Shown: one piece after another, positions 1 to 64,000 of the stretch
How the letters are laid out: each line of letters begins with the position of its first letter
Numbering within the stretch: position 1 is the stretch's first letter
Assembly: GCA_002786025.1 (NCBI GenBank)
Contig: NHNW01000001.1
Location: 1 to 64,000 of the forward strand
Direction: 5' to 3'
DNA: 64,000 nt
Origin: Zasmidium citrigriseum
Taxonomy: Eukaryota > Ascomycota > Dothideomycetes > Mycosphaerellales > Mycosphaerellaceae
Position numbers and translations under genes: made by a program
The notes under the pieces: model-generated
Told to the model about the DNA's origin: nothing
The model's input: only the letters and a program-made list of their open reading frames with translations
The model's database searches: none

Positions 1-1
1 A

Positions 2-115
2 CCCTAACCCTAACCCTAACCCTAACCCTAACCCTAACCCTAACCCTAACCCTAACCCTAACCCTAACCCTAACCCTAACCCTAACCCTAACCCTAACCC
101 TAACCCTAACCCTAA
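2..115. repeat. Telomere, (CCCTAA)n
   Basis: Nineteen uninterrupted copies of CCCTAA follow a single leading A. This is the C-rich strand of the standard TTAGGG-type telomere of filamentous fungi, reading 5' to 3' from the chromosome end. There are no degenerate copies. The array stops abruptly at position 115 and is followed directly by RIP-mutated DNA, so the window begins at a true chromosome terminus. Confidence 0.99.
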
Positions 116-3100
116 ACTTATACTTTATACTATACTAGATACCTTATAAGTATCGATTAGTCGAGATAGGAAAGAGACTAATCTTCTCGGCGCGAAGACT
201 ATAAGGCTTAAAAGACGCTCTATTAGCTAAACTTTATTATAATATAATTAGCTAAATTATACGTTTATATAAGTATTATACCTTTATACTAATTATCTAG
301 GTCCTCTATAACCCGCCCTATTTAATCTAGTATTTAAGCTAAGCTTATCCCTTCTTTACTATAGCTAAGCTTAAGCGTCTTACTTATACTATATTAACCT
401 TTATAGTAGGAAAACTAAATATAGCCCTTATCCTATTCGTAAACCTCGCTATATATATTAATACTTATACTATTATCTATAATATCGTTAGAAGCGTTAT
501 CCTAGTTAACGCGTTCCCGTCTATCGAGCTATAGTAGAATTAACTACTTAAAGATATTACTATAGCGAAAAGTATAATTCGCCTCTAAACTACGAGTCTA
601 GGCCTCCTTAAACTCTTATAAACTTTATACTATAATAGTATTTATATAGTAATAAGTTATAGTAGGATAGTACTATAGCTTCTAGTTAGACTTAACTATA
701 CCCTAATCTATAACTAGCGGATCGCTACCCTAAAAGTAGGGATATATCTATAATAATCGAATATTAATATCTATTAGTACTCGAGCGAACGGTTATTCGC
801 CGTAGCTATTAATTATTACGTAGTAATCGTAGTACTACTACTTCGTAATATAATACTTAACGAGCTTAGTAATAGTAGCTTAGGAGAGGATATATTCTAA
901 ACTACTATAGGTAAAGAACTTATCTAGACCTATAGCGACTTAGGATCCGCTATAGATCGACTCGACTATATCTAGTCGTTAAATAAGCCGTATAAGATTT
1001 AACTATAATATATACGAGTCTATATTAATAAAGACGTACTACTTCGTATCGTCCTTATACTCTTATACTTTAGCTACTATAAGTAGATTTATAAACCTCG
1101 CTAGTCTCTAGCCGTCTTATCGCTAACTATATATTCTAGTCTACTACTATAGCTACTTACTTATTTCTAGCTCCTAGCTTTATTCGAGAGCGGCTCTACT
1201 ATCCTACTATAGTTAGTACTAAAGTTAAAAGGATAGCTCTTCGTTTTAAATACTCTTAGTTATAATATCGAGAGCGTTATATACTTTATAGCTATTAATA
1301 TTTTTATTAAAGTCTAAGAGAATAAGGATATAGGGCTAGCTTTTTAGCGTTATACTAAAGTAAATTAGGAGTTTTTAGAGAGACTTAGTCGCTCTAGTCT
1401 TAATTACGAGGACGATATTATTAAGGATAGATCGCTCGTCGGAGAATAATACCTACTAAGGCGATATTATAGATATCTAAGTCGTATATTTAGTAGGACT
1501 AAGATAAATAGTATCGATATAAACCCTATTTAAATAGAGCTAAAAGATATATACGATAAGAAACGATACGCTTATAACTATAAATTAGTACTATATCCTA
1601 TCGCTAGTTAGAGTCGTCTTTATATTATTAGTATATATAGGATCGATTCGGAGAGTAACTTCTCCTAGAGATACTTAGAGTAAGAGTAAACCTACTAGAA
1701 GAAACTACTTAAAAAGCGATAGGTATCGCTCTAACCTAGAATAGTAGAGTAGGACTCTTATCCTTATTAGAGAGGAGTATTCTAGATCGCTCTATTTTTA
1801 ACTTATTCTATAATTTTCTAATCCTTCTAACGCTTAAAAAGTCTCTATACGATACCTATAATCCTCTAAAATAGCTAACTAACTCGATATATACTAGACG
1901 AAGTATACTATACGGAAAGCTCGCGTTATAAGACCTTTATATTATAACTTTAAAATATTATACTATACCTTAGTATATTATAGGATATAAAGTCGGCTAA
2001 TTCTCTATAAGGTTTATACTTATCTTTTAAGAATAGATATAGCTTTCTTTAGAGCTATATACTATAGGACGCTAAGATCTAGCTTATAATAGCTAGGCTA
2101 TATAATCCTATATACTATATATATAGAGTATATATAGTTTTAGCCGCTTATAGGGCTTACGTTCTAATATTAGTCTAGTAAGCGATATAGCTACTAGCTT
2201 AATAGACCTTTACGTCTCGTAGTCTTATATCTACTTAGTTAACTTATCTTCGAACGTCCGAATTATAAGAACTTTTATATAGTACGGCGTTAAAATAGCC
2301 TAACTTAATCTTAGAGTCTTTCTTAAGTCGCTACCTTATCCTCCTAGAAAGTAAAGATTAATAATAATATATCTAATCGATTAATTAATATTATAGCTTA
2401 TCTTTTCGTCTACTTTATTATTACCTATATTTCGATTAATTAGAAGTTATAACCTAAGTTACTAGTCTATAATAGACTTATTATATAAGTTAGGTATAGA
2501 GCCGTAAACTTTATAGTTACTATAGCTTTTCCTTAACCTTACGTAATAGCTTTCTATTAAGCGTATCTATATAAGCCTTAATAGACGTATATATCGACGA
2601 TAATAATTACTACTACTTTAATACTATATATTCGAATTATATAGATAGCGAGCTTAGTTACTAACTCTTATATAGAATTAAGGCCCTAACCTATAATAGC
2701 TAAAGAACGGTTATAATTCCTAACTTCGCTTAGCTTAGAGAATAAGAGCGATCGTCGATAGCCTTACTTAGTAAAGCTTACGGCTATCTTACTTTACCTA
2801 AGCTAATAAAGACTATTATTATTATAGAAAATAGAGAGCCTACGTTAAGAGCGACTAGTATAATTTAACCTTATTTTATAAATAAAGAAGTCGTAATATA
2901 GAAGTAGAGCTATAAAGTAATTAATTTACCTCGATTATCGACGTAAGCGTATATAAAGTCGAACGTTTCGATTAATATACGAGACCTAAATAGTAGCTAG
3001 TAGTATATAGGCCTACTTAAGTTAGTATTTTAAAGAGAATATATTAATATTCGTACGCTTAAGACTCGTTCCTTTAAGACCTACCTCTATAGCCTTAAAA

Positions 3101-5559
3101 AGAATAACCTACGTATTATCTACTATATAGTCTTACGTAATAGCTAGATAATATTATAAACTAAGAAAACGATAGTAACTTCCTATACTACTTATATACT
3201 ATACTATAATAGTCCTTAAAGCGATTATTAATAGATAGATACTTCGTTACTTCGCCTTAGCTATCCGACGATATATTAAATTAGATTTATATAAAGGCCT
3301 ATAGAAGGATATTATAGAAGTTAATAATACTAGAGGGTAGATATAAGGAATATATATTAACCTATATTATATCTACTCGAAACCTATCTTATATCCTATA
3401 TTATATCTATAAAAGAGAGTTAGAGTTTAGCTACGTCGCCTAAGCTTTATCGATAAACTAAAACTTCGTTAGTTCTCGTATTCTCTAATAGCCTTAGAGG
3501 CTAATATCTAGAATCTCTAACTTTAGCGTTATTCCTTCTAGCGTCTCTAAAGAAAGCGCTAATCTACGATTCCTAATCTAAGATCCTCTATAAATACCTC
3601 TTAACTACTATTTAGTCTAGACTAAAGGTTATATCTTTTAGACCTCGACTAGAGCGCTATTTATAAGCGTAATAGGTAAAGATAATAGACTATATCTCTC
3701 GCTACTCTATACTTACTATATACGTCGGAATAGGCTAGGTCCTTCTAAATTACGAGCGCTCCTTAGCTTTATAGAATTAGTATAGTTAGTCGTATTAGTA
3801 CTATTATTATTTATAGGATAAGTAGTATTCGTCGAATTCGTTAAGTTAGTACTATTACCTATAATTAGAGGAGGAGGAGTTATACTAGGAGCTATTCTAT
3901 TAGTACTAGGGAAGAGATAATAGTAGAAAAGGTAAGTATCTTTTAGGAGTAAAGATATAAAGCTCTAGTAAGACCTAAATAGAATAGATTAGTTTATAAC
4001 TCGAGAGCTAGGGAAGGCGTAGTAATTATTTATATTACGAGCTTAATAATACTATATTATTAGCTAGGCGAGCGTAGAATTCTTTCGCGATTAGTAGTAT
4101 AGCGAAGGGAGTAAACGCTCGTTAAAGAGAGGTTAGGTAAGTAGGATAAGCTAGTAACTTATTCCTCTTAAATATTTTATTAGGTTTCGACTATACTTCC
4201 GAAGCTAGTAGTATTAGTAGGATTAGAGCGGGCTCTAAAGTAGGTTTTAGTAAGGCTTTAGGAGAAGTATCTAGGTCTATATCTACTATTATTATAATAG
4301 TACTAAATATAAAGATAAAGAGTATTAAGAAACGTATATTAACTTCTAGACTTTCGGTTAAGTAGAATAGAATAGAGTAAGGTATTAAAGGGTATAAACG
4401 GGTTTTTATTACTTTTCTAATTTTATTACGGGGTTCTTTTACTAGACTATTAATAGTATATAGGCCTCGAAGCTCTATAATTATATTTTCTATACCGACT
4501 TCGAGTATAGGTACTATATATATACCTAGCGTATACTACTAAATATAATTTATTCGTTAGGCTTCCTAGACTATATCTAGTCTCTACTACTTATAGCTTC
4601 TATTAACGCGGAAAGCTATTAGAGGCTATTAGCGAGACGGTTCTAGCGTCTATATTAATATTAGAACGCCTAATATCCTATACTTAGATAATCCTAGTCG
4701 AAGTCTAGACTTATAAGTAAATTAAAGATACTATAGACGGCTACGTTAATAGTATTCTAAGTCTAGAAAAAGCTTACGACTCTATAAGCGAGTATACGGT
4801 TTACTTTATAGAGACGATTAAGAATCCTATTAGTAATCGCTAGAATTCTTAATAGCTACTAGGCTATATTAAAAACGCTATCTCGGATATCTAAACTATA
4901 CTAAGACTTTAAATAATCTAGCTATAGGGTCGTAAAGCGGAAGAGCTCTATATCTATAAGTAAGATATATTATAGTAAAGGTTTAATATAGTATTAGATT
5001 ACCCGAATAAGAGGTAAAGTCGGAGCTATAGCCGCGATTAGTAGAGTAGGGCGCTATAGTCCTAATATAGGTAGCCTCCGACTCCCTTAAGGCTAACGAG
5101 GTTAGCTATACGCTATAGCTACTTTATTAGATATCTAGACGTAGGATACGGTACCTTAGTTAGAGCTCTAAAGTCGCTTCTATATTATCCTTTAGCGAGC
5201 GGTAGTCTAATTAAACTTATAATCTATAGCCTATTAGCGATCTTAAAACGTAGGCGCTATATAGGGTAGAGAGAAGGTTATTATAAAGCTTACGCTAAGA
5301 GCTAACGCTATAAATAATATATAGACGTACTAAAAGAACGATATTAAATAGTAATTAATAACGCTATCGGTAACGTATAATTTAGCGAAGTACGCTAGGC
5401 TCTCGTAGGACACTTCGATCGTATACTAGAGGAAACTTAAGGCTAGTAACTTCGAAGAAGCGTTTAGTACCTAGAGGTCTAAAGTTAGTAAGATCTTAGA
5501 GTCGCTCGTAAGACGTTAAGCTTATACGACGGACTCTAGTCTAGATTATCTTTCTTTCT
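116..5559. repeat. RIP-destroyed subtelomeric DNA
   Basis: About 5.4 kb in which the dinucleotides CA and TG are almost absent on both strands, while TA is very frequent and CG, CT and CC persist. The first CA I notice is near 5411. Because TG is missing there is no ATG and no TGA, which is why no open reading frame can start here. This is the expected signature of repeat-induced point mutation (CpA to TpA on both strands) taken nearly to saturation. The original content was probably repetitive, either a transposon or a subtelomeric gene family. I tried reading TAG/TAA as former CAG/CAA/TGG. Roughly 1320-2370 can be read as one long frame, but with TG absent any frame looks open this way, so I assign no family. 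Confidence 0.93.
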
Positions 5560-6669
5560 ATAGTAGTAGTTTAACTCCGCCTACTTAGAAGTACTTCTTA
5601 GATAGCTCTTTAATAGAGCGTAATAGTAGCTAATATCGTCGAAGAAATATATCTCGCCCTTATCTAATATAAGAGCGGCGGTAATCGAATAGATACTCGT
5701 ATCTCCCTAGCGTTCGTAGAAGAAGCCTCTAGATTAATCGAGATAGGTAAAGAAGTTATTATAAGCTTTACTTCGAAACTATTCTAAGCTTACGATCTCG
5801 AAGTTGTCCTAAAAGTAGTAGTAATTCGACGTCTTGCTACTATCTTCCGAGATAAAACTTAAATAATTGTTCTTACTAATATATTATAGATAGTTACGTA
5901 TAAATACTTTAACGTAGGTCTACAAACTTAGGACTATACCGCTAATCTTATTAAACGAGATAACGAAGCTATACTTCTTACCGTTCTCGGCTATAAACTT
6001 AAAAGGGTCGTACGGAACGTCGTAGAGTAACTCGATGTCTAGCTCTACTCTCTAGTACTAGTCGTACTTAACTACTAGTAGATATTAGTAGAAGAACCCG
6101 GACTAATATCGACATATGTAACGATATAACTCGCTAGCAGCGTATAGAATATCTCCTCTTACGTCTAAATCTTGTCTTTCTAATTCTACGAACTACTAAT
6201 CCAACCTACCGGGGTAACTCTAATGCTAAACGTTAATCTTACCGTACTTTGCTCGACCCGATGTTGCTACTATAGTTGCGGTCTTGAAATCCTGCGTGAA
6301 GTCTTCGTCGTTGAGAAAGACCCAGTCGTAGTGGTGGTGGCGGTTGAACCGGGTTTCGATGTCGTGGATGCTGTTGAGCATGCCTTCAAGTTCACGGTTT
6401 CGGACAAGCGAAATGAAGGCAGCTTTTATTGATGTTGGAACCTGCTCTGTCTTGAGGGATACTTGGGCGGCTTCCGAGCTTTTGAATTTCGCTCTTGACG
6501 GGTTGTGAGGTCGAGGAGATCTCGTTGCGGCCGTTTGATGTGGGCCGGATCGAGGCAAATCCTGAGGTGATCGTTGTGTCGAAACATGGCTGAAGGCGCT
6601 GAGCAGAACGAAGAACAGAAACGTCGTCACGATGGCCTGTATCGCACGAGAACGTCCTGTCAGTCCCAT
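5560..6669 (-). pseudogene. KRE2/MNT1-type alpha-mannosyltransferase (GT15), RIP-truncated
   Basis: The family is made of Golgi type II enzymes that add mannose to protein and lipid glycans. From the ATG at 6669 the first 147 codons are intact: a short cytosolic tail, one membrane anchor (AIVTTFLFFVLLSAF), a stem, then GT15 motifs such as AAFISLVRNRELEG and YDWVFLNDEDF. At 6228 the frame hits TAG. Reading on in the same frame through 5.6 kb, the rest of the GT15 domain is recognisable but RIP-altered: YDWYWR reads YD*Y*R (about 6050-6066), a YDPFKF block near 6010, and GFFYERW reads GFFYER* (about 5708-5727). Every stop sits at a Trp or Gln position, and His and Cys often become Tyr. The 3' end is uncertain. 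An upstream in-frame Met exists at 6798, but 6669 lies just before the anchor. The intact stub could at most make a protein without a catalytic domain. Confidence 0.9.
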
Positions 6670-7137
6670 TTCACCGACAAAGTTGCAGAGGTCTAGGAGA
6701 GTCTCGCTTGAGAGTAATGGCCTCTGCTGCTCCAACTCGGGGACGACGTTTGACGTGGTATCGTAGACCCCACCTGCAGTCCTCAACACGAGAGGCATCT
6801 CTCCTCGTGTGGCGTTGACGTGGCTGCCGTGAGCATGCAGGACAGCTCCGAAAGTTCAAGAGCTCTGCGCGGGAGTGACTCCGTCTTGCAAGAGCTCTTT
6901 TAGGCGACGAGACTTGGTATCATCGCTACCAAGGATTGATAAAATCCTCCCGCAAGTGGTATGATGGGCTGGAACAAGTCTTCAGCAAGCCGCAATCCCA
7001 CGATGGCAAGCGGACGTCTCCAGCTTCAGACGGGCGTTGCATGATCCGAGAGTTGGACCAGGCAGTACTGCTACACGAAACTGAGGTCTTCACATCTCGA
7101 CTGTTCGAGCCAGGAGTGCAGTCTCACTTTAACATCA
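6670..7137. promoter_or_regulatory. Intergenic, divergent upstream region
   Basis: This 468-bp gap separates the broken mannosyltransferase (minus) from the acyltransferase (plus), so it holds both 5' regions. CA and TG are present at ordinary frequency, so RIP did not reach here. I see no convincing TATA box, repeat or RNA gene. Confidence 0.4.
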
Positions 7138-8685
7138 ATGATCACCATGGCGAGGTTGTCGACAGTATGGCACGCACGAAGAACGTCATTTTTCTCCCGC
7201 AATCGAGGGCTTCCGGCCGACATCGAACACCAGCACATTTCCTCCGATGCTGGAGCAAAGGAAACATCCAATGCACGCACGAATCGAGCAGAGTATCTCG
7301 ATGGTCTCCGAGGTCTTGCAGCGCTCCTTGTACTCCTGCACCATACCACACCTGACTTTACTCGTGGCGAGCACGAGCACGGCTTCGGGCAAGATGGAGT
7401 GTATTGGCATCTTACATCTCTTCCATTCATCCGCCTGATCTGGAATGGAGGCAACGCCGCTGTACCAGTCTTCTTCATGATCAGCGGATACGTGCTGAGC
7501 ATTGGACCTCTCCAGAGGTTGCACGACGACAAAGGGCCTGAGGTTCGACGGGGTCTGATTGAAGCCGCTGTGAAAAGGCCATTCCGACTCTTTGCACCAG
7601 CATTTGCCATCACACTTCTGCAAGTGATCCTGCTGCATGTTCGAGGACTTTGCATCAACGATCCAGGCATGCCTCCTTTTCCTCGCGACAACCTTCTGGA
7701 CGAAGTGGATTCCTTTGTGGCTGATCTGACATACTTCAATCCGTTCCGCAATACTGAGGACTCGCCGCGTTTCCCGTACAACGGTGTCATGTGGACTTTA
7801 CCCATCGAGCTGAGAGGTAGTCTCTTCTTGTACAGCTGTATGCTTGTTCTCTCGGTCGGCGGGCTCGCAGGGGCTAGAGTCAAGGCTGCCACGGCGATGG
7901 CTTCGAGCATTCTTGTTGGAGCAGCTATTGTCCTTCAGACGACTTCCGACTGGAGCACCGTTTGCTTTGCATGGGGAATGGCGTTAGCCATGTGTGATAT
8001 CTGGCCAGTCGAGTCATGTCTCCATGACTGCGTACAGCACATATTCAAGAAATGCCGAACAGCAACGCTCCAAACCTGGTCCTCCAAGGCCATGCGACCA
8101 CAACGACATCGTTGGTCTTTGCTTCCAATCAAGACACAGATGTTCGCGCACGTTTGCTTCTTCGCTGGATGCTATCTGCTCTCTGAACCTGGGTATCCGC
8201 ACTACAGATGGTACTCATCAAACACACCGGGATGGAGATGGCTTACACAGCTGATTCCCTCGGCATACGATGATACACGTTTCCACCGCTACTGGACGAC
8301 AATTGGCTCACTGCCTTTCCTATACGCAGTACTCCGTACTCGCTGGGTACAGAAATTCTTCTCCTCGAAGCCGCTGAAATTCCTCGGTCGCATCAGCTTC
8401 GCACTCTATCTCATCCACCTACCCTGGAACCGTATCTTTACGGATCGCATCAAAAGTTTTGTGGGCGGGTACACGAATCCTGCGCTGGAAGGCAGTTTCT
8501 GGGACCATCGAGTCGACATCTCCGATATGGGTCCGCCGGGTCTGAGCCCGAGATTTCTTGTTGCCATGACGGTAATCCTTCCAAGTATCATGGTTTCAGC
8601 GTGGTTGGTGACCGTTACGATCGATGAGCCCAGCGTCAGAATGAGCAAATGGATTGCGAAAAAGATGGGTATTGGCAGGCGGTAG
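7138..8685 (+). CDS. Acyltransferase-3 family membrane protein
   Basis: Predicted multi-pass integral membrane O-acyltransferase of the acyltransferase_3 (OafA/NodX/YrhL-like) family, 515 aa in one exon. The family hallmark YLDGLRGLAALLVLLHH begins near residue 53, where the HH pair is the presumed catalytic site. It is followed by VFFMISGYVLS, the usual second conserved helix, and by further hydrophobic helices to the C-terminus (for example FLGRISFALYLIHLPW). Family members move acyl groups from acyl-CoA to sugars, lipids or secondary metabolites; the substrate here cannot be told. A second ATG at 7147 sits in a better context (caccATGG), so the real start may be three codons later. The gene is first in the intact island and divergent from the RIP-damaged mannosyltransferase. 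Confidence 0.9.
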   Translation: MITMARLSTVWHARRTSFFSRNRGLPADIEHQHISSDAGAKETSNARTNRAEYLDGLRGLAALLVLLHHTTPDFTRGEHEHGFGQDGVYWHLTSLPFIRLIWNGGNAAVPVFFMISGYVLSIGPLQRLHDDKGPEVRRGLIEAAVKRPFRLFAPAFAITLLQVILLHVRGLCINDPGMPPFPRDNLLDEVDSFVADLTYFNPFRNTEDSPRFPYNGVMWTLPIELRGSLFLYSCMLVLSVGGLAGARVKAATAMASSILVGAAIVLQTTSDWSTVCFAWGMALAMCDIWPVESCLHDCVQHIFKKCRTATLQTWSSKAMRPQRHRWSLLPIKTQMFAHVCFFAGCYLLSEPGYPHYRWYSSNTPGWRWLTQLIPSAYDDTRFHRYWTTIGSLPFLYAVLRTRWVQKFFSSKPLKFLGRISFALYLIHLPWNRIFTDRIKSFVGGYTNPALEGSFWDHRVDISDMGPPGLSPRFLVAMTVILPSIMVSAWLVTVTIDEPSVRMSKWIAKKMGIGRR

Positions 8686-9576
8686 AGAGATGTTGTCGGG
8701 ATGGTCACTTATAGCGAACGGACGCATCATCAAGGATCTCGAAACCTCGTCGTGTCGTAATTTTACACAGTGATGAAGATTTTGAGGCTTCCCGGGCCCT
8801 TGAGTCTTTAGTGCCTGGCCAAGACTCCGCCATCGTGCCGTGTATGCGATCCTCCATAGAGTGTAGCTATATCCACCTTCGATGTAGCTTTGTGACGGGT
8901 CTTGCGGTGTTGTTGCTGTCGGTGATGCTTGAACACAGAGATCTGCTTAGCATGGCGTTGCCGTGTAAGGCTGTGGACTACGTTGGAAAGGAGTTACGTA
9001 GTAAAGCAATATATCGTTAGCAACGACAACAATGAACATGTCGTTGCGTATCAGACGGTAACAAGCGTCGTAAAGCCCTATTTTCCTAGTTGCGGATCAA
9101 AGCATCCGATTTCCCGATGAGCTGGTCGATCCAAGTGCACACCAAGGCTGGGCTGACATCGAGAATGCATGCTACCGTCACAACTCCCCACTATAGCTTC
9201 ATCTCTTATCCTATCGTTGCTTGAGTACGTGAGGGACGGACCAAGATGCATGCGCAAGTGTACGCCTGCTCCAAGGAGCGCTGCGAAGTTGCGAGGAGAC
9301 AACAGGCCTCAGCCCTAAGGCACGCAGCAACGCCTACAGAATCATTCGCGACAAAGCGCAGTACTTACGGTTGCGACGGGATATCGTGGAGATTGGGGCT
9401 TTTCGCTGATTCTGACAAGATCACTTAAACAATCAACCAATGTCATCCCGCGACAATGATATTTGATGATTCGAGAGCTCACACTGACCATCGTAGCTTT
9501 TCTCATGCTCGTCCTCGCCACTCGCCTGTTTCGAAACTCTCAAGTCGTCCATCCACCAAGGCTCAGCTACTCCAAA
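8686..9576. other. Intergenic region, no gene seen
   Basis: About 890 bp with normal dinucleotide composition. Several overlapping open frames of 60-75 codons exist on both strands, but none shows a domain, signal peptide or repeated composition, and they overlap one another. I see no RNA gene or repeat. It should contain the terminator of the acyltransferase and the promoter of the following gene. Confidence 0.5.
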
Positions 9577-10065
9577 ATGGCCACCACAGCTTCGATTCCA
9601 GTCGTCTTAGTCGGCCAGCTTCCTTCAATTGCACAAGGCGTAACAGACGCACTCAAGCCAGCCTACGAAGGTCCGACATCCTTCACATACATCAGATCTC
9701 TCGCTGACTTTGATGTAGTCATCCACACCTCAACCTCGATCAACGATGCCAGCGTCGAATTCTCTCGTCTCCTAAGGAGCGAATCTATCACTCCGACCAA
9801 CAACATGGGCACTCACAACTTCGCCGCCCCACCAAAAGCGGCGCTCATCGGTCGGTCATTCTGCGGCCAGTCTGATGTCCAGCAAATGCGGGATGCCTGC
9901 CGAGCAACGGGGAAAGAGATCTCATTCATTGTACAAGGGCCGCCAAGCTTGGGAACGGCGTTTGGACCTGGGTACGCCGAAGCAATTGCGAAGAACTTGA
10001 GAGGCTTGCTGGATGAGATGCGAGATACGGGAACGTTGGGAAGGGATGGTGTCTTTGAGTACTGA
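9577..10065 (+). CDS. Small conserved fungal protein, function unknown
   Basis: A 162-aa protein if translation starts at 9577 (ccaaaATGGCC, a strong fungal context). An in-frame ATG at 9463 would add 38 residues including a hydrophobic stretch, so an N-terminal anchor cannot be excluded. It opens with a strand-rich segment (IPVVLVGQLPSIAQGV), has a central AALIGRSFCG block and ends DGVFEY. This layout matches an ascomycete family of about 150 aa that I remember as starting with a beta strand, ending in a tyrosine and having no assigned function. The gene converges on the 2OG oxygenase, with only 18 bp between the two stop codons. Confidence 0.7.
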   Translation: MATTASIPVVLVGQLPSIAQGVTDALKPAYEGPTSFTYIRSLADFDVVIHTSTSINDASVEFSRLLRSESITPTNNMGTHNFAAPPKAALIGRSFCGQSDVQQMRDACRATGKEISFIVQGPPSLGTAFGPGYAEAIAKNLRGLLDEMRDTGTLGRDGVFEY

Positions 10066-10083
10066 CGTATTTGAGTGCTGCCT

Positions 10084-11276
10084 TCACGAAGCATCTGATA
10101 CAGTCTTCGAATTGACCGAGTCTTTCCTTACCTTGTTGAATTCCCTCGCTTTCCCATATGATGACCGGTACGAGCCACCAACGCAATCACTCACGCTGAT
10201 CGGGGGATACTTGAGCTCTTCTCCTTCACTTCGACAGTTCGGCAGACAGTCAATGACGAAGTCTGGGTTTCCGCTGTAGAAGAATGGCACTGAGTATCGC
10301 TCTTTGCCGCTTTTGTTTATCACCCGATGCAGATTCGATATGTATTTATCGTTCGACCATCGCTGAAACATATTGCCGAGGTTGACGACATATGCGCCCT
10401 TGACTGGCATCACCTGTCCCAACTTGTTAGCAAGAGTTGATTCGGATCTTGGCTCGTACTTACATCAATCCACTCGTTGGTAGTCTTCTCGAAAACTTGA
10501 AGCCCGTCCACTTCATCTTGCATCAAGAGCGTAATAGCTCCAAAGTCAGTGTGCGCACCGATACCTCGAGCCAGCCTTTCGTCGGAGTCGCCTGGCTGCG
10601 GAGGGTAGTGGAGGTAGCGTAGTGTCGCAACGGCGCCATTCGTGAAGTCGTTGAAGTAGTCTTGGCTCAGATGCAACGTTTGTGCGATGACTGAGAGGAC
10701 ATCTCCTGCCAGACTGTGAAGGTGGGAGTAGTACTCCATAGATACCTCTCGGAACTTTGTAGCCTGCGGGAAGTCCTTTGGCCATTGGTTTGGTCCCGAG
10801 TTGAGTTTCTTGCCAATGAAGTATGGATGCTGTCTCGCGATCTCCTCTCCAACATAAAAGCCTTCTTTCAGATCAGGCGCAGTTCCAGCTTCGAGAATTT
10901 GGGAGCCGATATTTTCATAGCCGCGATTCCATGTTGTGTTGTCTACCCGGCTCGTGAGAAACCAGGTCATATGTGCACTTGCTCGAGGCTCTCACCTTTG
11001 TGCACCTTCTCTTTCTCTTTTTGAGGCAAGGAAAAGAAGGACTTCACGGCAAGAAGTAAATCTTTTTGCAGCTGAGCTGGCACTCGGTGGCCGACGATTT
11101 GGAAGAAACCATTTCGAAGACAACATTGTCGTACATCTTCGATCAACTTCGCTTTCGCAGCAGACTCATCGTCGTAGAAAGCTTTCATTGATCAGCAAGC
11201 TCCATATTGAGGGGTGAAAGCTCATGAACGAACCGGAGAAGTCCAGAATAGGCGGAGCCTCTGCTCGGTTTGACAT
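10084..11276 (-). CDS. 2-oxoglutarate/Fe(II) dioxygenase (IPNS-like)
   Basis: A 345-aa member of the isopenicillin-N-synthase-like 2OG-Fe(II) oxygenase superfamily, soluble and iron dependent, oxidising a small molecule that cannot be identified. Exons: 11234-11276, 10996-11181, 10464-10942 and 10084-10413; the introns are 52, 53 and 50 nt with GT-AG ends and add to an exact frame. The N-terminal DIOX_N part begins with PPILDFS, normal for the family, which supports the tiny first exon. Iron ligands are visible as HTD in GAHTDFGAITLL and the later H in NLHRV. The co-substrate R-x-S motif follows as RYSVPFF. The gene is divergent from an MFS transporter across 400 bp, an arrangement common in small metabolic clusters. 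Confidence 0.93.
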
Positions 11277-11676
11277 ATCTTGTCTCCCGTGGATTTCTGT
11301 CAGGCTTTTGCCTTTCGACCCTTTGGCAGATAGTAACTGGGCTATACATGGCCCTTTACAATTGTCAATCAGTAAAGGTGGGAACTGCCCACTTTTGATC
11401 GGGAAAAGATGCCGCAGGGTGTATGTGCGAGTGGACGCAAGAGGCTATCTTATCGTTAACCCAGGAGCTCCCACTGATATGCCTCCCACCTTTGGATTTG
11501 AGGTAGCCAAGCAAACGATATTCTGATAGTAGGTGACAATGTTGAAAGAAGGTCAATGCGGCATGTTCCATATATGTTTCTCAACCATCTTCCAGCACAC
11601 CAAATCGTTCAAGTTCACCGAACGGTCATTCTGCGACGTTAACGGATCATCTTTCGCTATAGCTTGACAGTAAGCC
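11277..11676. promoter_or_regulatory. Bidirectional promoter, dioxygenase / MFS
   Basis: A 400-bp region between divergent start codons at 11276 (minus) and 11677 (plus). No other gene fits here. Its shared position suggests joint regulation of the oxygenase and the transporter. I cannot point to a specific operator. Confidence 0.5.
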
Positions 11677-13192
11677 ATGGAGCGCAAAGGTGAGGTCGGA
11701 GAGCATAATTTCGAGACGAAAACAACCGTTCAAGGCGAAGTGTTGAACGCCGTTGACGAAGATGGAGAACGGAGTCTGGTAAGGAAGCTGGACATTTGGC
11801 TCTTGCCATACCTCAGCTTCATGTACTTCTGGAATGCCATCGATCGGGCAAGTAAGATCTTCTCACATCAGCAACGTCGTTCTGTCTAACATACCTCAGA
11901 GCAATCTCGGAAACGCAAAGACAGACGGGATGGACCGGGACATGAACTTCACCGGGAACCAGTACTCCTTGCTCATTCTGCTCTACTACGTACCTTTCGG
12001 CCTTCTCGATCTTCCACTCAACCTCTTGACGAAGAAGCTCTCAGCCAAAGTGACACTGCCGGCGCTCATGTTCGGCTGGGGCTCGATGGCATTGCTGCAG
12101 TGCGCCCCCACAAGTTTCGCTGGAATGCTCCCAATCCGACTCCTGCTGGCATCTTTCGAAGCTGGATTCTATTGTGGCTCGGTGTTCTACCTGACTCTCT
12201 TCTACACTCGTGGAGAGCTGGCGTTCCGGATCGCCCTATTCTTTGGCAGTGCGCTGCTAGCTGCAGCATTCTCCGGTCTTATATCGTTTGGCGTATTCCA
12301 AGTCCACAGCGCTGTCGTGCACGGCTGGCAACTTCTCTTCATAATCGAGGGAGGAGCCACGGTTGTCTTTGCGGTCATCGCATTCTTCTGGCTACCCGCT
12401 CGCCCCGAGACAGCCTGGTCCCTTGGCCCGCGAGAACGAGCTGCAGCAAAAGCGAGAGCTCTGAGGGACATGTCCAGGAAGGTGAATACAAAGCTTAGCA
12501 TGAGAGCTGCTTTCTCGACCTGGTGGACGTGGCAGTTCGCCCTCTGGACTGTGATCTGTTTCACATACCCTGTGGCATTTGCGACGACGTCTAACTTCCT
12601 GCCGCAGATCGTTCAACGCTTGGGTTTCTCCGTGGTAAAAACAAACCTCTGGACGGTCGCACCCAATTGCGTTGGCTTTGTCGTTCTGCTCTGCGTAGCG
12701 AAGTCGAGTGACTACTTCCGAGAGCGAACTTTCCATATTGTGGGCAGTCTGACATTGTCTCTCATTGGCATGATCATTCTTGCCGGGATCGACGTCCTTG
12801 ATAACAAGGGTATTGCATACTTCGCCACTTTTCTGATGGCCGGTGGATCATACATCCCAAGCGTGCTGGTCCACGCATGGCATAACAACAATGATCTGGA
12901 CGAATCGTCTAGAGCTGCGAGGACGGGCTTCCTGGTTGGCATGGGTAACCTGGGCGGCATCATCGCCGGCGCCACGTTTCGGACGGAATATGCACCCAGC
13001 TATTGGCCGACGTTGGCTGCAACATCCGGATGCAATGGCGTTTGCATTGTAGCAACCTTGATTATGGGCGTCTGGATGAGGAGGGAGAACGCGAGGCGCA
13101 ACAAGGAGCAAGGCCGCCAGCTGAAGGCTGGTGATGTCGATACCGATATGCTTGAGGATGAGAAGTCTCCTGACTGGCGATATTTCACCTGA
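11677..13192 (+). CDS. MFS transporter, Dal5/ACS (allantoate permease-like) family
   Basis: A 487-aa major facilitator of the anion:cation symporter type, a family carrying small organic acids, vitamins or amides across the plasma membrane. Exon 1 is 11677-11847 and exon 2 is 11900-13192. The junction restores IDRSNLGNAK, the usual (L/I)DRSN(I/L)GNA motif after helix 1. That splice needs a GC-AG intron: the donor reads CGG|GCAAGT, the classic non-canonical donor, and the nearby GT at 11852 gives the wrong frame. Twelve hydrophobic segments are plausible. WLPARPETAW follows helix 6, as usual in this family, with a cytosolic loop after it. The C-terminus is short and acidic. The gene converges on the 1432-aa gene with 47 bp between the stops. 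Confidence 0.92.
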
Positions 13193-13239
13193 TTGGCAGA
13201 TCAGCATCTCGCTTAACATCATCAAGTCATGCCGATTGA

Positions 13240-16200
13240 TCATAGATCACTCTTCAGCAACGGCCTCGCAAGTTGCAAATACCCCTCAACAAACGTATAC
13301 GGCGCCGGATCCTTCCTAATCCTCGTATCCTCCTCACCAACATCGAAACTGACAAACTTCGTCTTTCTCTCAGCTGCATCTCCCTCCCCTTCCACATCGT
13401 AAGGCTGCAGCCACTTCCACAGCCCCTTCTTGCCCGAAATAGGCAGTCGTATCGGCGCCGCCTTCCCAACATCATCCTTCACCGGCGACGTCGGCTTCTG
13501 CTGCCAGGTATCAGGATCAAGTGCAGGGAGATTGCCGTCGGCAAAACGGGGCACATCCTTGGATAGTAATTGTGGTCCCAAGCGGAAGAAAGCCGTCATC
13601 CGGCTGAATGCTTGCTGGATGGTCCATGGCTGCAGTCGAAGCGATTTAATCGGTAGGATCGGACTGTATGCGTGAATGGGTGTGTAGGGATCGATGAGCA
13701 TGGTCGTGACGAGATAGTTGCTCAGGCGAGCTTGCTCCATTGTCGTCTTCCGGGCTGCGAGCATGTCCGGGTGGGTGTAGTTGACTGACAGCGGCGGGAA
13801 TTGTTCAGCTGTGAGGTTGACGGTATTCGGGTTGCCGGACGATGGGAAGTAGGTGTAGAGCTTCTCCCAGTTGGTGGTCAGCTGTGATGTCTTGGATGAG
13901 CTGTGCTGGAAGTATCCCACGACTCCATCGAATGGCCGTTCGACGTCGCCGAGTTTGATTGGAAACTTGTACGAAAGGAGATCCGCTGCTTCGGGATACA
14001 TGATGGGATCACTTGGATTCCCGGGTAGTCGGGCACTGAGAGTGGACTGCTGTTTGATCGGCGGAGCTTGTAGCTCGACGGACCACCCTACATTCACCAA
14101 AGCCAGAGGCTTGCCGACGATAGAGTTGGCATATGCCGAGTAGTCGCTGGGAGGGTATGGCATGTTCTGGATTGCACCGTTGATCATGTCGAAGAAGCCT
14201 TGGAGATATCTCGCAGCGGTGTCTTTCGCATCCTTTGGATTGGTGTACGTCGTCATGCGGGCAATTAGCTGATCTAGCTGCGGGCTTCCAGTCGATATTC
14301 CCGGTTTTGGAGGGTCAAAAGGGAGCCATTTGCTGCTTGCATTGGTTCCGGAGGGACCACCCACACGCACCTCACGATACTGGCAGGATGTTAGCAAGGA
14401 CACCCGTTAGTCATGTTTTCCAACTTACAAACGTCCCGTCTGGCAGAAAGAATTGCAGCCCACAGTCCTGGTAGTTCAACACCAACCACCCAAAGACAGG
14501 CGACTCGTGCTGATCATCGCAGGTCTCGTGCCATGAGGCTGAGCCACTACTCCAACCAGGTCCAGCATTCAGAAACGATGCATTAATCCTCGCACTCTGA
14601 TTGATCGAAGGAGTCAATTGCGTGAATCGACACAGCGGCCATTCGCCTGCCTGATTGTCAGGCTCTTGATACACCGTGTTCAGCGTATTGGACAGCTTTG
14701 TCGAATCCTTCGCATCTCGGAGGAAGTCCGGACTGAGATAGTCACTCAAGCATGGATAGAATGACGGTGGAGGTTGCTGTGCTGTTCGGGGTTTCGGCTT
14801 TGGCTGGATTGCACACACCGCCTGTCCAAATCGATCGATGATGTTCAACTTCGTGAACAGCATTTGGCCATGTGTGACCCCCTTGAAAGGGATGTGCGAG
14901 CTACTTCCGAAGTTGATCAGATCACCATACGGTGTCAGAGCACTCTCACCCCCAATCAACTCCACCATGCTTGGACGGTCCACGGTGCCATCGTCCTTCT
15001 TCCTCGGAACATCGACCTCGATCGCTGCAGATGCAGTGACAGCAACGTTCATCGGATTTGTGGATTTGCCTTGCTGTCGAAAGCTCGGCTTGACATGGGC
15101 TCCATCATATCTTGTCAGCAAATGCTCCGTCAAGCCAGACAGAGGCGCGGAGATAAATTTGAGCTTCTTCAGCGGAGACTGATCGTTGATCATGCGGTCT
15201 TTCTCATCCTGCGACAGTGGCAAGGCTGGCCCGGCACTGTCGAGCACTTGCTTGACAGCAGCTTCCAGGGAGAAGACAGGCTGCGGCGTCAACACGACAC
15301 GACCGCTGATCATTCGAGAATCCTGCTGAGCGCTCCTGTCAAGTCTCTTGTTCAGCCCATAACGCAGCTCTGCATGAGGCTGGCCGACGGGATATTTGCG
15401 AAGACTGACTTGCCATTCGTCTCGGTCGATATGAAAGTACTGCGCCTCCCATTCGATGAACAGTGGTTGGAATGGATTCTCTTTCCATTGCTGGTGTCCT
15501 TTCGTGGTGGTGGTGTCTTTCGACGTAATACGAGAGAGGAACTCGGCAACCAACTTCAAGCCCGTCGATTTCACACTCTTGGTGAAGATTGTGCCGGAAG
15601 TCGGCCCCAAGAACGTAGAGGCATTGGTCATCGATGCTTGAGTGGGTTGGACTTGATGTTCGAGCCTCGCAGTCAATGTCTCCATGTAGTCTGCTGGCCA
15701 TCCTGAGTCAAGTCCCGCGATGCAAAGTGTCGGATCCTTGCGCATGAAATATGGCGGCTTGCTGGATTGCTTGCACTGAACCTTCGCTTTCAGTCCGTCA
15801 ATCGTCTTTTTGCAGTCGCGAATGACGTTCTGCAGCCCGCTCGTACGGCCCAACCCAGTGACATCTCTCCCAGTCAAGATGGTCTCTTTGAGCTCTTTGA
15901 CCTTGACCTTGCACTGATTGATGAGATTGGGATCATTCTTTCGGCGACTGCTCACATATTTCCACCATTCGGCGAACAATTCCCACTGTACATTTCGCAG
16001 CTTCTTTGTCGCTGCATCGAGGGTGGCCTGAGCTTCGTTGAGTTGATTCAAGATGACTTGCTCATCTCGAGTGGGAAGTAGAGGCGGCTTTCCAGCAGGA
16101 CTTGATCTATTGAAGTGCCATTCGGTACCGCCATCGCTGGAGGCGTAGTTGTTCTGGAATGCTTGGTCCTGGGCTTTCACCCGAGCATTGTACGAGTCGT

Positions 16201-17587
16201 CCGCCGCATACAGCAGAGCGGAGAGATCGACCACGTCATCGATGATATTCTGCACGTTGACCACGTCCCCGAAGACGTCCTTCTCACTGACCATGTGGGC
16301 CGAATTATGAGCCTGGAGGAATGTCAGGATGCCATCAAGCGGCGTCGTTCCCATAGAGACCGGCTCCATCTTCGTTTTGTCGGAGAAGAGATTGGCAGCA
16401 TGGTCTGCTTGACCAGCAGCCTTTTTGTTGATATCGTAGGACACGTTGTAGATGGAGCCATGTACTATTACAGCACAGGAGCCTGCTTTGGACAACATCG
16501 TTTGAGCTGCATCGTCGGTCGATCCTGCTGCTAATTTAAGGAAGAGGTCTTGCAATCGATCCCCCAATGGCTTGGTGCTCTTGTCATCAGCCCATAAGGG
16601 GGAGTTGGCATCGCTCGTGTGCCATCCGAGAACAAAGTAGCTCGCTGATGCTTTTGTAAGGCATTGTCGATCCTCATCCTTAGTGGCCTCTTTATATGTA
16701 AAGCTGTCGATGATGGAAAAGACATTGCTATTGTGAGGCACATAGTCCGGGAATAGAGGGTTCGACGAGTTCATCACAGTCAATGCAGTCTTTTGCAACT
16801 TTGCATCATCCACCCAGGCCGATGGAGATGGCGGTTTCCCGGGAGTCCAATCAACGTGCTTCGATCGTCTCCCCAAGAAGACTTCACCCTGCTGTTGAAG
16901 AGGGTCGGCAGATGCTCCAGTCGCAGGCTTGTCGAGGGAGACTCCACCTGATAGTTGATCAGACACAAAAGGGACCATGTCGACTTCGAGATCGGCCGAA
17001 TCATCGATGTCTCCAATGCGGCGAACGACATCGCTCTCCACAATCCATGACTGGTACTCCGGAAGCAGTGGTGGCTCATTCTTTGGCTCGGCTGTCCTGA
17101 CATCGAGACGACGTATTACGAGCCAACGATTTGGAACTTTGCGAAACTGAGGTTGAGGATTCGCATCTTTTTTGTATCCTTGAGCTTCGCTGTATGCAGA
17201 TCGATAGAGACGTGGAAGGGACCAGTGGAGGTAGACACCAAGTCGATTCTTCCGGAAAGTTGGGGGGTTCTTGCCCAAGTCACTGATGCGTGGATTGCGT
17301 TCTGCTGGAGCCGTCAAATGGAAGTCGACGTGGTCGAGAAGATCGTGCTGGATCAGCGAGTTGTCCAGTTGAAGGCCGATGTAGTTTGGCTGTGTGATGG
17401 GTGCGAGTCGAGGCACTCCATCCTTGTCCTGGCAATATCCTGGGCTCAAGGAGAAGGCGGACAGATCTGCGGGAATGCAGACTGTTTCCATTGCTGGTTT
17501 AGGAGGTTGAATCCTGAAAGCGTCTTCAATACCAACCAAGGCGAGTAAAATGGAGGTGTTTGCAGTGCAATGCCACACTGTTGCCAC
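13240..17587 (-). CDS. Giant uncharacterised protein of the DUF6603 block (1432 aa)
   Basis: Exons 14429-17587 and 13240-14379 join through a 49-nt GT-AG intron to give 1432 aa; the join reads DGTF-YREVRVGG. No signal peptide or convincing membrane helix, so probably cytosolic. Seen: an N-terminal segment with GVYLHWSLP (about residue 116), PNRWLVIRR (about 152) and WIVESD (about 180). A coiled-coil-like stretch lies at about 505-600 (LNEAQATLDAATKKLRNVQW and onward). Near the end are PVFGWLVLNYQDCG, GKPLALVNVGW and FPIKLGDVERPFDGVVGYF. From memory, the GVxLHWxLP / PNRWLV / WVxESD set and the terminal LGDxxxxxDGxVGYF motif recur in long unannotated bacterial proteins. I have no function for it. 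The start may instead be Met33 at 17491. It is tandem with, and downstream of, the 594-aa gene. Confidence 0.8.
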
Positions 17588-17943
17588 TGTACATTACGAC
17601 TATGCGGTGCCCGCGCAGGCCACCGACACAGACACATTCTCGTGACTGTCTTCGTGGCCGCCATAGCCGCTTGAAGGGAGAATGCACGATGCCGAGGGGC
17701 TGAAAAGAGTTCGTGAGGTCTGGACGGAGAGCTGTGAGCCTCCTGCAGCCATGCATGAAGTCGGAGATTTAAACTCGCGGCACGATTACTGTGGATTCAA
17801 CCCGGGAGCGGTGGATATCGTTATCTATGCTGAGTAAGCGGGCTGGTCTAACTCAATCCTTTTGACCCCTTTTTTGTTTCAGATTCTGCAGCGCAACCAG
17901 TTCTTCAACATCACAACCATCGCAGCACTTCTTCTCCAATTCA
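17588..17943 (-). promoter_or_regulatory. Intergenic upstream of the 1432-aa gene
   Basis: A 356-bp gap between the tandem minus-strand genes. It must hold the terminator of the 594-aa gene and the promoter of the 1432-aa gene. Small frames here have no recognisable content. Confidence 0.4.
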
Positions 17944-19779
17944 TCAGTGGATCCCCCGAGTAAAGTTCTGCTCGATTTTGGGATCGTCTGGGAAGTTGTC
18001 GTCAATCAGTGGGAATATCCCACCATTCCTCATCCACGTCGCCGGACTCAGCACCCGCAACATGGAGTTGTACGACCGATTGAACATGCATGGCGCCACT
18101 CGAGGACTGAAGCCAATGTTGAGGATGCAGGCAGTGTACCGGCTCTCGAAGGTCATCGCAACACCACCAGATGATAACCGTTTGGCGGGCACGGGCGTCC
18201 GGACAAGTCCTTCGGCATTTGCCCACGAAACACACCACGGGCTTCGCATTTGAAAGCCATACAGATTCACAGCGACTGGATCATTGCCTGGGTCCGGATC
18301 CATGGCTGTCTTCCACATGCGTTCGAAGGATACTTGCCGATCCAGCCCGGGCTCTAATTCCCGGAACGGCGACGTCAGCATGTTCCTGTCTCCCGCACAT
18401 TCTGGATAGGGCTCGAATTTTTCCATATTCTTCTCATCGAGAACAATCACCGGACGGCAACGAGGAAGATCGCCTGGTATGTTGACGAGCGTTGGCATGT
18501 CTCGAAGCTGGCCAGTCACGATGGTCCAGGCTGCCTGTCTAACTGCCGGCTGTGCAAGATTCCTCAAAACCGTCGAGACGACTGCGTCCTGGCGGAGCTC
18601 CTTTCCCATCGATGCAGGCGACGTCTTTGGCAGCTACTCAGCCATGTCAGTACCTTGCTTCTGTCTGGCATTGGGAAGACGTACCTGCGGCCAGCAATTC
18701 TTCGGCTTGGATGTACTCGCGCTCACGGCGCTAGCGGCTAGGAGATACGTGAGAAAGGAAAGCACATTCGCACGCTGGCCATCACTGAGGGCGGCGATAG
18801 CTGCGCCACCGCCATGCGTCTTCAGCAGGCCATCTGCACGCTGTCTCGCCGTCCTCCACACTGCCGCATACAGTTGCGTCCGGTAGACGTAATCAGCTGG
18901 TACGCCACTCTGGAAGTAGTCATGTGTCGGACCATGGATGCCGGTGGAGAAGTCGGTGGTCAAAAGAACGCTCGACGGTGAAGGGTACAAATCTCCGACG
19001 TACGGGTCGATGAATTGCTTGTTGAACGATCCGAGTTTGCTGACCCAACAGGAGCCCCAGAGATACGTCCACCCGACTGTATTGGCCAAGGAGCTCCCGA
19101 GCCACTGCGAATCGACCTGGTAATTGACTTGAATGTCGACCAAGTCCGTGAACTGGCCACTGACAGTGAAGTGCGGGATCCATTCCTTGTTTTCCAGGTC
19201 GCTCTGCTGGACGCCAAGGATATTCGAAGGCGAACCATTCTGCAACAGCTGCACACGATCTGCCAAGCGAAGCCGGAACATTGCATGCGACCTGACCAGA
19301 CCTTTCACTTGCAAAGCATCGACACGCCCATTATACTCGTCGATCAGAGTCTGCAACGGGACCCAATTCTGCTGCGCCATCTTCGGAGTCTCAAACTTGA
19401 CCATGGCCAGATACCACTCTCTCAGGCAAAGTCGTGCGGTAACCCAGTACTCCTGAGATTCAACCGGCTGAGCGGATGTGTTGAACTCGATGATGACTGC
19501 GCCAAAGCAATCCTCGAGGTTTTGAGTCGGTATCAGTTCATCAGTACTGTCATGCACGACCCGAAATCCCCAAAGGTTCTCCCACCGGATACTATCTTCG
19601 GCGCCCATTGCAGAAGTATCTTCAGGGACCAAAAGCGCCGGATCTGCGTCGCTGATAGGAGCCCAAGGCCACGTTCCTTTGTTCTTGCCAGGCCAGAGTC
19701 GTGTCTTTCCTCCCTCCTGGAGTTGCCATCGTACTCTCATGTAATGGAACTCCATCTCTAGACCCATGCGTACCGACAT
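17944..19779 (-). CDS. Uncharacterised 594-aa protein of the DUF6603 block
   Basis: Exons 18685-19779 and 17944-18633 join over a 51-nt intron (donor CAG|GTACGT, acceptor GAGTAG), giving 594 aa in frame. No signal peptide, no membrane segment and no family I recognise. The protein is rich in Trp, Gln and Asp, with blocks such as WENLWGFRVVHD, LREWYLAMVKFE and GWTYLWGSCW in the first half, which suggests a mixed alpha/beta fold. The second half has LVNIPGDLPRCRPVIVLDEK and SPWCVSWANAEGL. It is divergent from the 1701-aa DUF6603 gene across 421 bp and directly upstream of the 1432-aa gene, so it is the hinge of the cluster. The function is unknown and only context links it to the rest. Confidence 0.78.
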
Positions 19780-20200
19780 CGTGGCGAGTCAACTGTGAAG
19801 GAACGAGTCGTCTACCCCGATCAACCTTGCGTCTGATCTCAAGATGTCCCTTCGATGCGAGACGGCCTGCGAGTCCCCAAAAGCCGCTGTGGGGAGGATT
19901 TAGGCTACATTACGCAGCATTTCAAGACCTACTTTTGATAGCTGCACACCTGCAGCTTGGACTCGAACCTTGCCGTGCTCCTTCAGCCCGCCTCAGCTTT
20001 TACTTTCGTATCTACGCCAGCCACAAACGACTCGTGCCACCTGATCCGACCACTATCGCCGGATCTGTTCGTGGGATTGCTCAAACATTTGACGCAGTGC
20101 CAAATATCCCGGAAGCGACTCCACATCCATCTCAAGCATCGCAGAATAGCGATGGCTGTCATGTCAACACTGGCAGTCTGCTCCATGATCAACAAGCACC
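19780..20200. promoter_or_regulatory. Bidirectional promoter inside the DUF6603 block
   Basis: 421 bp between divergent ATGs at 19779 (minus) and 20201 (plus). It contains the near-palindromic pair CCCC...GTGGGG near 19876-19897; GTGGGG fits the loose CreA consensus, which is weak evidence. No competing gene is evident. Confidence 0.45.
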
Positions 20201-23200
20201 ATGGTCTCGGTGCTGTCTGACGGTGGGACCTTGACGGACAACTGGATCGCCTTTCTGCGTCAAACGCAAGGAGTGGATCCCAACACCCTCTTCACAAAGG
20301 GCGACACACAAGGAGGTTCACCAACCGCGGATGGCTTCACATTCAAGGCGAAAAGTCCGCTATCCGGGACGTTTGATAGCCGCTTCAACATCAAGCAGTT
20401 TGGAAAGTCTGACAGTCGAGTTGGAGACGATGACAGTGGAATACTGTTGGCGCTGTCGCAGCCAGATCAGACCAACGTGACGCTGGGGCAAATCTGGAAG
20501 GCTTTTGGTCTTGACAACGGCGGAAAGGCCCCCGATATCGTAAACGCTATCTTCAAGGCTATTGATGGAGGCACTCCCTTGAAAGTCTCGTCAGCCGATG
20601 GAAGTCGCAACGGAATCTGGCTCATGCCTGCAGAATCGAGCGCGACACCATTTCCCGACTTCCAACCCTACGGCGAGCCTGGTGATCGACCAATCCATCT
20701 CCAGCAAGCGACATCGCTTACATTCCTCCTCGATGGGGCGAAACTGGCCAGCACGCTTGGCAACGTGGCGAACACATTGAACCAAGAATTCGGCCTGTCT
20801 CTCAAGACTCCCCAGAAGGTACCAGATGATATCTTCAGCTTCTCGGTCGTCCAGACCACGGTCGGCACGTTGACTGGACCCGCGACATTCACCCTTGAGT
20901 CTACATTCAGCGTTATCTTCACATTCAAGTTAGGCGGCTTCTTTCTCCGTCTACAGTACACACCGGCTGGAGTCGTACTCGGAATACAGGAGGATCTGTC
21001 CGTTGATGGCGATTTCTGGCAAAAGCTGTCCAACATCATATCTGGCGATGCCAATGCATCGCCCTCTACGCAGGCGAACAACATCCTCGCGCAAGCACCA
21101 ATGTCCGATGCCAACAATGCAAGGCCACAGGTCCATCTCTGGAACGCTCAAGTGTCGAAAGACTTTGATGGAGGCATCAACTGGGCTTTGGCCGTGGTTG
21201 TCGACTTCGTCATTAACAAAACACCCGTCAGTGCTCTACTATCTTACCAAAGTCGGGACGGATCCTTCACCGGAGGCCTCTTGTATGGAGATACGAGCGA
21301 ATCCTCTGACGATTTGCTACTGCCGACCTGGTCACCTCCACCGAAGTCTATCACAGCGACGACTGTAGCAGGATTGGACTTGTACGATATGTTTCCCGAG
21401 ACGAAGAGCCTGCCTTCGAACATTCCACACGTCATCACGGAGGCGTCGATCGCGATTCTTTCTGGGCAGAAGCCTTCGGCCCTGTTTCTGTCCTTTGCCG
21501 TCACCGGCGGAAAGAACGACGATTCCGCCGACGTTGCCCAGGTTCCCTCACCCTTCCAATGGGATGACCTCACGTTCAGCGTTGTCAAGTCGACTGGTGT
21601 TCAAATTGCCGCCAGTGCCAGCTTTACGTTGAACCCTATGACCCAGGAGGATGCTTCGAAGTACGACTCTGCAACCCTCTACGCCGGCTTGACGTTCAAC
21701 TCGGCAACTCGCAGCTGGAGCATCCACGGTGAAGTCAAGAATCTTCAAATGGGAGTCCTTGCAGGCTTTGCCGACCCAGATAGCTCCTCAGCATTCGTTG
21801 CCCTCCTGGGCAAGCTTGCCATTCGTGATTTGACGGTCGACTATACCATGCAACGACAAATCGCAAGCAGCTTTCTAATGCTGGGCGCGATCAATCTCGG
21901 ACAACTCGAGCTCAGACTCGTCTATCAGTATGTCAGTGCAATGGCCTTCGAGCAGGGCGCGACCACGGCTGCTGCCAGCAATCCCAATGCGTTGGGCCCG
22001 GTGACTGCTTTGTCCAAGCCCACAAACACAGCGACAGCCTGGTCTTTCGATGCCTACCTAGGTGCAAGTGTCCAAGGCGCAGACTTAGGGACTATCGCCA
22101 ACTCCATCATTGACGGCGCTGGTGACAGTCTACCTCCCTTCGTGAGCAATATCCCAATCGGGGCGGCGGCAGATCCAGCAACATCACCCATCTCTCTGAA
22201 GGTGTCCAAGCTGACCACTTCTTCTGGCACCGTCACCAAATCCAGTTTACTGTTCACCTTGCGGATTGTCATCGATACTGTGGACCTTACTTTCATCCAG
22301 ATCGCTGACAGCGCCGATCCTACCAAATCTATCCCTTCCAGAACAAGGCGCCTCCTTCGAGTCTCTATCGGGAAGCTCCCTCTGGTCAAAGACATCCCTG
22401 TCGTTCAGGATCTGCCTCAGCCCTTCGACAAGCTGCAGTATGTGTGGGTCAGCGCGGCTGGCCAGGCATGGAGTGCTGCCGACGTCGATGCCGTGAACAA
22501 GCAGCTAGGCAGTGCGGCCCAATTGTACTACAAGAAGATCAAGACCGACCGACCAAACGACGACAAGCCTCCTGCCTCTACATCTGCGACTCAGGCACCG
22601 CCCTCTCCGCCGGCATTGGCCGTCGGCCACCACTTGATTGTCATACAGGACGAGGCGGTTGTTCTTGATCATGTGTTTGGCAATCAGACTTCGAAGCCGG
22701 AGGACGGCCCAGAGAATGGGGCTGGTACGAAAGATAACAATGCAGCTGCCAATGGGAGTGTCACTGGAGACGACAAAGATAAGCAGGTCGCCGCCCCAGA
22801 ATCCAGTCCCACCAAGGGCACATTGCAAAAGAAGACTGGCTTACTCAGTATCAATGCCATATCGCTCCAAATGGAGGACAATCATCTGTGGATCAACATC
22901 GATGCAACAGTGGCACTGGGACCGATCGAGATGACTTTGCTAGGCTTTGGCATTGGTGTTCCTTTGAAGCTTCCCTCAGGAAAGCCGTTAACGATCAACA
23001 ACCTCGCAGACGAGGATACCATAGGAGAGGTCCTCGGTGACATTGCGAATCACATCCGGTTGAAGGGCATGGGAGTCTCTTTCTCAAAGTCTCCGCTCAT
23101 GCTCTCTGGCGTATTCCAGCACGAGAAGACGGCGACACGGGATGCATATCGGGGTGGGATTGGAATATCATTCCCACCTTACACTTTCGTCGCTGTCGGG

Positions 23201-25457
23201 GAGTACTCCAAGGTCACGCTCATCAATCACGATTACAAGAGCGTCTTTGTCTTTGCCAAGCTGGACGGTCCTCTCGTCACTCTCGAATTCGCAACCATCT
23301 CTGGCGTCCGTTTGGCTTTTGGTTACAATTCTGTCATTAGAGCTCCACGGGTCGAGGAATTGACCGACTTCCCGCTCATCTCAAACGGCGGCGTGGACGG
23401 AACAGGGAATAGCCCCATCAACATCCTCTCCAAATTCTGCGGCACCATCGACAACCCTGGCTTCGTGACTCCCCAAGAAGATGCATTCTGGTTCGCCTTG
23501 GGCATGACGATCACTGCATTCGACATTCTTGCCATCACGGCAGCTGCTGTCCTTTCATTCAGAGACAGTGGCGTGGTCGTGAGTCTTTACGCAGATGCGG
23601 TGGCCAAGATGCCTCCTGGTGTCACCAACGAGCACGAGATGATTCTCTACGTTGAGATTGGTATGGTCGCTGAGATGAACTTTGTCGACCAATACTTTCG
23701 ATGCGAGGCTGCTTTGGCTCCGACTTCGTTCCTGCTGGTTCCTCAATGCCATCTTTATGGTGGCTTTGCGTTGTGCTATTGGGTAAGCCATCATTTATGA
23801 CCACACGACCGTCTCCTGACTTCATTACAGTTCGGCAGCAATCCCCACGCTGGAGACTGGGTCTTCTCCGTCGGCGGCTATCACCGTTCTTTTGACGTCC
23901 CTAGCCATTACCCGCGGCCACAACGTCTTGGTATATCTTTCATCATCGGAGACAACATCAACATCACTGGCGAGGGGTACTTTGCCATCACGCCCAAGGC
24001 TGTGATGGGCGGTTGCACGATCCACATCTCCTTGAGCGTTGGGCCAGTCTCTGCATATCTGGACGCCGCTTTTGATGCTTTGATCAACTTCCATCCTATC
24101 CATTACGTTGTGGATATGCGGTAAGCCCTCAGAGTCAGTGCATTCTCGAATGGATCAGCTAATATACTGCAGTATCACGGTCGGAGTGGAGTGCGACATT
24201 GACATCTGGTTCATTCACATCCATGTCAGCCTGCACATCGGCGCAGACTTGCATATCGAAGGACCAGAGTTTGGAGGTGTTGCACAGTGAGTCTCAACGA
24301 AAAGTGGCGATGAAAGAACGATGCTAACATTGAACAGCGTCGACTTCTGGTTCTTCGGCTTCGATGTCTACTTCGGATCCCATGGTAGTCTACCCGATCC
24401 GCTCTCACTCGACGCATTCTGGGACCTCGTCCACAAGGCTGGACCACAGAACATTGCTGCCGAAAGCAAGAATCCCGAGAACCTCGACGTCAATCTCAAG
24501 CATTTGCTCGAAGAGGGCAACTTTCCAATGCCATCCCAGCCTGACAATGGTGCAGTCGGCAAGCCAGATAGTACAGGAGCTGGAGCCAAATGGTTCGTCA
24601 AAGGAGGGAGCCTGTCGTTCCGCGTGTCCGCCGAGTTCGCCATCAACAAGGCTTACATTGCAACGTCTTCCAGTGATGCCGCCCGAACTAGTGATAAATC
24701 GCAAGACAAGTCTCACTACCTGGACAAAGCTACGACCGTGAACCCTCCTGGCCCGGTCGATCAGATCTACAGCACACCCATGCAGATCGGCCGTGATGCA
24801 TCCAACAAAGGCCCAATCGACTCCTATCTCGAAGTCACTATCAAGAACAAGGCTGGCGAAGTGATCACAGATTGGAAGCCAACATTGGTCGTCGAAAAGC
24901 TTCCAGCAGCGCTATGGGCACCGTACTCACCAAGCACCGACCCAATGCTCAATCGACGCGGCGACAATCCGATGCTCTCCTCGAGTGGTACCAACGTCAC
25001 TCTTTGCACGGGTGTGAGTATCAAAGCTCCTGACCCGATACTGGCCATCAGCAAGATCCCTCAGTTCAATGCGACGGAATTTCATAAGTTTGGAATCAAG
25101 AAACGAGACGGGACTGATTGGCTTGTTCCTGTTGTCGATCCAAATGACAAAGACCAGCCAGCAAGCATTCCTCCTGCTATGTTGGACCCTGCAGAGGAGA
25201 AGAAAGATGGGCCGACGAGATGGGCTGATAGAAAGACGACCTGGGCGACTGCTGCGAACGAGGCGAAATCGAAAGCTAGCGACATGGCTTCATCGTTCGC
25301 CGCTATGCTGGGGTGGGAACAGTCGACACATTTGAAGACTGATTTACCTGTCCGCCTCGTGACTGGAACGAAAGCAGGCAGCGTGGTGAATGCTGATGTG
25401 GTGGACGGACTGCAGAACTTCTATCTTGCACTTCCCCGAGTTGCTGCAGCCGCTTGA
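20201..25457 (+). CDS. Giant DUF6603-domain protein (1701 aa)
   Basis: Four exons: 20201-23782, 23831-24120, 24173-24286 and 24338-25457, with introns of 48, 52 and 51 nt, all GT-AG. The sum is in frame and gives 1701 aa. The start context is accATGG. The first 750 residues are rich in beta-like segments (QTTVGTLTGPATFTLEST and similar). Low-complexity linkers lie near 780-800 and 825-870. The DUF6603 region follows at about 900-1350: LGPIEMTLLGFGIGVPL, IRLKGMGVSFSKSPLMLSG, a VFVFAKLDGPL strand, FSVGGYHRSFDVPSHYP, GYFAITPKAVMGG and VDFWFFGFDVYFG. The C-terminal 350 residues are variable. DUF6603 occurs in bacteria and fungi and has no assigned function. No signal peptide or TM helix is seen. 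The neighbours make a multi-protein cassette likely. Confidence 0.87.
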
Positions 25458-25590
25458 TCGTCAGACTAAAGCATTGGCACAACGTACTGCTTTCATTTAC
25501 AAGGTCTGTCAACTATCTAAGTGTCACTTGACGCCGTACGAGAACGCCACATTGGAAAATAATCTTCAATCTACTTGCCAACCATCAACA

Positions 25591-26460
25591 TCAATCCCTC
25601 GAGCTCGTAACCCTGGGCATCCAAAGCAAACTCGCAGCCAGCGCCGCGAGTGCCGCCGCAAACCACGCAACGCCGCCATAAACTGACAACGCTTTTCCTT
25701 GGATCCATGGCCCATGTTGAGCTGCCTCCGGGTTGGGGTTGTTACCTGAGCCAGATGCGCCACCGGACGAATATACTCCATTGTCGGGAATCGATTGGGT
25801 GAAGGCCAACAGACCGTAGAGCTGAGCGAAGCCGTACAGAATGGCGCCAATGACGAAGGAGAAGATTAGAATGCCGTTGATCCAGGGTATTGCTTTGGAT
25901 ATGAAAGAACGTTGCTTTCCATCAGAGCGGTGGTCAGCTTCGTTGGCCTCCGTTCCGTCTTCGCCTTTCGGATGATGGTGATGGTGATGGTGATGACGCC
26001 TGTCGTGATGGTTTTGCTGATGGATTTGAAAGAGTCCAGGAGCAACAGCAGCAAGAATGCTCATGCCAATCGTGAGCAGGAAGGCAACGCCGATGAACGC
26101 CGTGCTTGCTATCGCCAAGTTGCCCGCCCAGTGAACTTCCTGACAAAGGCGCTCATCGCCATATCTCGCGCTGGTCCCGCTCCCAAGAGCATTCCAAGAT
26201 TCGCAACTCGTCTTCCCCCGACCGAACGGGGGATAAGAAGTGCATTCGTAGCCATTGGAAGTGAGGCCGCAGACGACGAATGGCGAGCGGTATTCGGTGT
26301 AGTCGAGAGTCGACTTGTCCCAGTTGGCCTCGGAGAAGGCCTTGTATTGATGACGGATGGCCCATTTCTTGGATGTTGTTGCTGTGATGGCGAAGGCGAT
26401 GGCAATCGTTGCCAGTACCAAAGGGATCAAGGCGCGGAGAAGTCTTGTGAACAGTGCCAT
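25591..26460 (-). CDS. Four-TM claudin/SUR7-like membrane protein with His-rich loop
   Basis: 289 aa in one exon. Hydrophobic helix 1 (about 9-28) starts the protein. A Cys-containing extracellular loop follows (VVCGLTSNGYEC...TSCESW...RLCQEV). Helix 2 is about 113-137, helix 3 about 191-213 and helix 4 about 257-280. This order resembles fungal claudin-like/SUR7/PalI membrane proteins. The cytosolic loop between helices 2 and 3 carries HHDRRHHHHHHHHP, a possible metal-binding run, followed by an acidic segment. It lies convergent to the DUF6603 gene (133 bp between the ends) and divergent from the 1209-aa gene. It could be the membrane partner of the block or an unrelated insertion; sequence alone does not decide. 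Confidence 0.75.
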   Translation of the reverse strand: MALFTRLLRALIPLVLATIAIAFAITATTSKKWAIRHQYKAFSEANWDKSTLDYTEYRSPFVVCGLTSNGYECTSYPPFGRGKTSCESWNALGSGTSARYGDERLCQEVHWAGNLAIASTAFIGVAFLLTIGMSILAAVAPGLFQIHQQNHHDRRHHHHHHHHPKGEDGTEANEADHRSDGKQRSFISKAIPWINGILIFSFVIGAILYGFAQLYGLLAFTQSIPDNGVYSSGGASGSGNNPNPEAAQHGPWIQGKALSVYGGVAWFAAALAALAASLLWMPRVTSSRD

Positions 26461-27012
26461 TTTCCTGGGAAGATGGAATCACGCGTTCGAGGAGGGTTGG
26501 AGTGGACATCCAACATGCCAGACCGAAGCATGTCGTCTGTTAATACCACATCATCATTGCCGTCGATGAAGCGGTGCTGCCAAAATTGTTGGTGCAGGAT
26601 TGGTGGCTGGCTGGTTTCGAGACGTGGCGTCAACTCCTGACTTGGTGCATTGAACTATCCCCAATGGACCGGACCAGACTCCTTCTCAGCTACCTGCAGA
26701 GACGCCATGACCTACGAAAGAGGACATTCTCATCCAGGAAAAGAAATCTCCGAATGGCTGGTATCGTGTCCATCATGCACATGCACTCTGCTATTTCTGG
26801 GAGACTGGTTAACAGCTCTTGGAGACCATGCTTCAGCTACATTTGTGAAGGCATCAGTTTCGAACGCACCTCGGCGACGACAGATCTCGTGATGCAGAAG
26901 TCAACTCAGTGAGAGAGCGCCCAGATTGCCAGTTGGAGGGCCCCTCAGCTTCAAGTGTCGTTTTCCAAGCCAATGAATTGCCCTCAAGACTGGACAAACG
27001 ATATCTGCCGAC
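26461..27012. promoter_or_regulatory. Bidirectional promoter, claudin-like / 1209-aa gene
   Basis: 552 bp between ATGs at 26460 (minus) and 27013 (plus). I see no repeat or alternative gene. A shared promoter would tie the membrane protein to the block. Confidence 0.45.
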
Positions 27013-30000
27013 ATGGCCACCGACCTGTCAGTGAGGAAGACCCAGGAGGTGCTGGACGAGCTGGCCGGCAAGAATAAGTTCATTCCAGCGGTGCTGCGAA
27101 ATCATATGCAACTATACTCCTTCTACAAACCGAGCCTCGAGGCTGGAAACTACACAATCGAGGCCATTCAAACCATTAACTCCCAAAGCTTTCAGCCAAA
27201 CTCGGACAAAAATGCGGTTTGGCCTGTCGCAACCAAGCGGGTGTTCAACAAGACATCCAAGGATGACACCAGCGGCCATGTTGTCGCTCAGCAGTTCGAA
27301 GTCATGGCTCCACAATTCTCTATCGAGCAAGCGATGATCAACAGCTTCTATCCACCGGAGGGCCACCAAGATGAAGCTCGCATCCTGCCTCACATCGTCC
27401 TAAACGATCCTCATTTCCCTTGGGAAAGAGAGGCCGGCAAATCAGACCAAGTACGTGGCCTTCGAGATCCCGACGTTGATGAAGGCGGCAAGAAGATCTT
27501 GAGTAGCTCAGGGCAGACGGTCTACCGCAGCAAAGTGCCATGGATCGCTCTCCTCGTCTTTGATCCATCAGAGCTGAAGTTGACCGCCCAGCAAGCTGAA
27601 GACCTCAAAATTACTGGGTTCAGCCGGGCCGATGCAAAGGACATTTCCCAGGCTCCAGCAAATGGCTCGTTTCTCATGCAGGTGAAAGACTATCTTGGCA
27701 TGCCATCGAGTCAACGTATCAACTTTGAGCACGGCCTCTCCAATGATCCTGAAGAATTGCAGGAGATCTCTGCGAGTACGGAGATGACTCAAGTCATCTT
27801 TCCCAGCAAAAGCACACTTCAGATGCTGTTTCCCGATGTTGATCATCTGGAAGCAAACAAATATCTGGCCCACGTACGCGCAGTCAACACCTTCGGATTT
27901 CCGGATGCTGGCGTTGAGCAAGTTGGGAACTTCTCGATTGTAATCTCTGCTCGAACAGCCAACATGAACATCACGAAGCCATCCACGCAGATCTGCCATC
28001 TCGTCTCAATCGAGCATCTCGATTCCACATTGCCAGAGATTTCTTCCGCCATCGCAGCAGATCCCAAAGCAGCAGAGGAACGGATTGGACTGGTGTCGCT
28101 CCTTGCGTGGACTTACACTGCCCTGCCGCCGAATCCCGTCAACTTTGTTGACACAATAGAGAATCTCGTCTCCGGGATGCAGACGCTTCGCATGCCCGAG
28201 GAGAAATTGGCGAAGCTCAAGGCGGCCATCGTGGATCCTCCGGTCAATAGTCAGCTGAAGCCGACAGACAAGCAGGACGTTCTACGTAATATGTGCAAGA
28301 GACTCAGTGCGGGCTACTCCCTTGCTCGCTGGCGATGTGAGACTGGCGAAGAGACAGCAGCATTCAACAGGGGTCCATTGGTGCCGCAGCCTGTACGAAG
28401 CCCGCCGGTCGATGATTGGTGTGCCGGCTCCAACACTTCAAAGGAATATCAAATCCTGGACAAGAGCACTGGTCTCATGGATCTCTCCTACTCGTCTGCA
28501 TGGCAACTTGGCAAGACGCTTGCAATAGCTGACACGGGCTTCAACTCGGCTTTGATGAGGTTTAGATCGCAAGTCTACAGCTGGGCACTGTCCAGAGCCC
28601 AGAAGGCCAAAGATGACGTTACGAACAAAAACGCTTTGATCATGAAGCTTTCACAGGATCTCAAAGGCATTGTGAAAGTCACTTCGCAGAACGACTTCAT
28701 CCCACGGAGAGTTGTACCAACTAATCCGAAAGACCAAGCACCCAACGCCATCGACAACCCCAAGTTGAGGCTGGCACTACGCACGAGCATCAGGAATGTT
28801 ACTAGCACACTAAGTTCAACGACAGGCGATGCCATCTGGGACGAATGGAGTCTCGACGAGCCCAGGAATGACGACTGGGCAGTCATTAGCAGTTGGATTA
28901 CTCAGAAGCTCTCACTGTGTGATATCCCGGCACATGTCTTGATACCTGATCCATCGTATATCCCAGAAGAGAGTCTGAGGTTCTTTCACATCGACGACGC
29001 CTGGATGGACTGCATGATCGACGGGGCTTTGTCGGTTGCAAATCATCTCGATCGAGATGATGACTTGGTCAGAACATACATCAAGCAAGTCTACAACGAG
29101 TACCTCGATCACGAAGTCAAAGGCCGCGACAGGGATGGTAAAGTTGTTTCAACGGGCATCAAACCGCAAATTCCATGCTACGGCTTTATCCTTCGAAGTC
29201 AGATCGTCAAAGTAATGCCTGATCTGCGAATCACCGTCAAGTGGTGGTCACCAACGGCTGAAGACAAAGCGTTGTCGGACAAGATGGCTTCTGTGTGCAG
29301 ATACACCAAGCTGGACGACACTACCATTCTCTGCCTACTGGACCGACGACCGGAGGAGCTCGACACCATCCTACTTGAGCAGCCGCCACATCAGCAGCGC
29401 TTCAGCATGGGCTACGCCTTGTTCCAAGACGTCAATGCCGACAACTCATATCTTGCCATGCGTCTTCGTCGGCTATACACTAAAGGAGCTCCAGATACTG
29501 AGTGGCCTGAAGCACTAGCAGACTCAAACAATCCTTGGCCAGACCACGTACTCCCCCGAAAGGGCCCTAATTGGTACGATTGGAACTCAAGAATGGTACA
29601 GGTGAAGAACCTGGCCACTGACATCAATCGTCATCTGCGTTTCTCGGCCGGTGATCAGGCCTATCAAGACTTCGTGCCAACCAGTTCTGAGCTCGCGATG
29701 GAGCTGAACGACCCTTGCTACTACTTTGCAATCAAGCCTCAGCTAGATCAGTCTGCGAAGAGAACAGTGACGCCACGGAACCGACAGCTTTGGAACAAGG
29801 AGACACAAATAAGTCCACAAGACCCGGTGAAAGAGGACATCACAGTCTCACAGCCCCTTTCCAACACTTCAGAGCCAGTCGGAGTTCCACTGGCAACAGA
29901 AGCTTCAAAGGTCGATCCGAGCAAGATACCTGCAAGAGTTGGGGGCTCCAATGGCATCACTTGGATAGACAAGACCACTGTCATTTCGCCGCAGTCTCGA

Positions 30001-30642
30001 GCACCACCGCAAGGGACTACACCTCGACGCTGCTTCACGCTTGAAGTCTTTGCCGACTATAAGGGGCCAATGAAGCAGTTCAACGACCCAAATGCATACC
30101 TCGCCACCAAGACAGACTACCTGTACGACCTCATCTTCAACGTACGGCGGATTCCTTCCACGCGGGGACTTGATCAGCTTTTACAAGAAATCACAATCTA
30201 CATCCCACACACGGGCTTCTCCAACTCCGATGAGGGCCAGAAACTCCAGGTCGAGCCTTTGCTATATGACACCTACGCCGACGCTCGTGCTCGCATGATT
30301 GCCAATCAACGCTTCGTCATCTTCCTCGTTCACACGAAGACACACTTGGAAGCTCGTCTGATCCCACGAGGTGCAACGTCCTTCCCTTCGAACGACAAGC
30401 AAGTGCCGACGACGATGAGTATCAAAGACAGGAGATCGGAGGATCTGTCGTTCCGGTTGGCGGAAGTGGATGTCCCTGCCGTGACATTTAAAAAGTCTCT
30501 ACCGGCGTATCAGACGACAGAAGGAGGGAATATCAAGATCTTCTTTGTCGAGAGATATGTTATGTCGAATGGGCAAGTGTATAATGCTGCGGGGAATGGA
30601 GGACAGCCTTGCTATGTTGTGAAGCTGAACAAGGCTCAGTGA
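27013..30642 (+). CDS. Giant uncharacterised protein of the DUF6603 block (1209 aa)
   Basis: A single 3.6-kb exon, 1209 aa, start context gacATGG. No signal peptide or TM helix. Motifs seen: LPHIVLNDPHFPWERE (about 126-141), VPWIALLVFDPSEL (about 175), a block ending in SYSLARWRCETGEETAAFNRGP, GLMDLSYSSAWQLGKTLA (about 487) and SLRFFHIDDAWMDCMIDGAL (about 654). From memory, the PHIVLxxxxxPWER, YxxAWQLGRxLAL and ESLRFFxxDxxWxDAxxDGALS motifs recur in long hypothetical bacterial proteins, including neighbours of DUF6603 genes. I cannot verify this here. The lack of introns over 3.6 kb, unlike its cluster partners, is compatible with a more recent bacterial ancestry but does not prove it. Function unknown; likely a subunit of the same assembly. 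Confidence 0.82.
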   Translation: MATDLSVRKTQEVLDELAGKNKFIPAVLRNHMQLYSFYKPSLEAGNYTIEAIQTINSQSFQPNSDKNAVWPVATKRVFNKTSKDDTSGHVVAQQFEVMAPQFSIEQAMINSFYPPEGHQDEARILPHIVLNDPHFPWEREAGKSDQVRGLRDPDVDEGGKKILSSSGQTVYRSKVPWIALLVFDPSELKLTAQQAEDLKITGFSRADAKDISQAPANGSFLMQVKDYLGMPSSQRINFEHGLSNDPEELQEISASTEMTQVIFPSKSTLQMLFPDVDHLEANKYLAHVRAVNTFGFPDAGVEQVGNFSIVISARTANMNITKPSTQICHLVSIEHLDSTLPEISSAIAADPKAAEERIGLVSLLAWTYTALPPNPVNFVDTIENLVSGMQTLRMPEEKLAKLKAAIVDPPVNSQLKPTDKQDVLRNMCKRLSAGYSLARWRCETGEETAAFNRGPLVPQPVRSPPVDDWCAGSNTSKEYQILDKSTGLMDLSYSSAWQLGKTLAIADTGFNSALMRFRSQVYSWALSRAQKAKDDVTNKNALIMKLSQDLKGIVKVTSQNDFIPRRVVPTNPKDQAPNAIDNPKLRLALRTSIRNVTSTLSSTTGDAIWDEWSLDEPRNDDWAVISSWITQKLSLCDIPAHVLIPDPSYIPEESLRFFHIDDAWMDCMIDGALSVANHLDRDDDLVRTYIKQVYNEYLDHEVKGRDRDGKVVSTGIKPQIPCYGFILRSQIVKVMPDLRITVKWWSPTAEDKALSDKMASVCRYTKLDDTTILCLLDRRPEELDTILLEQPPHQQRFSMGYALFQDVNADNSYLAMRLRRLYTKGAPDTEWPEALADSNNPWPDHVLPRKGPNWYDWNSRMVQVKNLATDINRHLRFSAGDQAYQDFVPTSSELAMELNDPCYYFAIKPQLDQSAKRTVTPRNRQLWNKETQISPQDPVKEDITVSQPLSNTSEPVGVPLATEASKVDPSKIPARVGGSNGITWIDKTTVISPQSRAPPQGTTPRRCFTLEVFADYKGPMKQFNDPNAYLATKTDYLYDLIFNVRRIPSTRGLDQLLQEITIYIPHTGFSNSDEGQKLQVEPLLYDTYADARARMIANQRFVIFLVHTKTHLEARLIPRGATSFPSNDKQVPTTMSIKDRRSEDLSFRLAEVDVPAVTFKKSLPAYQTTEGGNIKIFFVERYVMSNGQVYNAAGNGGQPCYVVKLNKAQ

Positions 30643-31715
30643 AATAGATGACGGATTGATGTTATTGTTGAACGCGATGCCCCGATTGGCTTCTGGCCCA
30701 TAAATGTATCAAGTCGAAGCGCAAAAGCAAGAGGCCGCCGAACTTCGTCATAGCTGAAAAGGTGCAGTAAGGCTAGAGCGAGGGACAGCATCGAGCCAGC
30801 AGACTAGAGCTGGTCGCACTCCAAGAAATGAAATGATGGACGCCTGATGCAAAGTGCTCCAAGAACAGGCCTTGGCTCTTTCAACATTCGTTTGCCTCGA
30901 TGTGACGGTGTCTCAGCCTGGTGTGCCGCTGCCCAGGGGCGGAGCAGAAAGGACCCTGATGGCAGAGCCTCATGCATGACTTTCTCTATTCGATGCTTCA
31001 TCGTCATGGAACAAATAACTGCTCAGCTGGTTGACGAATGGGCTTCGCAAAGATTGCGTTGCCTGGCGAGCCTCTCCGCAGCCTGAATCTAAAGCATGTC
31101 GCAAGGCGCAGTCCGCCCTCGAACAAACTTCTGGTGGAGGCTGAACGGAGACGAATCCTCACTCCCTGCATTATGACAACACGTTAGCCTCTCCATCCTT
31201 GTGGAATAAAGCAGCCTCCTGAACGCCTTGGCGAGCCCAGATTAGCTCGCACTTGTCCGCTTGTCGTATGTGCTGACGATCACTTCCATCAATACGGTGA
31301 CGGGATTCTATGCGTTTCATTACGGTGATGGCGTCTACTCGATCGACAACAACTACTGCGATTGCCACGATGTGTCGAGTGGTGTTACGGGAGAACAGGC
31401 TTGTGTTTGTGCGTTCCCAGTGAGTGGAGAGTCGTGATGGCCAGTGTTCAATCTTTTACTGTATACAATGCGAAGAGGAGTTGAAACGTTTTCCATGTCT
31501 TAGAACTATCCCGCAGGAACGGACACACAGCTGGGATTAGTAGCTATCGGAATCATCGGAGCTCGCATTAGTTCTGAACTCATTGACTCAGCAAACCTCT
31601 CCTGCTCTACTTCTCTTCCCCGTACAAAGTTCAACAATATCTACTGCATTGATCTCGTCAGATTCGAAAACTCCTAGCAAAAACACCAATACCAAAAAGC
31701 TGACCAGACCAAACC
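30643..31715. other. Intergenic region with a possible gene fragment
   Basis: About 1.07 kb without a convincing gene. The only suggestive piece is a plus-strand frame at about 31246-31437 without a start codon. It ends in a Cys-bearing stretch (NNYCDCHDV...EQACVCAF) before TGA. It could be the last exon of a small secreted protein or a relic. I found no matching upstream exon with a signal peptide. Confidence 0.35.
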
Positions 31716-32123
31716 ATGACATCCGCCGACGAAACAGCAATCAAAACTCGCTACCGCTCATACTGCGACGCATGCCAAAGCGGTCAGCTCTCCAAGCTCA
31801 CAGAGTTCTGGTCTCTCCCAGCAATGTTCACGGTCGACTTCGGCGGACCCGATGCAGTCGAGAAAATCGTCCAGGCATCCTCCGAACTTGAAGCACTGTA
31901 CAGCACAGAATTCGGATCCTCCACGGGCGTTGACAAGACGACTATCGATACCACCGAGGTCAAGTTCTTCGGAGACAAGCTGGCGACGATTGAGACCACT
32001 CTTCGCCACACAGTCAAAGGAGAACTGCACGATCGACAGCATGCACTTTATGGTTGCCGGAAGGTTGATGGGGAGTGGTGGTTTGTGTACCATATCAGCA
32101 AGGTTGATGGAAAGGGAGCCTAG
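31716..32123 (+). CDS. NTF2-like / SnoaL-like small protein
   Basis: 135 aa, one exon, start context accATGA. It begins with an amphipathic helix (AIKTRYRSYCDACQSGQLSKL) followed by FWSLPAMF and then beta strands ending in GEWWFVYHISKVDG. This is the helix-then-curved-sheet order of the NTF2-like superfamily, which includes SnoaL-type cyclases, dehydratases and ligand-binding proteins. No catalytic assignment is possible. The gene ends 260 bp from the stop of the convergent six-cysteine gene. Confidence 0.72.
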   Translation: MTSADETAIKTRYRSYCDACQSGQLSKLTEFWSLPAMFTVDFGGPDAVEKIVQASSELEALYSTEFGSSTGVDKTTIDTTEVKFFGDKLATIETTLRHTVKGELHDRQHALYGCRKVDGEWWFVYHISKVDGKGA

Positions 32124-32383
32124 GGTCCTCAGTAAAACACTACTCGAATATCAGAGCTATACGTCGATGGCTAGGTACTGTACTGGAATGAGAAGATTGA
32201 ATGAGTAAAGGGTCATGTATCTCAACATCTGTACTTCGATGTCACCCTTGAAGCTATGCTCAACTGGCTTAGATGATCGATCGAATTTCGAGAATCCATT
32301 GTTGTCTACCACATATCTCCAGCTTCTTCCTCGCTGTCTAAGTGGACGGCTCTGATGTAAGATGGGCGATTCCGTCTTACAGA

Positions 32384-32788
32384 TCAACTGCAGTTCGCCC
32401 GCCATCCAGTCAATGGGTCTGGTTGCGCATTTGGGTAGCATCCGTTGCCGTTGGTCTTGCATGGGTTGGACTTTTCGATAACGGTCAGCGGGATTCGCCT
32501 ACTTGGAAGTCATATTCTTACCGCGGAACACCATTGTTGCGACATTTGCTAAAAGGAAATTAGCCGTCATCCTTGCATTTCTCACAAGCGCTTATATCCT
32601 TCAAACTTACGTTTCCATTCTCCTGGCAATATCCATCTCCACCTTGCGTGTCCACCAGGCAGTTCTGCAGAGCATGTAAGCTTCACCGTAAATAGCTCAA
32701 GAAGCGTAAGGGGAGGGCATACCCAGGAAGCAAATGTAGTTGATGCGAAAATGGCAATCATAGTTGCAACGGCCGAAGAGAACTTCAT
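32384..32788 (-). CDS. Small secreted six-cysteine protein, copy 1 (77 aa)
   Basis: Four exons: 32723-32788, 32611-32664, 32522-32548 and 32384-32470. The introns are 58, 62 and 51 nt, all phase 0 and GT-AG. Exon 1 is exactly a signal peptide (MKFSSAVATMIAIFAS...FA). The predicted mature chain of about 56 aa has six cysteines spaced C-x10-C-x11-C-x5-C-x6-C-x15-C and shares GYCQE, QQWC and GNGCYPNAQP with the copy downstream at 33126-33548. The conserved intron positions and Cys spacing in the two copies validate the model. Size, secretion and disulfide pattern fit an apoplastic effector-like or antimicrobial-type protein, but no family is recognised and no activity should be assumed. Confidence 0.85.
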
Positions 32789-33125
32789 TGTGGGGGCTAA
32801 GTGGGAGCAGTTGTCAAGTGTTTTGAGGAGAACGAGAAGACTAAACCCATCAACTCTTATAAAAAGTCTCAAAATGGACCCTCGCCCTAGTACATGTCGG
32901 CTCTTTAATACACGTTGATCCGATTCCGAAATTTGTCCACTGTTGTGCAACCAATTGGCCATGTCGTATGGGACGCGAGGTCTTATGCCCAGCTTCTTGG
33001 ATTGTCCGGCCACTATCCCTCTTCAACTCATTCCACAATCCACATCTCAACTTTCGTACACTCAACAACCTATCAAACCGACTTTACTACTACTCCGGCT
33101 CCTCTTTTTCCAACGCTGTCACCTT
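32789..33125. other. Spacer between the six-cysteine paralogs
   Basis: A 337-bp gap that must include the promoter of copy 1 and the terminator of copy 2. Plus-strand frames across it overlap the paralog exons and look spurious. Confidence 0.4.
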
Positions 33126-33548
33126 TCAACTGCAATGCGCCCACCAGTCAGTGACATCGCCGCCCGGCTGTGCGTTTGGATAGCATCCATTGCCGTCAAC
33201 CCTGCATGGGTGGTCCTTTTGGTTGCATTATTAGTACGACTCTACTCTTTGATTGAATGGAATTTACTTACAGGATGACACCATTGTTGCCCCAGTTGTA
33301 GCTAGAAGTAAAGGATAGAGGTCAGCATATATCCCAGACACGTAAAGGGGTGGGTTCTGCCCTTGAGTTTACGCACTCCATCTTCCTGGCAATATCCGCG
33401 GCCATTGATTTCGTTCGGTATACAGGTCTGCCACGAATGAGCCTCAGTGAGCATATGAGAACTTGGAGTGATCAATCTTCACCCAGCCGGCAAAGGCGCT
33501 GGAAGCGTAAATGACGACGATGGTCGCGGTTGCGGTGATGAACTTCAT
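33126..33548 (-). CDS. Small secreted six-cysteine protein, copy 2 (78 aa)
   Basis: Four exons: 33483-33548, 33377-33427, 33272-33301 and 33126-33215. The introns are 55, 75 and 56 nt, all phase 0. Exon 1 again equals the signal peptide (MKFITATATIVVIYASSAFA). The mature chain has six cysteines spaced C-x10-C-x11-C-x5-C-x6-C-x16-C and the same GYCQE, QQWC and GNGCYPNAQP blocks. The two copies lie head to tail on the minus strand, so they arose by tandem duplication. Residues between the cysteines have diverged much more than the blocks, as expected under relaxed or diversifying selection. Exon 4 needs the acceptor ending AAAAG at 33216; the later CAG gives the wrong frame. No function assigned. 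Confidence 0.85.
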
Positions 33549-34471
33549 GGTGATAGTGGGAGTTGCTGAACTTCTGAGTTACAAGTCAAAGAATGCACAG
33601 CCTTATATCTCTTCAGACGTCAATCGTCTCTACTGACGACCACCTCTTCCGACAGATATCTGTACACTCGAATCCGAATGTATGCGAATTCACCGAGATT
33701 GCCGATGCTCGTGTGATTGGACCAAGTTCAAGCATACACATTACCGCTTACGGCCCATCGCAGCACCGGTGTTTGACCGGAGTCTGGGGATGACACAGTC
33801 ATCTTGGCTATGTCTTGGAACGATTTGGCTCCTATTGCGAACAGTCCATGTAAGCATGATCAGGGACATGGACAAGGCTGGGATCAGTGATCGCAGTTGG
33901 TATGGGGAAATATCCGGCGAGCGAGAGCTTGACTTTCGTTCGAATAGGTATTCATTCTCCGTTTACAGCGAAACCGCCCACTCGGAAAGCCATGTGAGGT
34001 CTTTGAGAACGGTATCACCGTCTTTATTTCGCCAGACCGAACGATGCAATGTAGAACTTGGCGGCTCTCAGCGGAATTCATGCCACTACCGACATTGCAA
34101 TGGGTTACGAAGACCAGACTATCTCATAATATCGACTCGCTCTCATGCTGTTGCTCACATGGCCAGGATCTCAATACTTTGTCAACACCGTCAGGATTCT
34201 TTCGTTGTGATCAAACGCCTTCCAGCAAATCAGCACCCAGCCGAGCCATTGTAATAAGGCTGATAAGCCAACATTTCCTGCGATTCTCCTCAACGAGGCA
34301 AACGCAAAGAGACGACGCACTCACAAATGTTCGAATGTATCCGGCCCAAACACTCCACTGCCACGTGCTGGATCAACAGGCATCGCTCGGGAGGCCTGGA
34401 CTCGCCTGCGGGAGACGAGGCTTGCATTAGGCTCGAGTGTATTCTCAGCCACGGCCGTAGACATCGTCACG
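33549..34471. other. Intergenic region, no gene seen
   Basis: About 920 bp. A plus-strand frame of 190 codons (33682-34254) has an odd composition, no domain and no good start, and I treat it as chance. No RNA gene or repeat is noticed. Confidence 0.45.
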
Positions 34472-36004
34472 ATGTCTTTTATCTTCGTCGGCTCAGCCAT
34501 ATCATGTACGAGTGTATCAAGAATGATTTCAACCAAGTATGTTCGACGCTTGCTCTTACACACGGCTTTAGTGGTGGCTCTGTCGCTGCTCACACTGAAG
34601 GTCCTGCTAAACGATGACTTCCGCATCACCAAAGCTGCCCCGAAAAGGCAGGAACTTGTCACGGTGCAGCGATGGCAACGACACCTTGATGAGCAAAGCA
34701 GCCTGTCGCCGAGCGATATCAATCGCGGAGATCTGGCAAGCATCAGGACAGCAGCCTTGCTGGATGGTTCTCAGGACGCTTCCCATGACAACGAAGCTGG
34801 ACTTTGCCCGTCTACCGCAGGAGCAGATGAAGTGCTCTTCATGATCAAGACTGGCGCCACAGAAGCATTGGACCGACTACCCATCCACATTAACACGACC
34901 CTCCGATGCTGGCCAAACGCCGTGGTATTCTCCGACTTTGCGGAAGAGATCGACAGCGTCACCCTCCATGATGCACTCGATGAGGTTGAAACTGGAATTC
35001 GACGCCACCATCGAGACTTCGATCTCTGGCGAAGGCTCAATGCCAGTGGAAGACAAGGACTGACGGAAGAAGATGTTCCTAAAGGCGCACCCAAGGAGAC
35101 ATCGAACGAGCTTGGCGGCGACTTGGGAAACGCAGGCTGGAAGATCGACAAGTACAAGAATCTGCCGATGATTGAGAAGGCGTTTCGAATGTACCCGAGC
35201 TTGAAGTGGTACATCTTCACGGATGCAGACACATTCATATCGCAGTCGAATTTGATGACTTGGCTGCACAAGCTGGACCATACACGGCCACTGTATCTGG
35301 GCAATCCATCCCGCATCGGAACTCAGACATTCGGTCATGGCGGCTCAGGCTATATCCTGTCTCATGCTGCAATGAAATCTGCAGCAACGACATACTCCGG
35401 AGAACGTGGGTACTGGGATGACTTCGCCGCCCAGAACTGGGCTGGTGACCATGTGCTTGCGACAATGCTGCAGAGGCGGCTGAACATTCCACTCACGTGG
35501 TCGTATCCAATGCTTCAAGCTGAGAGTCTCTTTGCGTTGGACTTTATGGAGAGCAAGTACTCTCGAAAGCTTTGCTGCTATCCTGCAGTCTCCTACCATC
35601 ACGAATTGCCAGAGACGATCGAGCTACTGTGGGAATTGGAGAGAAAATGGACTGCAGAACATCCAGCTCAACTGCCAATGCGTCACAGGGATGTCTTCCG
35701 GCAGCTTGTTGAACCGAGAATCGTTGCGAATAGCGGAGAAGACTGGGACAACATGTCTGATGATGCGGTCGATAGCTTGTATGTGGGTGGACCAAAGACG
35801 CTCGAGGAATGTCGGGAGACATGCGAGCGCAACAAGACCTGTATGCAATACTCGCTTTCAAAGACTGGATGCGGTACTTCTGCCTCTCCCAAATATGGAA
35901 GGACGAACCAACAAGGCACGAGGTCAGGCTGGCTACTCGACAGGATACGGGTAGTGGTGGTAGAATACGATGACTGCAGCGACGGCCGGTGGATCGTTCC
36001 ATAG
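34472..36004 (+). CDS. GT31/Fringe-like glycosyltransferase with PAN/apple-like tail
   Basis: 510 aa, one exon. A type II anchor near residues 28-47 (LLLHTALVVALSLLTLKVLL) implies a Golgi lumenal enzyme; a start at Met18 (34523) would also keep it. The catalytic part has KYKNLPMIEKAF, then WYIFTDADTF with the DAD motif that binds metal and nucleotide sugar. GHGGSGYILSHAAM and WAGDHVLATML follow, the order found in fungal Fringe-like GT31 proteins (DUF604 type). The end has a cysteine pattern, TLEECRETCERNKTCMQYSLSKTGC, like a PAN/apple module. The last 50 residues are basic and low in motif content. The donor and acceptor sugars are unknown. Confidence 0.85.
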   Translation: MSFIFVGSAISCTSVSRMISTKYVRRLLLHTALVVALSLLTLKVLLNDDFRITKAAPKRQELVTVQRWQRHLDEQSSLSPSDINRGDLASIRTAALLDGSQDASHDNEAGLCPSTAGADEVLFMIKTGATEALDRLPIHINTTLRCWPNAVVFSDFAEEIDSVTLHDALDEVETGIRRHHRDFDLWRRLNASGRQGLTEEDVPKGAPKETSNELGGDLGNAGWKIDKYKNLPMIEKAFRMYPSLKWYIFTDADTFISQSNLMTWLHKLDHTRPLYLGNPSRIGTQTFGHGGSGYILSHAAMKSAATTYSGERGYWDDFAAQNWAGDHVLATMLQRRLNIPLTWSYPMLQAESLFALDFMESKYSRKLCCYPAVSYHHELPETIELLWELERKWTAEHPAQLPMRHRDVFRQLVEPRIVANSGEDWDNMSDDAVDSLYVGGPKTLEECRETCERNKTCMQYSLSKTGCGTSASPKYGRTNQQGTRSGWLLDRIRVVVVEYDDCSDGRWIVP

Positions 36005-36195
36005 CGATAGTCGGCCCATCCGCCATTCTACACACTGTTCTATTCTGCAAGATCTTGGTTGGCGCCGGGCTTACAACATCGTCGTGGGCGATGCTTTTGG
36101 TTTGATGACGCCAAAAACATCCTGCTGGATCTCTCAAGACCACTTCCACAGTATTCCCACTTGGTGAGCTCTCAAATAAGACATAATATTCCTGT

Positions 36196-38190
36196 TTATC
36201 CATGGAGTTCCTCTGCCGCCCCGACTGCCGTACGAGACTGCTGTATGGCGATCAAATTCTTCAAGGTCTCAGCACCTGCGCTGCAGGACGATGCCGCCGC
36301 GTCGTCTCCCCAGCTTCGAAGACTGGAGCTTTCAGAAAATGCGTTGTTAAGCTGATGAAGTATGTTGCCTGAAAGACTCTCACACAAAACAGTCTCAAAG
36401 GCAGCAAGAAGTAGGCTCGCGGACTTCACGGCACGAGATATCTCCCACGCCAGCTTGACAATAGCAGGTGATAGCCGCCGTAGCTTGAGATATGTCGTGA
36501 TGAGAGAACAGAAGTTTGAAGTCATGTGATGGAAGTGCTGTACCCGTGCTTCCTTGCAAAGAGGTGTCATCACTGCGGCTCGAAGATGGAGTGAAGCTAT
36601 GAACAGGCTGAGATGTATCGTGAAGATCTGTCGCTCGAGCGTCGCCTGTACAGACTGTGGATGAGCCAGTGGCGTCTTGGAGCCAAATACGACCCGCTCT
36701 AATCGGTTGGTATGCTCCAGATATGAGTCAATGACACCTTTGTCCACTGAAGAGTTGTTGTTGTTTTCTCCATACGATTCCGACTGCCACTGAACCTGCA
36801 TGCAAACGAGATGGAACATGCAATCCGAGAACAAAAGTCGCGGAAGTTGTGCAAGGGCGTCCAGCCGAGCATCTAGGTCTCCGGCAAGGAAGATCGTCGG
36901 TGGCCTATCATAATTCATCGACAGTCTAGCATCCATCGTAAGAATCGCCTTCCAGAGGGGCTGAATGCTCTGGACACACTGGCAGTTCGGCAAGCGACAA
37001 CTGCAGTCAATTCTGCAATGTAGGCCTAGGCCCTGTGCTTGTCGAGTAGTCATCCCTAGCATTCCAACAGCGACTCCCGGATTGCCATCGTTGCATGCAA
37101 CGTGCTCAAGGATCAAAGTCGCTTGGATCGTCTCGGAATTTGGAGTGACGTAGTGGTTGGCGAGTTGTAGGCATTCAAAGGAGCAGGCCACGAAGACCCG
37201 ACATGATAAGGCGAGCTGGTTGTCGCCATTAGCGACAAGACAGCACTGACAGCCTGAAGCAAGTATAGCGAAGAGTAGAGCATACTCGGCCAACTTGCTG
37301 GGAGCCAGATCCGCAGCACGCTGCGCACAAGGGGATGAAATGGATTTCTCATCGACTTCTGCTACCAAGGTGTCGATCACCGTACACAGACTGCGCTCAA
37401 ACCGTGATGCATCGTGAAGCACTGGAAAGAAGGGCTGCGCCAGTTCCTGGTAAGCCCGATAGTATCGCACACACATCTCGGGAGAGGGCAGAGATCCGAG
37501 TATGTCATTCACGGTGACTCGAGCGGTGACATTCCAAAAGGTAGCGAATGGCCGTGAGATTGTACGATTGGTCAGCCCGAAGACCGTCTCGATGGATGCG
37601 CAAGGGGGAAGCACTTGCTCCGGGATGTGGATTAGAAGAGCCCGGAAGTAGTTTGCATGAGCAAAGCGGCCGACATATGTCACTTGGCTTGTGACGGGGT
37701 CCGTCTCGCAGCTTGACGTGGCTTCTGTGGCAATCGCATCGAGCAAGGAGAGCAGGTTGTGAGATTCGGTCGATGACGCAGCCGGTGAAATGTCACAGCC
37801 GTCCTTCCTTGCCGGTGTCCTAGATTTCCCATCATCGCCCTGCACCTGCGTTCTCGATGCCCGCCGTGTAGGAGGAGAGGGAGAAGGCTGCTGTCGGTCT
37901 GTGATGGGTGTGGTCTCGGCGCCAAGCTGACCTGGCTGTTGGTTCGGCAGCAACGCAGCCTTGTCGTAGACACAAAGTTGGGGATGATCGCGCCGTACGC
38001 ACGTACTACAAGGCTGCTGGGAGTCGCATCGCACTTTTCGCTTGTGGCAGATACGACATGATTTGGGTATCCGCCTACGGCGACGTCGGGCTGGGTTTGG
38101 TACTTGTGTGGTGGCCGTGTCTTCCATGTCGCTCATCGCCGAAGTACTCTTTGATGATATTGAGTCGTGCCAAGGAGACAAGTGATACAC
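36196..38190 (-). CDS. Zn2Cys6 fungal transcription factor
   Basis: 664 aa. The binuclear zinc cluster lies at about residues 44-73: C-x2-C-x6-C-x5-C-x2-C-x8-C (SCRICHKRKVRC ... CSTCVRR ... LC). It is preceded by a basic RRRRRR run. A proline/serine-rich linker follows, then a helix-rich middle homology region from about 200 on (AYQELAQPFFPVLHD, LGLHCRIDC, NYDRPPTIF). Nuclear, DNA binding, probably as a dimer on CGG half sites. An alternative start at Met19 (38136) is possible. It is divergent from the class III CoA-transferase across 598 bp, which suggests that it controls that gene or its neighbours. Confidence 0.93.
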   Translation of the reverse strand: MYHLSPWHDSISSKSTSAMSDMEDTATTQVPNPARRRRRRIPKSCRICHKRKVRCDSQQPCSTCVRRDHPQLCVYDKAALLPNQQPGQLGAETTPITDRQQPSPSPPTRRASRTQVQGDDGKSRTPARKDGCDISPAASSTESHNLLSLLDAIATEATSSCETDPVTSQVTYVGRFAHANYFRALLIHIPEQVLPPCASIETVFGLTNRTISRPFATFWNVTARVTVNDILGSLPSPEMCVRYYRAYQELAQPFFPVLHDASRFERSLCTVIDTLVAEVDEKSISSPCAQRAADLAPSKLAEYALLFAILASGCQCCLVANGDNQLALSCRVFVACSFECLQLANHYVTPNSETIQATLILEHVACNDGNPGVAVGMLGMTTRQAQGLGLHCRIDCSCRLPNCQCVQSIQPLWKAILTMDARLSMNYDRPPTIFLAGDLDARLDALAQLPRLLFSDCMFHLVCMQVQWQSESYGENNNNSSVDKGVIDSYLEHTNRLERVVFGSKTPLAHPQSVQATLERQIFTIHLSLFIASLHLRAAVMTPLCKEARVQHFHHMTSNFCSLITTYLKLRRLSPAIVKLAWEISRAVKSASLLLAAFETVLCESLSGNILHQLNNAFSESSSLRSWGDDAAASSCSAGAETLKNLIAIQQSRTAVGAAEELHG

Positions 38191-38788
38191 CAGGCATTGA
38201 AAAACGCCATCGAACTTGAGAAGGGAAGAGCGTTTAGCAGCGAACTTGCAAAGAAAGCCGAGGTATTGTGGCTGGAGTGTATATGATTACGCAGCATGGC
38301 CATTCGGCGCCGAGCAGCCTTGCTAACTCGGCGTTAAGGGCTTGATGACTTCCTTTTCGAGCGCAGGGGCAGGAGATCCCGCTTTCTAGAAGATGTCCTC
38401 TTTGGCAATGAATGAACATATGTGAATGATTTGTCAACATTGAATCTGCAAAGTATCGATCAGTTGATAGCCCGGTGTTCCTCCACGAGCAAACGCTCCC
38501 GTGTTTTATAATGCAAAGGCCAGTCTCAGAAAGCCTCGAAGCGTTCGGGAAATGTTTAGTTGCTCCTCCATCATAGCGTCGGGGCCGAGAAAGTGACAAA
38601 CCATCCGTCATGCTTAAGAGCGAGCGACTACGAGAAGTAATGTGCATTGACTGCTCAGCTATAATAAGACTATGTCCCCTTGATGTCACCTCCTGAAAGG
38701 AGCTGAGCAGTTGTCAACAACATTGGATTTTGGACCTCATCTTTGAGACAGCCTTTTGCCATCACAGCCTCGTGGTAATTTTGTCAAG
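38191..38788. promoter_or_regulatory. Bidirectional promoter, Zn2Cys6 factor / CoA-transferase
   Basis: 598 bp between divergent starts. A 151-codon minus-strand frame at 38234-38689 has no domain and random-looking content and is rejected. This is the natural place to look for CGG-triplet sites bound by the adjacent regulator. Confidence 0.45.
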
Positions 38789-40690
38789 ATGGCTTCTAAA
38801 GAAACCAGAAACAAACATTCTCCTGACGGCGACCATATTGATGTCTCACTGAGAGGCCCGCAGTCCGCGATACCCTCAGAGGCGAAGAGAATTCTCATGG
38901 CCACCCTGATCGAGAACCCACGTCTAGATATGCCGCCTTCGGTGACTGAACTCTCGACAATCGTTACCTTTACCCCGGACGTAGATGCGTTTCTGCCGAC
39001 GCCATTGAAGATGTCAGAATCTGCTTCAGCGCTATGGGCATGCATTGGGCTCTTCGCAAATGCCATCTGCCAGGAACGATACAACACACCCAAGCCGGAG
39101 ACGATTACCGTAGATGTATACTCGGCGACACTGATGCTTGCTTCAGTCTTTCTGTTCGGGATTGATGGAAAGCCTTTCGCTCAGACAGAAGCGGGATTGC
39201 GAAATCTGAATCTCGACAAAGGGCTCATGCGAGAGACGTACAGGGGAGCTGTCTCTAACATGTGAGATCCGATGTTGTATGGAAATGATACTATGCTTAC
39301 ACATTCCAGGTACAAGACAGCAGACGGCAAATACTTCCATCTGCATGGCAGTCTGAACGCCTCCCCCACGCTCGAGATGCTGCGCTTGCCTCTACATCGT
39401 CCCGACCTGGAAGGCAAGGAACACATCGAGACTGTCAAGGACATCTACAGAGAAAGAGTGGCTGAACTCGACGGTCTATCGCTAGAAGTGGAAGCAAACG
39501 AGAGGTGGCGACAGCCAGGTGTTATTTGCCGCACTGTTGATGAATATGCGGCCACCCCTCACGGGAAGGTCAACATAGAAGAGCCATTGTACAATATCAG
39601 CAAGATTCATGAAAAGCTACCTCCTGTGTCCTGGGCCGGGGGTAGCAAGATACGACGGCCGTTGGCAGGCATCAAAGTACTGGACCTGACCAAAGTGATT
39701 GCTGGACCAACAATTACACGAGTACTGGCCATGATGGGAGCAGATGTGCTGCGTGTATCTACAGATACTCAACCGGAGGCGTTAACTTTCGTTGCGGATG
39801 GACAAGTCGGCAAGCGCGATGCAGACATCAATCTGAAGACCTCGGAAGGCAAGCTCCAGCTTGATGCCCTGCTCAAAGACGCCGATGTTGTTGTTACTAG
39901 CTACAGAGCAGGTGTCTTGGATCGAGTGGGTTTAGGCAGAAACTGGGCTCATGAGCTGGCAAGACGGCGAGGGAAGGGGATTGTGTATTGCAGAGAGAAC
40001 TGCTATGGGTGGAACGGAGAATGGAGTCACCGAGCTGGCTACCAGCCCATCAGCGATGCTGTGAGTTCTGGCCCTCGAAGGTGTCGATATTTCACGACTG
40101 ACGCATCCAGGTGACTGGGGCCTCTTGGGAGCAGGGAAAGTTTTTAGGACTCAATGAACCAGTGATGCCTCTGCTCCCTAACTCAGACTCACAGTATGTT
40201 CCGGCCGTCATCGTTTTAAAGTGGAAAATTGACATTGTCTCGCAGGACGGGATTGACCGGCGCCATCTCCATTATGCAAGCTCTCTTGCGCAGATCGTCT
40301 GAGGGAGGCTCTTACAACATCGACATTTCCCTGAATCAGCTGAACAATTGGTTGATCCGAGAAGTGGGACTCCAAGATAAGCACATCCAAGCATCACTAC
40401 GAGCTATGCATCCTGGACTCCTTCCGCGGCATGATACCGGATTCTTCGAGATGGCTCCGATGGTTATTGAGACCATCAAGAATTCGAACGGCGTCGGTGC
40501 CGGCCAGCTTTGGGATCCAGCTAGGTTTACGAAGGGTGTTATACGATGGGGCAAAGAGGGTGAAGAAGCAGAGTATCTTGACTGGACGAGAATAATTTCC
40601 TTGAAAGACGAGAATGGAGATCCGGAGATTGTGTTCGACTTTGAACGAGGATCCTGTATGCCAGGCTCGGACAGGGCGGAGTGGCTATGA
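38789..40690 (+). CDS. Class III CoA-transferase (CaiB/BaiF family)
   Basis: 583 aa from four exons: 38789-39261, 39310-40060, 40111-40193 and 40246-40690, with introns of 48, 50 and 52 nt, all in frame. The start is gtcaagATGG; an in-frame ATG at 38756 is weaker. The family moves CoA between carboxylic acids through an aspartyl-CoA thioester intermediate. Seen: LAGIKVLDLTKVIAGPTITRVLAMMGADVLRV (starting about residue 283), the Rossmann-like core typical of CaiB, and YRAGVLDRVGLG. The segment NSDSQTGLTGA spans the last intron; its Asp lines up with the catalytic Asp of formyl-CoA transferase (GDSNTG). The fungal form has a long N-terminal extra domain, as here. Substrates unknown; carnitine-like or dicarboxylic acids are typical. 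Confidence 0.93.
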
Positions 40691-40823
40691 GCTCGAACAA
40701 GCAAGTTGGACTACGAGGCATCGAGTTCGACACGAACACTTTCTCGAAAGCACAAAACTGAACTCTTCATCTGGAACTTGACGACTGGCTTCATTTGCGG
40801 CTTCGAGATCTCTCTTACCTGTA

Positions 40824-41001
40824 GAATTTACCTCAAGCTTCACTTCTAACTTCACTTATAGTTCAATCTGGCTTTACTTCTAGCTTCACTTGTGACTTCA
40901 TTTACGACTGCACCAGGAATTAGCTCCTTACTATCTCCATTCCCTGACTACAATTTACATCGACTTCCTCTACACATTGGCGACCATGGTCATTCGCTTG
41001 G
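40824..41001. repeat. Direct repeat A, left copy, with 12-bp array 1
   Basis: A 178-bp segment that matches 42207-42390 in the same orientation. Shared stretches include AATTTACCTC, then a run of 12-bp units (minus orientation, CTTCACTTCTAR type, 40836-40908), CTATCTCC, ATATCGACT-like text and CGACCA..RTCATTC near the end. The copies flank the 258-aa gene. Confidence 0.75.
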
Positions 41002-41130
41002 AAGCTCAGGCTGGCTCGGCCCTTGCGTCATTGGCGCGATATCGTCATCGACTTCTGCTCTACTTTTTCGGCGCTCCGGCCATGATCTGAAGAACCTTGG
41101 TTACAGCTTTGTGCTTCCGTCTTCGCGATT

Positions 41131-41907
41131 ATGGAAGAAGAATGGCAAGCAGAGCACTTCAACAACCGTCGAATCGCCCACGGGAAAAAGGGCAAAGCAG
41201 CCAAAAAGGGAGGCATTTTCGACCCGAGGCGAGCATATGGCGTCTATCAACTGAAGTGTCCAGCTTTGGCGAAGATAACCAGACACAAACTACCAGATGG
41301 CTCATCCGATGCGACTCTGGAGATTCACGGCCCAGTCGAAGACCGCGATGATGCCCTAATGTGCACGCTCGCGCTCTCTGGCGTCCTATCGGGAGTGGCT
41401 GTGCTCGCCGGGAGCAGGAAAATTCTCAACTCGGTGGTCCGGGAGCTGGAAGATACTGAAGTTGATCAGGAGGCCAGCATCGATCATACGGCTGGGGATG
41501 TCGAAGGAGATGACGGAAGCAATGGCGGTGGTGACAGTACCCAGGAAGACTCAAATAATGAATATATCGAAAACTCAAAGAGCAGCATTGAGCTCGCAGA
41601 TGAGTGGGAGAGACGTCGTTACGCAGTCTTCGAGAAGAACACCTTCCGGTCGCCAAAGTTCTGGATGCGTTGGAAAGGAGTAGTCAGCACAAGCAACGAT
41701 GACGGCTCTGAAGGAGACAGCATTTCTCGGGTCGTAGAGGTCGATGGTGGCTACCTGGTATTCGCAGGTAATGACTGCGCAAGTTTCCAGGGCACTCTCA
41801 GCTGCGATGCTCTTGAGTGGAAGAATGTCAAGTTGTCTGGTTCGAAGATCATTTCAAAAGCTCGAGAGAGCAAGCTGTCGTGGAACGAGGTGACGGTGGA
41901 TCAATGA
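41131..41907 (+). CDS. Hypothetical protein with acidic linker (258 aa)
   Basis: A single-exon 258-aa protein. It has a basic N-terminus (about 1-35, GKKGKAAKKGG) and a middle alpha/beta part. An acidic, Asn/Ser/Gly-rich linker (about 118-150) is followed by a C-terminal beta-type module: RSPKFWMRWKG, GGYLVFAGNDCASFQGT, SCDALEWKNVKLSG. I recall similar GYLVFSGN...F.GT.S modules in many unannotated Dothideomycete proteins, with no function. It is enclosed by direct repeat A, so it may sit on a duplicated or mobile segment. No signal peptide. Confidence 0.65.
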   Translation: MEEEWQAEHFNNRRIAHGKKGKAAKKGGIFDPRRAYGVYQLKCPALAKITRHKLPDGSSDATLEIHGPVEDRDDALMCTLALSGVLSGVAVLAGSRKILNSVVRELEDTEVDQEASIDHTAGDVEGDDGSNGGGDSTQEDSNNEYIENSKSSIELADEWERRRYAVFEKNTFRSPKFWMRWKGVVSTSNDDGSEGDSISRVVEVDGGYLVFAGNDCASFQGTLSCDALEWKNVKLSGSKIISKARESKLSWNEVTVDQ

Positions 41908-42206
41908 GCATGTCTGCAACTGAAGGCGAACGAATGTCGACATTCCCAACGCTTCCATCAGGATTGAGCTCAGGACCGATTCGCTCGTCGTGTATTATTA
42001 GTCTCATCTACATTAATACACTCCAGACATGACTCTGCCTAGGGTCATTCACTTCTAACAGCTAGTCGACAAGGCATGAGGTTAGGCTTGCAGCCGGAAC
42101 GGATGCGAGGAACTCTGGCAGAGCACGATGAATGTAATGAGGGTCAATGGATTATGCCGCAGAGAGCACAAAGTGCCCGTATTGTTAAGATCTCCTTCTC
42201 ATGCTG

Positions 42207-42390
42207 GAAAATTTACCTCTAGCTTCATTTCTGACTTCACTTATAGTTGACCTCCGGTCTTACTTCTAGATTCACTCCTGGGTTCATTTACGGTTGGAAC
42301 AAGCATTGGATTCTTCCTATCTCCGTTGCCAGATTGATGTATATCGACTCCCTCTGGACATGTCTTGGCGACCAGGATCATTCACTTCGG
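42207..42390. repeat. Direct repeat A, right copy, with 12-bp array 2
   Basis: 184 bp aligned to 40824-41001, somewhat diverged. It includes AATTTACCTC, 12-bp units such as CTTCATTTCTGA and TTCACTCCTGGG (42220-42292), CTATCTCCGTTGCC, ATATCGACTCCCTCTGGACAT and CGACCAGGATCATTC. The distance between the copies is about 1.38 kb. Confidence 0.75.
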
Positions 42391-42540
42391 TGGCCTGTGC
42401 GCTGAGCGTGCATATCGATTGGCCGGCTGCGCTCGGTCCATTGCCTGAATTGGAAAGCAGTGACCAAAACCTTGCCACAACGCCCAATATGTCATGCACG
42501 ACGCTTCAGGTCGCTGTCTGGCCCCATCTCTGAAACATGA

Positions 42541-43038
42541 TCACATACTCTCCTGATACAGACTCTCCAACCCCATAACATCCACTCCCGGCCCCGGCAG
42601 AATCTCATGACTAACAAACCACCACTTGCCCCTGATCAGTCGATACTCCAGCCTCGTCATCGCCGGTCTTGCAATCCCGACCGGCTCGCCTGTAGCCAGC
42701 GACTGTGTGAAGACTTCTGCGTATGTGTGTGCGTTGTTGAAGTTGACCTCCATCTTCTCGACGTTGATTTTCCATTCGGGGTATGCAATGGCAAGCTTCT
42801 TCATCGAGCCGATAAAGGCATCGCGGCCGTTGAGACGGTTGTGTGCGCCGGAGAGTGCTTCAGGCTTTGTCGTGAAATTTTCCGAGACTATTTCCCAGAG
42901 AGGAGAATCCCATTCGCGGGCGTTAATGGTGTTGACGAAGGAGAAGGAGAGCTCTTCGATGTGGTTGCGCAGGCGATCCAGGGCAGGTGAGTTAGCCGTA
43001 GTAGGCTTATGGGTATTTCGTTCCGTCAAGGTAGCCAT
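42541..43038 (-). CDS. NTF2-like superfamily protein (165 aa)
   Basis: Starting at 43038 (atcATGGCT, a strong context) the product is 165 aa; an upstream in-frame ATG at 43131 would add 31 unremarkable residues. The fold signature is a leading helix (DRLRNHIEELSFSFVNTIN), WEIVSENFTTKPEAL, a helix with FIGSMKKLAIAYPEW, and sheet strands ending RLIRGKWWFVSHEILPGPG. This is the NTF2-like/SnoaL-like pattern. It is different in sequence from the one at 31716. Substrate or ligand unknown. Confidence 0.75.
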   Translation of the reverse strand: MATLTERNTHKPTTANSPALDRLRNHIEELSFSFVNTINAREWDSPLWEIVSENFTTKPEALSGAHNRLNGRDAFIGSMKKLAIAYPEWKINVEKMEVNFNNAHTYAEVFTQSLATGEPVGIARPAMTRLEYRLIRGKWWFVSHEILPGPGVDVMGLESLYQESM

Positions 43039-43579
43039 GATGGCAGACGAGGCCACGCAGCATCCCAGCCCTCTCTTAAGACTTGAGACGGGAAATGCAT
43101 CGCCTTTGTATCTTGCCTTTGTACGGGGCACAGAAAGGCGTCATGTGGCAGCTCTGAGGCTCTGCCTGCGAACGGTGCCTGAATCTAATGCACGATGCAG
43201 CCACCTGCGTGATCGAATTCCAGCCCCTCGGCGCCTCAAAACAGAGATCGTCTCCAATCTAACCAGGAGGCGGAGTGAGGCGGCCTCAAGCTCGCTGTAT
43301 CTGATGCCATCGCCCATGTGCCCTAAGTGCCACACTTGCCATAGAAAGTCAGAACCGGCCGGGGCGAAGCAAAATAGCTAGATCGATGTGGTGTATGCAA
43401 GCCTTTCAGCCTCAACTAGTCCAGACTCGTGGCCTAGGAACCTTATTCAGCGGATGACCAAACCATGGCCAAGACAACCGCCAAGACAACATCATCTCAA
43501 ATTTTTCGGAGTACAACTTTGGTACGTTCTGGAGAGATCTAGTCATTAGGGTACGTCAGGAAATGCAGGAGTATATTTT
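43039..43579. other. Intergenic region, no gene seen
   Basis: 540 bp upstream of the NTF2-like gene. It contains only short frames without features. It ends at the perfect 12-bp array 3. Confidence 0.4.
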
Positions 43580-43687
43580 GAAGTGAAGTAAGAGGTGAAG
43601 TCAGAAGTGAAAATAGGAATGAAGCCAGAAATGAAGCTAGAAGTGAAGTCGGAAGTGAACTCAGAAGTGAGCCCAGAAATGAACCCA
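43580..43687. repeat. 12-bp minisatellite, array 3 (nine units)
   Basis: Exactly 108 bp made of nine 12-bp units with consensus GAAGTGAAGYCA (for example GAAGTGAAGTAA, GAGGTGAAGTCA, GAAATGAAGCTA, GAAGTGAACTCA). It is the cleanest of five related arrays in this part of the window. It lies 60 bp past the end of the PHP gene. Confidence 0.92.
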
Positions 43688-43746
43688 CAGCCAAAGTTCC
43701 CAAGATAGAAGGTACAATCAAATGGCAGACACCTCCGTAAACGTCT

Positions 43747-45270
43747 TCACGACGATGAATACACCGGGTTCGTCATACCAAGTAGCCCATCGGTGGCATT
43801 CCTGACCTCCACCCTGACAAACTTCACATCTCCCCTGGGCAGCGGAATGCGAAGGCCTCGTCGGCTCCAAATCGTCTCGTTGCGGAAGTATCCTTGGTCA
43901 GTCATGAAGCAGGCACGGTTTCCATCGAGACCTCTGGAATTGAATCGGATCAGAGCATTGCGGTGATTGTCATTCTTCGAGACCATGTCGCCCATCTCGT
44001 ACGTCCTTCCTCGGTTCGTGCTAACGGAAAACTCGATCTCCATGCCGGGGCCTTCGACAATGTATGCGTGGCCTTTCTTGACGGCACTGAGGATCTCAGA
44101 CTGGCTGAGAGCGTGCGACTTGACAACTGTGGTAGGCAAGCCGTTGAGACTTGGTGGGTGATGAGAGTCGCTGCCTCCGATGGCTGTGACTCTCTGTCCG
44201 GCAACGAGGAGAGAGTGCCACTTATTAATGGCCTTCTGGTTGAGACTTGCCTCGGTTGCACCATTCCAGACTTCGATGGCATCGTTGTGATCCCAATCGT
44301 CAAAACCCCAATCACATCTTGAACAGCTGGCATAGGGATGATTGACGGAAACCAGTCCTCCACTGCGATGAACCTGATACGCCGCATCTGGATACCCAGG
44401 TTGACTTCCAGGATCATACCTCCACTCAATGATCTGTTCCCGCTCAGTTCCAATCGCTTGCCAGTGACCATGACGAGTGGTAACCTCGATCGCTCTCCCA
44501 ATCAACAGATTCCCCGTTTCGAAAGTCCCCATGGCGGCATTGCCGGAGTATGTGTTATGCTCCGAGAAGAAGATGAAGTCGAGACTGCGATTCAGGGCAT
44601 TTGCCACCTGTTGCTCGGGCGTGTAGCGACCGTCGCTGTAGATGGTGTGCATGTGGAAATCCCCACGAAGCCAAACACTTTCATCGTCTTGCACTCGGTC
44701 GAGTTGCATGGCATCCAGCTCTCGGAAAGAGTCAGCATACGAATACTGGTAGTAGTCCTCCACGGGATCGTATCCAAAGGTGAGAGTCAGCTTCCAGTCA
44801 ACGCCCTGCGGCAGCACCACATAAGGGCCAAGAACAACATTCCACGTCCCAGGGCTGATTGAACCTCCGATGTAAGATGGAGTCGTTACGCCGCCGGCTG
44901 GACTGATTGTGAAGTTGTTGCGAAAGCCGCCAGACCATCCACGGAAGCCATCAGTACCATTATCGGAGCCCATCACCTTGTAGCCCCGTTCATCGAAGAT
45001 GCCCAGGTCGAGCGAGTTGTTGCCTTTCAATGAGTACTCTTGGAGGACATGGATTGAAGTCACGCCTGGTTCGACTTCGAATGGAGCATAGACGAAGGTC
45101 ATGACCTGGTCCGGGTCGATGTCTGCCTGGTCGTCAGCCAGGAGAAAATCATGAGTGATGCAAGACTTACGTCCTTGCAAAACCTTCGTTCTGGTCGAGT
45201 TGCCAACATACTCTGCCTTTGAGAGGCCTATCGCCAGGCCGAGTATGCAGCCCAAAATTGGAGACAACAT
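43747..45270 (-). CDS. Secreted PHP-domain phosphoesterase-like protein
   Basis: Exons 45171-45270 and 43747-45122 give 491 aa. The 48-nt gap has GTAAGT, a CTGAC branch point and a CAG end and stays open in frame, so it could be overlooked. Splicing it gives LQGHIDPDQV, which suits the beta domain better. From Met23 of the longer frame the protein begins with a signal peptide (MLSPILGCILGLAIGLS); a start at 45336 would bury it. A beta-sandwich N-terminal half (about 35-190) is followed by the PHP domain with its metal motifs GDFHMHTIYSDG, FFSEHNT, SVNHP and GSDSHH. PHP enzymes hydrolyse phosphoesters with two or three metals. The N-glycosylation-type sites fit secretion. The natural substrate is unknown. 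Confidence 0.86.
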   Translation of the reverse strand: MLSPILGCILGLAIGLSKAEYVGNSTRTKVLQGRKSCITHDFLLADDQADIDPDQVMTFVYAPFEVEPGVTSIHVLQEYSLKGNNSLDLGIFDERGYKVMGSDNGTDGFRGWSGGFRNNFTISPAGGVTTPSYIGGSISPGTWNVVLGPYVVLPQGVDWKLTLTFGYDPVEDYYQYSYADSFRELDAMQLDRVQDDESVWLRGDFHMHTIYSDGRYTPEQQVANALNRSLDFIFFSEHNTYSGNAAMGTFETGNLLIGRAIEVTTRHGHWQAIGTEREQIIEWRYDPGSQPGYPDAAYQVHRSGGLVSVNHPYASCSRCDWGFDDWDHNDAIEVWNGATEASLNQKAINKWHSLLVAGQRVTAIGGSDSHHPPSLNGLPTTVVKSHALSQSEILSAVKKGHAYIVEGPGMEIEFSVSTNRGRTYEMGDMVSKNDNHRNALIRFNSRGLDGNRACFMTDQGYFRNETIWSRRGLRIPLPRGDVKFVRVEVRNATDGLLGMTNPVYSSS

Positions 45271-45671
45271 CTTGACGAGCTTTCGGCCCTGCCACTCAAG
45301 CCAGGGGATCTCTGCGTTTTGTTCCGTGTGCAGCATCGTATTCCAACCTGGGCAGAGTAGTATCCTGCCCTTGCATCTCAGTGACGATCTTCAGCACGTG
45401 GCCCTGGAGGAGCAAAGCTGTTGGAGGGCAAGCTGTTCCTTCCCGGGAGATCGCATGGCCGAAATGCGAGTGCGACAGCTTAGGTTCAAACATTTCTTAT
45501 GGAGGTTAGATTGTGCGACATTTCCAAGCGGGAAGAACTCTCACATCAGGGCAACAAGGCTGAGCCATTAAGGTCGTCCAAAGTCTTGCCATCGAGCTTC
45601 CCAGCACGCAAGCTGAAAATTGACGGCTTTGCCCCCTGCAGCCGAGGCATGGACAGGACACCTAAAAGTAG
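45271..45671. promoter_or_regulatory. Upstream region of the PHP gene
   Basis: About 400 bp with no gene of its own. It should hold the PHP promoter. It runs into 12-bp array 4. Confidence 0.35.
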
Positions 45672-45785
45672 GAAATGAAGCTAGGAGTGAATCCAGAGGG
45701 ACTAAGAAGTGAAGTTAGAAGTAAAGCCAGTCTACTGTTGGAGTGAGGTTAGCAATACTACAAAGTGAAGGCAGAAGTGAAGAAA
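45672..45785. repeat. 12-bp minisatellite, array 4 (degenerate)
   Basis: Units GAAATGAAGCTA, GGAGTGAATCCA, GAAGTGAAGTTA and GAAGTAAAGCCA are followed, after about 30 bp of decayed sequence, by AAAGTGAAGGCA and GAAGTGAAGAAA. It belongs to the same family and orientation as array 3. It ends 17 bp before the dehydrogenase stop codon. Confidence 0.8.
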
Positions 45786-45802
45786 GCACATACCTGGAAT
45801 CC

Positions 45803-46920
45803 CTACTCCCCGCTCTTTTTCTTCTCCCTCCTCTCCCTCTCAACCTCCAGTCCCAAAGCCGCCAACCTCCTCGTCTCATCCCTCTTCATCTGCACCCCCT
45901 CCTCAAAGCCCCCCTTCGCCATCCAGTCCTCCTTCCCGCCCAAAAACCGATACACAACCCTCGAATCCAACCCCCTACACTTCTCATCCCTCGTCGCCCC
46001 CTCATAAACCCCTAACCCAGCCTCCCCAAGCGCCAACCTCGCCCCAACCCTCTCGGCCGCATCAACACCTAGACTAAAATCCTTCCTCATCAACTCCACC
46101 CGAAACCCGCCCTTGTAGCCTTTACTCGCCGGCGCTTCAGGACAAAGTCCTGGAACCGGACACCAATCATCGCAGATCGCGCTTTGAGCCGTACTCGTGT
46201 GGAAGACATTCGCCAAAACCCTCGGATCCATACCAGACCGAATCCCGATATTCATCGCTTCGGAGACGGCGATTGCTATTAGGCCGGAGCAGTAGTTGTT
46301 GCAGAGTTTTGCTGTTAGGCCGAGGGAGGCGCCGCCGCAGGGGAAGATGTTGCCGCCCATGAGGCTGAGGAGGGAGGTGAGGAGGTTGATGTTTGGGTCG
46401 GTGGAGGAGCAGCCGAGCATGAATGTCAAGGTCGCTTTCTCCGCTCCCAGCACACCTCCTGAGACCGGAGCGTCATAGAAAGCGAGCCCTTCGACATTTT
46501 TGGATTGACAGGCATCACGGACAGCGAGAGAGGAGGCCGTGTCGATTGTGGAGCAGTCGATCAAGATCTTGTTCCGCAGGGAGGAAGAGGCGAGCACGCC
46601 AGACTTCTCGTCAAGATAAACGGTCTTCACATGAGAGCCCTCGGGGAGCATCGTGAGAATCAGATCCTGAGGCTTGTCAGCGATGCTCTCTCGTGAAGAT
46701 CAACACTTGTGCATACGGACTTGTCTGCGACCTCCACGCTGCTTGTACACGCATGTACTCTCCCTCCTCCCTCTTCAACGAGTCGATCAACACCCTCTCG
46801 CACGACATCGTGGACGAAGAATTGTGTCTCAGATGACATCTTGTTCAACAAGTTCCTGATCATTGGATTGCCCATGAGCCCGAGGCCGATCCAGCCGATG
46901 CTTTTTGGGAGGTCTGCCAT
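45803..46920 (-). CDS. 3-hydroxyisobutyrate dehydrogenase-like NAD(P) oxidoreductase
   Basis: 355 aa from exons 46717-46920 and 45803-46666 (50-nt GT-AG intron). The start at 46920 gives MADLPKSIGWIGLGLMGNPM, the GxGxMG dinucleotide-binding motif. The intron join reads VADKSDLILTMLPEG, as in the family. DAPVSGGVLGAEKATLTFMLGC is the substrate loop. GGNIFPCGGASLGLTAKLCNNY holds the catalytic Lys in the usual G-x3-K-x3-N context (GLTAKLCNN). In valine breakdown this enzyme oxidises 3-hydroxyisobutyrate in mitochondria, but many paralogs act on other beta-hydroxyacids. The C-terminal 30 residues are highly charged. With the nearby CoA-transferase, a role in branched acid catabolism is plausible. 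Confidence 0.93.
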
Positions 46921-47526
46921 AGCGTATCGATCCTCGCCAATACTGGATGTCTTGAGGGTAAGACGAGAACGAAAGGGCGAGACAAGAACGAACAACAGCG
47001 CAGCCTCTCTGATTTTCAAGGAGACAGCGATGTAAATGTCTTGGAAGGAGCGTCTCCAAGATCTCCAAGGTGGGGGTGAAGTCAGCCCCGCGGCAGCAGG
47101 TCCGTCATCGGCATGGAAAGAGCTGTCCCCACGAGCGTCGCTCCCTCTTTGCCATCGAGTTGGATCGTAGGGCGTTGAAAGGGCCTTCTTGAAATGCAGA
47201 TGGTCAGTCTTCCCAGGTTCGATCCTCTCCACAGAAGCATCTTCCACCAGGCCAACGAACAGGCCCCGGAGATCCCGAGCGGAGCCAGGCCGTGGACAGG
47301 GAAATCACACGTGAAGTTGAACAACTTCTGTAGCTACTAACTCCCAAGTGAAGTCTCCTCCCGCATACGCTTCAGGTGAGACTTTCCTCGCTCTCCTCCA
47401 GCCGGTACGTGTTAGTGTGACTCACGCAGACGAAATTCACCTTAAGCCCGATAGACATGCCTCTCTTCTAGTCTACTACTACGCCCTTCGAGAAGTCTAT
47501 AAGGCAAAAGAGTACTTAATCAACTA
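46921..47526. other. Intergenic region, no gene seen
   Basis: About 600 bp upstream of the dehydrogenase. The minus-strand frame extending the dehydrogenase 5' to 47247 has no conserved content. The stretch around 47465-47520 is locally poor in CA and TG, perhaps mild RIP, just before array 5. Confidence 0.35.
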
Positions 47527-47652
47527 GAAGTGAAAGCAGAAGTAAAGGATAAATTAGGTAAAAGTAAAGGTAGAAGTGAAGGATAAAGTACCCAGAAGTG
47601 AAGGGAGAAATGAAGGATAAAGTACTACGAAGTAAAGGCAGAAGTGAAGCGA
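47527..47652. repeat. 12-bp minisatellite, array 5
   Basis: Units such as GAAGTGAAAGCA, GAAGTAAAGGAT, GAAGTGAAGGAT, GAAGTGAAGGGA, GAAATGAAGGAT and GAAGTAAAGGCA, separated by 10-11-bp spacers like AAAGTACCCA. The pattern is a higher-order repeat of about 34 bp: two 12-mers plus a spacer. It belongs to the same family as arrays 1-4. Confidence 0.8.
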
Positions 47653-47807
47653 CATACTCCATTTCTCCCTTTACCTTTTGGGGAGACTTGCTCTTTAGCA
47701 CATATAGGGAAGGAGAAAGGCACAGGATTCTTTTGAGAAGCAAAAGAGACACAGAAATTGGTAGGCCTTGGGACAAAATGGTGATGGGACATACCATTTA
47801 CACATAA

Positions 47808-50195
47808 TCATAACACATCGCTCGTATCTGCCTCCGTCGTACTACCCTTCGTGCCCCTGGGCGTCTCCATAGCCCGCATGACAGCCTCCCCATCCTCCGG
47901 CCCAAGAATGTTGTCCAATATGTTATGCGCTGCTTCGGCTGCTTCGTCCTCGATGCCGGCCTCGAGAACGAGCTGCTCGCTGAAGGCGATGCGGGTTAGA
48001 GAGACGAGGAATTTGTGATAACCGCCATGAACCGCGTGGAGTTTCTGCACGGCGGATTGCGGGTCATCGAAGGCGCGCAGGAGGTGGTAGAGGAGGCGGG
48101 TTGTGAGGTTGATTGTGGTGATGAGCCACGAGTGCGCGGTGTCTTGGTCTGAGAGGCCGACCGAGGGCCGTACGCGGTAGAGCTTGTTGACTCGGGCGTC
48201 GAGGAAGCGGACTAGGCGGCCGATTGCGCTGCGGTGTTGGGTTAGGAGGAGGGTGCCGTGGTCGGTCTGGCACATTTCTCGGAGGAGCTTGAGGACCTCG
48301 ACTCTCATCTCCAATACTTCCTCGTCTGTGTAGGCGGGCTCGTCCTTGGGGGCATCTGGGGTCTCGAAGAGTAGGTTGGTCAGTCGATCAAGCATCTGCT
48401 TCTCTTGCTCGACCTGCTTAGCTGGATCCTCAACGATCACGCTGAAGGTCGTTGGCCTGGTAGATGTATGCAGCATCTGCAGGACAGTGATGATCTGCCA
48501 GACTGGCTGTGCTTTGTTCAGCGTAAGCATGACAAAGGTGAACTCGATGGTCCGCCAGAATGCTTCATTGCGCTCAGATGAGAGAGATGCTGCTTGACAG
48601 AGATGTGATAGCAGGTCTACGATGCCTTCGACATCCAAGTCGTCGGCCAGCTTTCCGAGCGCCTGTCGGTCGAGAGAGGCGGCGAATGAAGGATTCCTCG
48701 ATGCTCTCCCCAGCGGAACAGATATCAGATCGATCGAACGACTGCACAGTGGAATCGCTTGTTCAATGAGAGCTGCTTTGGTCGATAGCAGTTCATCCTG
48801 CAGCGCGAAGTGCAGCATGTCGACGATCAAATGGCAGGGAGTCATGTACTGCTCGTCAAGACACCGACGCCAGAGGTCGAGCAGGGCTCGCGAGACTTTC
48901 AAGGCCATCTTCTCCCCATCAACGTCCGGCCGAGTCGTAATGGAATCGATGAAGATGGCAGAAAGTGATTGATTTGGTTTCGATGGAAAGTGAAAGCTAG
49001 TCAACTGTTCCACGGTCCGCTGCTGGCCTTCGTCTGGACAGTGATTCAGAACCAGCTGCATGAACTCGTATCTGTCGTCCTTTGAGGGCACCGTAGTCTC
49101 CACAACCGGCTGATCCAGAGAGACGGTCGTCTGTTCTGTACTCTCCTGCCGCAGGACAGGTTGCGGAGGCTGAGTGAAGGATAGAGCAGCAACCGGGCTG
49201 TCGTTCGCCGGCCGCTTTCGCTTGGCACCAACTTTCGGAGTGTGATCTTTTGGCCTGTCTCTCGACCGGCTTGGACTCGCCTGTAGATCATGGTCGTCGA
49301 AGCCATCACCATGCACGGTTCTCTTGCTCCTCTTGGGCGTGCCCATCTGAGTAGGCTTCCTCGGCACATTCACTCTCTTCGCACGCTCGGCCTCCTGAGC
49401 CAAATCATGTTGTAAGAAGCGATTATCCGTCTCCATCTTCTCCCGCTCTTTCCTGCTGGCCTCCATCTCCGCCCTGTACTTGGCTGCTTCATCTGCGTGC
49501 AGCTTCTGCATGACCGAGATTCTCGCCTCATATTGCTTGGTGAGTTTCTCTTGATTGCTGCGCACGATTGAGATCTCTCCCTGTTTCGCTCGCGCCTCGT
49601 TCATAGCCTCTTGCTCCGACTGCCTCAGTCTCGCCTGCTCAGCCTCCAATTCAGCTATTCTCGCCTGCAATGCCGACACGTCCATGGATCCAGCAGTCTG
49701 TGACCGCTGAGGAGCTTGTTGTGGCCACCTCCTCCCAAATGTCTGACTGCCCAGCTCAGCATCTGCTGCAGCGAAAGCAGCCTCGGTCTCGGGGTCGAGA
49801 GCAGCAGCTTTGGAGCCATAGCGATTTGCTTGACGTGGCTGCTGAAATTGCTTCACAAACGGTCCAGAGGCAGGCTGAATGACCATAGACGGCTCATCCA
49901 GGTCAATGACATCCTCATCGCCAAAGCCATAGTCCGAGGAAGGCGGTTCGGGGGCGCCTGGCGGAGGTGCACTGGGTCGCTGCTGCTGTGCTATACGGGA
50001 CGGCTGGGGCGGTCTCCATGGCAGATTCTTGCTCTTCGGGACTTGCTTTCTCAGCGGCTGAGGCGGTACAGCGGGTGCTGTCTGCGACTTGGGCTTCTGG
50101 GTGGAGGTAAAGGCGTGCTGCTCCAGCTGGTCGAGGGTGTTGTCGGGGATGTCGTTGAAGTCGTCATCGGAGAAGAAGTCGTCGTCGTCCGCCAT
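47808..50195 (-). CDS. uvsD: DNA damage checkpoint protein UvsD/Rad26 (ATRIP orthologue)
   Basis: 795 aa, one exon. ATRIP-type proteins recruit the ATR/Mec1 kinase to RPA-coated single-stranded DNA. The N-terminus is the typical acidic motif DDDDFFSDDDFNDIPDNTLDQLE, used for RPA contact in the family. A basic, proline-rich stretch follows, then a long coiled coil (about 175-285, ARIAELEAEQARLRQSEQ and onward) that dimerises the protein. A phospho-site-rich linker (about 285-350) comes next and then a helical repeat C-terminal half (LLDLWRRCLDEQY, LLREMCQTDHGTLLL). Nuclear. It is divergent from the CDP-DAG synthase gene across 461 bp. Conserved single-copy gene, which marks the change from accessory to core content. 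Confidence 0.88.
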   Translation of the reverse strand: MADDDDFFSDDDFNDIPDNTLDQLEQHAFTSTQKPKSQTAPAVPPQPLRKQVPKSKNLPWRPPQPSRIAQQQRPSAPPPGAPEPPSSDYGFGDEDVIDLDEPSMVIQPASGPFVKQFQQPRQANRYGSKAAALDPETEAAFAAADAELGSQTFGRRWPQQAPQRSQTAGSMDVSALQARIAELEAEQARLRQSEQEAMNEARAKQGEISIVRSNQEKLTKQYEARISVMQKLHADEAAKYRAEMEASRKEREKMETDNRFLQHDLAQEAERAKRVNVPRKPTQMGTPKRSKRTVHGDGFDDHDLQASPSRSRDRPKDHTPKVGAKRKRPANDSPVAALSFTQPPQPVLRQESTEQTTVSLDQPVVETTVPSKDDRYEFMQLVLNHCPDEGQQRTVEQLTSFHFPSKPNQSLSAIFIDSITTRPDVDGEKMALKVSRALLDLWRRCLDEQYMTPCHLIVDMLHFALQDELLSTKAALIEQAIPLCSRSIDLISVPLGRASRNPSFAASLDRQALGKLADDLDVEGIVDLLSHLCQAASLSSERNEAFWRTIEFTFVMLTLNKAQPVWQIITVLQMLHTSTRPTTFSVIVEDPAKQVEQEKQMLDRLTNLLFETPDAPKDEPAYTDEEVLEMRVEVLKLLREMCQTDHGTLLLTQHRSAIGRLVRFLDARVNKLYRVRPSVGLSDQDTAHSWLITTINLTTRLLYHLLRAFDDPQSAVQKLHAVHGGYHKFLVSLTRIAFSEQLVLEAGIEDEAAEAAHNILDNILGPEDGEAVMRAMETPRGTKGSTTEADTSDVL

Positions 50196-50656
50196 CGCTG
50201 CTCATCTCACGCCTCATCGTCGCCGGGTTTCTTAACCAATTGGCTGAATTACAGTTTGATTGAAGTCGTGTTGGTCGCGTTCGGGTCGGGTATCGAGGTT
50301 TACGCGACACGTGAATGGCCAAGCTTCCCGCCTGCGTCACCTCGCAGCGCATCAACCAAAGACAACAGGAATTCCTGCACTTTACCTACACCTTAATCAA
50401 TACACCCGCCCGGCAACATTCACTCTCCGCCCCCTACGACATGCCCGCCGGCGCTGCCCTGACCGTCTGAGCCACCGCGCCGTCGCAATCCACCGCCCAC
50501 CGCGCCCACGTGCTGCAGCACCAGCTCTCCCGCCCAGCTCCGCCAGCACACCAGCTTCACTGCTCCCGAATCAGGGAACAGGTCATCCGAGAGTCATCCA
50601 ATTCAGCGCTGAAGCTGCGGAAGCGAGATCTATTGCTGGTTTGACACCACCGAGCG
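50196..50656. promoter_or_regulatory. Bidirectional promoter, uvsD / CDS1
   Basis: 461 bp between divergent start codons. Pyrimidine-rich, with a C-rich stretch at about 50405-50560. No separate gene is supported; frames here overlap the CDS1 leader. Confidence 0.4.
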
Positions 50657-52290
50657 ATGACGAAGCCCAAGAAGGACGTCAAGTTCAACCACCGCGAAAG
50701 GAGGATGAGCAAGAGCAGCATGTCCGACTTCAACTACGACTCGCCTGAAGATGAGAGGAGTCCAACTCGCAGTAATGGAGCTAAGAGCCCGACCCGGAAT
50801 GGCACTCTGTCGAAAGAGAAGTCGATAAAGGAAGAGGAGAATGAGCGGCCGCCGTTTGAGAGGACAGACACGACTGCCAGCGGCTGGGCGACGGAGAATG
50901 AAGACGAGAAGGTCAGTAATACACACCCATCTTGCGAGCTGTGAGACGCTGATAGTGGGCAGCCAAAGGAAAAGGAGCCGTCCGAGTTCGAGAAGAAGAA
51001 GCAGACCTTCATCACACGCGCCATCTGGACCTTTGTCATGATTGGCATCTTCTTCGGATCCATGTTCGCTGGCCACATCTACATCATAATCATCGTTACG
51101 GCTGTCCAGATCATCTCCTTCAAGGAGGTCATTGCCATTTCGAACGTCCCGAGTAGAGCGCGATCATTACGATTCACGAAAACACTAAACTGGTACTTCC
51201 TGGGCACGACCATGTACTTTCTGTACGGAGAGAGCGTGATCTACTACTTCAAGCATATTGTGCTGATTGACCGCGTTCTGCTGCCCTTTGCGACGCATCA
51301 TCGGTTCATCAGCTTCATGCTTTATGTGATTGGTATGGACATCAATACAGGTGGGAGGACTAAGCTGACTGTCTACAGGCTTCGTCTTCTTCGTGGGATC
51401 ACTACAGAAGGGACACTATAAATTCCAGTTCACCCAATTTGCTTGGACCCACATGGCCCTGTACTTGATTGTGGTGCAGGCGCACTTCATCATGAACAAC
51501 ATCTTCGAGGGCATGATCTGGTTCTTCCTGCCCGTGAGCTTGGTCATCATCAACGACATCTTTGCCTACATTTGTGGTATCACCTTTGGCCGGACACAGC
51601 TCATCAAGATCTCGCCCAAGAAGACCGTGGAAGGTGAGATTTTACACATTGCCAGGAAATTTCGATGAAAGTCGCTAATATCTGGCAGGCTTCGTCGGAG
51701 CATGGATCTGCACCATCTTCATGGGCTTCTTCTTCACCAACCTGCTCATGCGCTCGAAATACTTCATCTGCCCTGTGAATGACCTGGGAGCCAACATCTT
51801 TTCTGGTCTTGAGTGCGAAGTCAACCCAGTCTTCATCGAGAAGACTTATCACATCCCCTTCATCCCGCACACCTGGACCTTCCTTCCCACCCACATCTCA
51901 GTCGCACCGATGCAATTTCACATCCTGGCCATGGCGACCTTTGCGTCACTGATCGCACCATTTGGGGGCTTCTTCGCATCGGGACTCAAGCGCACATTCA
52001 ACATCAAAGACTTTGGCGATTCTATTCCCGGACACGGCGGCATGACAGACCGCATGGATTGCCAGTTCATCATGGGCTTCTTCGCCTTCATGTACTACCA
52101 AAGCTTCATTGCAGTCCATCACGCATCAGTCGGCTCAGTCATTGAAACAGCAATCACTGGCCTATCACCCGAAGACCAAATGGCAGTGGTGAAGGGACTC
52201 ACGCAGCATCTCTATAACCAAGGAGCCGTGAGTTCGAAAGTTGTGGAGTTCCTGAGCGAGAATATGCAAAGCGTGCTGAAGAAGAGGTGA
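50657..52290 (+). CDS. CDS1: Phosphatidate cytidylyltransferase (CDP-diacylglycerol synthase)
   Basis: 493 aa. Exons 50657-50911, 50963-51332, 51379-51633 and 51689-52290; the introns are 51, 46 and 55 nt, phases 0, 1 and 1, and the sum is in frame. The enzyme makes CDP-diacylglycerol from phosphatidate and CTP in the ER membrane, the entry to PI, PS and cardiolipin synthesis. A disordered, Ser/Glu-rich N-terminus (about 1-95) precedes eight or so TM segments (for example [39 protein letters not shown]). The signature is the SPKKTVEGF...[15 protein letters not shown] pair, matching the CdsA motif with its metal-binding Asp. Length and exon layout are normal for filamentous fungi. Confidence 0.96.
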
Positions 52291-52930
52291 ACGTTGAATT
52301 CAATGTACCCCAGAGCAATGATTCTTTCGAGACGAGAGGAAGCATATGAAAAAGGAAGCGGGATTGAATGTGTGGACAGGATTGTTTTTTGTTGCGTGTG
52401 TATCATACCCTTTTTAGCGCGGATATCATGGTTTTTGCTCACTCTCGCGGTAGTAGTGACATCAACTGTCACACAAGAGAGATTGCTAGCAGATCAGGCC
52501 ATGTGTCAGCTGTCCGTCTCACGATGCTGTGACGCGGTGATGATGGGGGCTGCATGTACGCGAGGACTTGAACATCAAGGTGAGCGGGCTTGGCAGATTG
52601 TGAGGCGATTGACATGTGCTTGTAGGCTAAGAAACGGCGCCAGAAGCGGCTGGAATGGATGAATCTACTAAGAATAGGCTCGATCGGTGAGTTTTCGATG
52701 AACAGGTCGTTCCTTTCGCCTTCCGCCTTCCCCACCGCCCACCGCCTCTTTCCAAGCGCCAGACTGGAGCTACCCCGCGTGTGTGCCTCGTCGACGTGCA
52801 GCTGCAGAGCCGCCAACACGAATGCAGTCCACGTTGAACTGCACGCCGGAAAGCTTGGGAACACAGTACAGTCTCCTTCCTCTCCTCTTCCTTTTCCTTT
52901 CCCTCTCACTACGCTTCACAGTGAGGAAAG
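52291..52930. other. Intergenic region between CDS1 and glycogen phosphorylase
   Basis: 640 bp with the CDS1 terminator and the phosphorylase promoter. The last 70 bp before the ATG are strongly pyrimidine-rich (TCTCCTTCCTCTCC... CTTTTCC), a common fungal promoter feature near transcription starts. No gene is supported. Confidence 0.5.
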
Positions 52931-55922
52931 ATGGCATCAACCACAGCAGACAAACCCGCCCGCGAGCGAAAGCCCTCCACTTCGGCACCCATCACCGACT
53001 TCCAGGGTCCCATTGGACCCGAAGGCATCTCGAGACCTAAGCACAAGAGAACCGTGACGGGATTCGCTCCGCAGGAGATCAAGAGCATTGAGGCGAGTAT
53101 TCCGGAGGGACAGAGGGCGGCGTAAGTCATATATATACCGTTTGAGGAGGGACAATGGCTAACGATGAGGGTGGGGTAGATGGAGGAAATACGTGAGTTT
53201 AGATGGTGATGTTGGAGAATGGGGTTGAGGTTGCTGATGATGTGGACAGTCTGCGCATGAGTTCAAGACCAAGGATGAGTTTGATGCGGAGGTTGTCAAG
53301 CATATTGAGACGACGCTGGCGAGGAGTTTGTTTAATTGTGATGAGGCGTGAGTATACCCCAAGAACACCAAATGGCAAGTTTTGGGCTGATGAGATGCGG
53401 ATAGAGCGGCGTACGCTGGCACGGCTTTGGCCTTCCGTGACCGACTCATCATTGAGTGGAATCGGACGCAGCAGCAGCAGACTGCCGCTGATCCCAAGCG
53501 TGTTTACTGTGAGGCATTGAGTATGCTGTCAGGGTGGGTTGGATGCTGATTTGTGTTGGCAGACCTCTCATTGGAGTTCTTGATGGGCAGAGCTTTGGAC
53601 AACGCTATGCTCAACACTGGCATGAAGGATATTGCTTCTGGTAAGCTCTCATTCTCCAAATTGCAGGCTGTGCTGATTCTTGGTAGAGGGCCTCAAGGAT
53701 CTCGGCTTCCGCATGGAAGATGTCATCTCCCAAGAACGCGATGCCGCTCTCGGAAACGGCGGTCTCGGTCGTCTCGCCGCTTGCTTCCTCGACTCCCTCG
53801 CAACCCTCAACTACCCAGCCTGGGGATACGCCCTCCGCTACCGCTACGGTATCTTCAAGCAAGAGATCATTGACGGCTACCAAGTCGAGATTCCAGACTA
53901 CTGGCTCGACTTCAACCCATGGGAGTTCCCACGACACGACGTCACAGTCGACGTGCAGTTCTACGGAAACGTGAGGAAGTACACGGATGAGAGCGGAAAG
54001 CAAATCAGTGTGTGGGAGAACGGCGAGATCGTCACAGCTGTGGCTTACGATGCGCCGATTCCCGGATACGGGACCAAGACAACCAACAACCTCCGTCTGT
54101 GGTCGAGTAAGGCTTCCCACGGCGAGTTTGACTTTACCAAGTTCAACTCTGGCGAGTATGAGGCTTCCGTGGCGGACCAACAGCGTGCGGAGACCATCTC
54201 GGCTGTGCTGTACCCCAACGACAGCTTGGAGCGCGGAAAAGAGCTGAGATTGAAGCAGCAGTACTTTTGGTGTGCTGCTTCGCTGTTTGATATTGTGCGT
54301 CGGTTCAAGAAGTCGAAGAAGGCTTGGAAGGAGTTCCCCAACCAGGTCGCCATCCAGCTCAACGACACCCACCCAACTCTGGCCATTCCCGAATTGCAGC
54401 GCATCCTCATCGATCAGGAGGGTCTGGAATGGGATGAGGCTTGGAGTATCGTGCAGAAGACTTTTGGCTACACGAACCACACCGTGCTTCCAGAAGCTCT
54501 CGAGAAGTGGTCTGTGCCGCTCATCCAGCACCTTCTCCCACGACACCTCCAGATCATCTACGACATCAACCTCAATTTCCTGCAGTATGTGGAGAGGAAC
54601 TTCCCCAAGGACCGCGATATGCTGTCTCGGGTTTCCATCATCGAGGAGTCTCAGCCCAAGATGGTCCGTATGGCTTACTTGGCTGTTATTGGAAGCCACA
54701 AGGTCAACGGTGTTGCTGAGCTGCACTCTGATCTGATCAAGACGACCATCTTCAAGGATTTCGTCAAGATCTACGGACCTGACAAGTTTACGAATGTGAC
54801 GAACGGTATCACTCCACGACGATGGCTGCACCAGGCCAATCCGAGATTGTCTGAGCTGATCGCCAGCAAGCTCGGTGGCTACGACTTCCTCCGCGACCTG
54901 ACCATGCTCCACAAGCTGGAGGCGTACGTTGACGACAAGGAGTTCCGAAAGGAATTCCAAGAGATCAAGTACGCCAATAAGGTCCGCCTGGCCAAGTACA
55001 TCAAGGAAGTCAATGGCATCTCCGTCAACCCGGCCAGCTTGTTCGATATCCAAGTCAAGCGTATGCACGAGTACAAGCGACAGCAACTCAACATCTTTGG
55101 CGTCATCCACCGATACCTCGAACTCAAGGACATGTCTCCTGAAGAGAGGAAGAAGGTGCAGCCGCGTGTGAGCATCTTTGGTGGAAAGGCGGCTCCTGGA
55201 TACTGGATGGCCAAGACAGTGATTCATCTGATCAACCAGGTCAGTAAGGTCGTCAACAACGACAAGGAGATCGGCGATGCGTTGAAGGTGGTTTTCTTGG
55301 AGGATTACAACGTCAGCAAGGCGGAGATGATCTGCCCAGCAAGCGATATCTCGGAACATATCTCGACCGCTGGAACGGAGGCTTCGGGTACTTCGAACAT
55401 GAAGTTTGTGCTCAATGGTGGTTTGATCATTGGTACTTGTGATGGTGCCAATATTGAGGTGAGATTGATCATTACCCTTGACATAAACTTCTGCTAATTG
55501 ATTATGACCAGATCACCCGCGAAGTCGGCGAAGACAACATCTTCCTCTTCGGCAACCTCTCGGAAGACGTCGAGGACCTCCGCCACCAACACTTCTACGG
55601 CGACTTCACGCTCGACCCGTCCCTCGACCGCGTCTTCAAAACCATCCGCGAGGGCATGTTCGGCGACGCGGGCCAGTTCTCCGCCCTCGTCAACTCCATC
55701 GTCGACCACGGCGACTACTACCTCGTATCGGACGATTTCAAGAGCTACCTCGACACGCAGAAGCTGATTGATGAGGCGTATAAGAACCAGGAGGAGTGGT
55801 TGACCAAGACGATTACGAGTGTGAGCAGGATGGGTTTCTTTTCGAGTGATCGGTGTATTGATGAGTATGCGGAGATGATTTGGAATGTGGAGCCGGTTAA
55901 GGTGCAGGGGCAGGAGGCGTAG
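52931..55922 (+). CDS. GPH1: Glycogen phosphorylase
   Basis: 888 aa from seven exons: 52931-53121, 53180-53192, 53250-53347, 53405-53508, 53563-53640, 53687-55458 and 55512-55922. Introns run 46-58 nt, GT-AG throughout, and the sum is in frame. Exon 2 is only 13 nt (codes for the WRKY-like join A-WRKY) and is easily missed. GT35 enzyme releasing glucose-1-phosphate from glycogen in the cytosol. Signatures: YLSLEFLMGRAL, ERDAALGNGGLGRLAACFLDS, WEFPRHDV, QLNDTHPT and the pyridoxal phosphate site EASGTSNMKFVLNGG with its Lys. The N-terminal region has phosphorylatable Ser/Thr (KRTVTGF) as in fungal enzymes activated by phosphorylation. Full length for the family. Confidence 0.97.
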
Positions 55923-56103
55923 ATGATGAAGGGGGAAGTGGGTATGGGGGAGGGTGAGGGGAGGATGATGTTTCGGGCATTATATAGGTATACAGATACT
56001 GCAAAAGCATATGGGTAATGAGATGGGTATGGATGAATATATGAGGCATCTCACTCTTCTCGACCATTGCTTGTCAAAGCGTTTCGAGTCCTTTCACCGA
56101 TAC

Positions 56104-56583
56104 TCAATCCACTTCCCAGCGCCCTCCTCTCGAAGACTCCCGTTTGGGAATTTTTAGATTGTGGACTTCGCGGAAATGATCGACCAGTCTTTCTTTTCTC
56201 GTGAATCCGTTCTTTCTTTTCCGATCGCAGTGTGGGATTGTGCAGTCTATCAGACCCACGGCGATCTTGAAATGCACGATCGAGACGTGGCGTTGGAGGT
56301 CGGCGGAGCGGCTGAAGGTGGTGGTGCAGTTGAGATGAAGGCAGACGTGGTTTGAGGGGGCTTGCTGCGCCGTGGTGGCGTAAATGTGTGGTGGTGGCTG
56401 ATAGGAAGAGACGACGCTTGGAGACGAGTTCTCGGTGTTGGTATAGATAGGCGTTGTCGGATCGAGGTGCGATGTTTTGTGATGTGGGAGGGACTGAGGA
56501 ATATACCGGCCAGGATGGCTGCAAGTTTGTCGTGACCATTGCTGCTGACGACTAAGGAGAGATTGGAGCATCTTGTCTCTCAT
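56104..56583 (-). CDS. C2H2 zinc-finger protein (159 aa)
   Basis: 159 aa. The N-terminal half is Ser/Gln/Pro-rich. The second half carries two C2H2 fingers: CLHLNCTTTFSRSADLQRHVSIVH and a longer one starting DCTIPHC and ending RKERLVDHFREVH. The fingers fit the fungal type with CxxxxC spacing (four residues between the cysteines) seen in small putative transcription factors. The 5' end is uncertain: additional exons could lie in 56584-56880, where minus-strand frames exist but show no domain. It is convergent to GPH1. Confidence 0.72.
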   Translation of the reverse strand: MRDKMLQSLLSRQQQWSRQTCSHPGRYIPQSLPHHKTSHLDPTTPIYTNTENSSPSVVSSYQPPPHIYATTAQQAPSNHVCLHLNCTTTFSRSADLQRHVSIVHFKIAVGLIDCTIPHCDRKRKNGFTRKERLVDHFREVHNLKIPKRESSRGGRWEVD

Positions 56584-57123
56584 CGCCTATTTCGTCGACT
56601 GCAGTGTGGCTCGCAGAGATTGGATCGGGAGCCTGTTGGTTGCTGTAGTAGCTCCAGCCGTGCGAAAAGGAGTCCGTGGTAGGTCTGCCGTAATATCGAC
56701 AACTGCTCTTGCAGTATTACACGAGGCTTGAGGGGAAATAGGGCAATGATTCCGGAGTGGCCATAGGGTGGAAATATGTTGTACAATATACATAGACGGA
56801 CGCTGTTGTTGCTGCACATCATCTCGAGCTCGCGTAGGCAATGGCGTCCGATTATCTCTCAGCCTCGAACATGATGGCAACGTGACACGCTCAGATCGAA
56901 TGGCAAGAAGGCTGCCAATAGGTTACTCGCAAGAAAGCGTGATTGCTAACATCGAGTTGTTCTGGTACGTGCAGGATATCCGCTGGAAGACAGTCATCTC
57001 TAGAGCGGGAAAGGATCTGGGAACTATTCAACCGTCATCTGAATCATTGCATCAATCATCAATAAAGAAAAGTCACAATCAACCCACGCCATATGTACAA
57101 ACCCTCATACCTTCATCACAATC
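56584..57123. other. Intergenic region, possible 5' exon of the C2H2 gene
   Basis: 540 bp. Minus-strand frames up to 97 codons at 56587-56880 have unremarkable content; they may be 5' untranslated sequence or an upstream exon of the zinc-finger gene. No RNA gene or repeat is seen. Confidence 0.35.
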
Positions 57124-58040
57124 TTAGAAGTCACCTCCATCATCCCCACCGAAATCGTCACCGCCTCCACCATCCTCATACCCCTCCTGATACGCATCCT
57201 GCTCATGATCATCAACAGCATCCATGAGCAACGCGCCACCCACAAGACCCGCTCCAGCACCAAGTAGCGCACCACCTCCAGCGCCCATCCCACCTCCATG
57301 TCGTCGCTGTGGCTGCCCGTAGTATCCGCCCTGCTGTGGCGGGTAACCTCCATAGCCCTGCTGCGGAGGATAACCGCCGTACTGTTGAGGAGGATATCCA
57401 CCATAGCCCTGCTGAGGGTAACCACCTCCGTACCCCTGCTGCGGCCGCGAAGACGAGCCACCGCCAAGCTTGCTGCTCAATTTACTAAACAGTCCGCCTT
57501 TACTCTTCGTCTGCTCTTGCGGTGGCGCCGGCGATCCATACTGCGGCGCCTGGCCATAAGGACTTCCTTGCTGTCCATACGGCGCACCTCCCTGCTGTCC
57601 ATAGTAACTATCGCTCGCCCCACGACTCCCCGTCGCATTCCGCGCTCTCTCATCCTCTTCCTGCTGCAATCGCCTCGCGTACGCCTCGTCGTCGACGGTA
57701 TTATGCGAACCTGCGGCGCCGTTGTACGGGTTATTACTCCCAAATCCGCCCTTTTCCGGTCCTGTCGGTCGACTCGAGCTGTGGTCGTAGGTTGGCGGTG
57801 GGCCCGGCGGGGGCGCGTGGTCGGGGCCGTAGATGGGCTCGGTGGGCTTGTCCCATTGGGATTGTTTCGTGTAGATGTTGACGTAGAACCATTCTTTGTA
57901 TTGGTCGTTCCAGATGGCTTTGTAGCCCTATCACCCAAATATCAGTCAGAAGGCGAGGCGCGGAGAGTGTAGGTGGATGTGTGTCTTACCTCTGGGACTT
58001 TAGGCGGCGGGGGTCCTGCCGGTGGGGCGTAATCGGCCAT
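57124..58040 (-). CDS. WW-domain protein with Gly/Pro/Tyr/Gln-rich tail
   Basis: 284 aa from exons 57990-58040 and 57124-57927 (62-nt intron). Exon 1 encodes MADYAPPAGPPPPKVPE and the join gives a full WW domain: VPEGYKAIWNDQYKEWFYVN followed by ...QSQWDKP, with both signature tryptophans and the final proline. WW domains bind proline-rich peptides. Next come a disordered spacer, YGQQG repeats, a short basic KSKGGLFSKLSSKLGGG segment, and tandem YGGYPPQQ-type repeats. A glycine-rich hydrophobic patch (GGGALLGAGAGLVGGALLMDA) and an acidic Asp/Gly tail end the protein. This architecture is widespread in filamentous fungi. The patch may associate with membrane. The low-complexity tail could drive self-association; that is inference. 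Confidence 0.88.
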
Positions 58041-58413
58041 GATTGTCTTAGGCGGATGTTTGATTAGGGAATGCGGTGGTGAGAATGGGAGAAGAGGTGG
58101 CTGTTATAGGTAGGTGATGCGATCCATCTCGTCTTGTCGCCGGCCGCGGAAGGTGCTGCCTACCCCACGTGTTTTGAGTGAATGAGTGATGTCAGATTCG
58201 TCATCGCGGGGCTGTGCTGTGTGGCGTAACGAGGCGTCGGCATGTGATGGCGCCGATGAACGAAAGGGTCTTTCATTGTTTGGACAATGAAGAATTGGGA
58301 TGGTAAAGTGTGCGAAGAAGGAAGATGTCTTAAAGATCGGATTCTGAAGATGATGTGCTGTCGGTTCCACAACCACCCCTGCCTAGACTGCATTTCATCG
58401 TCTTGGCGAGATC
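58041..58413. other. Intergenic region, no gene seen
   Basis: 373 bp between the start of the WW gene and the stop of the epoxide hydrolase. A frame that reads through the end of the hydrolase on the minus strand is the unspliced shadow of its last exon. Nothing else is supported. Confidence 0.4.
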
Positions 58414-59694
58414 TTACACCTTCGACTTGATGAAGCCCCTTGTGCCCCAGTAGCCTGGCCAGTGCTTGGGACAGGCTTCCACGAGCCATCTCGCGAGCAC
58501 TCCATTGACCTCGACGGGCTTCTCCTGCGGCACCCAATGTCCGGCATCTAGAGCAAGTCAGCCAAGGCCGGTAATGAATGGATTTCGAATACTCACCAAT
58601 ACTCGCCTCCGTCAAATTCGTGCAGTACTTCCTCTGAGGCTCAGCCAGTCTCGAATTGACGGTATCGCAGATGGTGTCATACTTCGCCTCGATGAACAAG
58701 ATCGGCATGTGCAGGTAGCCATCATTCTTGGCCTTGTCGAAGAAATACTTCCGGTTGGCAGCGTGGTTGGCATACCACGCATCCGCACCCCAGAAACTCG
58801 TCTTCTCCATTGCCTTCACCAACTCCTCGTAGACTTCTTCCTCGATGCAGACATTCTCACTGGGAATCTGTCTCCACGCAGGATCCGGCTTCTCGATCCC
58901 GCCGAACCAGCCACCCACAGAGACGACCTGGGAGGTGAACGCTGGCTTGCCGAGACTCTCTGGCTTGCCCTTGGAATAACCAGCTCGAAGGAATGCGGCG
59001 GGATCTTTGTCGAACCATTCAGTCGCTTTTTCAAATTCGAGCTCGTAGAAGTTCTGGTAGTCCCACTGTCCAAAGGGGAATTTGTCTTCGGGGTACATTT
59101 CGCGATTGACGAATTTGAGGGCTTCTTCCAGGCCGAGTTCGAGGACGCGAGCTGGGACTGCCATGCCGCAGACGCCGATGCATTTCTCCGGGTAGTGTTC
59201 TGCGAAAGACTGGATGCGGTCAGCATTGCGGCGGGCCTGCAGGTGAGATGGGATTGCTCACCCAGACTGCTCCGCATCCCCAGTCATGGCCAACCCAGAC
59301 GGCGTCTTCTCTACCCAAATGCTCGAGCAGGGCCACCATGCCGTTGTTGATGGATTCGAGGGAGTAGTCTTCCCTAACCTTGCGGGCGGTAGATTTGTTA
59401 TAGCCTGCGAAAATGATTAGTCTCTTCCTGTAAGTGGTGGGTGGTTGACCTACCTGGCATATCCGGTGCAATCACACGGAAGCCCAGAGCTGAGAATGCC
59501 TCAATCTGTGGCTTCCACGTGAGGCCGATGGCGGGCCAGCCTGAGATGCATTAGCTTGCTGCTGTGCAGTTCAAGTCATTTTGCTCACCATGGATGAAAA
59601 TGAGCAGCGGTCCCTCCGTCGGCCCAGCAGCGAGATAAAACGTTTCCTTCTCCCCTCCAGCATACTTGAAGGTATGCTCCTCAAAAGGCGCCAT
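58414..59694 (-). CDS. Soluble epoxide hydrolase-like alpha/beta hydrolase
   Basis: 360 aa from five exons: 59589-59694, 59454-59540, 59262-59404, 58597-59209 and 58414-58547; introns 48, 49, 52 and 49 nt, in frame. The third acceptor must be CCAG at 59210 to give AVWSFAEHYPEKC; the CAG 27 nt closer to the donor leaves an intron too short. Family: opens epoxides, or related hydrolysis, in the cytosol. Motifs: FIHGWP (HGxP oxyanion motif), VGHDWGCGAVW with the nucleophilic Asp, a cap domain with WFDKDPAAFL and YANHAANRKYFF, and the catalytic His in DAGHWVPQEKP. The substrate is unknown. It is the last recognisable gene before the right-hand RIP island. Confidence 0.93.
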
Positions 59695-60019
59695 CCTGAC
59701 TCAAGCCAATCGTGTCAGAACGGCTTGTCCCCGTTGTGGTGAAGTATAGGAAAGAGGGAAGCGGGGTCGAAGGAAAGGGAAGCGAAGTCAGTCAGAACAA
59801 CACGAGCTTATATATACCTTTCTTAATCTGGGCTGATGTCGTCCAGTCCAGCTCGCTTGGCAATGGGTGCACGAGTACGAATCGAAGGAGCCATCCAATG
59901 TGCTTGCCCGGGTGGAGTTGGGGGTAGCCTAAACGTTAGTTTGTGTCATCTCAAGTGGATTACCTGACTTTTCGTCAAAACTGCCCAACTGCTTAACTGC
60001 TTAAGTGAAATCTGCCTAA
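59695..60019. other. Transition from gene island to RIP island
   Basis: 325 bp upstream of the epoxide hydrolase. CA and TG are still normal here, up to about 60017 (GTGAAATCTGCC), then vanish within a few bases. It includes the duplicate AACTGCTTAACTGCTTAAGTG at 59988-60008. Confidence 0.5.
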
Positions 60020-60095
60020 AGCGGCTTAGCGTCTCGGGACTTTCTATTCTCTAACCTTACCTCTCGACTTTAATAAACCTTTATCCTATTATAGT

Positions 60096-60133
60096 TTTAC
60101 TATAAAGTAAGATTTATACTTTATAGAGAAATA
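60096..60133. repeat. Direct repeat B, copy 1, with internal hairpin
   Basis: Contains CTATAAAGTA and its inverse TACTTTATAG separated by 8 nt, then AGAGAAATAG. It is matched by 63436-63474 in the same orientation. It lies about 80 bp inside the RIP island edge. Such paired copies could be the ends of an LTR element or two copies of a small insertion. Confidence 0.6.
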
Positions 60134-60324
60134 GGCTAGAGTTATAATTAGGCTATTATTCTTAAAGTAGGGATATCTTAGACCTACGCCTAAGGAAAGA
60201 GCAAAGGAGAGAGCCGTTAGAGACTATAATTAAAAGCTTACTATTATTACTACTTAATTTACTCGCTTAGAATTACGCTATTCTATACTTAGTATAGGTT
60301 AGGTAGAGGATTCCCTATTTAGTT

Positions 60325-60361
60325 CTTCCGCGAAGTAAGGGCCCTACTTCGTAGAAGAATA
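60325..60361. repeat. Hairpin motif, CGAAGTA...TACTTCG type
   Basis: Inverted repeat CGAAGTAAGGG / CCCTACTTCG with no spacer, followed by TAGAAGAAT. It belongs to a small family with members near 62168, 62305 and 62749. Confidence 0.6.
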
Positions 60362-62156
60362 ATAATAGGGAGTAAAGTAAAGGAGTATATATAAATAGGG
60401 ATAATAGAAGCTAAGAAATTAAAAAGGCTACTCTTTACTTATAGACTTCTAATTTTCTTCTTCTACCTATATACCTACTTCTAATAACTATCTTAAATAC
60501 TATCTATATTATAATAGTTACTATAAATATACTACTACCGCCGCCTTACTACCCTCCTCTTACTACCTACTATATCTAGCTCTAGCGCTTATCATTTCGT
60601 CTCGTCTATTATTAACTATAATAAAGTATATCTTCTACTTCTTAAGTAGTAGCGAGCTTAAGCTAATTAGCGATATAGGCTACTATAAATCGTATTACGC
60701 GTTTTATCTACTATAGTAAGCTTCGCTCGTAGTATAATAAGGATAGCTATTATATTCGTCCTACTAGCCTTAGTTATTATAAGCGTTTCTTTATTCGCTA
60801 TATCGAGTACGCTACTATTCGTTACTCTACTCGTAAGTCTTTAATATTATAGTAACGATCTAACTTTAGATAATAGTATACTAATATTAATAGTCCGCTA
60901 TACGCTTACCTATATCTACGTCTACCTTACTACCTATTATTAGGCTACTCGTACTACTCTACTTACTAGTACTCGCGCTTATACTCTCGCTTACTCCTTT
61001 AGTACGTATTTAAATATTAGACTTAGCCTTTAGATAGTAGCTTACTAATATTAATATAGGCTATAATCTACTTACTCGCGCCTACGCCTATCTTACTACT
61101 CGTCGTTTAGCTACTACTCGTCGTTTTACTAGTACTACTAGCGCTCTTCTCTTTAGTAAGTCTCTAACGACTACTTAAACCTTAAAGGATAGTAAGCTAA
61201 TATTAAAGTAGTCTATCGCTTATAAGTACGCGCTTATAAGTATAGAGCTACTACTACTACTACTCCTTCGCTATCTCTATTAGATTTCGATAACGAAATT
61301 AATAACTTATAAGTCTTCTAGTCCTCGCTTAATCTATAGCTAGACTAGTAGCTAATATATAGATATAGCTTTATACTCGACGACGACGACTTTATAGGCC
61401 CTAAGCCTAATAATACTACTACTACTACTACTATTACTAGCTAGCCTACTATTAGCGATCCCTCTAGTTCTAGTCTAGTCGCTAGCCCTATCTCTACCTT
61501 TACCGTCCCTATTATAGCCCTAGTAGCCTCTAAGTCTACTATTACTACCGCTATACTACGCCCTATTAGTTAGCTAAAGGGGTTAACGAAGGTTACTCTT
61601 CGTTACCCTAAGTAGGATAGTAAGTAGTAGTTAGTCCCTAAGTATAAGTAGGGTAAGTAGGAGGACTAGAATAAGTCTAATAAGGATAGGCGCTACGCCT
61701 AGTCTAAAGTAATTTAATCCTAAGTTAGCTATAAATTAATAGATCGCTAACGTTTCGTAGACTAGCCGCCTTATAGAGGAGAATAGTATTCTATAGGCTA
61801 CTAGGCCTTATAAGAACTACTATCGTAATAGTACGTAGTATATAGTACTACTAGAGAGCGGTAAATATATAAAGTATATCTTCGACGTTAAGCCCTACGT
61901 ACTATAGATAGCTCTTATTTTAGGTTACTATATAGCGTCTATCTACTATATTACTATAGGCGTTTTACTATATTATATCTATCTACTAGGTCCCTATACT
62001 TTAGGCTAGGCCTTAGAGCCCTATAAATAATAAAAGCTTACTCTATCTATATATTCTTAGTTTCCTTCCTCGTCTTAACGTCGATATCTCGTCTTAATCG
62101 CCTATCTTAGTTAATTAGTATTAACTCCCTCTTAAAGTATAGCTTTAAGTATACCT

Positions 62157-62345
62157 CTAATTACTAGAATTCCTCTATAAAGCGGCGTATATATATCGTA
62201 GAAGAATTACTTATATTTAGAATATATAGCTTACGTATACCGCGAATCGACTAGGTAGTCGTACTCCTTATTCTTAACTTACGTATATATTTCTAAGTAC
62301 TAGAATTTTTCTACGAAGTAGCGTATATATATTATAGAAAAATTA
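62157..62345. repeat. Tandem duplicate of about 140 bp containing hairpin motifs
   Basis: CTAATTACTAGAATTCCTCTATAAAGCGGCGTATATATATCGTAGAAGAATTACTTA-type text at about 62157-62213 recurs at about 62293-62350 as CTAAGTACTAGAATTTTTCTACGAAGTAGCGTATATATATTATAGAAAAATTACTTA-type text. Each copy is followed by a (A/G)ATCGACTA / GTCGACTA stretch. The copies are about 136-140 bp apart and diverged. Confidence 0.55.
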
Positions 62346-62421
62346 CTTAGCTTTAAAGCCCTTAAATTAAATCCTTATCCTATATATACTACGAGTCGAC
62401 TAAGGGACGCTATCTTCCTCT

Positions 62422-62581
62422 TTCTTAACCTCTAGCCTAGTAGTATACCTCTTCTTAACCTCTAGCCTAGTAGTATAATCCTTCTTCTTAACCTACTTCG
62501 CTAGAACGGTAACGCTAAGTAGTAGTAAGGATTAGACGTCTAGTATAGCGATAGAAGGATTAGACGTCTAGTATAGCGATA
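62422..62581. repeat. Two short tandem duplications (30 bp and 28 bp)
   Basis: The segment TTCTTAACCTCTAGCCTAGT plus AGTATA occurs at 62422 and 62452 (30-bp spacing). The segment AAGGATTAGACGTCTAGTAT plus AGCGATA occurs at 62527 and 62555 (28-bp spacing). Both pairs are nearly perfect despite RIP, so they either postdate most mutations or mutated to the same saturated end state. Confidence 0.75.
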
Positions 62582-62746
62582 CGAGTATAAGACGTAGGCT
62601 AGTCGAGTTATTATAAGTTACGCGTAGGAGTAGAAGATATTACGAGACGGATAAGACGAGATAGACTACGAGTTCTTCTATAATAATAGTATACTATACG
62701 TACTAATAGGGATCCTTATAGCTTAGTAGTATATAGAGTATCGAAT

Positions 62747-62785
62747 TCTCCTACGAAGTAACGGCCTAGCTTCGTAGAAGAATTA
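62747..62785. repeat. Hairpin motif, CTACGAAGT...GCTTCGTAG type
   Basis: Inverted repeat CCTACGAAGT / GCTTCGTAG(A) with a 10-nt loop, ending in AAGAATTAG. It resembles the hairpin at 60325. Confidence 0.55.
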
Positions 62786-63435
62786 GTAACCTTACTAAAG
62801 AAACGGAACTTAGGTACCTCTTATATTAAGTATTTCTATTAGTAATAGTACTATTCGATATACCTTTTACGGGCCCTACTCCTTACGCCTACACGATTAG
62901 TAACGTTAGAGAGATAACGTTAAGTACTAGTATTACCGTTAAGAGTCGTAGATATTATAATCGCGTCGTTCTAGCTCCTTAGGAAGGCCTAGCGCTCGTA
63001 GCTAGTTTTCCCGCTTAAGTCTCTAATATATTAGAAGTTATTTAGGAGTAGGCTAATAAGATATAGGCGTATAGAGGTTATAGATTAAAGATAGAGGATA
63101 TAGAGGTATAGAAGTCCTAGATACGTTAATAAAGTTATAGTAGGTAAATAAGCTACTAACGCGTATTAAAATATAAGTTACGTTATAGATAATAGATATA
63201 CGCTATATCTAGTATAACGTCTATAGTAACTTAGGAGATCTTAGCCTAAGGTACTAGGGTTACTTAGGGTAAATATATCTACTAGAGTTAGGGACTACGA
63301 GGTTAGTATACTATTAATATAGCTCGGAGGTAGCTCGCTATTTAAAAGAATAACTAATAGATCGATTTAAAAAATTACTATATAGTTAAGGAAGCTAGTA
63401 TAAGAAGTAGAGTATTTAGGGGGTAAGTCTTTAAT

Positions 63436-63474
63436 TTTACTATAAAGTAGAATATATACTTTATAGAGAAATAG
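63436..63474. repeat. Direct repeat B, copy 2
   Basis: TTTACTATAAAGTA, then TATACTTTATAGAGAAATAG, matching 60096-60133 with a few differences in the loop. The distance between copies is about 3.34 kb. Confidence 0.6.
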
Positions 63475-63741
63475 TTAGCTAAGCTAGGTATTAAAGGACT
63501 TCTAAGGAAGGAACGTAAGGAGATAGGTTAGATAATACTAAAATTAGTAGTAATCGATAGTCTCGTAGATTTAGTTTAATATTAAGTAACTATAGTTAAG
63601 GACTAATAAAAAGGGGTAAGCTAGTTAAAGAAACGATTTAACGATAGCTATAGAAGATAGCTATACTCTAGCTACGAAGACGGCTCTAAAGGCTTAATAT
63701 AGCTACTATCTAGTAGTAGGGAGAGTTCTAATACTTAAGAT

Positions 63742-63913
63742 TACTCGAGATCTACTACTATCTAGCCTTAGGGGCGGCGAGATACTCGAGGTCTACTACT
63801 ATCTAGCCTTTAGGAGCGTTCTAATACTCGAGATCTACTACCGTCTAGCCTTCGAGAGCGTTCTAATACTCGAGATCTACTACTATCTAGCCTTAGGGGC
63901 GGCGAGATACTCG
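63742..63913. repeat. 42-bp minisatellite, four units
   Basis: TACTCGAG recurs at 63742, 63783, 63825, 63867 and 63908 (spacing 41, 42, 42, 41). Units share CTACTACTATCTAGCCTT and end alternately in GGGGCGGCGAGA or GAGCGTTCTAA, so two unit types are interleaved. A decayed further copy may precede at 63725. Confidence 0.9.
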
Positions 63914-64000
63914 AGAGTTAATATACTATAGTTACTTTATAAAGAGTAGCTACTAAGAGTCTAGCCTAGGAAATAATAACTATATATAATTCTCTATAGG

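What the first reader, a model, noticed from the sequence alone, without database searches (positions are those of the whole stretch)
13240..30642. Candidate undescribed multi-protein system: a DUF6603 cassette of four large proteins in a fungal subtelomere
Four unannotatable large proteins (594, 1432, 1701 and 1209 aa) sit in one 17-kb block with divergent promoters, interrupted only by a four-TM protein. The 1701-aa member has a DUF6603 region. Two partners have motifs (GVxLHWxLP/PNRWLV/WVxESD; PHIVLxxxxxPWER/YxxAWQLGRxLAL) that I remember from long hypothetical bacterial proteins. None has a signal peptide, suggesting an intracellular assembly. A conserved set shared by bacteria and fungi with no known role would be a new system, possibly moved by horizontal transfer.
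Basis: partly seen in the sequence, partly recalled or inferred. Interest (0 to 1): 0.87.

Follow-up and report, generated by a model that had tools for sequence, protein, structure and literature searches.

The report
Bacteria–fungi shared modular effector cassette
A block of giant uncharacterised genes beside a fungal chromosome end belongs to a gene set that recurs three times in this fungus and as a strictly ordered operon in many bacteria, with exchangeable, often enzyme-coding genes at one end and exchangeable recognition-type genes at the other, which points to an undescribed molecular conflict machine whose function is not yet shown.

Summary
In detail: proteins A (1432 aa), B (594), C (1701, DUF6603) and D (1209) plus a four-TM protein lie in 17 kb, 13 kb from a true telomere. 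The interpretation largely holds. The fungus has three diverged A+C+D cassettes; fungal A and D hits share 16 contig lengths (0.14 expected). In bacteria C-D-A is a near-invariant operon: D beside A in 78 of 78 genome loci, C before D in 73 of 73 testable ones, D behind 50 of 52 DUF6603 genes in 24 genomes; one plasmid has D-A without C. B is an orphan. Two parts were missed: E, downstream of A in 68 of 78 loci, with changing C-termini; and a variable gene before C (MBL hydrolase in 11 of 78; also ADP-ribosyltransferase-like, protease, lipase, LanM-like). Two fungal cassettes have the MBL. C is predicted as an amphipathic beta-barrel or groove; D (pLDDT 90) has no whole-protein structural match. 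Best reading: a constant chassis with swappable enzymes and recognition modules, most likely a toxin-delivery or other conflict complex, shared with Pezizomycotina since an ancient transfer. No paper found. Function is inferred.

The parts
13240..17587 (-). Gene A (1432 aa from a GTG; exons 14429-17587 and 13240-14379): GVYLHW..LP / PNRWLV / WIVESD protein, core of the bacterial operon
17944..19779 (-). Gene B (594 aa; exons 18685-19779 and 17944-18633): orphan, found only in the window cassette
20201..25457 (+). Gene C (1701 aa, three short introns): DUF6603 protein; a bacterial relative is predicted as amphipathic beta-barrel or beta-groove
25591..26460 (-). Four-TM protein; a relative lies in the C102 cassette, so a likely fungal accessory
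27013..30642 (+). Gene D (1209 aa, no intron): core protein; a bacterial relative is predicted with beta-sandwich (weakly Ig-like) domains and a helical insert
1..115 (.). (CCCTAA)n telomere repeat (setting, not part of the system)

Best explanation
C, D, A and E form a constant protein chassis. C (DUF6603) is an amphipathic beta-barrel or beta-groove protein that meets membrane or lipid; D and A are large scaffold subunits; E, downstream and in some loci in tandem copies with changing C-terminal modules, is a fibre- or adhesin-like recognition part. The gene before C supplies, in many loci, an exchangeable enzyme (MBL hydrolase, ADP-ribosyltransferase-like, protease, lipase, LanM-like, perhaps nuclease and glycosyltransferase). 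The most likely working is that of a conflict machine which recognises a target through E, breaches or binds its membrane through C and delivers or unleashes the enzyme. As no clear signal peptide was seen, release would be by lysis or at contact. Pezizomycotina fungi hold a diverged form; the window copy keeps C, D, A and the TM protein, without a recognisable E or MBL next to it. Shown: gene set, order, co-occurrence, variability of both ends. Inferred: complex formation, delivery, target and the role of every part.
Against: One plasmid (P. sonchi, L037) has D and a split A but no C in 13 kb upstream, and the two Paenibacillus plasmid copies show no E. No immunity or secretion gene was recognised by eye among the neighbour clusters seen in four or more loci (no dedicated search). 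C's barrel matches are loose (TM 0.1-0.2; rmsd about 12; pTM 0.51) and ApoB is among them, so a lipid-carrying groove is possible; the strand alternation has no control. Short-type C operons (e.g. L040-L049) show no closely spaced same-strand gene before C and were not scanned. Ten scanned front-side genes match no Pfam family (L064, L092, L101, L107, L113, L117, L120, L163, L170, and L085, an MBL by profile) and three look unrelated (VanZ, saccharopine dehydrogenase, subtilase). The bacterial MBLs L068 and L078 lie below the Pfam cut-off. Upstream neighbours vary in any operon between distant bacteria; I ran no matched control for enzyme content. No E or MBL in the first 40 kb of the window. 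A was not folded.
Confidence: 0.5

Rival explanations
1. An intracellular immune (anti-phage or anti-invader) system: C-D-A-E sense an invader inside the cell and switch on the enzyme, which kills or arrests the host cell.
For: The one bacterial MBL scanned resembles MBL enzymes of anti-phage systems (LmuA 2.9e-12, RTasMBL 1.2e-5; 6A-MBL 2.9e-6 and Avs1a 4.4e-4, both below cut-offs). No clear signal peptide (crude). Gene swapping and plasmid locations fit defence islands; CATRA and CHAT conflict genes lie 5-9 kb before one copy.
Against: No PADLOC model matches the core proteins scanned except a chance-level Csx24 hit for bacterial D (0.013). No NTPase or nucleotide-signalling domain in the core proteins scanned. 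Adhesin-, lectin-like and tail-collar modules at the back end and lipase, M91-like and ART-like fronts fit delivery better.
Confidence: 0.22
2. A structural, lipid-handling or developmental complex (spore coat, envelope, lipid transfer) with accessory enzymes, not a weapon.
For: C resembles lipid-facing beta structures incl. LptD and ApoB. D gives weak Ig-domain matches, S-layer proteins among them. Most hosts named are filamentous or spore-forming (host habit recalled).
Against: Patchy presence (DUF6603 in 15 of 147 genomes of the Chitinophaga family, the centre included; in 0 of 14 control genomes), 1-5 copies per carrier genome, plasmids, and turnover of both end genes are unlike core development genes.
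Confidence: 0.2
3. A known phage-derived injection system or Tc-type toxin that was not recognised.
For: One copy lies 9 kb behind a phage baseplate assembly protein V gene on a Paenibacillus plasmid; a tail-collar gene in one locus; the MBL matches a PHROG family labelled tail protein (phrog_7043, 9e-10, over residues 24-119).
Against: Bacterial C, D, A and window D give no PHROG match and the core proteins scanned no Pfam phage or Tc match; D has no viral fold match at E<=0.001; no sheath, tube or AAA+ gene was recognised by eye among recurrent neighbour clusters.
Confidence: 0.05

Closest known systems
Polymorphic toxin systems (Zhang et al. 2012, PMC3482391; passages seen)
   Same: Constant carrier with exchangeable enzymatic modules; overlapping enzyme classes (ART, glycosyltransferase, a kinase related to lantibiotic synthetases and alpha/beta hydrolase are in its table)
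   Different: Here the enzyme is a separate upstream gene in the loci seen, no constant immunity gene or clear signal peptide was seen, and the carrier is several uncharacterised proteins
Extracellular contractile injection systems and Tc toxin complexes (recalled)
   Same: Would work alike if delivery is right: multi-protein carrier, receptor-binding part, cargo
   Different: C, D and A as scanned give none of the matches expected of their structural proteins
MBL-fold enzymes of anti-phage systems (LmuA, RTasMBL, 6A-MBL, Avs1a) and ComEC
   Same: The MBL beside C is a distant relative
   Different: C, D, A, E match no PADLOC partner protein; MBL is only one of several front genes
Pfam PF20248 (DUF6603)
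   Same: C is a member
   Different: The family carries no function, and no paper in the searched library names it
Outer-membrane beta-barrels (OprD porins, TonB receptors, LptD)
   Same: Predicted strand pattern and best fold matches of C
   Different: No clear signal peptide, Gram-positive and fungal hosts, loose superposition

Membership tests
DUF6603 (PF20248) | Match above the curated cut-off | tested here: met
   234 bits against 27
Polymorphic toxin system | Exchangeable toxin domains on a constant carrier | tested here: inconclusive
   Change of the front gene seen, but as separate genes and without a matched control
Polymorphic toxin system | Toxin at the C-terminus of the carrier polypeptide | tested here: not met
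   The enzyme genes found lie upstream of C; in two fungal cassettes the MBL frame lies before C
Polymorphic toxin system | Adjacent immunity gene | tested here: inconclusive
   None recognised by eye among recurrent neighbour clusters; no dedicated search
Polymorphic toxin system | Secretion signal or secretion-system domain | tested here: inconclusive
   Crude hydropathy only, A's N-terminus moderately hydrophobic; no known domain in the core proteins scanned
Phage-tail-like injection system (eCIS, T6SS) | Sheath, tube, baseplate and AAA+ homologues in the conserved set | tested here: not met
   No PHROG match for bacterial C, D, A or window D; E only 0.014 to an unknown family; the non-constant MBL matches a 'tail' family
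Tc toxin complex | TcA/TcB/TcC (e.g. SpvB, RHS) domains | tested here: not met
   No such Pfam match in window A, C, D or in the Streptomyces C, D, A scanned
Known anti-phage systems (PADLOC 2023) | Core proteins match a catalogued system | tested here: not met
   none for Streptomyces C, A, E or window D; Csx24 0.013 for Streptomyces D
Transmembrane beta-barrel | Closed barrel of amphipathic strands | tested here: inconclusive
   amphipathic strands and mostly barrel hits, but rmsd about 12 and low TM-scores
Transmembrane beta-barrel | Insertion into a membrane | not testable with these tools
   needs an experiment

The most novel reading that the evidence does not exclude
C-D-A-E is a new, not phage-derived class of protein-delivery machine: a soluble beta-barrel translocator (DUF6603) on a two-protein scaffold with interchangeable targeting fibres and interchangeable enzyme cargo, shared by several bacterial phyla and acquired once by ancestral Pezizomycotina, where it diversified into several cassettes per genome, possibly with the MBL fused to C in some of them.
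Probability: 0.38. Interest if true: 0.94.

Novelty: categorically new. Interest (0 to 1): 0.83.

Why it matters
A near-invariant operon of large uncharacterised protein families, spread over Actinomycetota, Bacillota, Bacteroidota, and bins labelled Chlorobiaceae, Acidobacteria, SAR324 and Gammaproteobacteria, and present in three copies in this filamentous fungus, has no described function in the literature that I could search. If it delivers or unleashes the enzymes at its front, it is a new type of weapon or immune machine found in antibiotic-producing bacteria and in fungi, and a rare multi-gene set shared between the two kingdoms. The work turns 'hypothetical proteins' into a testable complex with proposed roles.

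Tried and rejected
B as a member: its first exon (381 aa) found no relative in a library of 5.8 billion proteins (the best 7998 candidates scored) and none elsewhere in the own genome; the joined two frames gave no profile match to C, D, A, E or MBL. A weak PADLOC PDC-M02A hit (0.0026) was set aside. The four-TM protein has no Pfam match above cut-off and no match to the core profiles.

Sequence searches of solved structures with profiles of D, A, C: no match at E<=1; E: only weak FN3/cytokine-receptor-like matches (0.17 and weaker). Two front genes with endonuclease/exonuclease/phosphatase-like motifs (WNI, GDFN.D, SDHL, read by eye; L064, L092) found no PDB relative, no Pfam match, and align with each other only in short pieces; one has a weak MnuA nuclease hit (0.0045), so 'nuclease' is a lead only.

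I considered that DUF6603 genes may also stand alone: the two of 52 without D have open frames of 1134 aa, and five sister loci of Chitinophagaceae show a weak D-like frame behind C (scores 16-24). Left out before the count of 52: one row that is a second piece of a counted gene and one partial match about 3 kb before a counted C.

The D tree is a quick one, with a very long C78 branch and letter make-up warnings for 40 of 73 rows; 32 of the 120 listed fungal hits were used.

Paper searches: (DUF6603, PF20248, IPR046538): none; broader, listings and abstract starts only. PMC3482391 was seen in passages. The accession IPR046538 was my recollection and may be wrong.

An early note counted 74 loci with C; the recount gives 73, which is used. 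One search put E in 56 loci by blast clusters; the profile recount is used.

Full report
OBSERVATION. The four large frames are present and open. C holds DUF6603; nothing else in them passes a Pfam or NCBIfam cut-off. The contig starts with an exact (CCCTAA)n array, so the block is 13 kb from a real chromosome end.

SAME GENOME. The 44.4-Mb genome has three DUF6603 places (none in the 14 control genomes of that call), and relatives of D and A lie beside each of the other two: contig C102 at about 170-188 kb and C78 at about 211-227 kb, 24-42% identical to the window's A and D, in a different gene order. Both have a metallo-beta-lactamase-like frame before C on the same strand (Pfam Lactamase_B 5.1e-6, above cut-off, for C102; 0.0071, below cut-off, for C78, but 2.3e-7 against the bacterial MBL profile). 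C102 has in addition an E relative directly behind D (1.4e-6; probability 90) and a relative of the window's four-TM protein (4e-6). So A, C and D are a true set. B is found nowhere else.

BACTERIA. tblastn on plasmids gave weak hits of A, D and C in Streptomyces and Embleya and of D and C in Paenibacillus; reading the regions put C, D and A side by side in four of five plasmid loci. The fifth, P. sonchi, has D and a split A but no C. A scan of the species-genome collection with gene A gave 153 relatives, of which 78 loci were kept. In these, D stands with A on one strand in 78 of 78 (in two, at a contig edge, A's open frame runs past D's start); C, D, A follow each other in 73 of 73 loci where enough DNA is held; E lies downstream in 68 of 78, and seven of the eight loci without any E on that strand hold under 300 bases beyond A. 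The loci come mainly from Actinomycetota, and from Paenibacillus, Chitinophaga and bins labelled Chlorobiaceae, SAR324, Acidobacteria and Gammaproteobacteria. Seen from C, 50 of 52 DUF6603 places in 24 of these genomes have D behind them. DUF6603 occurs in 15 of 147 genomes of the Chitinophaga family, the centre included. Copy numbers are 1-5 per carrier genome.

TWO VARIABLE ENDS. The gene before C changes. MBL of the ComEC kind stands there in 11 of 78 loci; in the ten listed, C's open frame begins 4 bases behind the MBL frame or overlaps it. Others above the Pfam cut-off: trypsin (L106), DUF4135, the LanM dehydratase domain (L094), hemopexin repeats (L088, L089), Pertussis_S1 with weaker Scabin-like, i.e. 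ADP-ribosyltransferase-like (L098, gap about 190-340 bases), Lipase_3 (L164). Below cut-off: M91 effector peptidase (L124, with a 154-aa frame between it and C, and L149) and a TET-associated glycosyltransferase match (L109) whose family is shared by Chitinophaga and Streptacidiphilus. Of 28 entries scanned (27 front-side genes, not all adjacent to C, and one N-terminal part of a fused C; two further entries were a fungal frame and the four-TM protein), ten front-side genes gave no family at E<=0.01 and three look unrelated (VanZ, saccharopine dehydrogenase, subtilase). Short-type C operons were not scanned. At the back, E has a conserved N-terminal part, a weakly FN3-like middle and changing C-termini; in 12 of 14 adjacent E pairs from 10 loci identity beyond residue 250 is at least 5 points lower (one of these on only 10 columns), in one pair 4 points lower (82 and 78%) and in one higher (28 and 32%). 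Recognition-type modules occur there: discoidin (L038), haemagglutinin repeats (L090), a hemopexin gene (L098), a phage tail-collar gene (L106), and below cut-off a beta-propeller match (L108); four of the seven long E proteins scanned gave nothing.

ORIGIN. In the D tree, 35 fungal and 38 bacterial rows each form one group (SH-aLRT 100, quick method), with deep paralogues in fungi (C102 and C78 copies; C78 has a very long branch). This fits one ancient transfer with later duplication; the direction is not shown.

READING. The layout front gene - C - D - A - recognition module, with a constant middle and changing ends, is that of a conflict machine. I hold delivery or unleashing of the enzyme by a membrane-meeting carrier as most likely (0.5), intracellular immunity next (0.22), a structural or lipid-handling complex third (0.2). 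Shown: gene set, order, spread, variability. Inferred: complex, delivery, target, role of each part. The window copy keeps the core without a recognisable E or MBL in its first 40 kb, so it may act with parts from the other cassettes, or may have changed function.

NOVELTY. No paper in the library names DUF6603, and broader searches showed no description of the operon in their listings; most subscription journals are not covered. The C, D and A proteins scanned match no catalogued phage, Tc or PADLOC system (the MBL does match a PHROG labelled tail protein). I therefore rate the system as categorically new, while its probable way of working resembles polymorphic toxins.

On rereading the calls I mended the identity range, the E-pair count, the spacing of MBL and C, the signal-peptide statement and the wording on cut-offs, and added P. 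sonchi, the PHROG tail match and the left-out rows.

Noticed in passing
window 1-6000 and 60001-64000: AT-rich blocks (30-34% GC against 48-57% elsewhere), perhaps mutated repeats of a subtelomere.
   Followed up: no
window 47808-50195: Rad26-like checkpoint protein; further neighbours are a Zn2Cys6 regulator, CoA-transferase III, 3-hydroxyisobutyrate-dehydrogenase-like, Fringe-like, MFS and acyltransferase genes.
   Followed up: partly
G023:C1 near 74 kb, 92 kb and 8.72-8.74 Mb: DUF6603 and D matches appear with identical scores near both ends of an 8.8-Mb Streptomyces chromosome, as if in terminal inverted repeats.
   Followed up: no
L164, L177, L178, L183: Chitinophagaceae DUF6603 open frames of about 3200 aa with a long N-terminal extension; the first 1099 aa of the one scanned match no Pfam family.
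   Followed up: partly
L182, L184, L185, L186, L188: A divergent DUF6603 type (open frames mostly about 1140-1160 aa) with a weak D-like frame behind it: perhaps a second class of the system.
   Followed up: partly
L035 22200-23276 and L037 19725-19964: PLD-like genes near both Paenibacillus plasmid cassettes; L035 also has baseplate protein V and GH-E nuclease genes upstream.
   Followed up: no
L037 13304-18655: P. sonchi plasmid copy with D and A (A split in two annotated genes) but no C upstream: a reduced or decayed copy.
   Followed up: no
L034 1-4104: CATRA-associated and CHAT-domain conflict genes about 5-9 kb before a Streptomyces plasmid cassette.
   Followed up: no
L069, L071, L076, L079, L081, L082: A gene of about 250 aa on the opposite strand just upstream of C recurs in six loci; not identified.
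   Followed up: no
window 17944-19779: B is an orphan 594-aa frame inside a conserved cassette: fast-evolving gene, lineage-specific effector or doubtful gene.
   Followed up: partly
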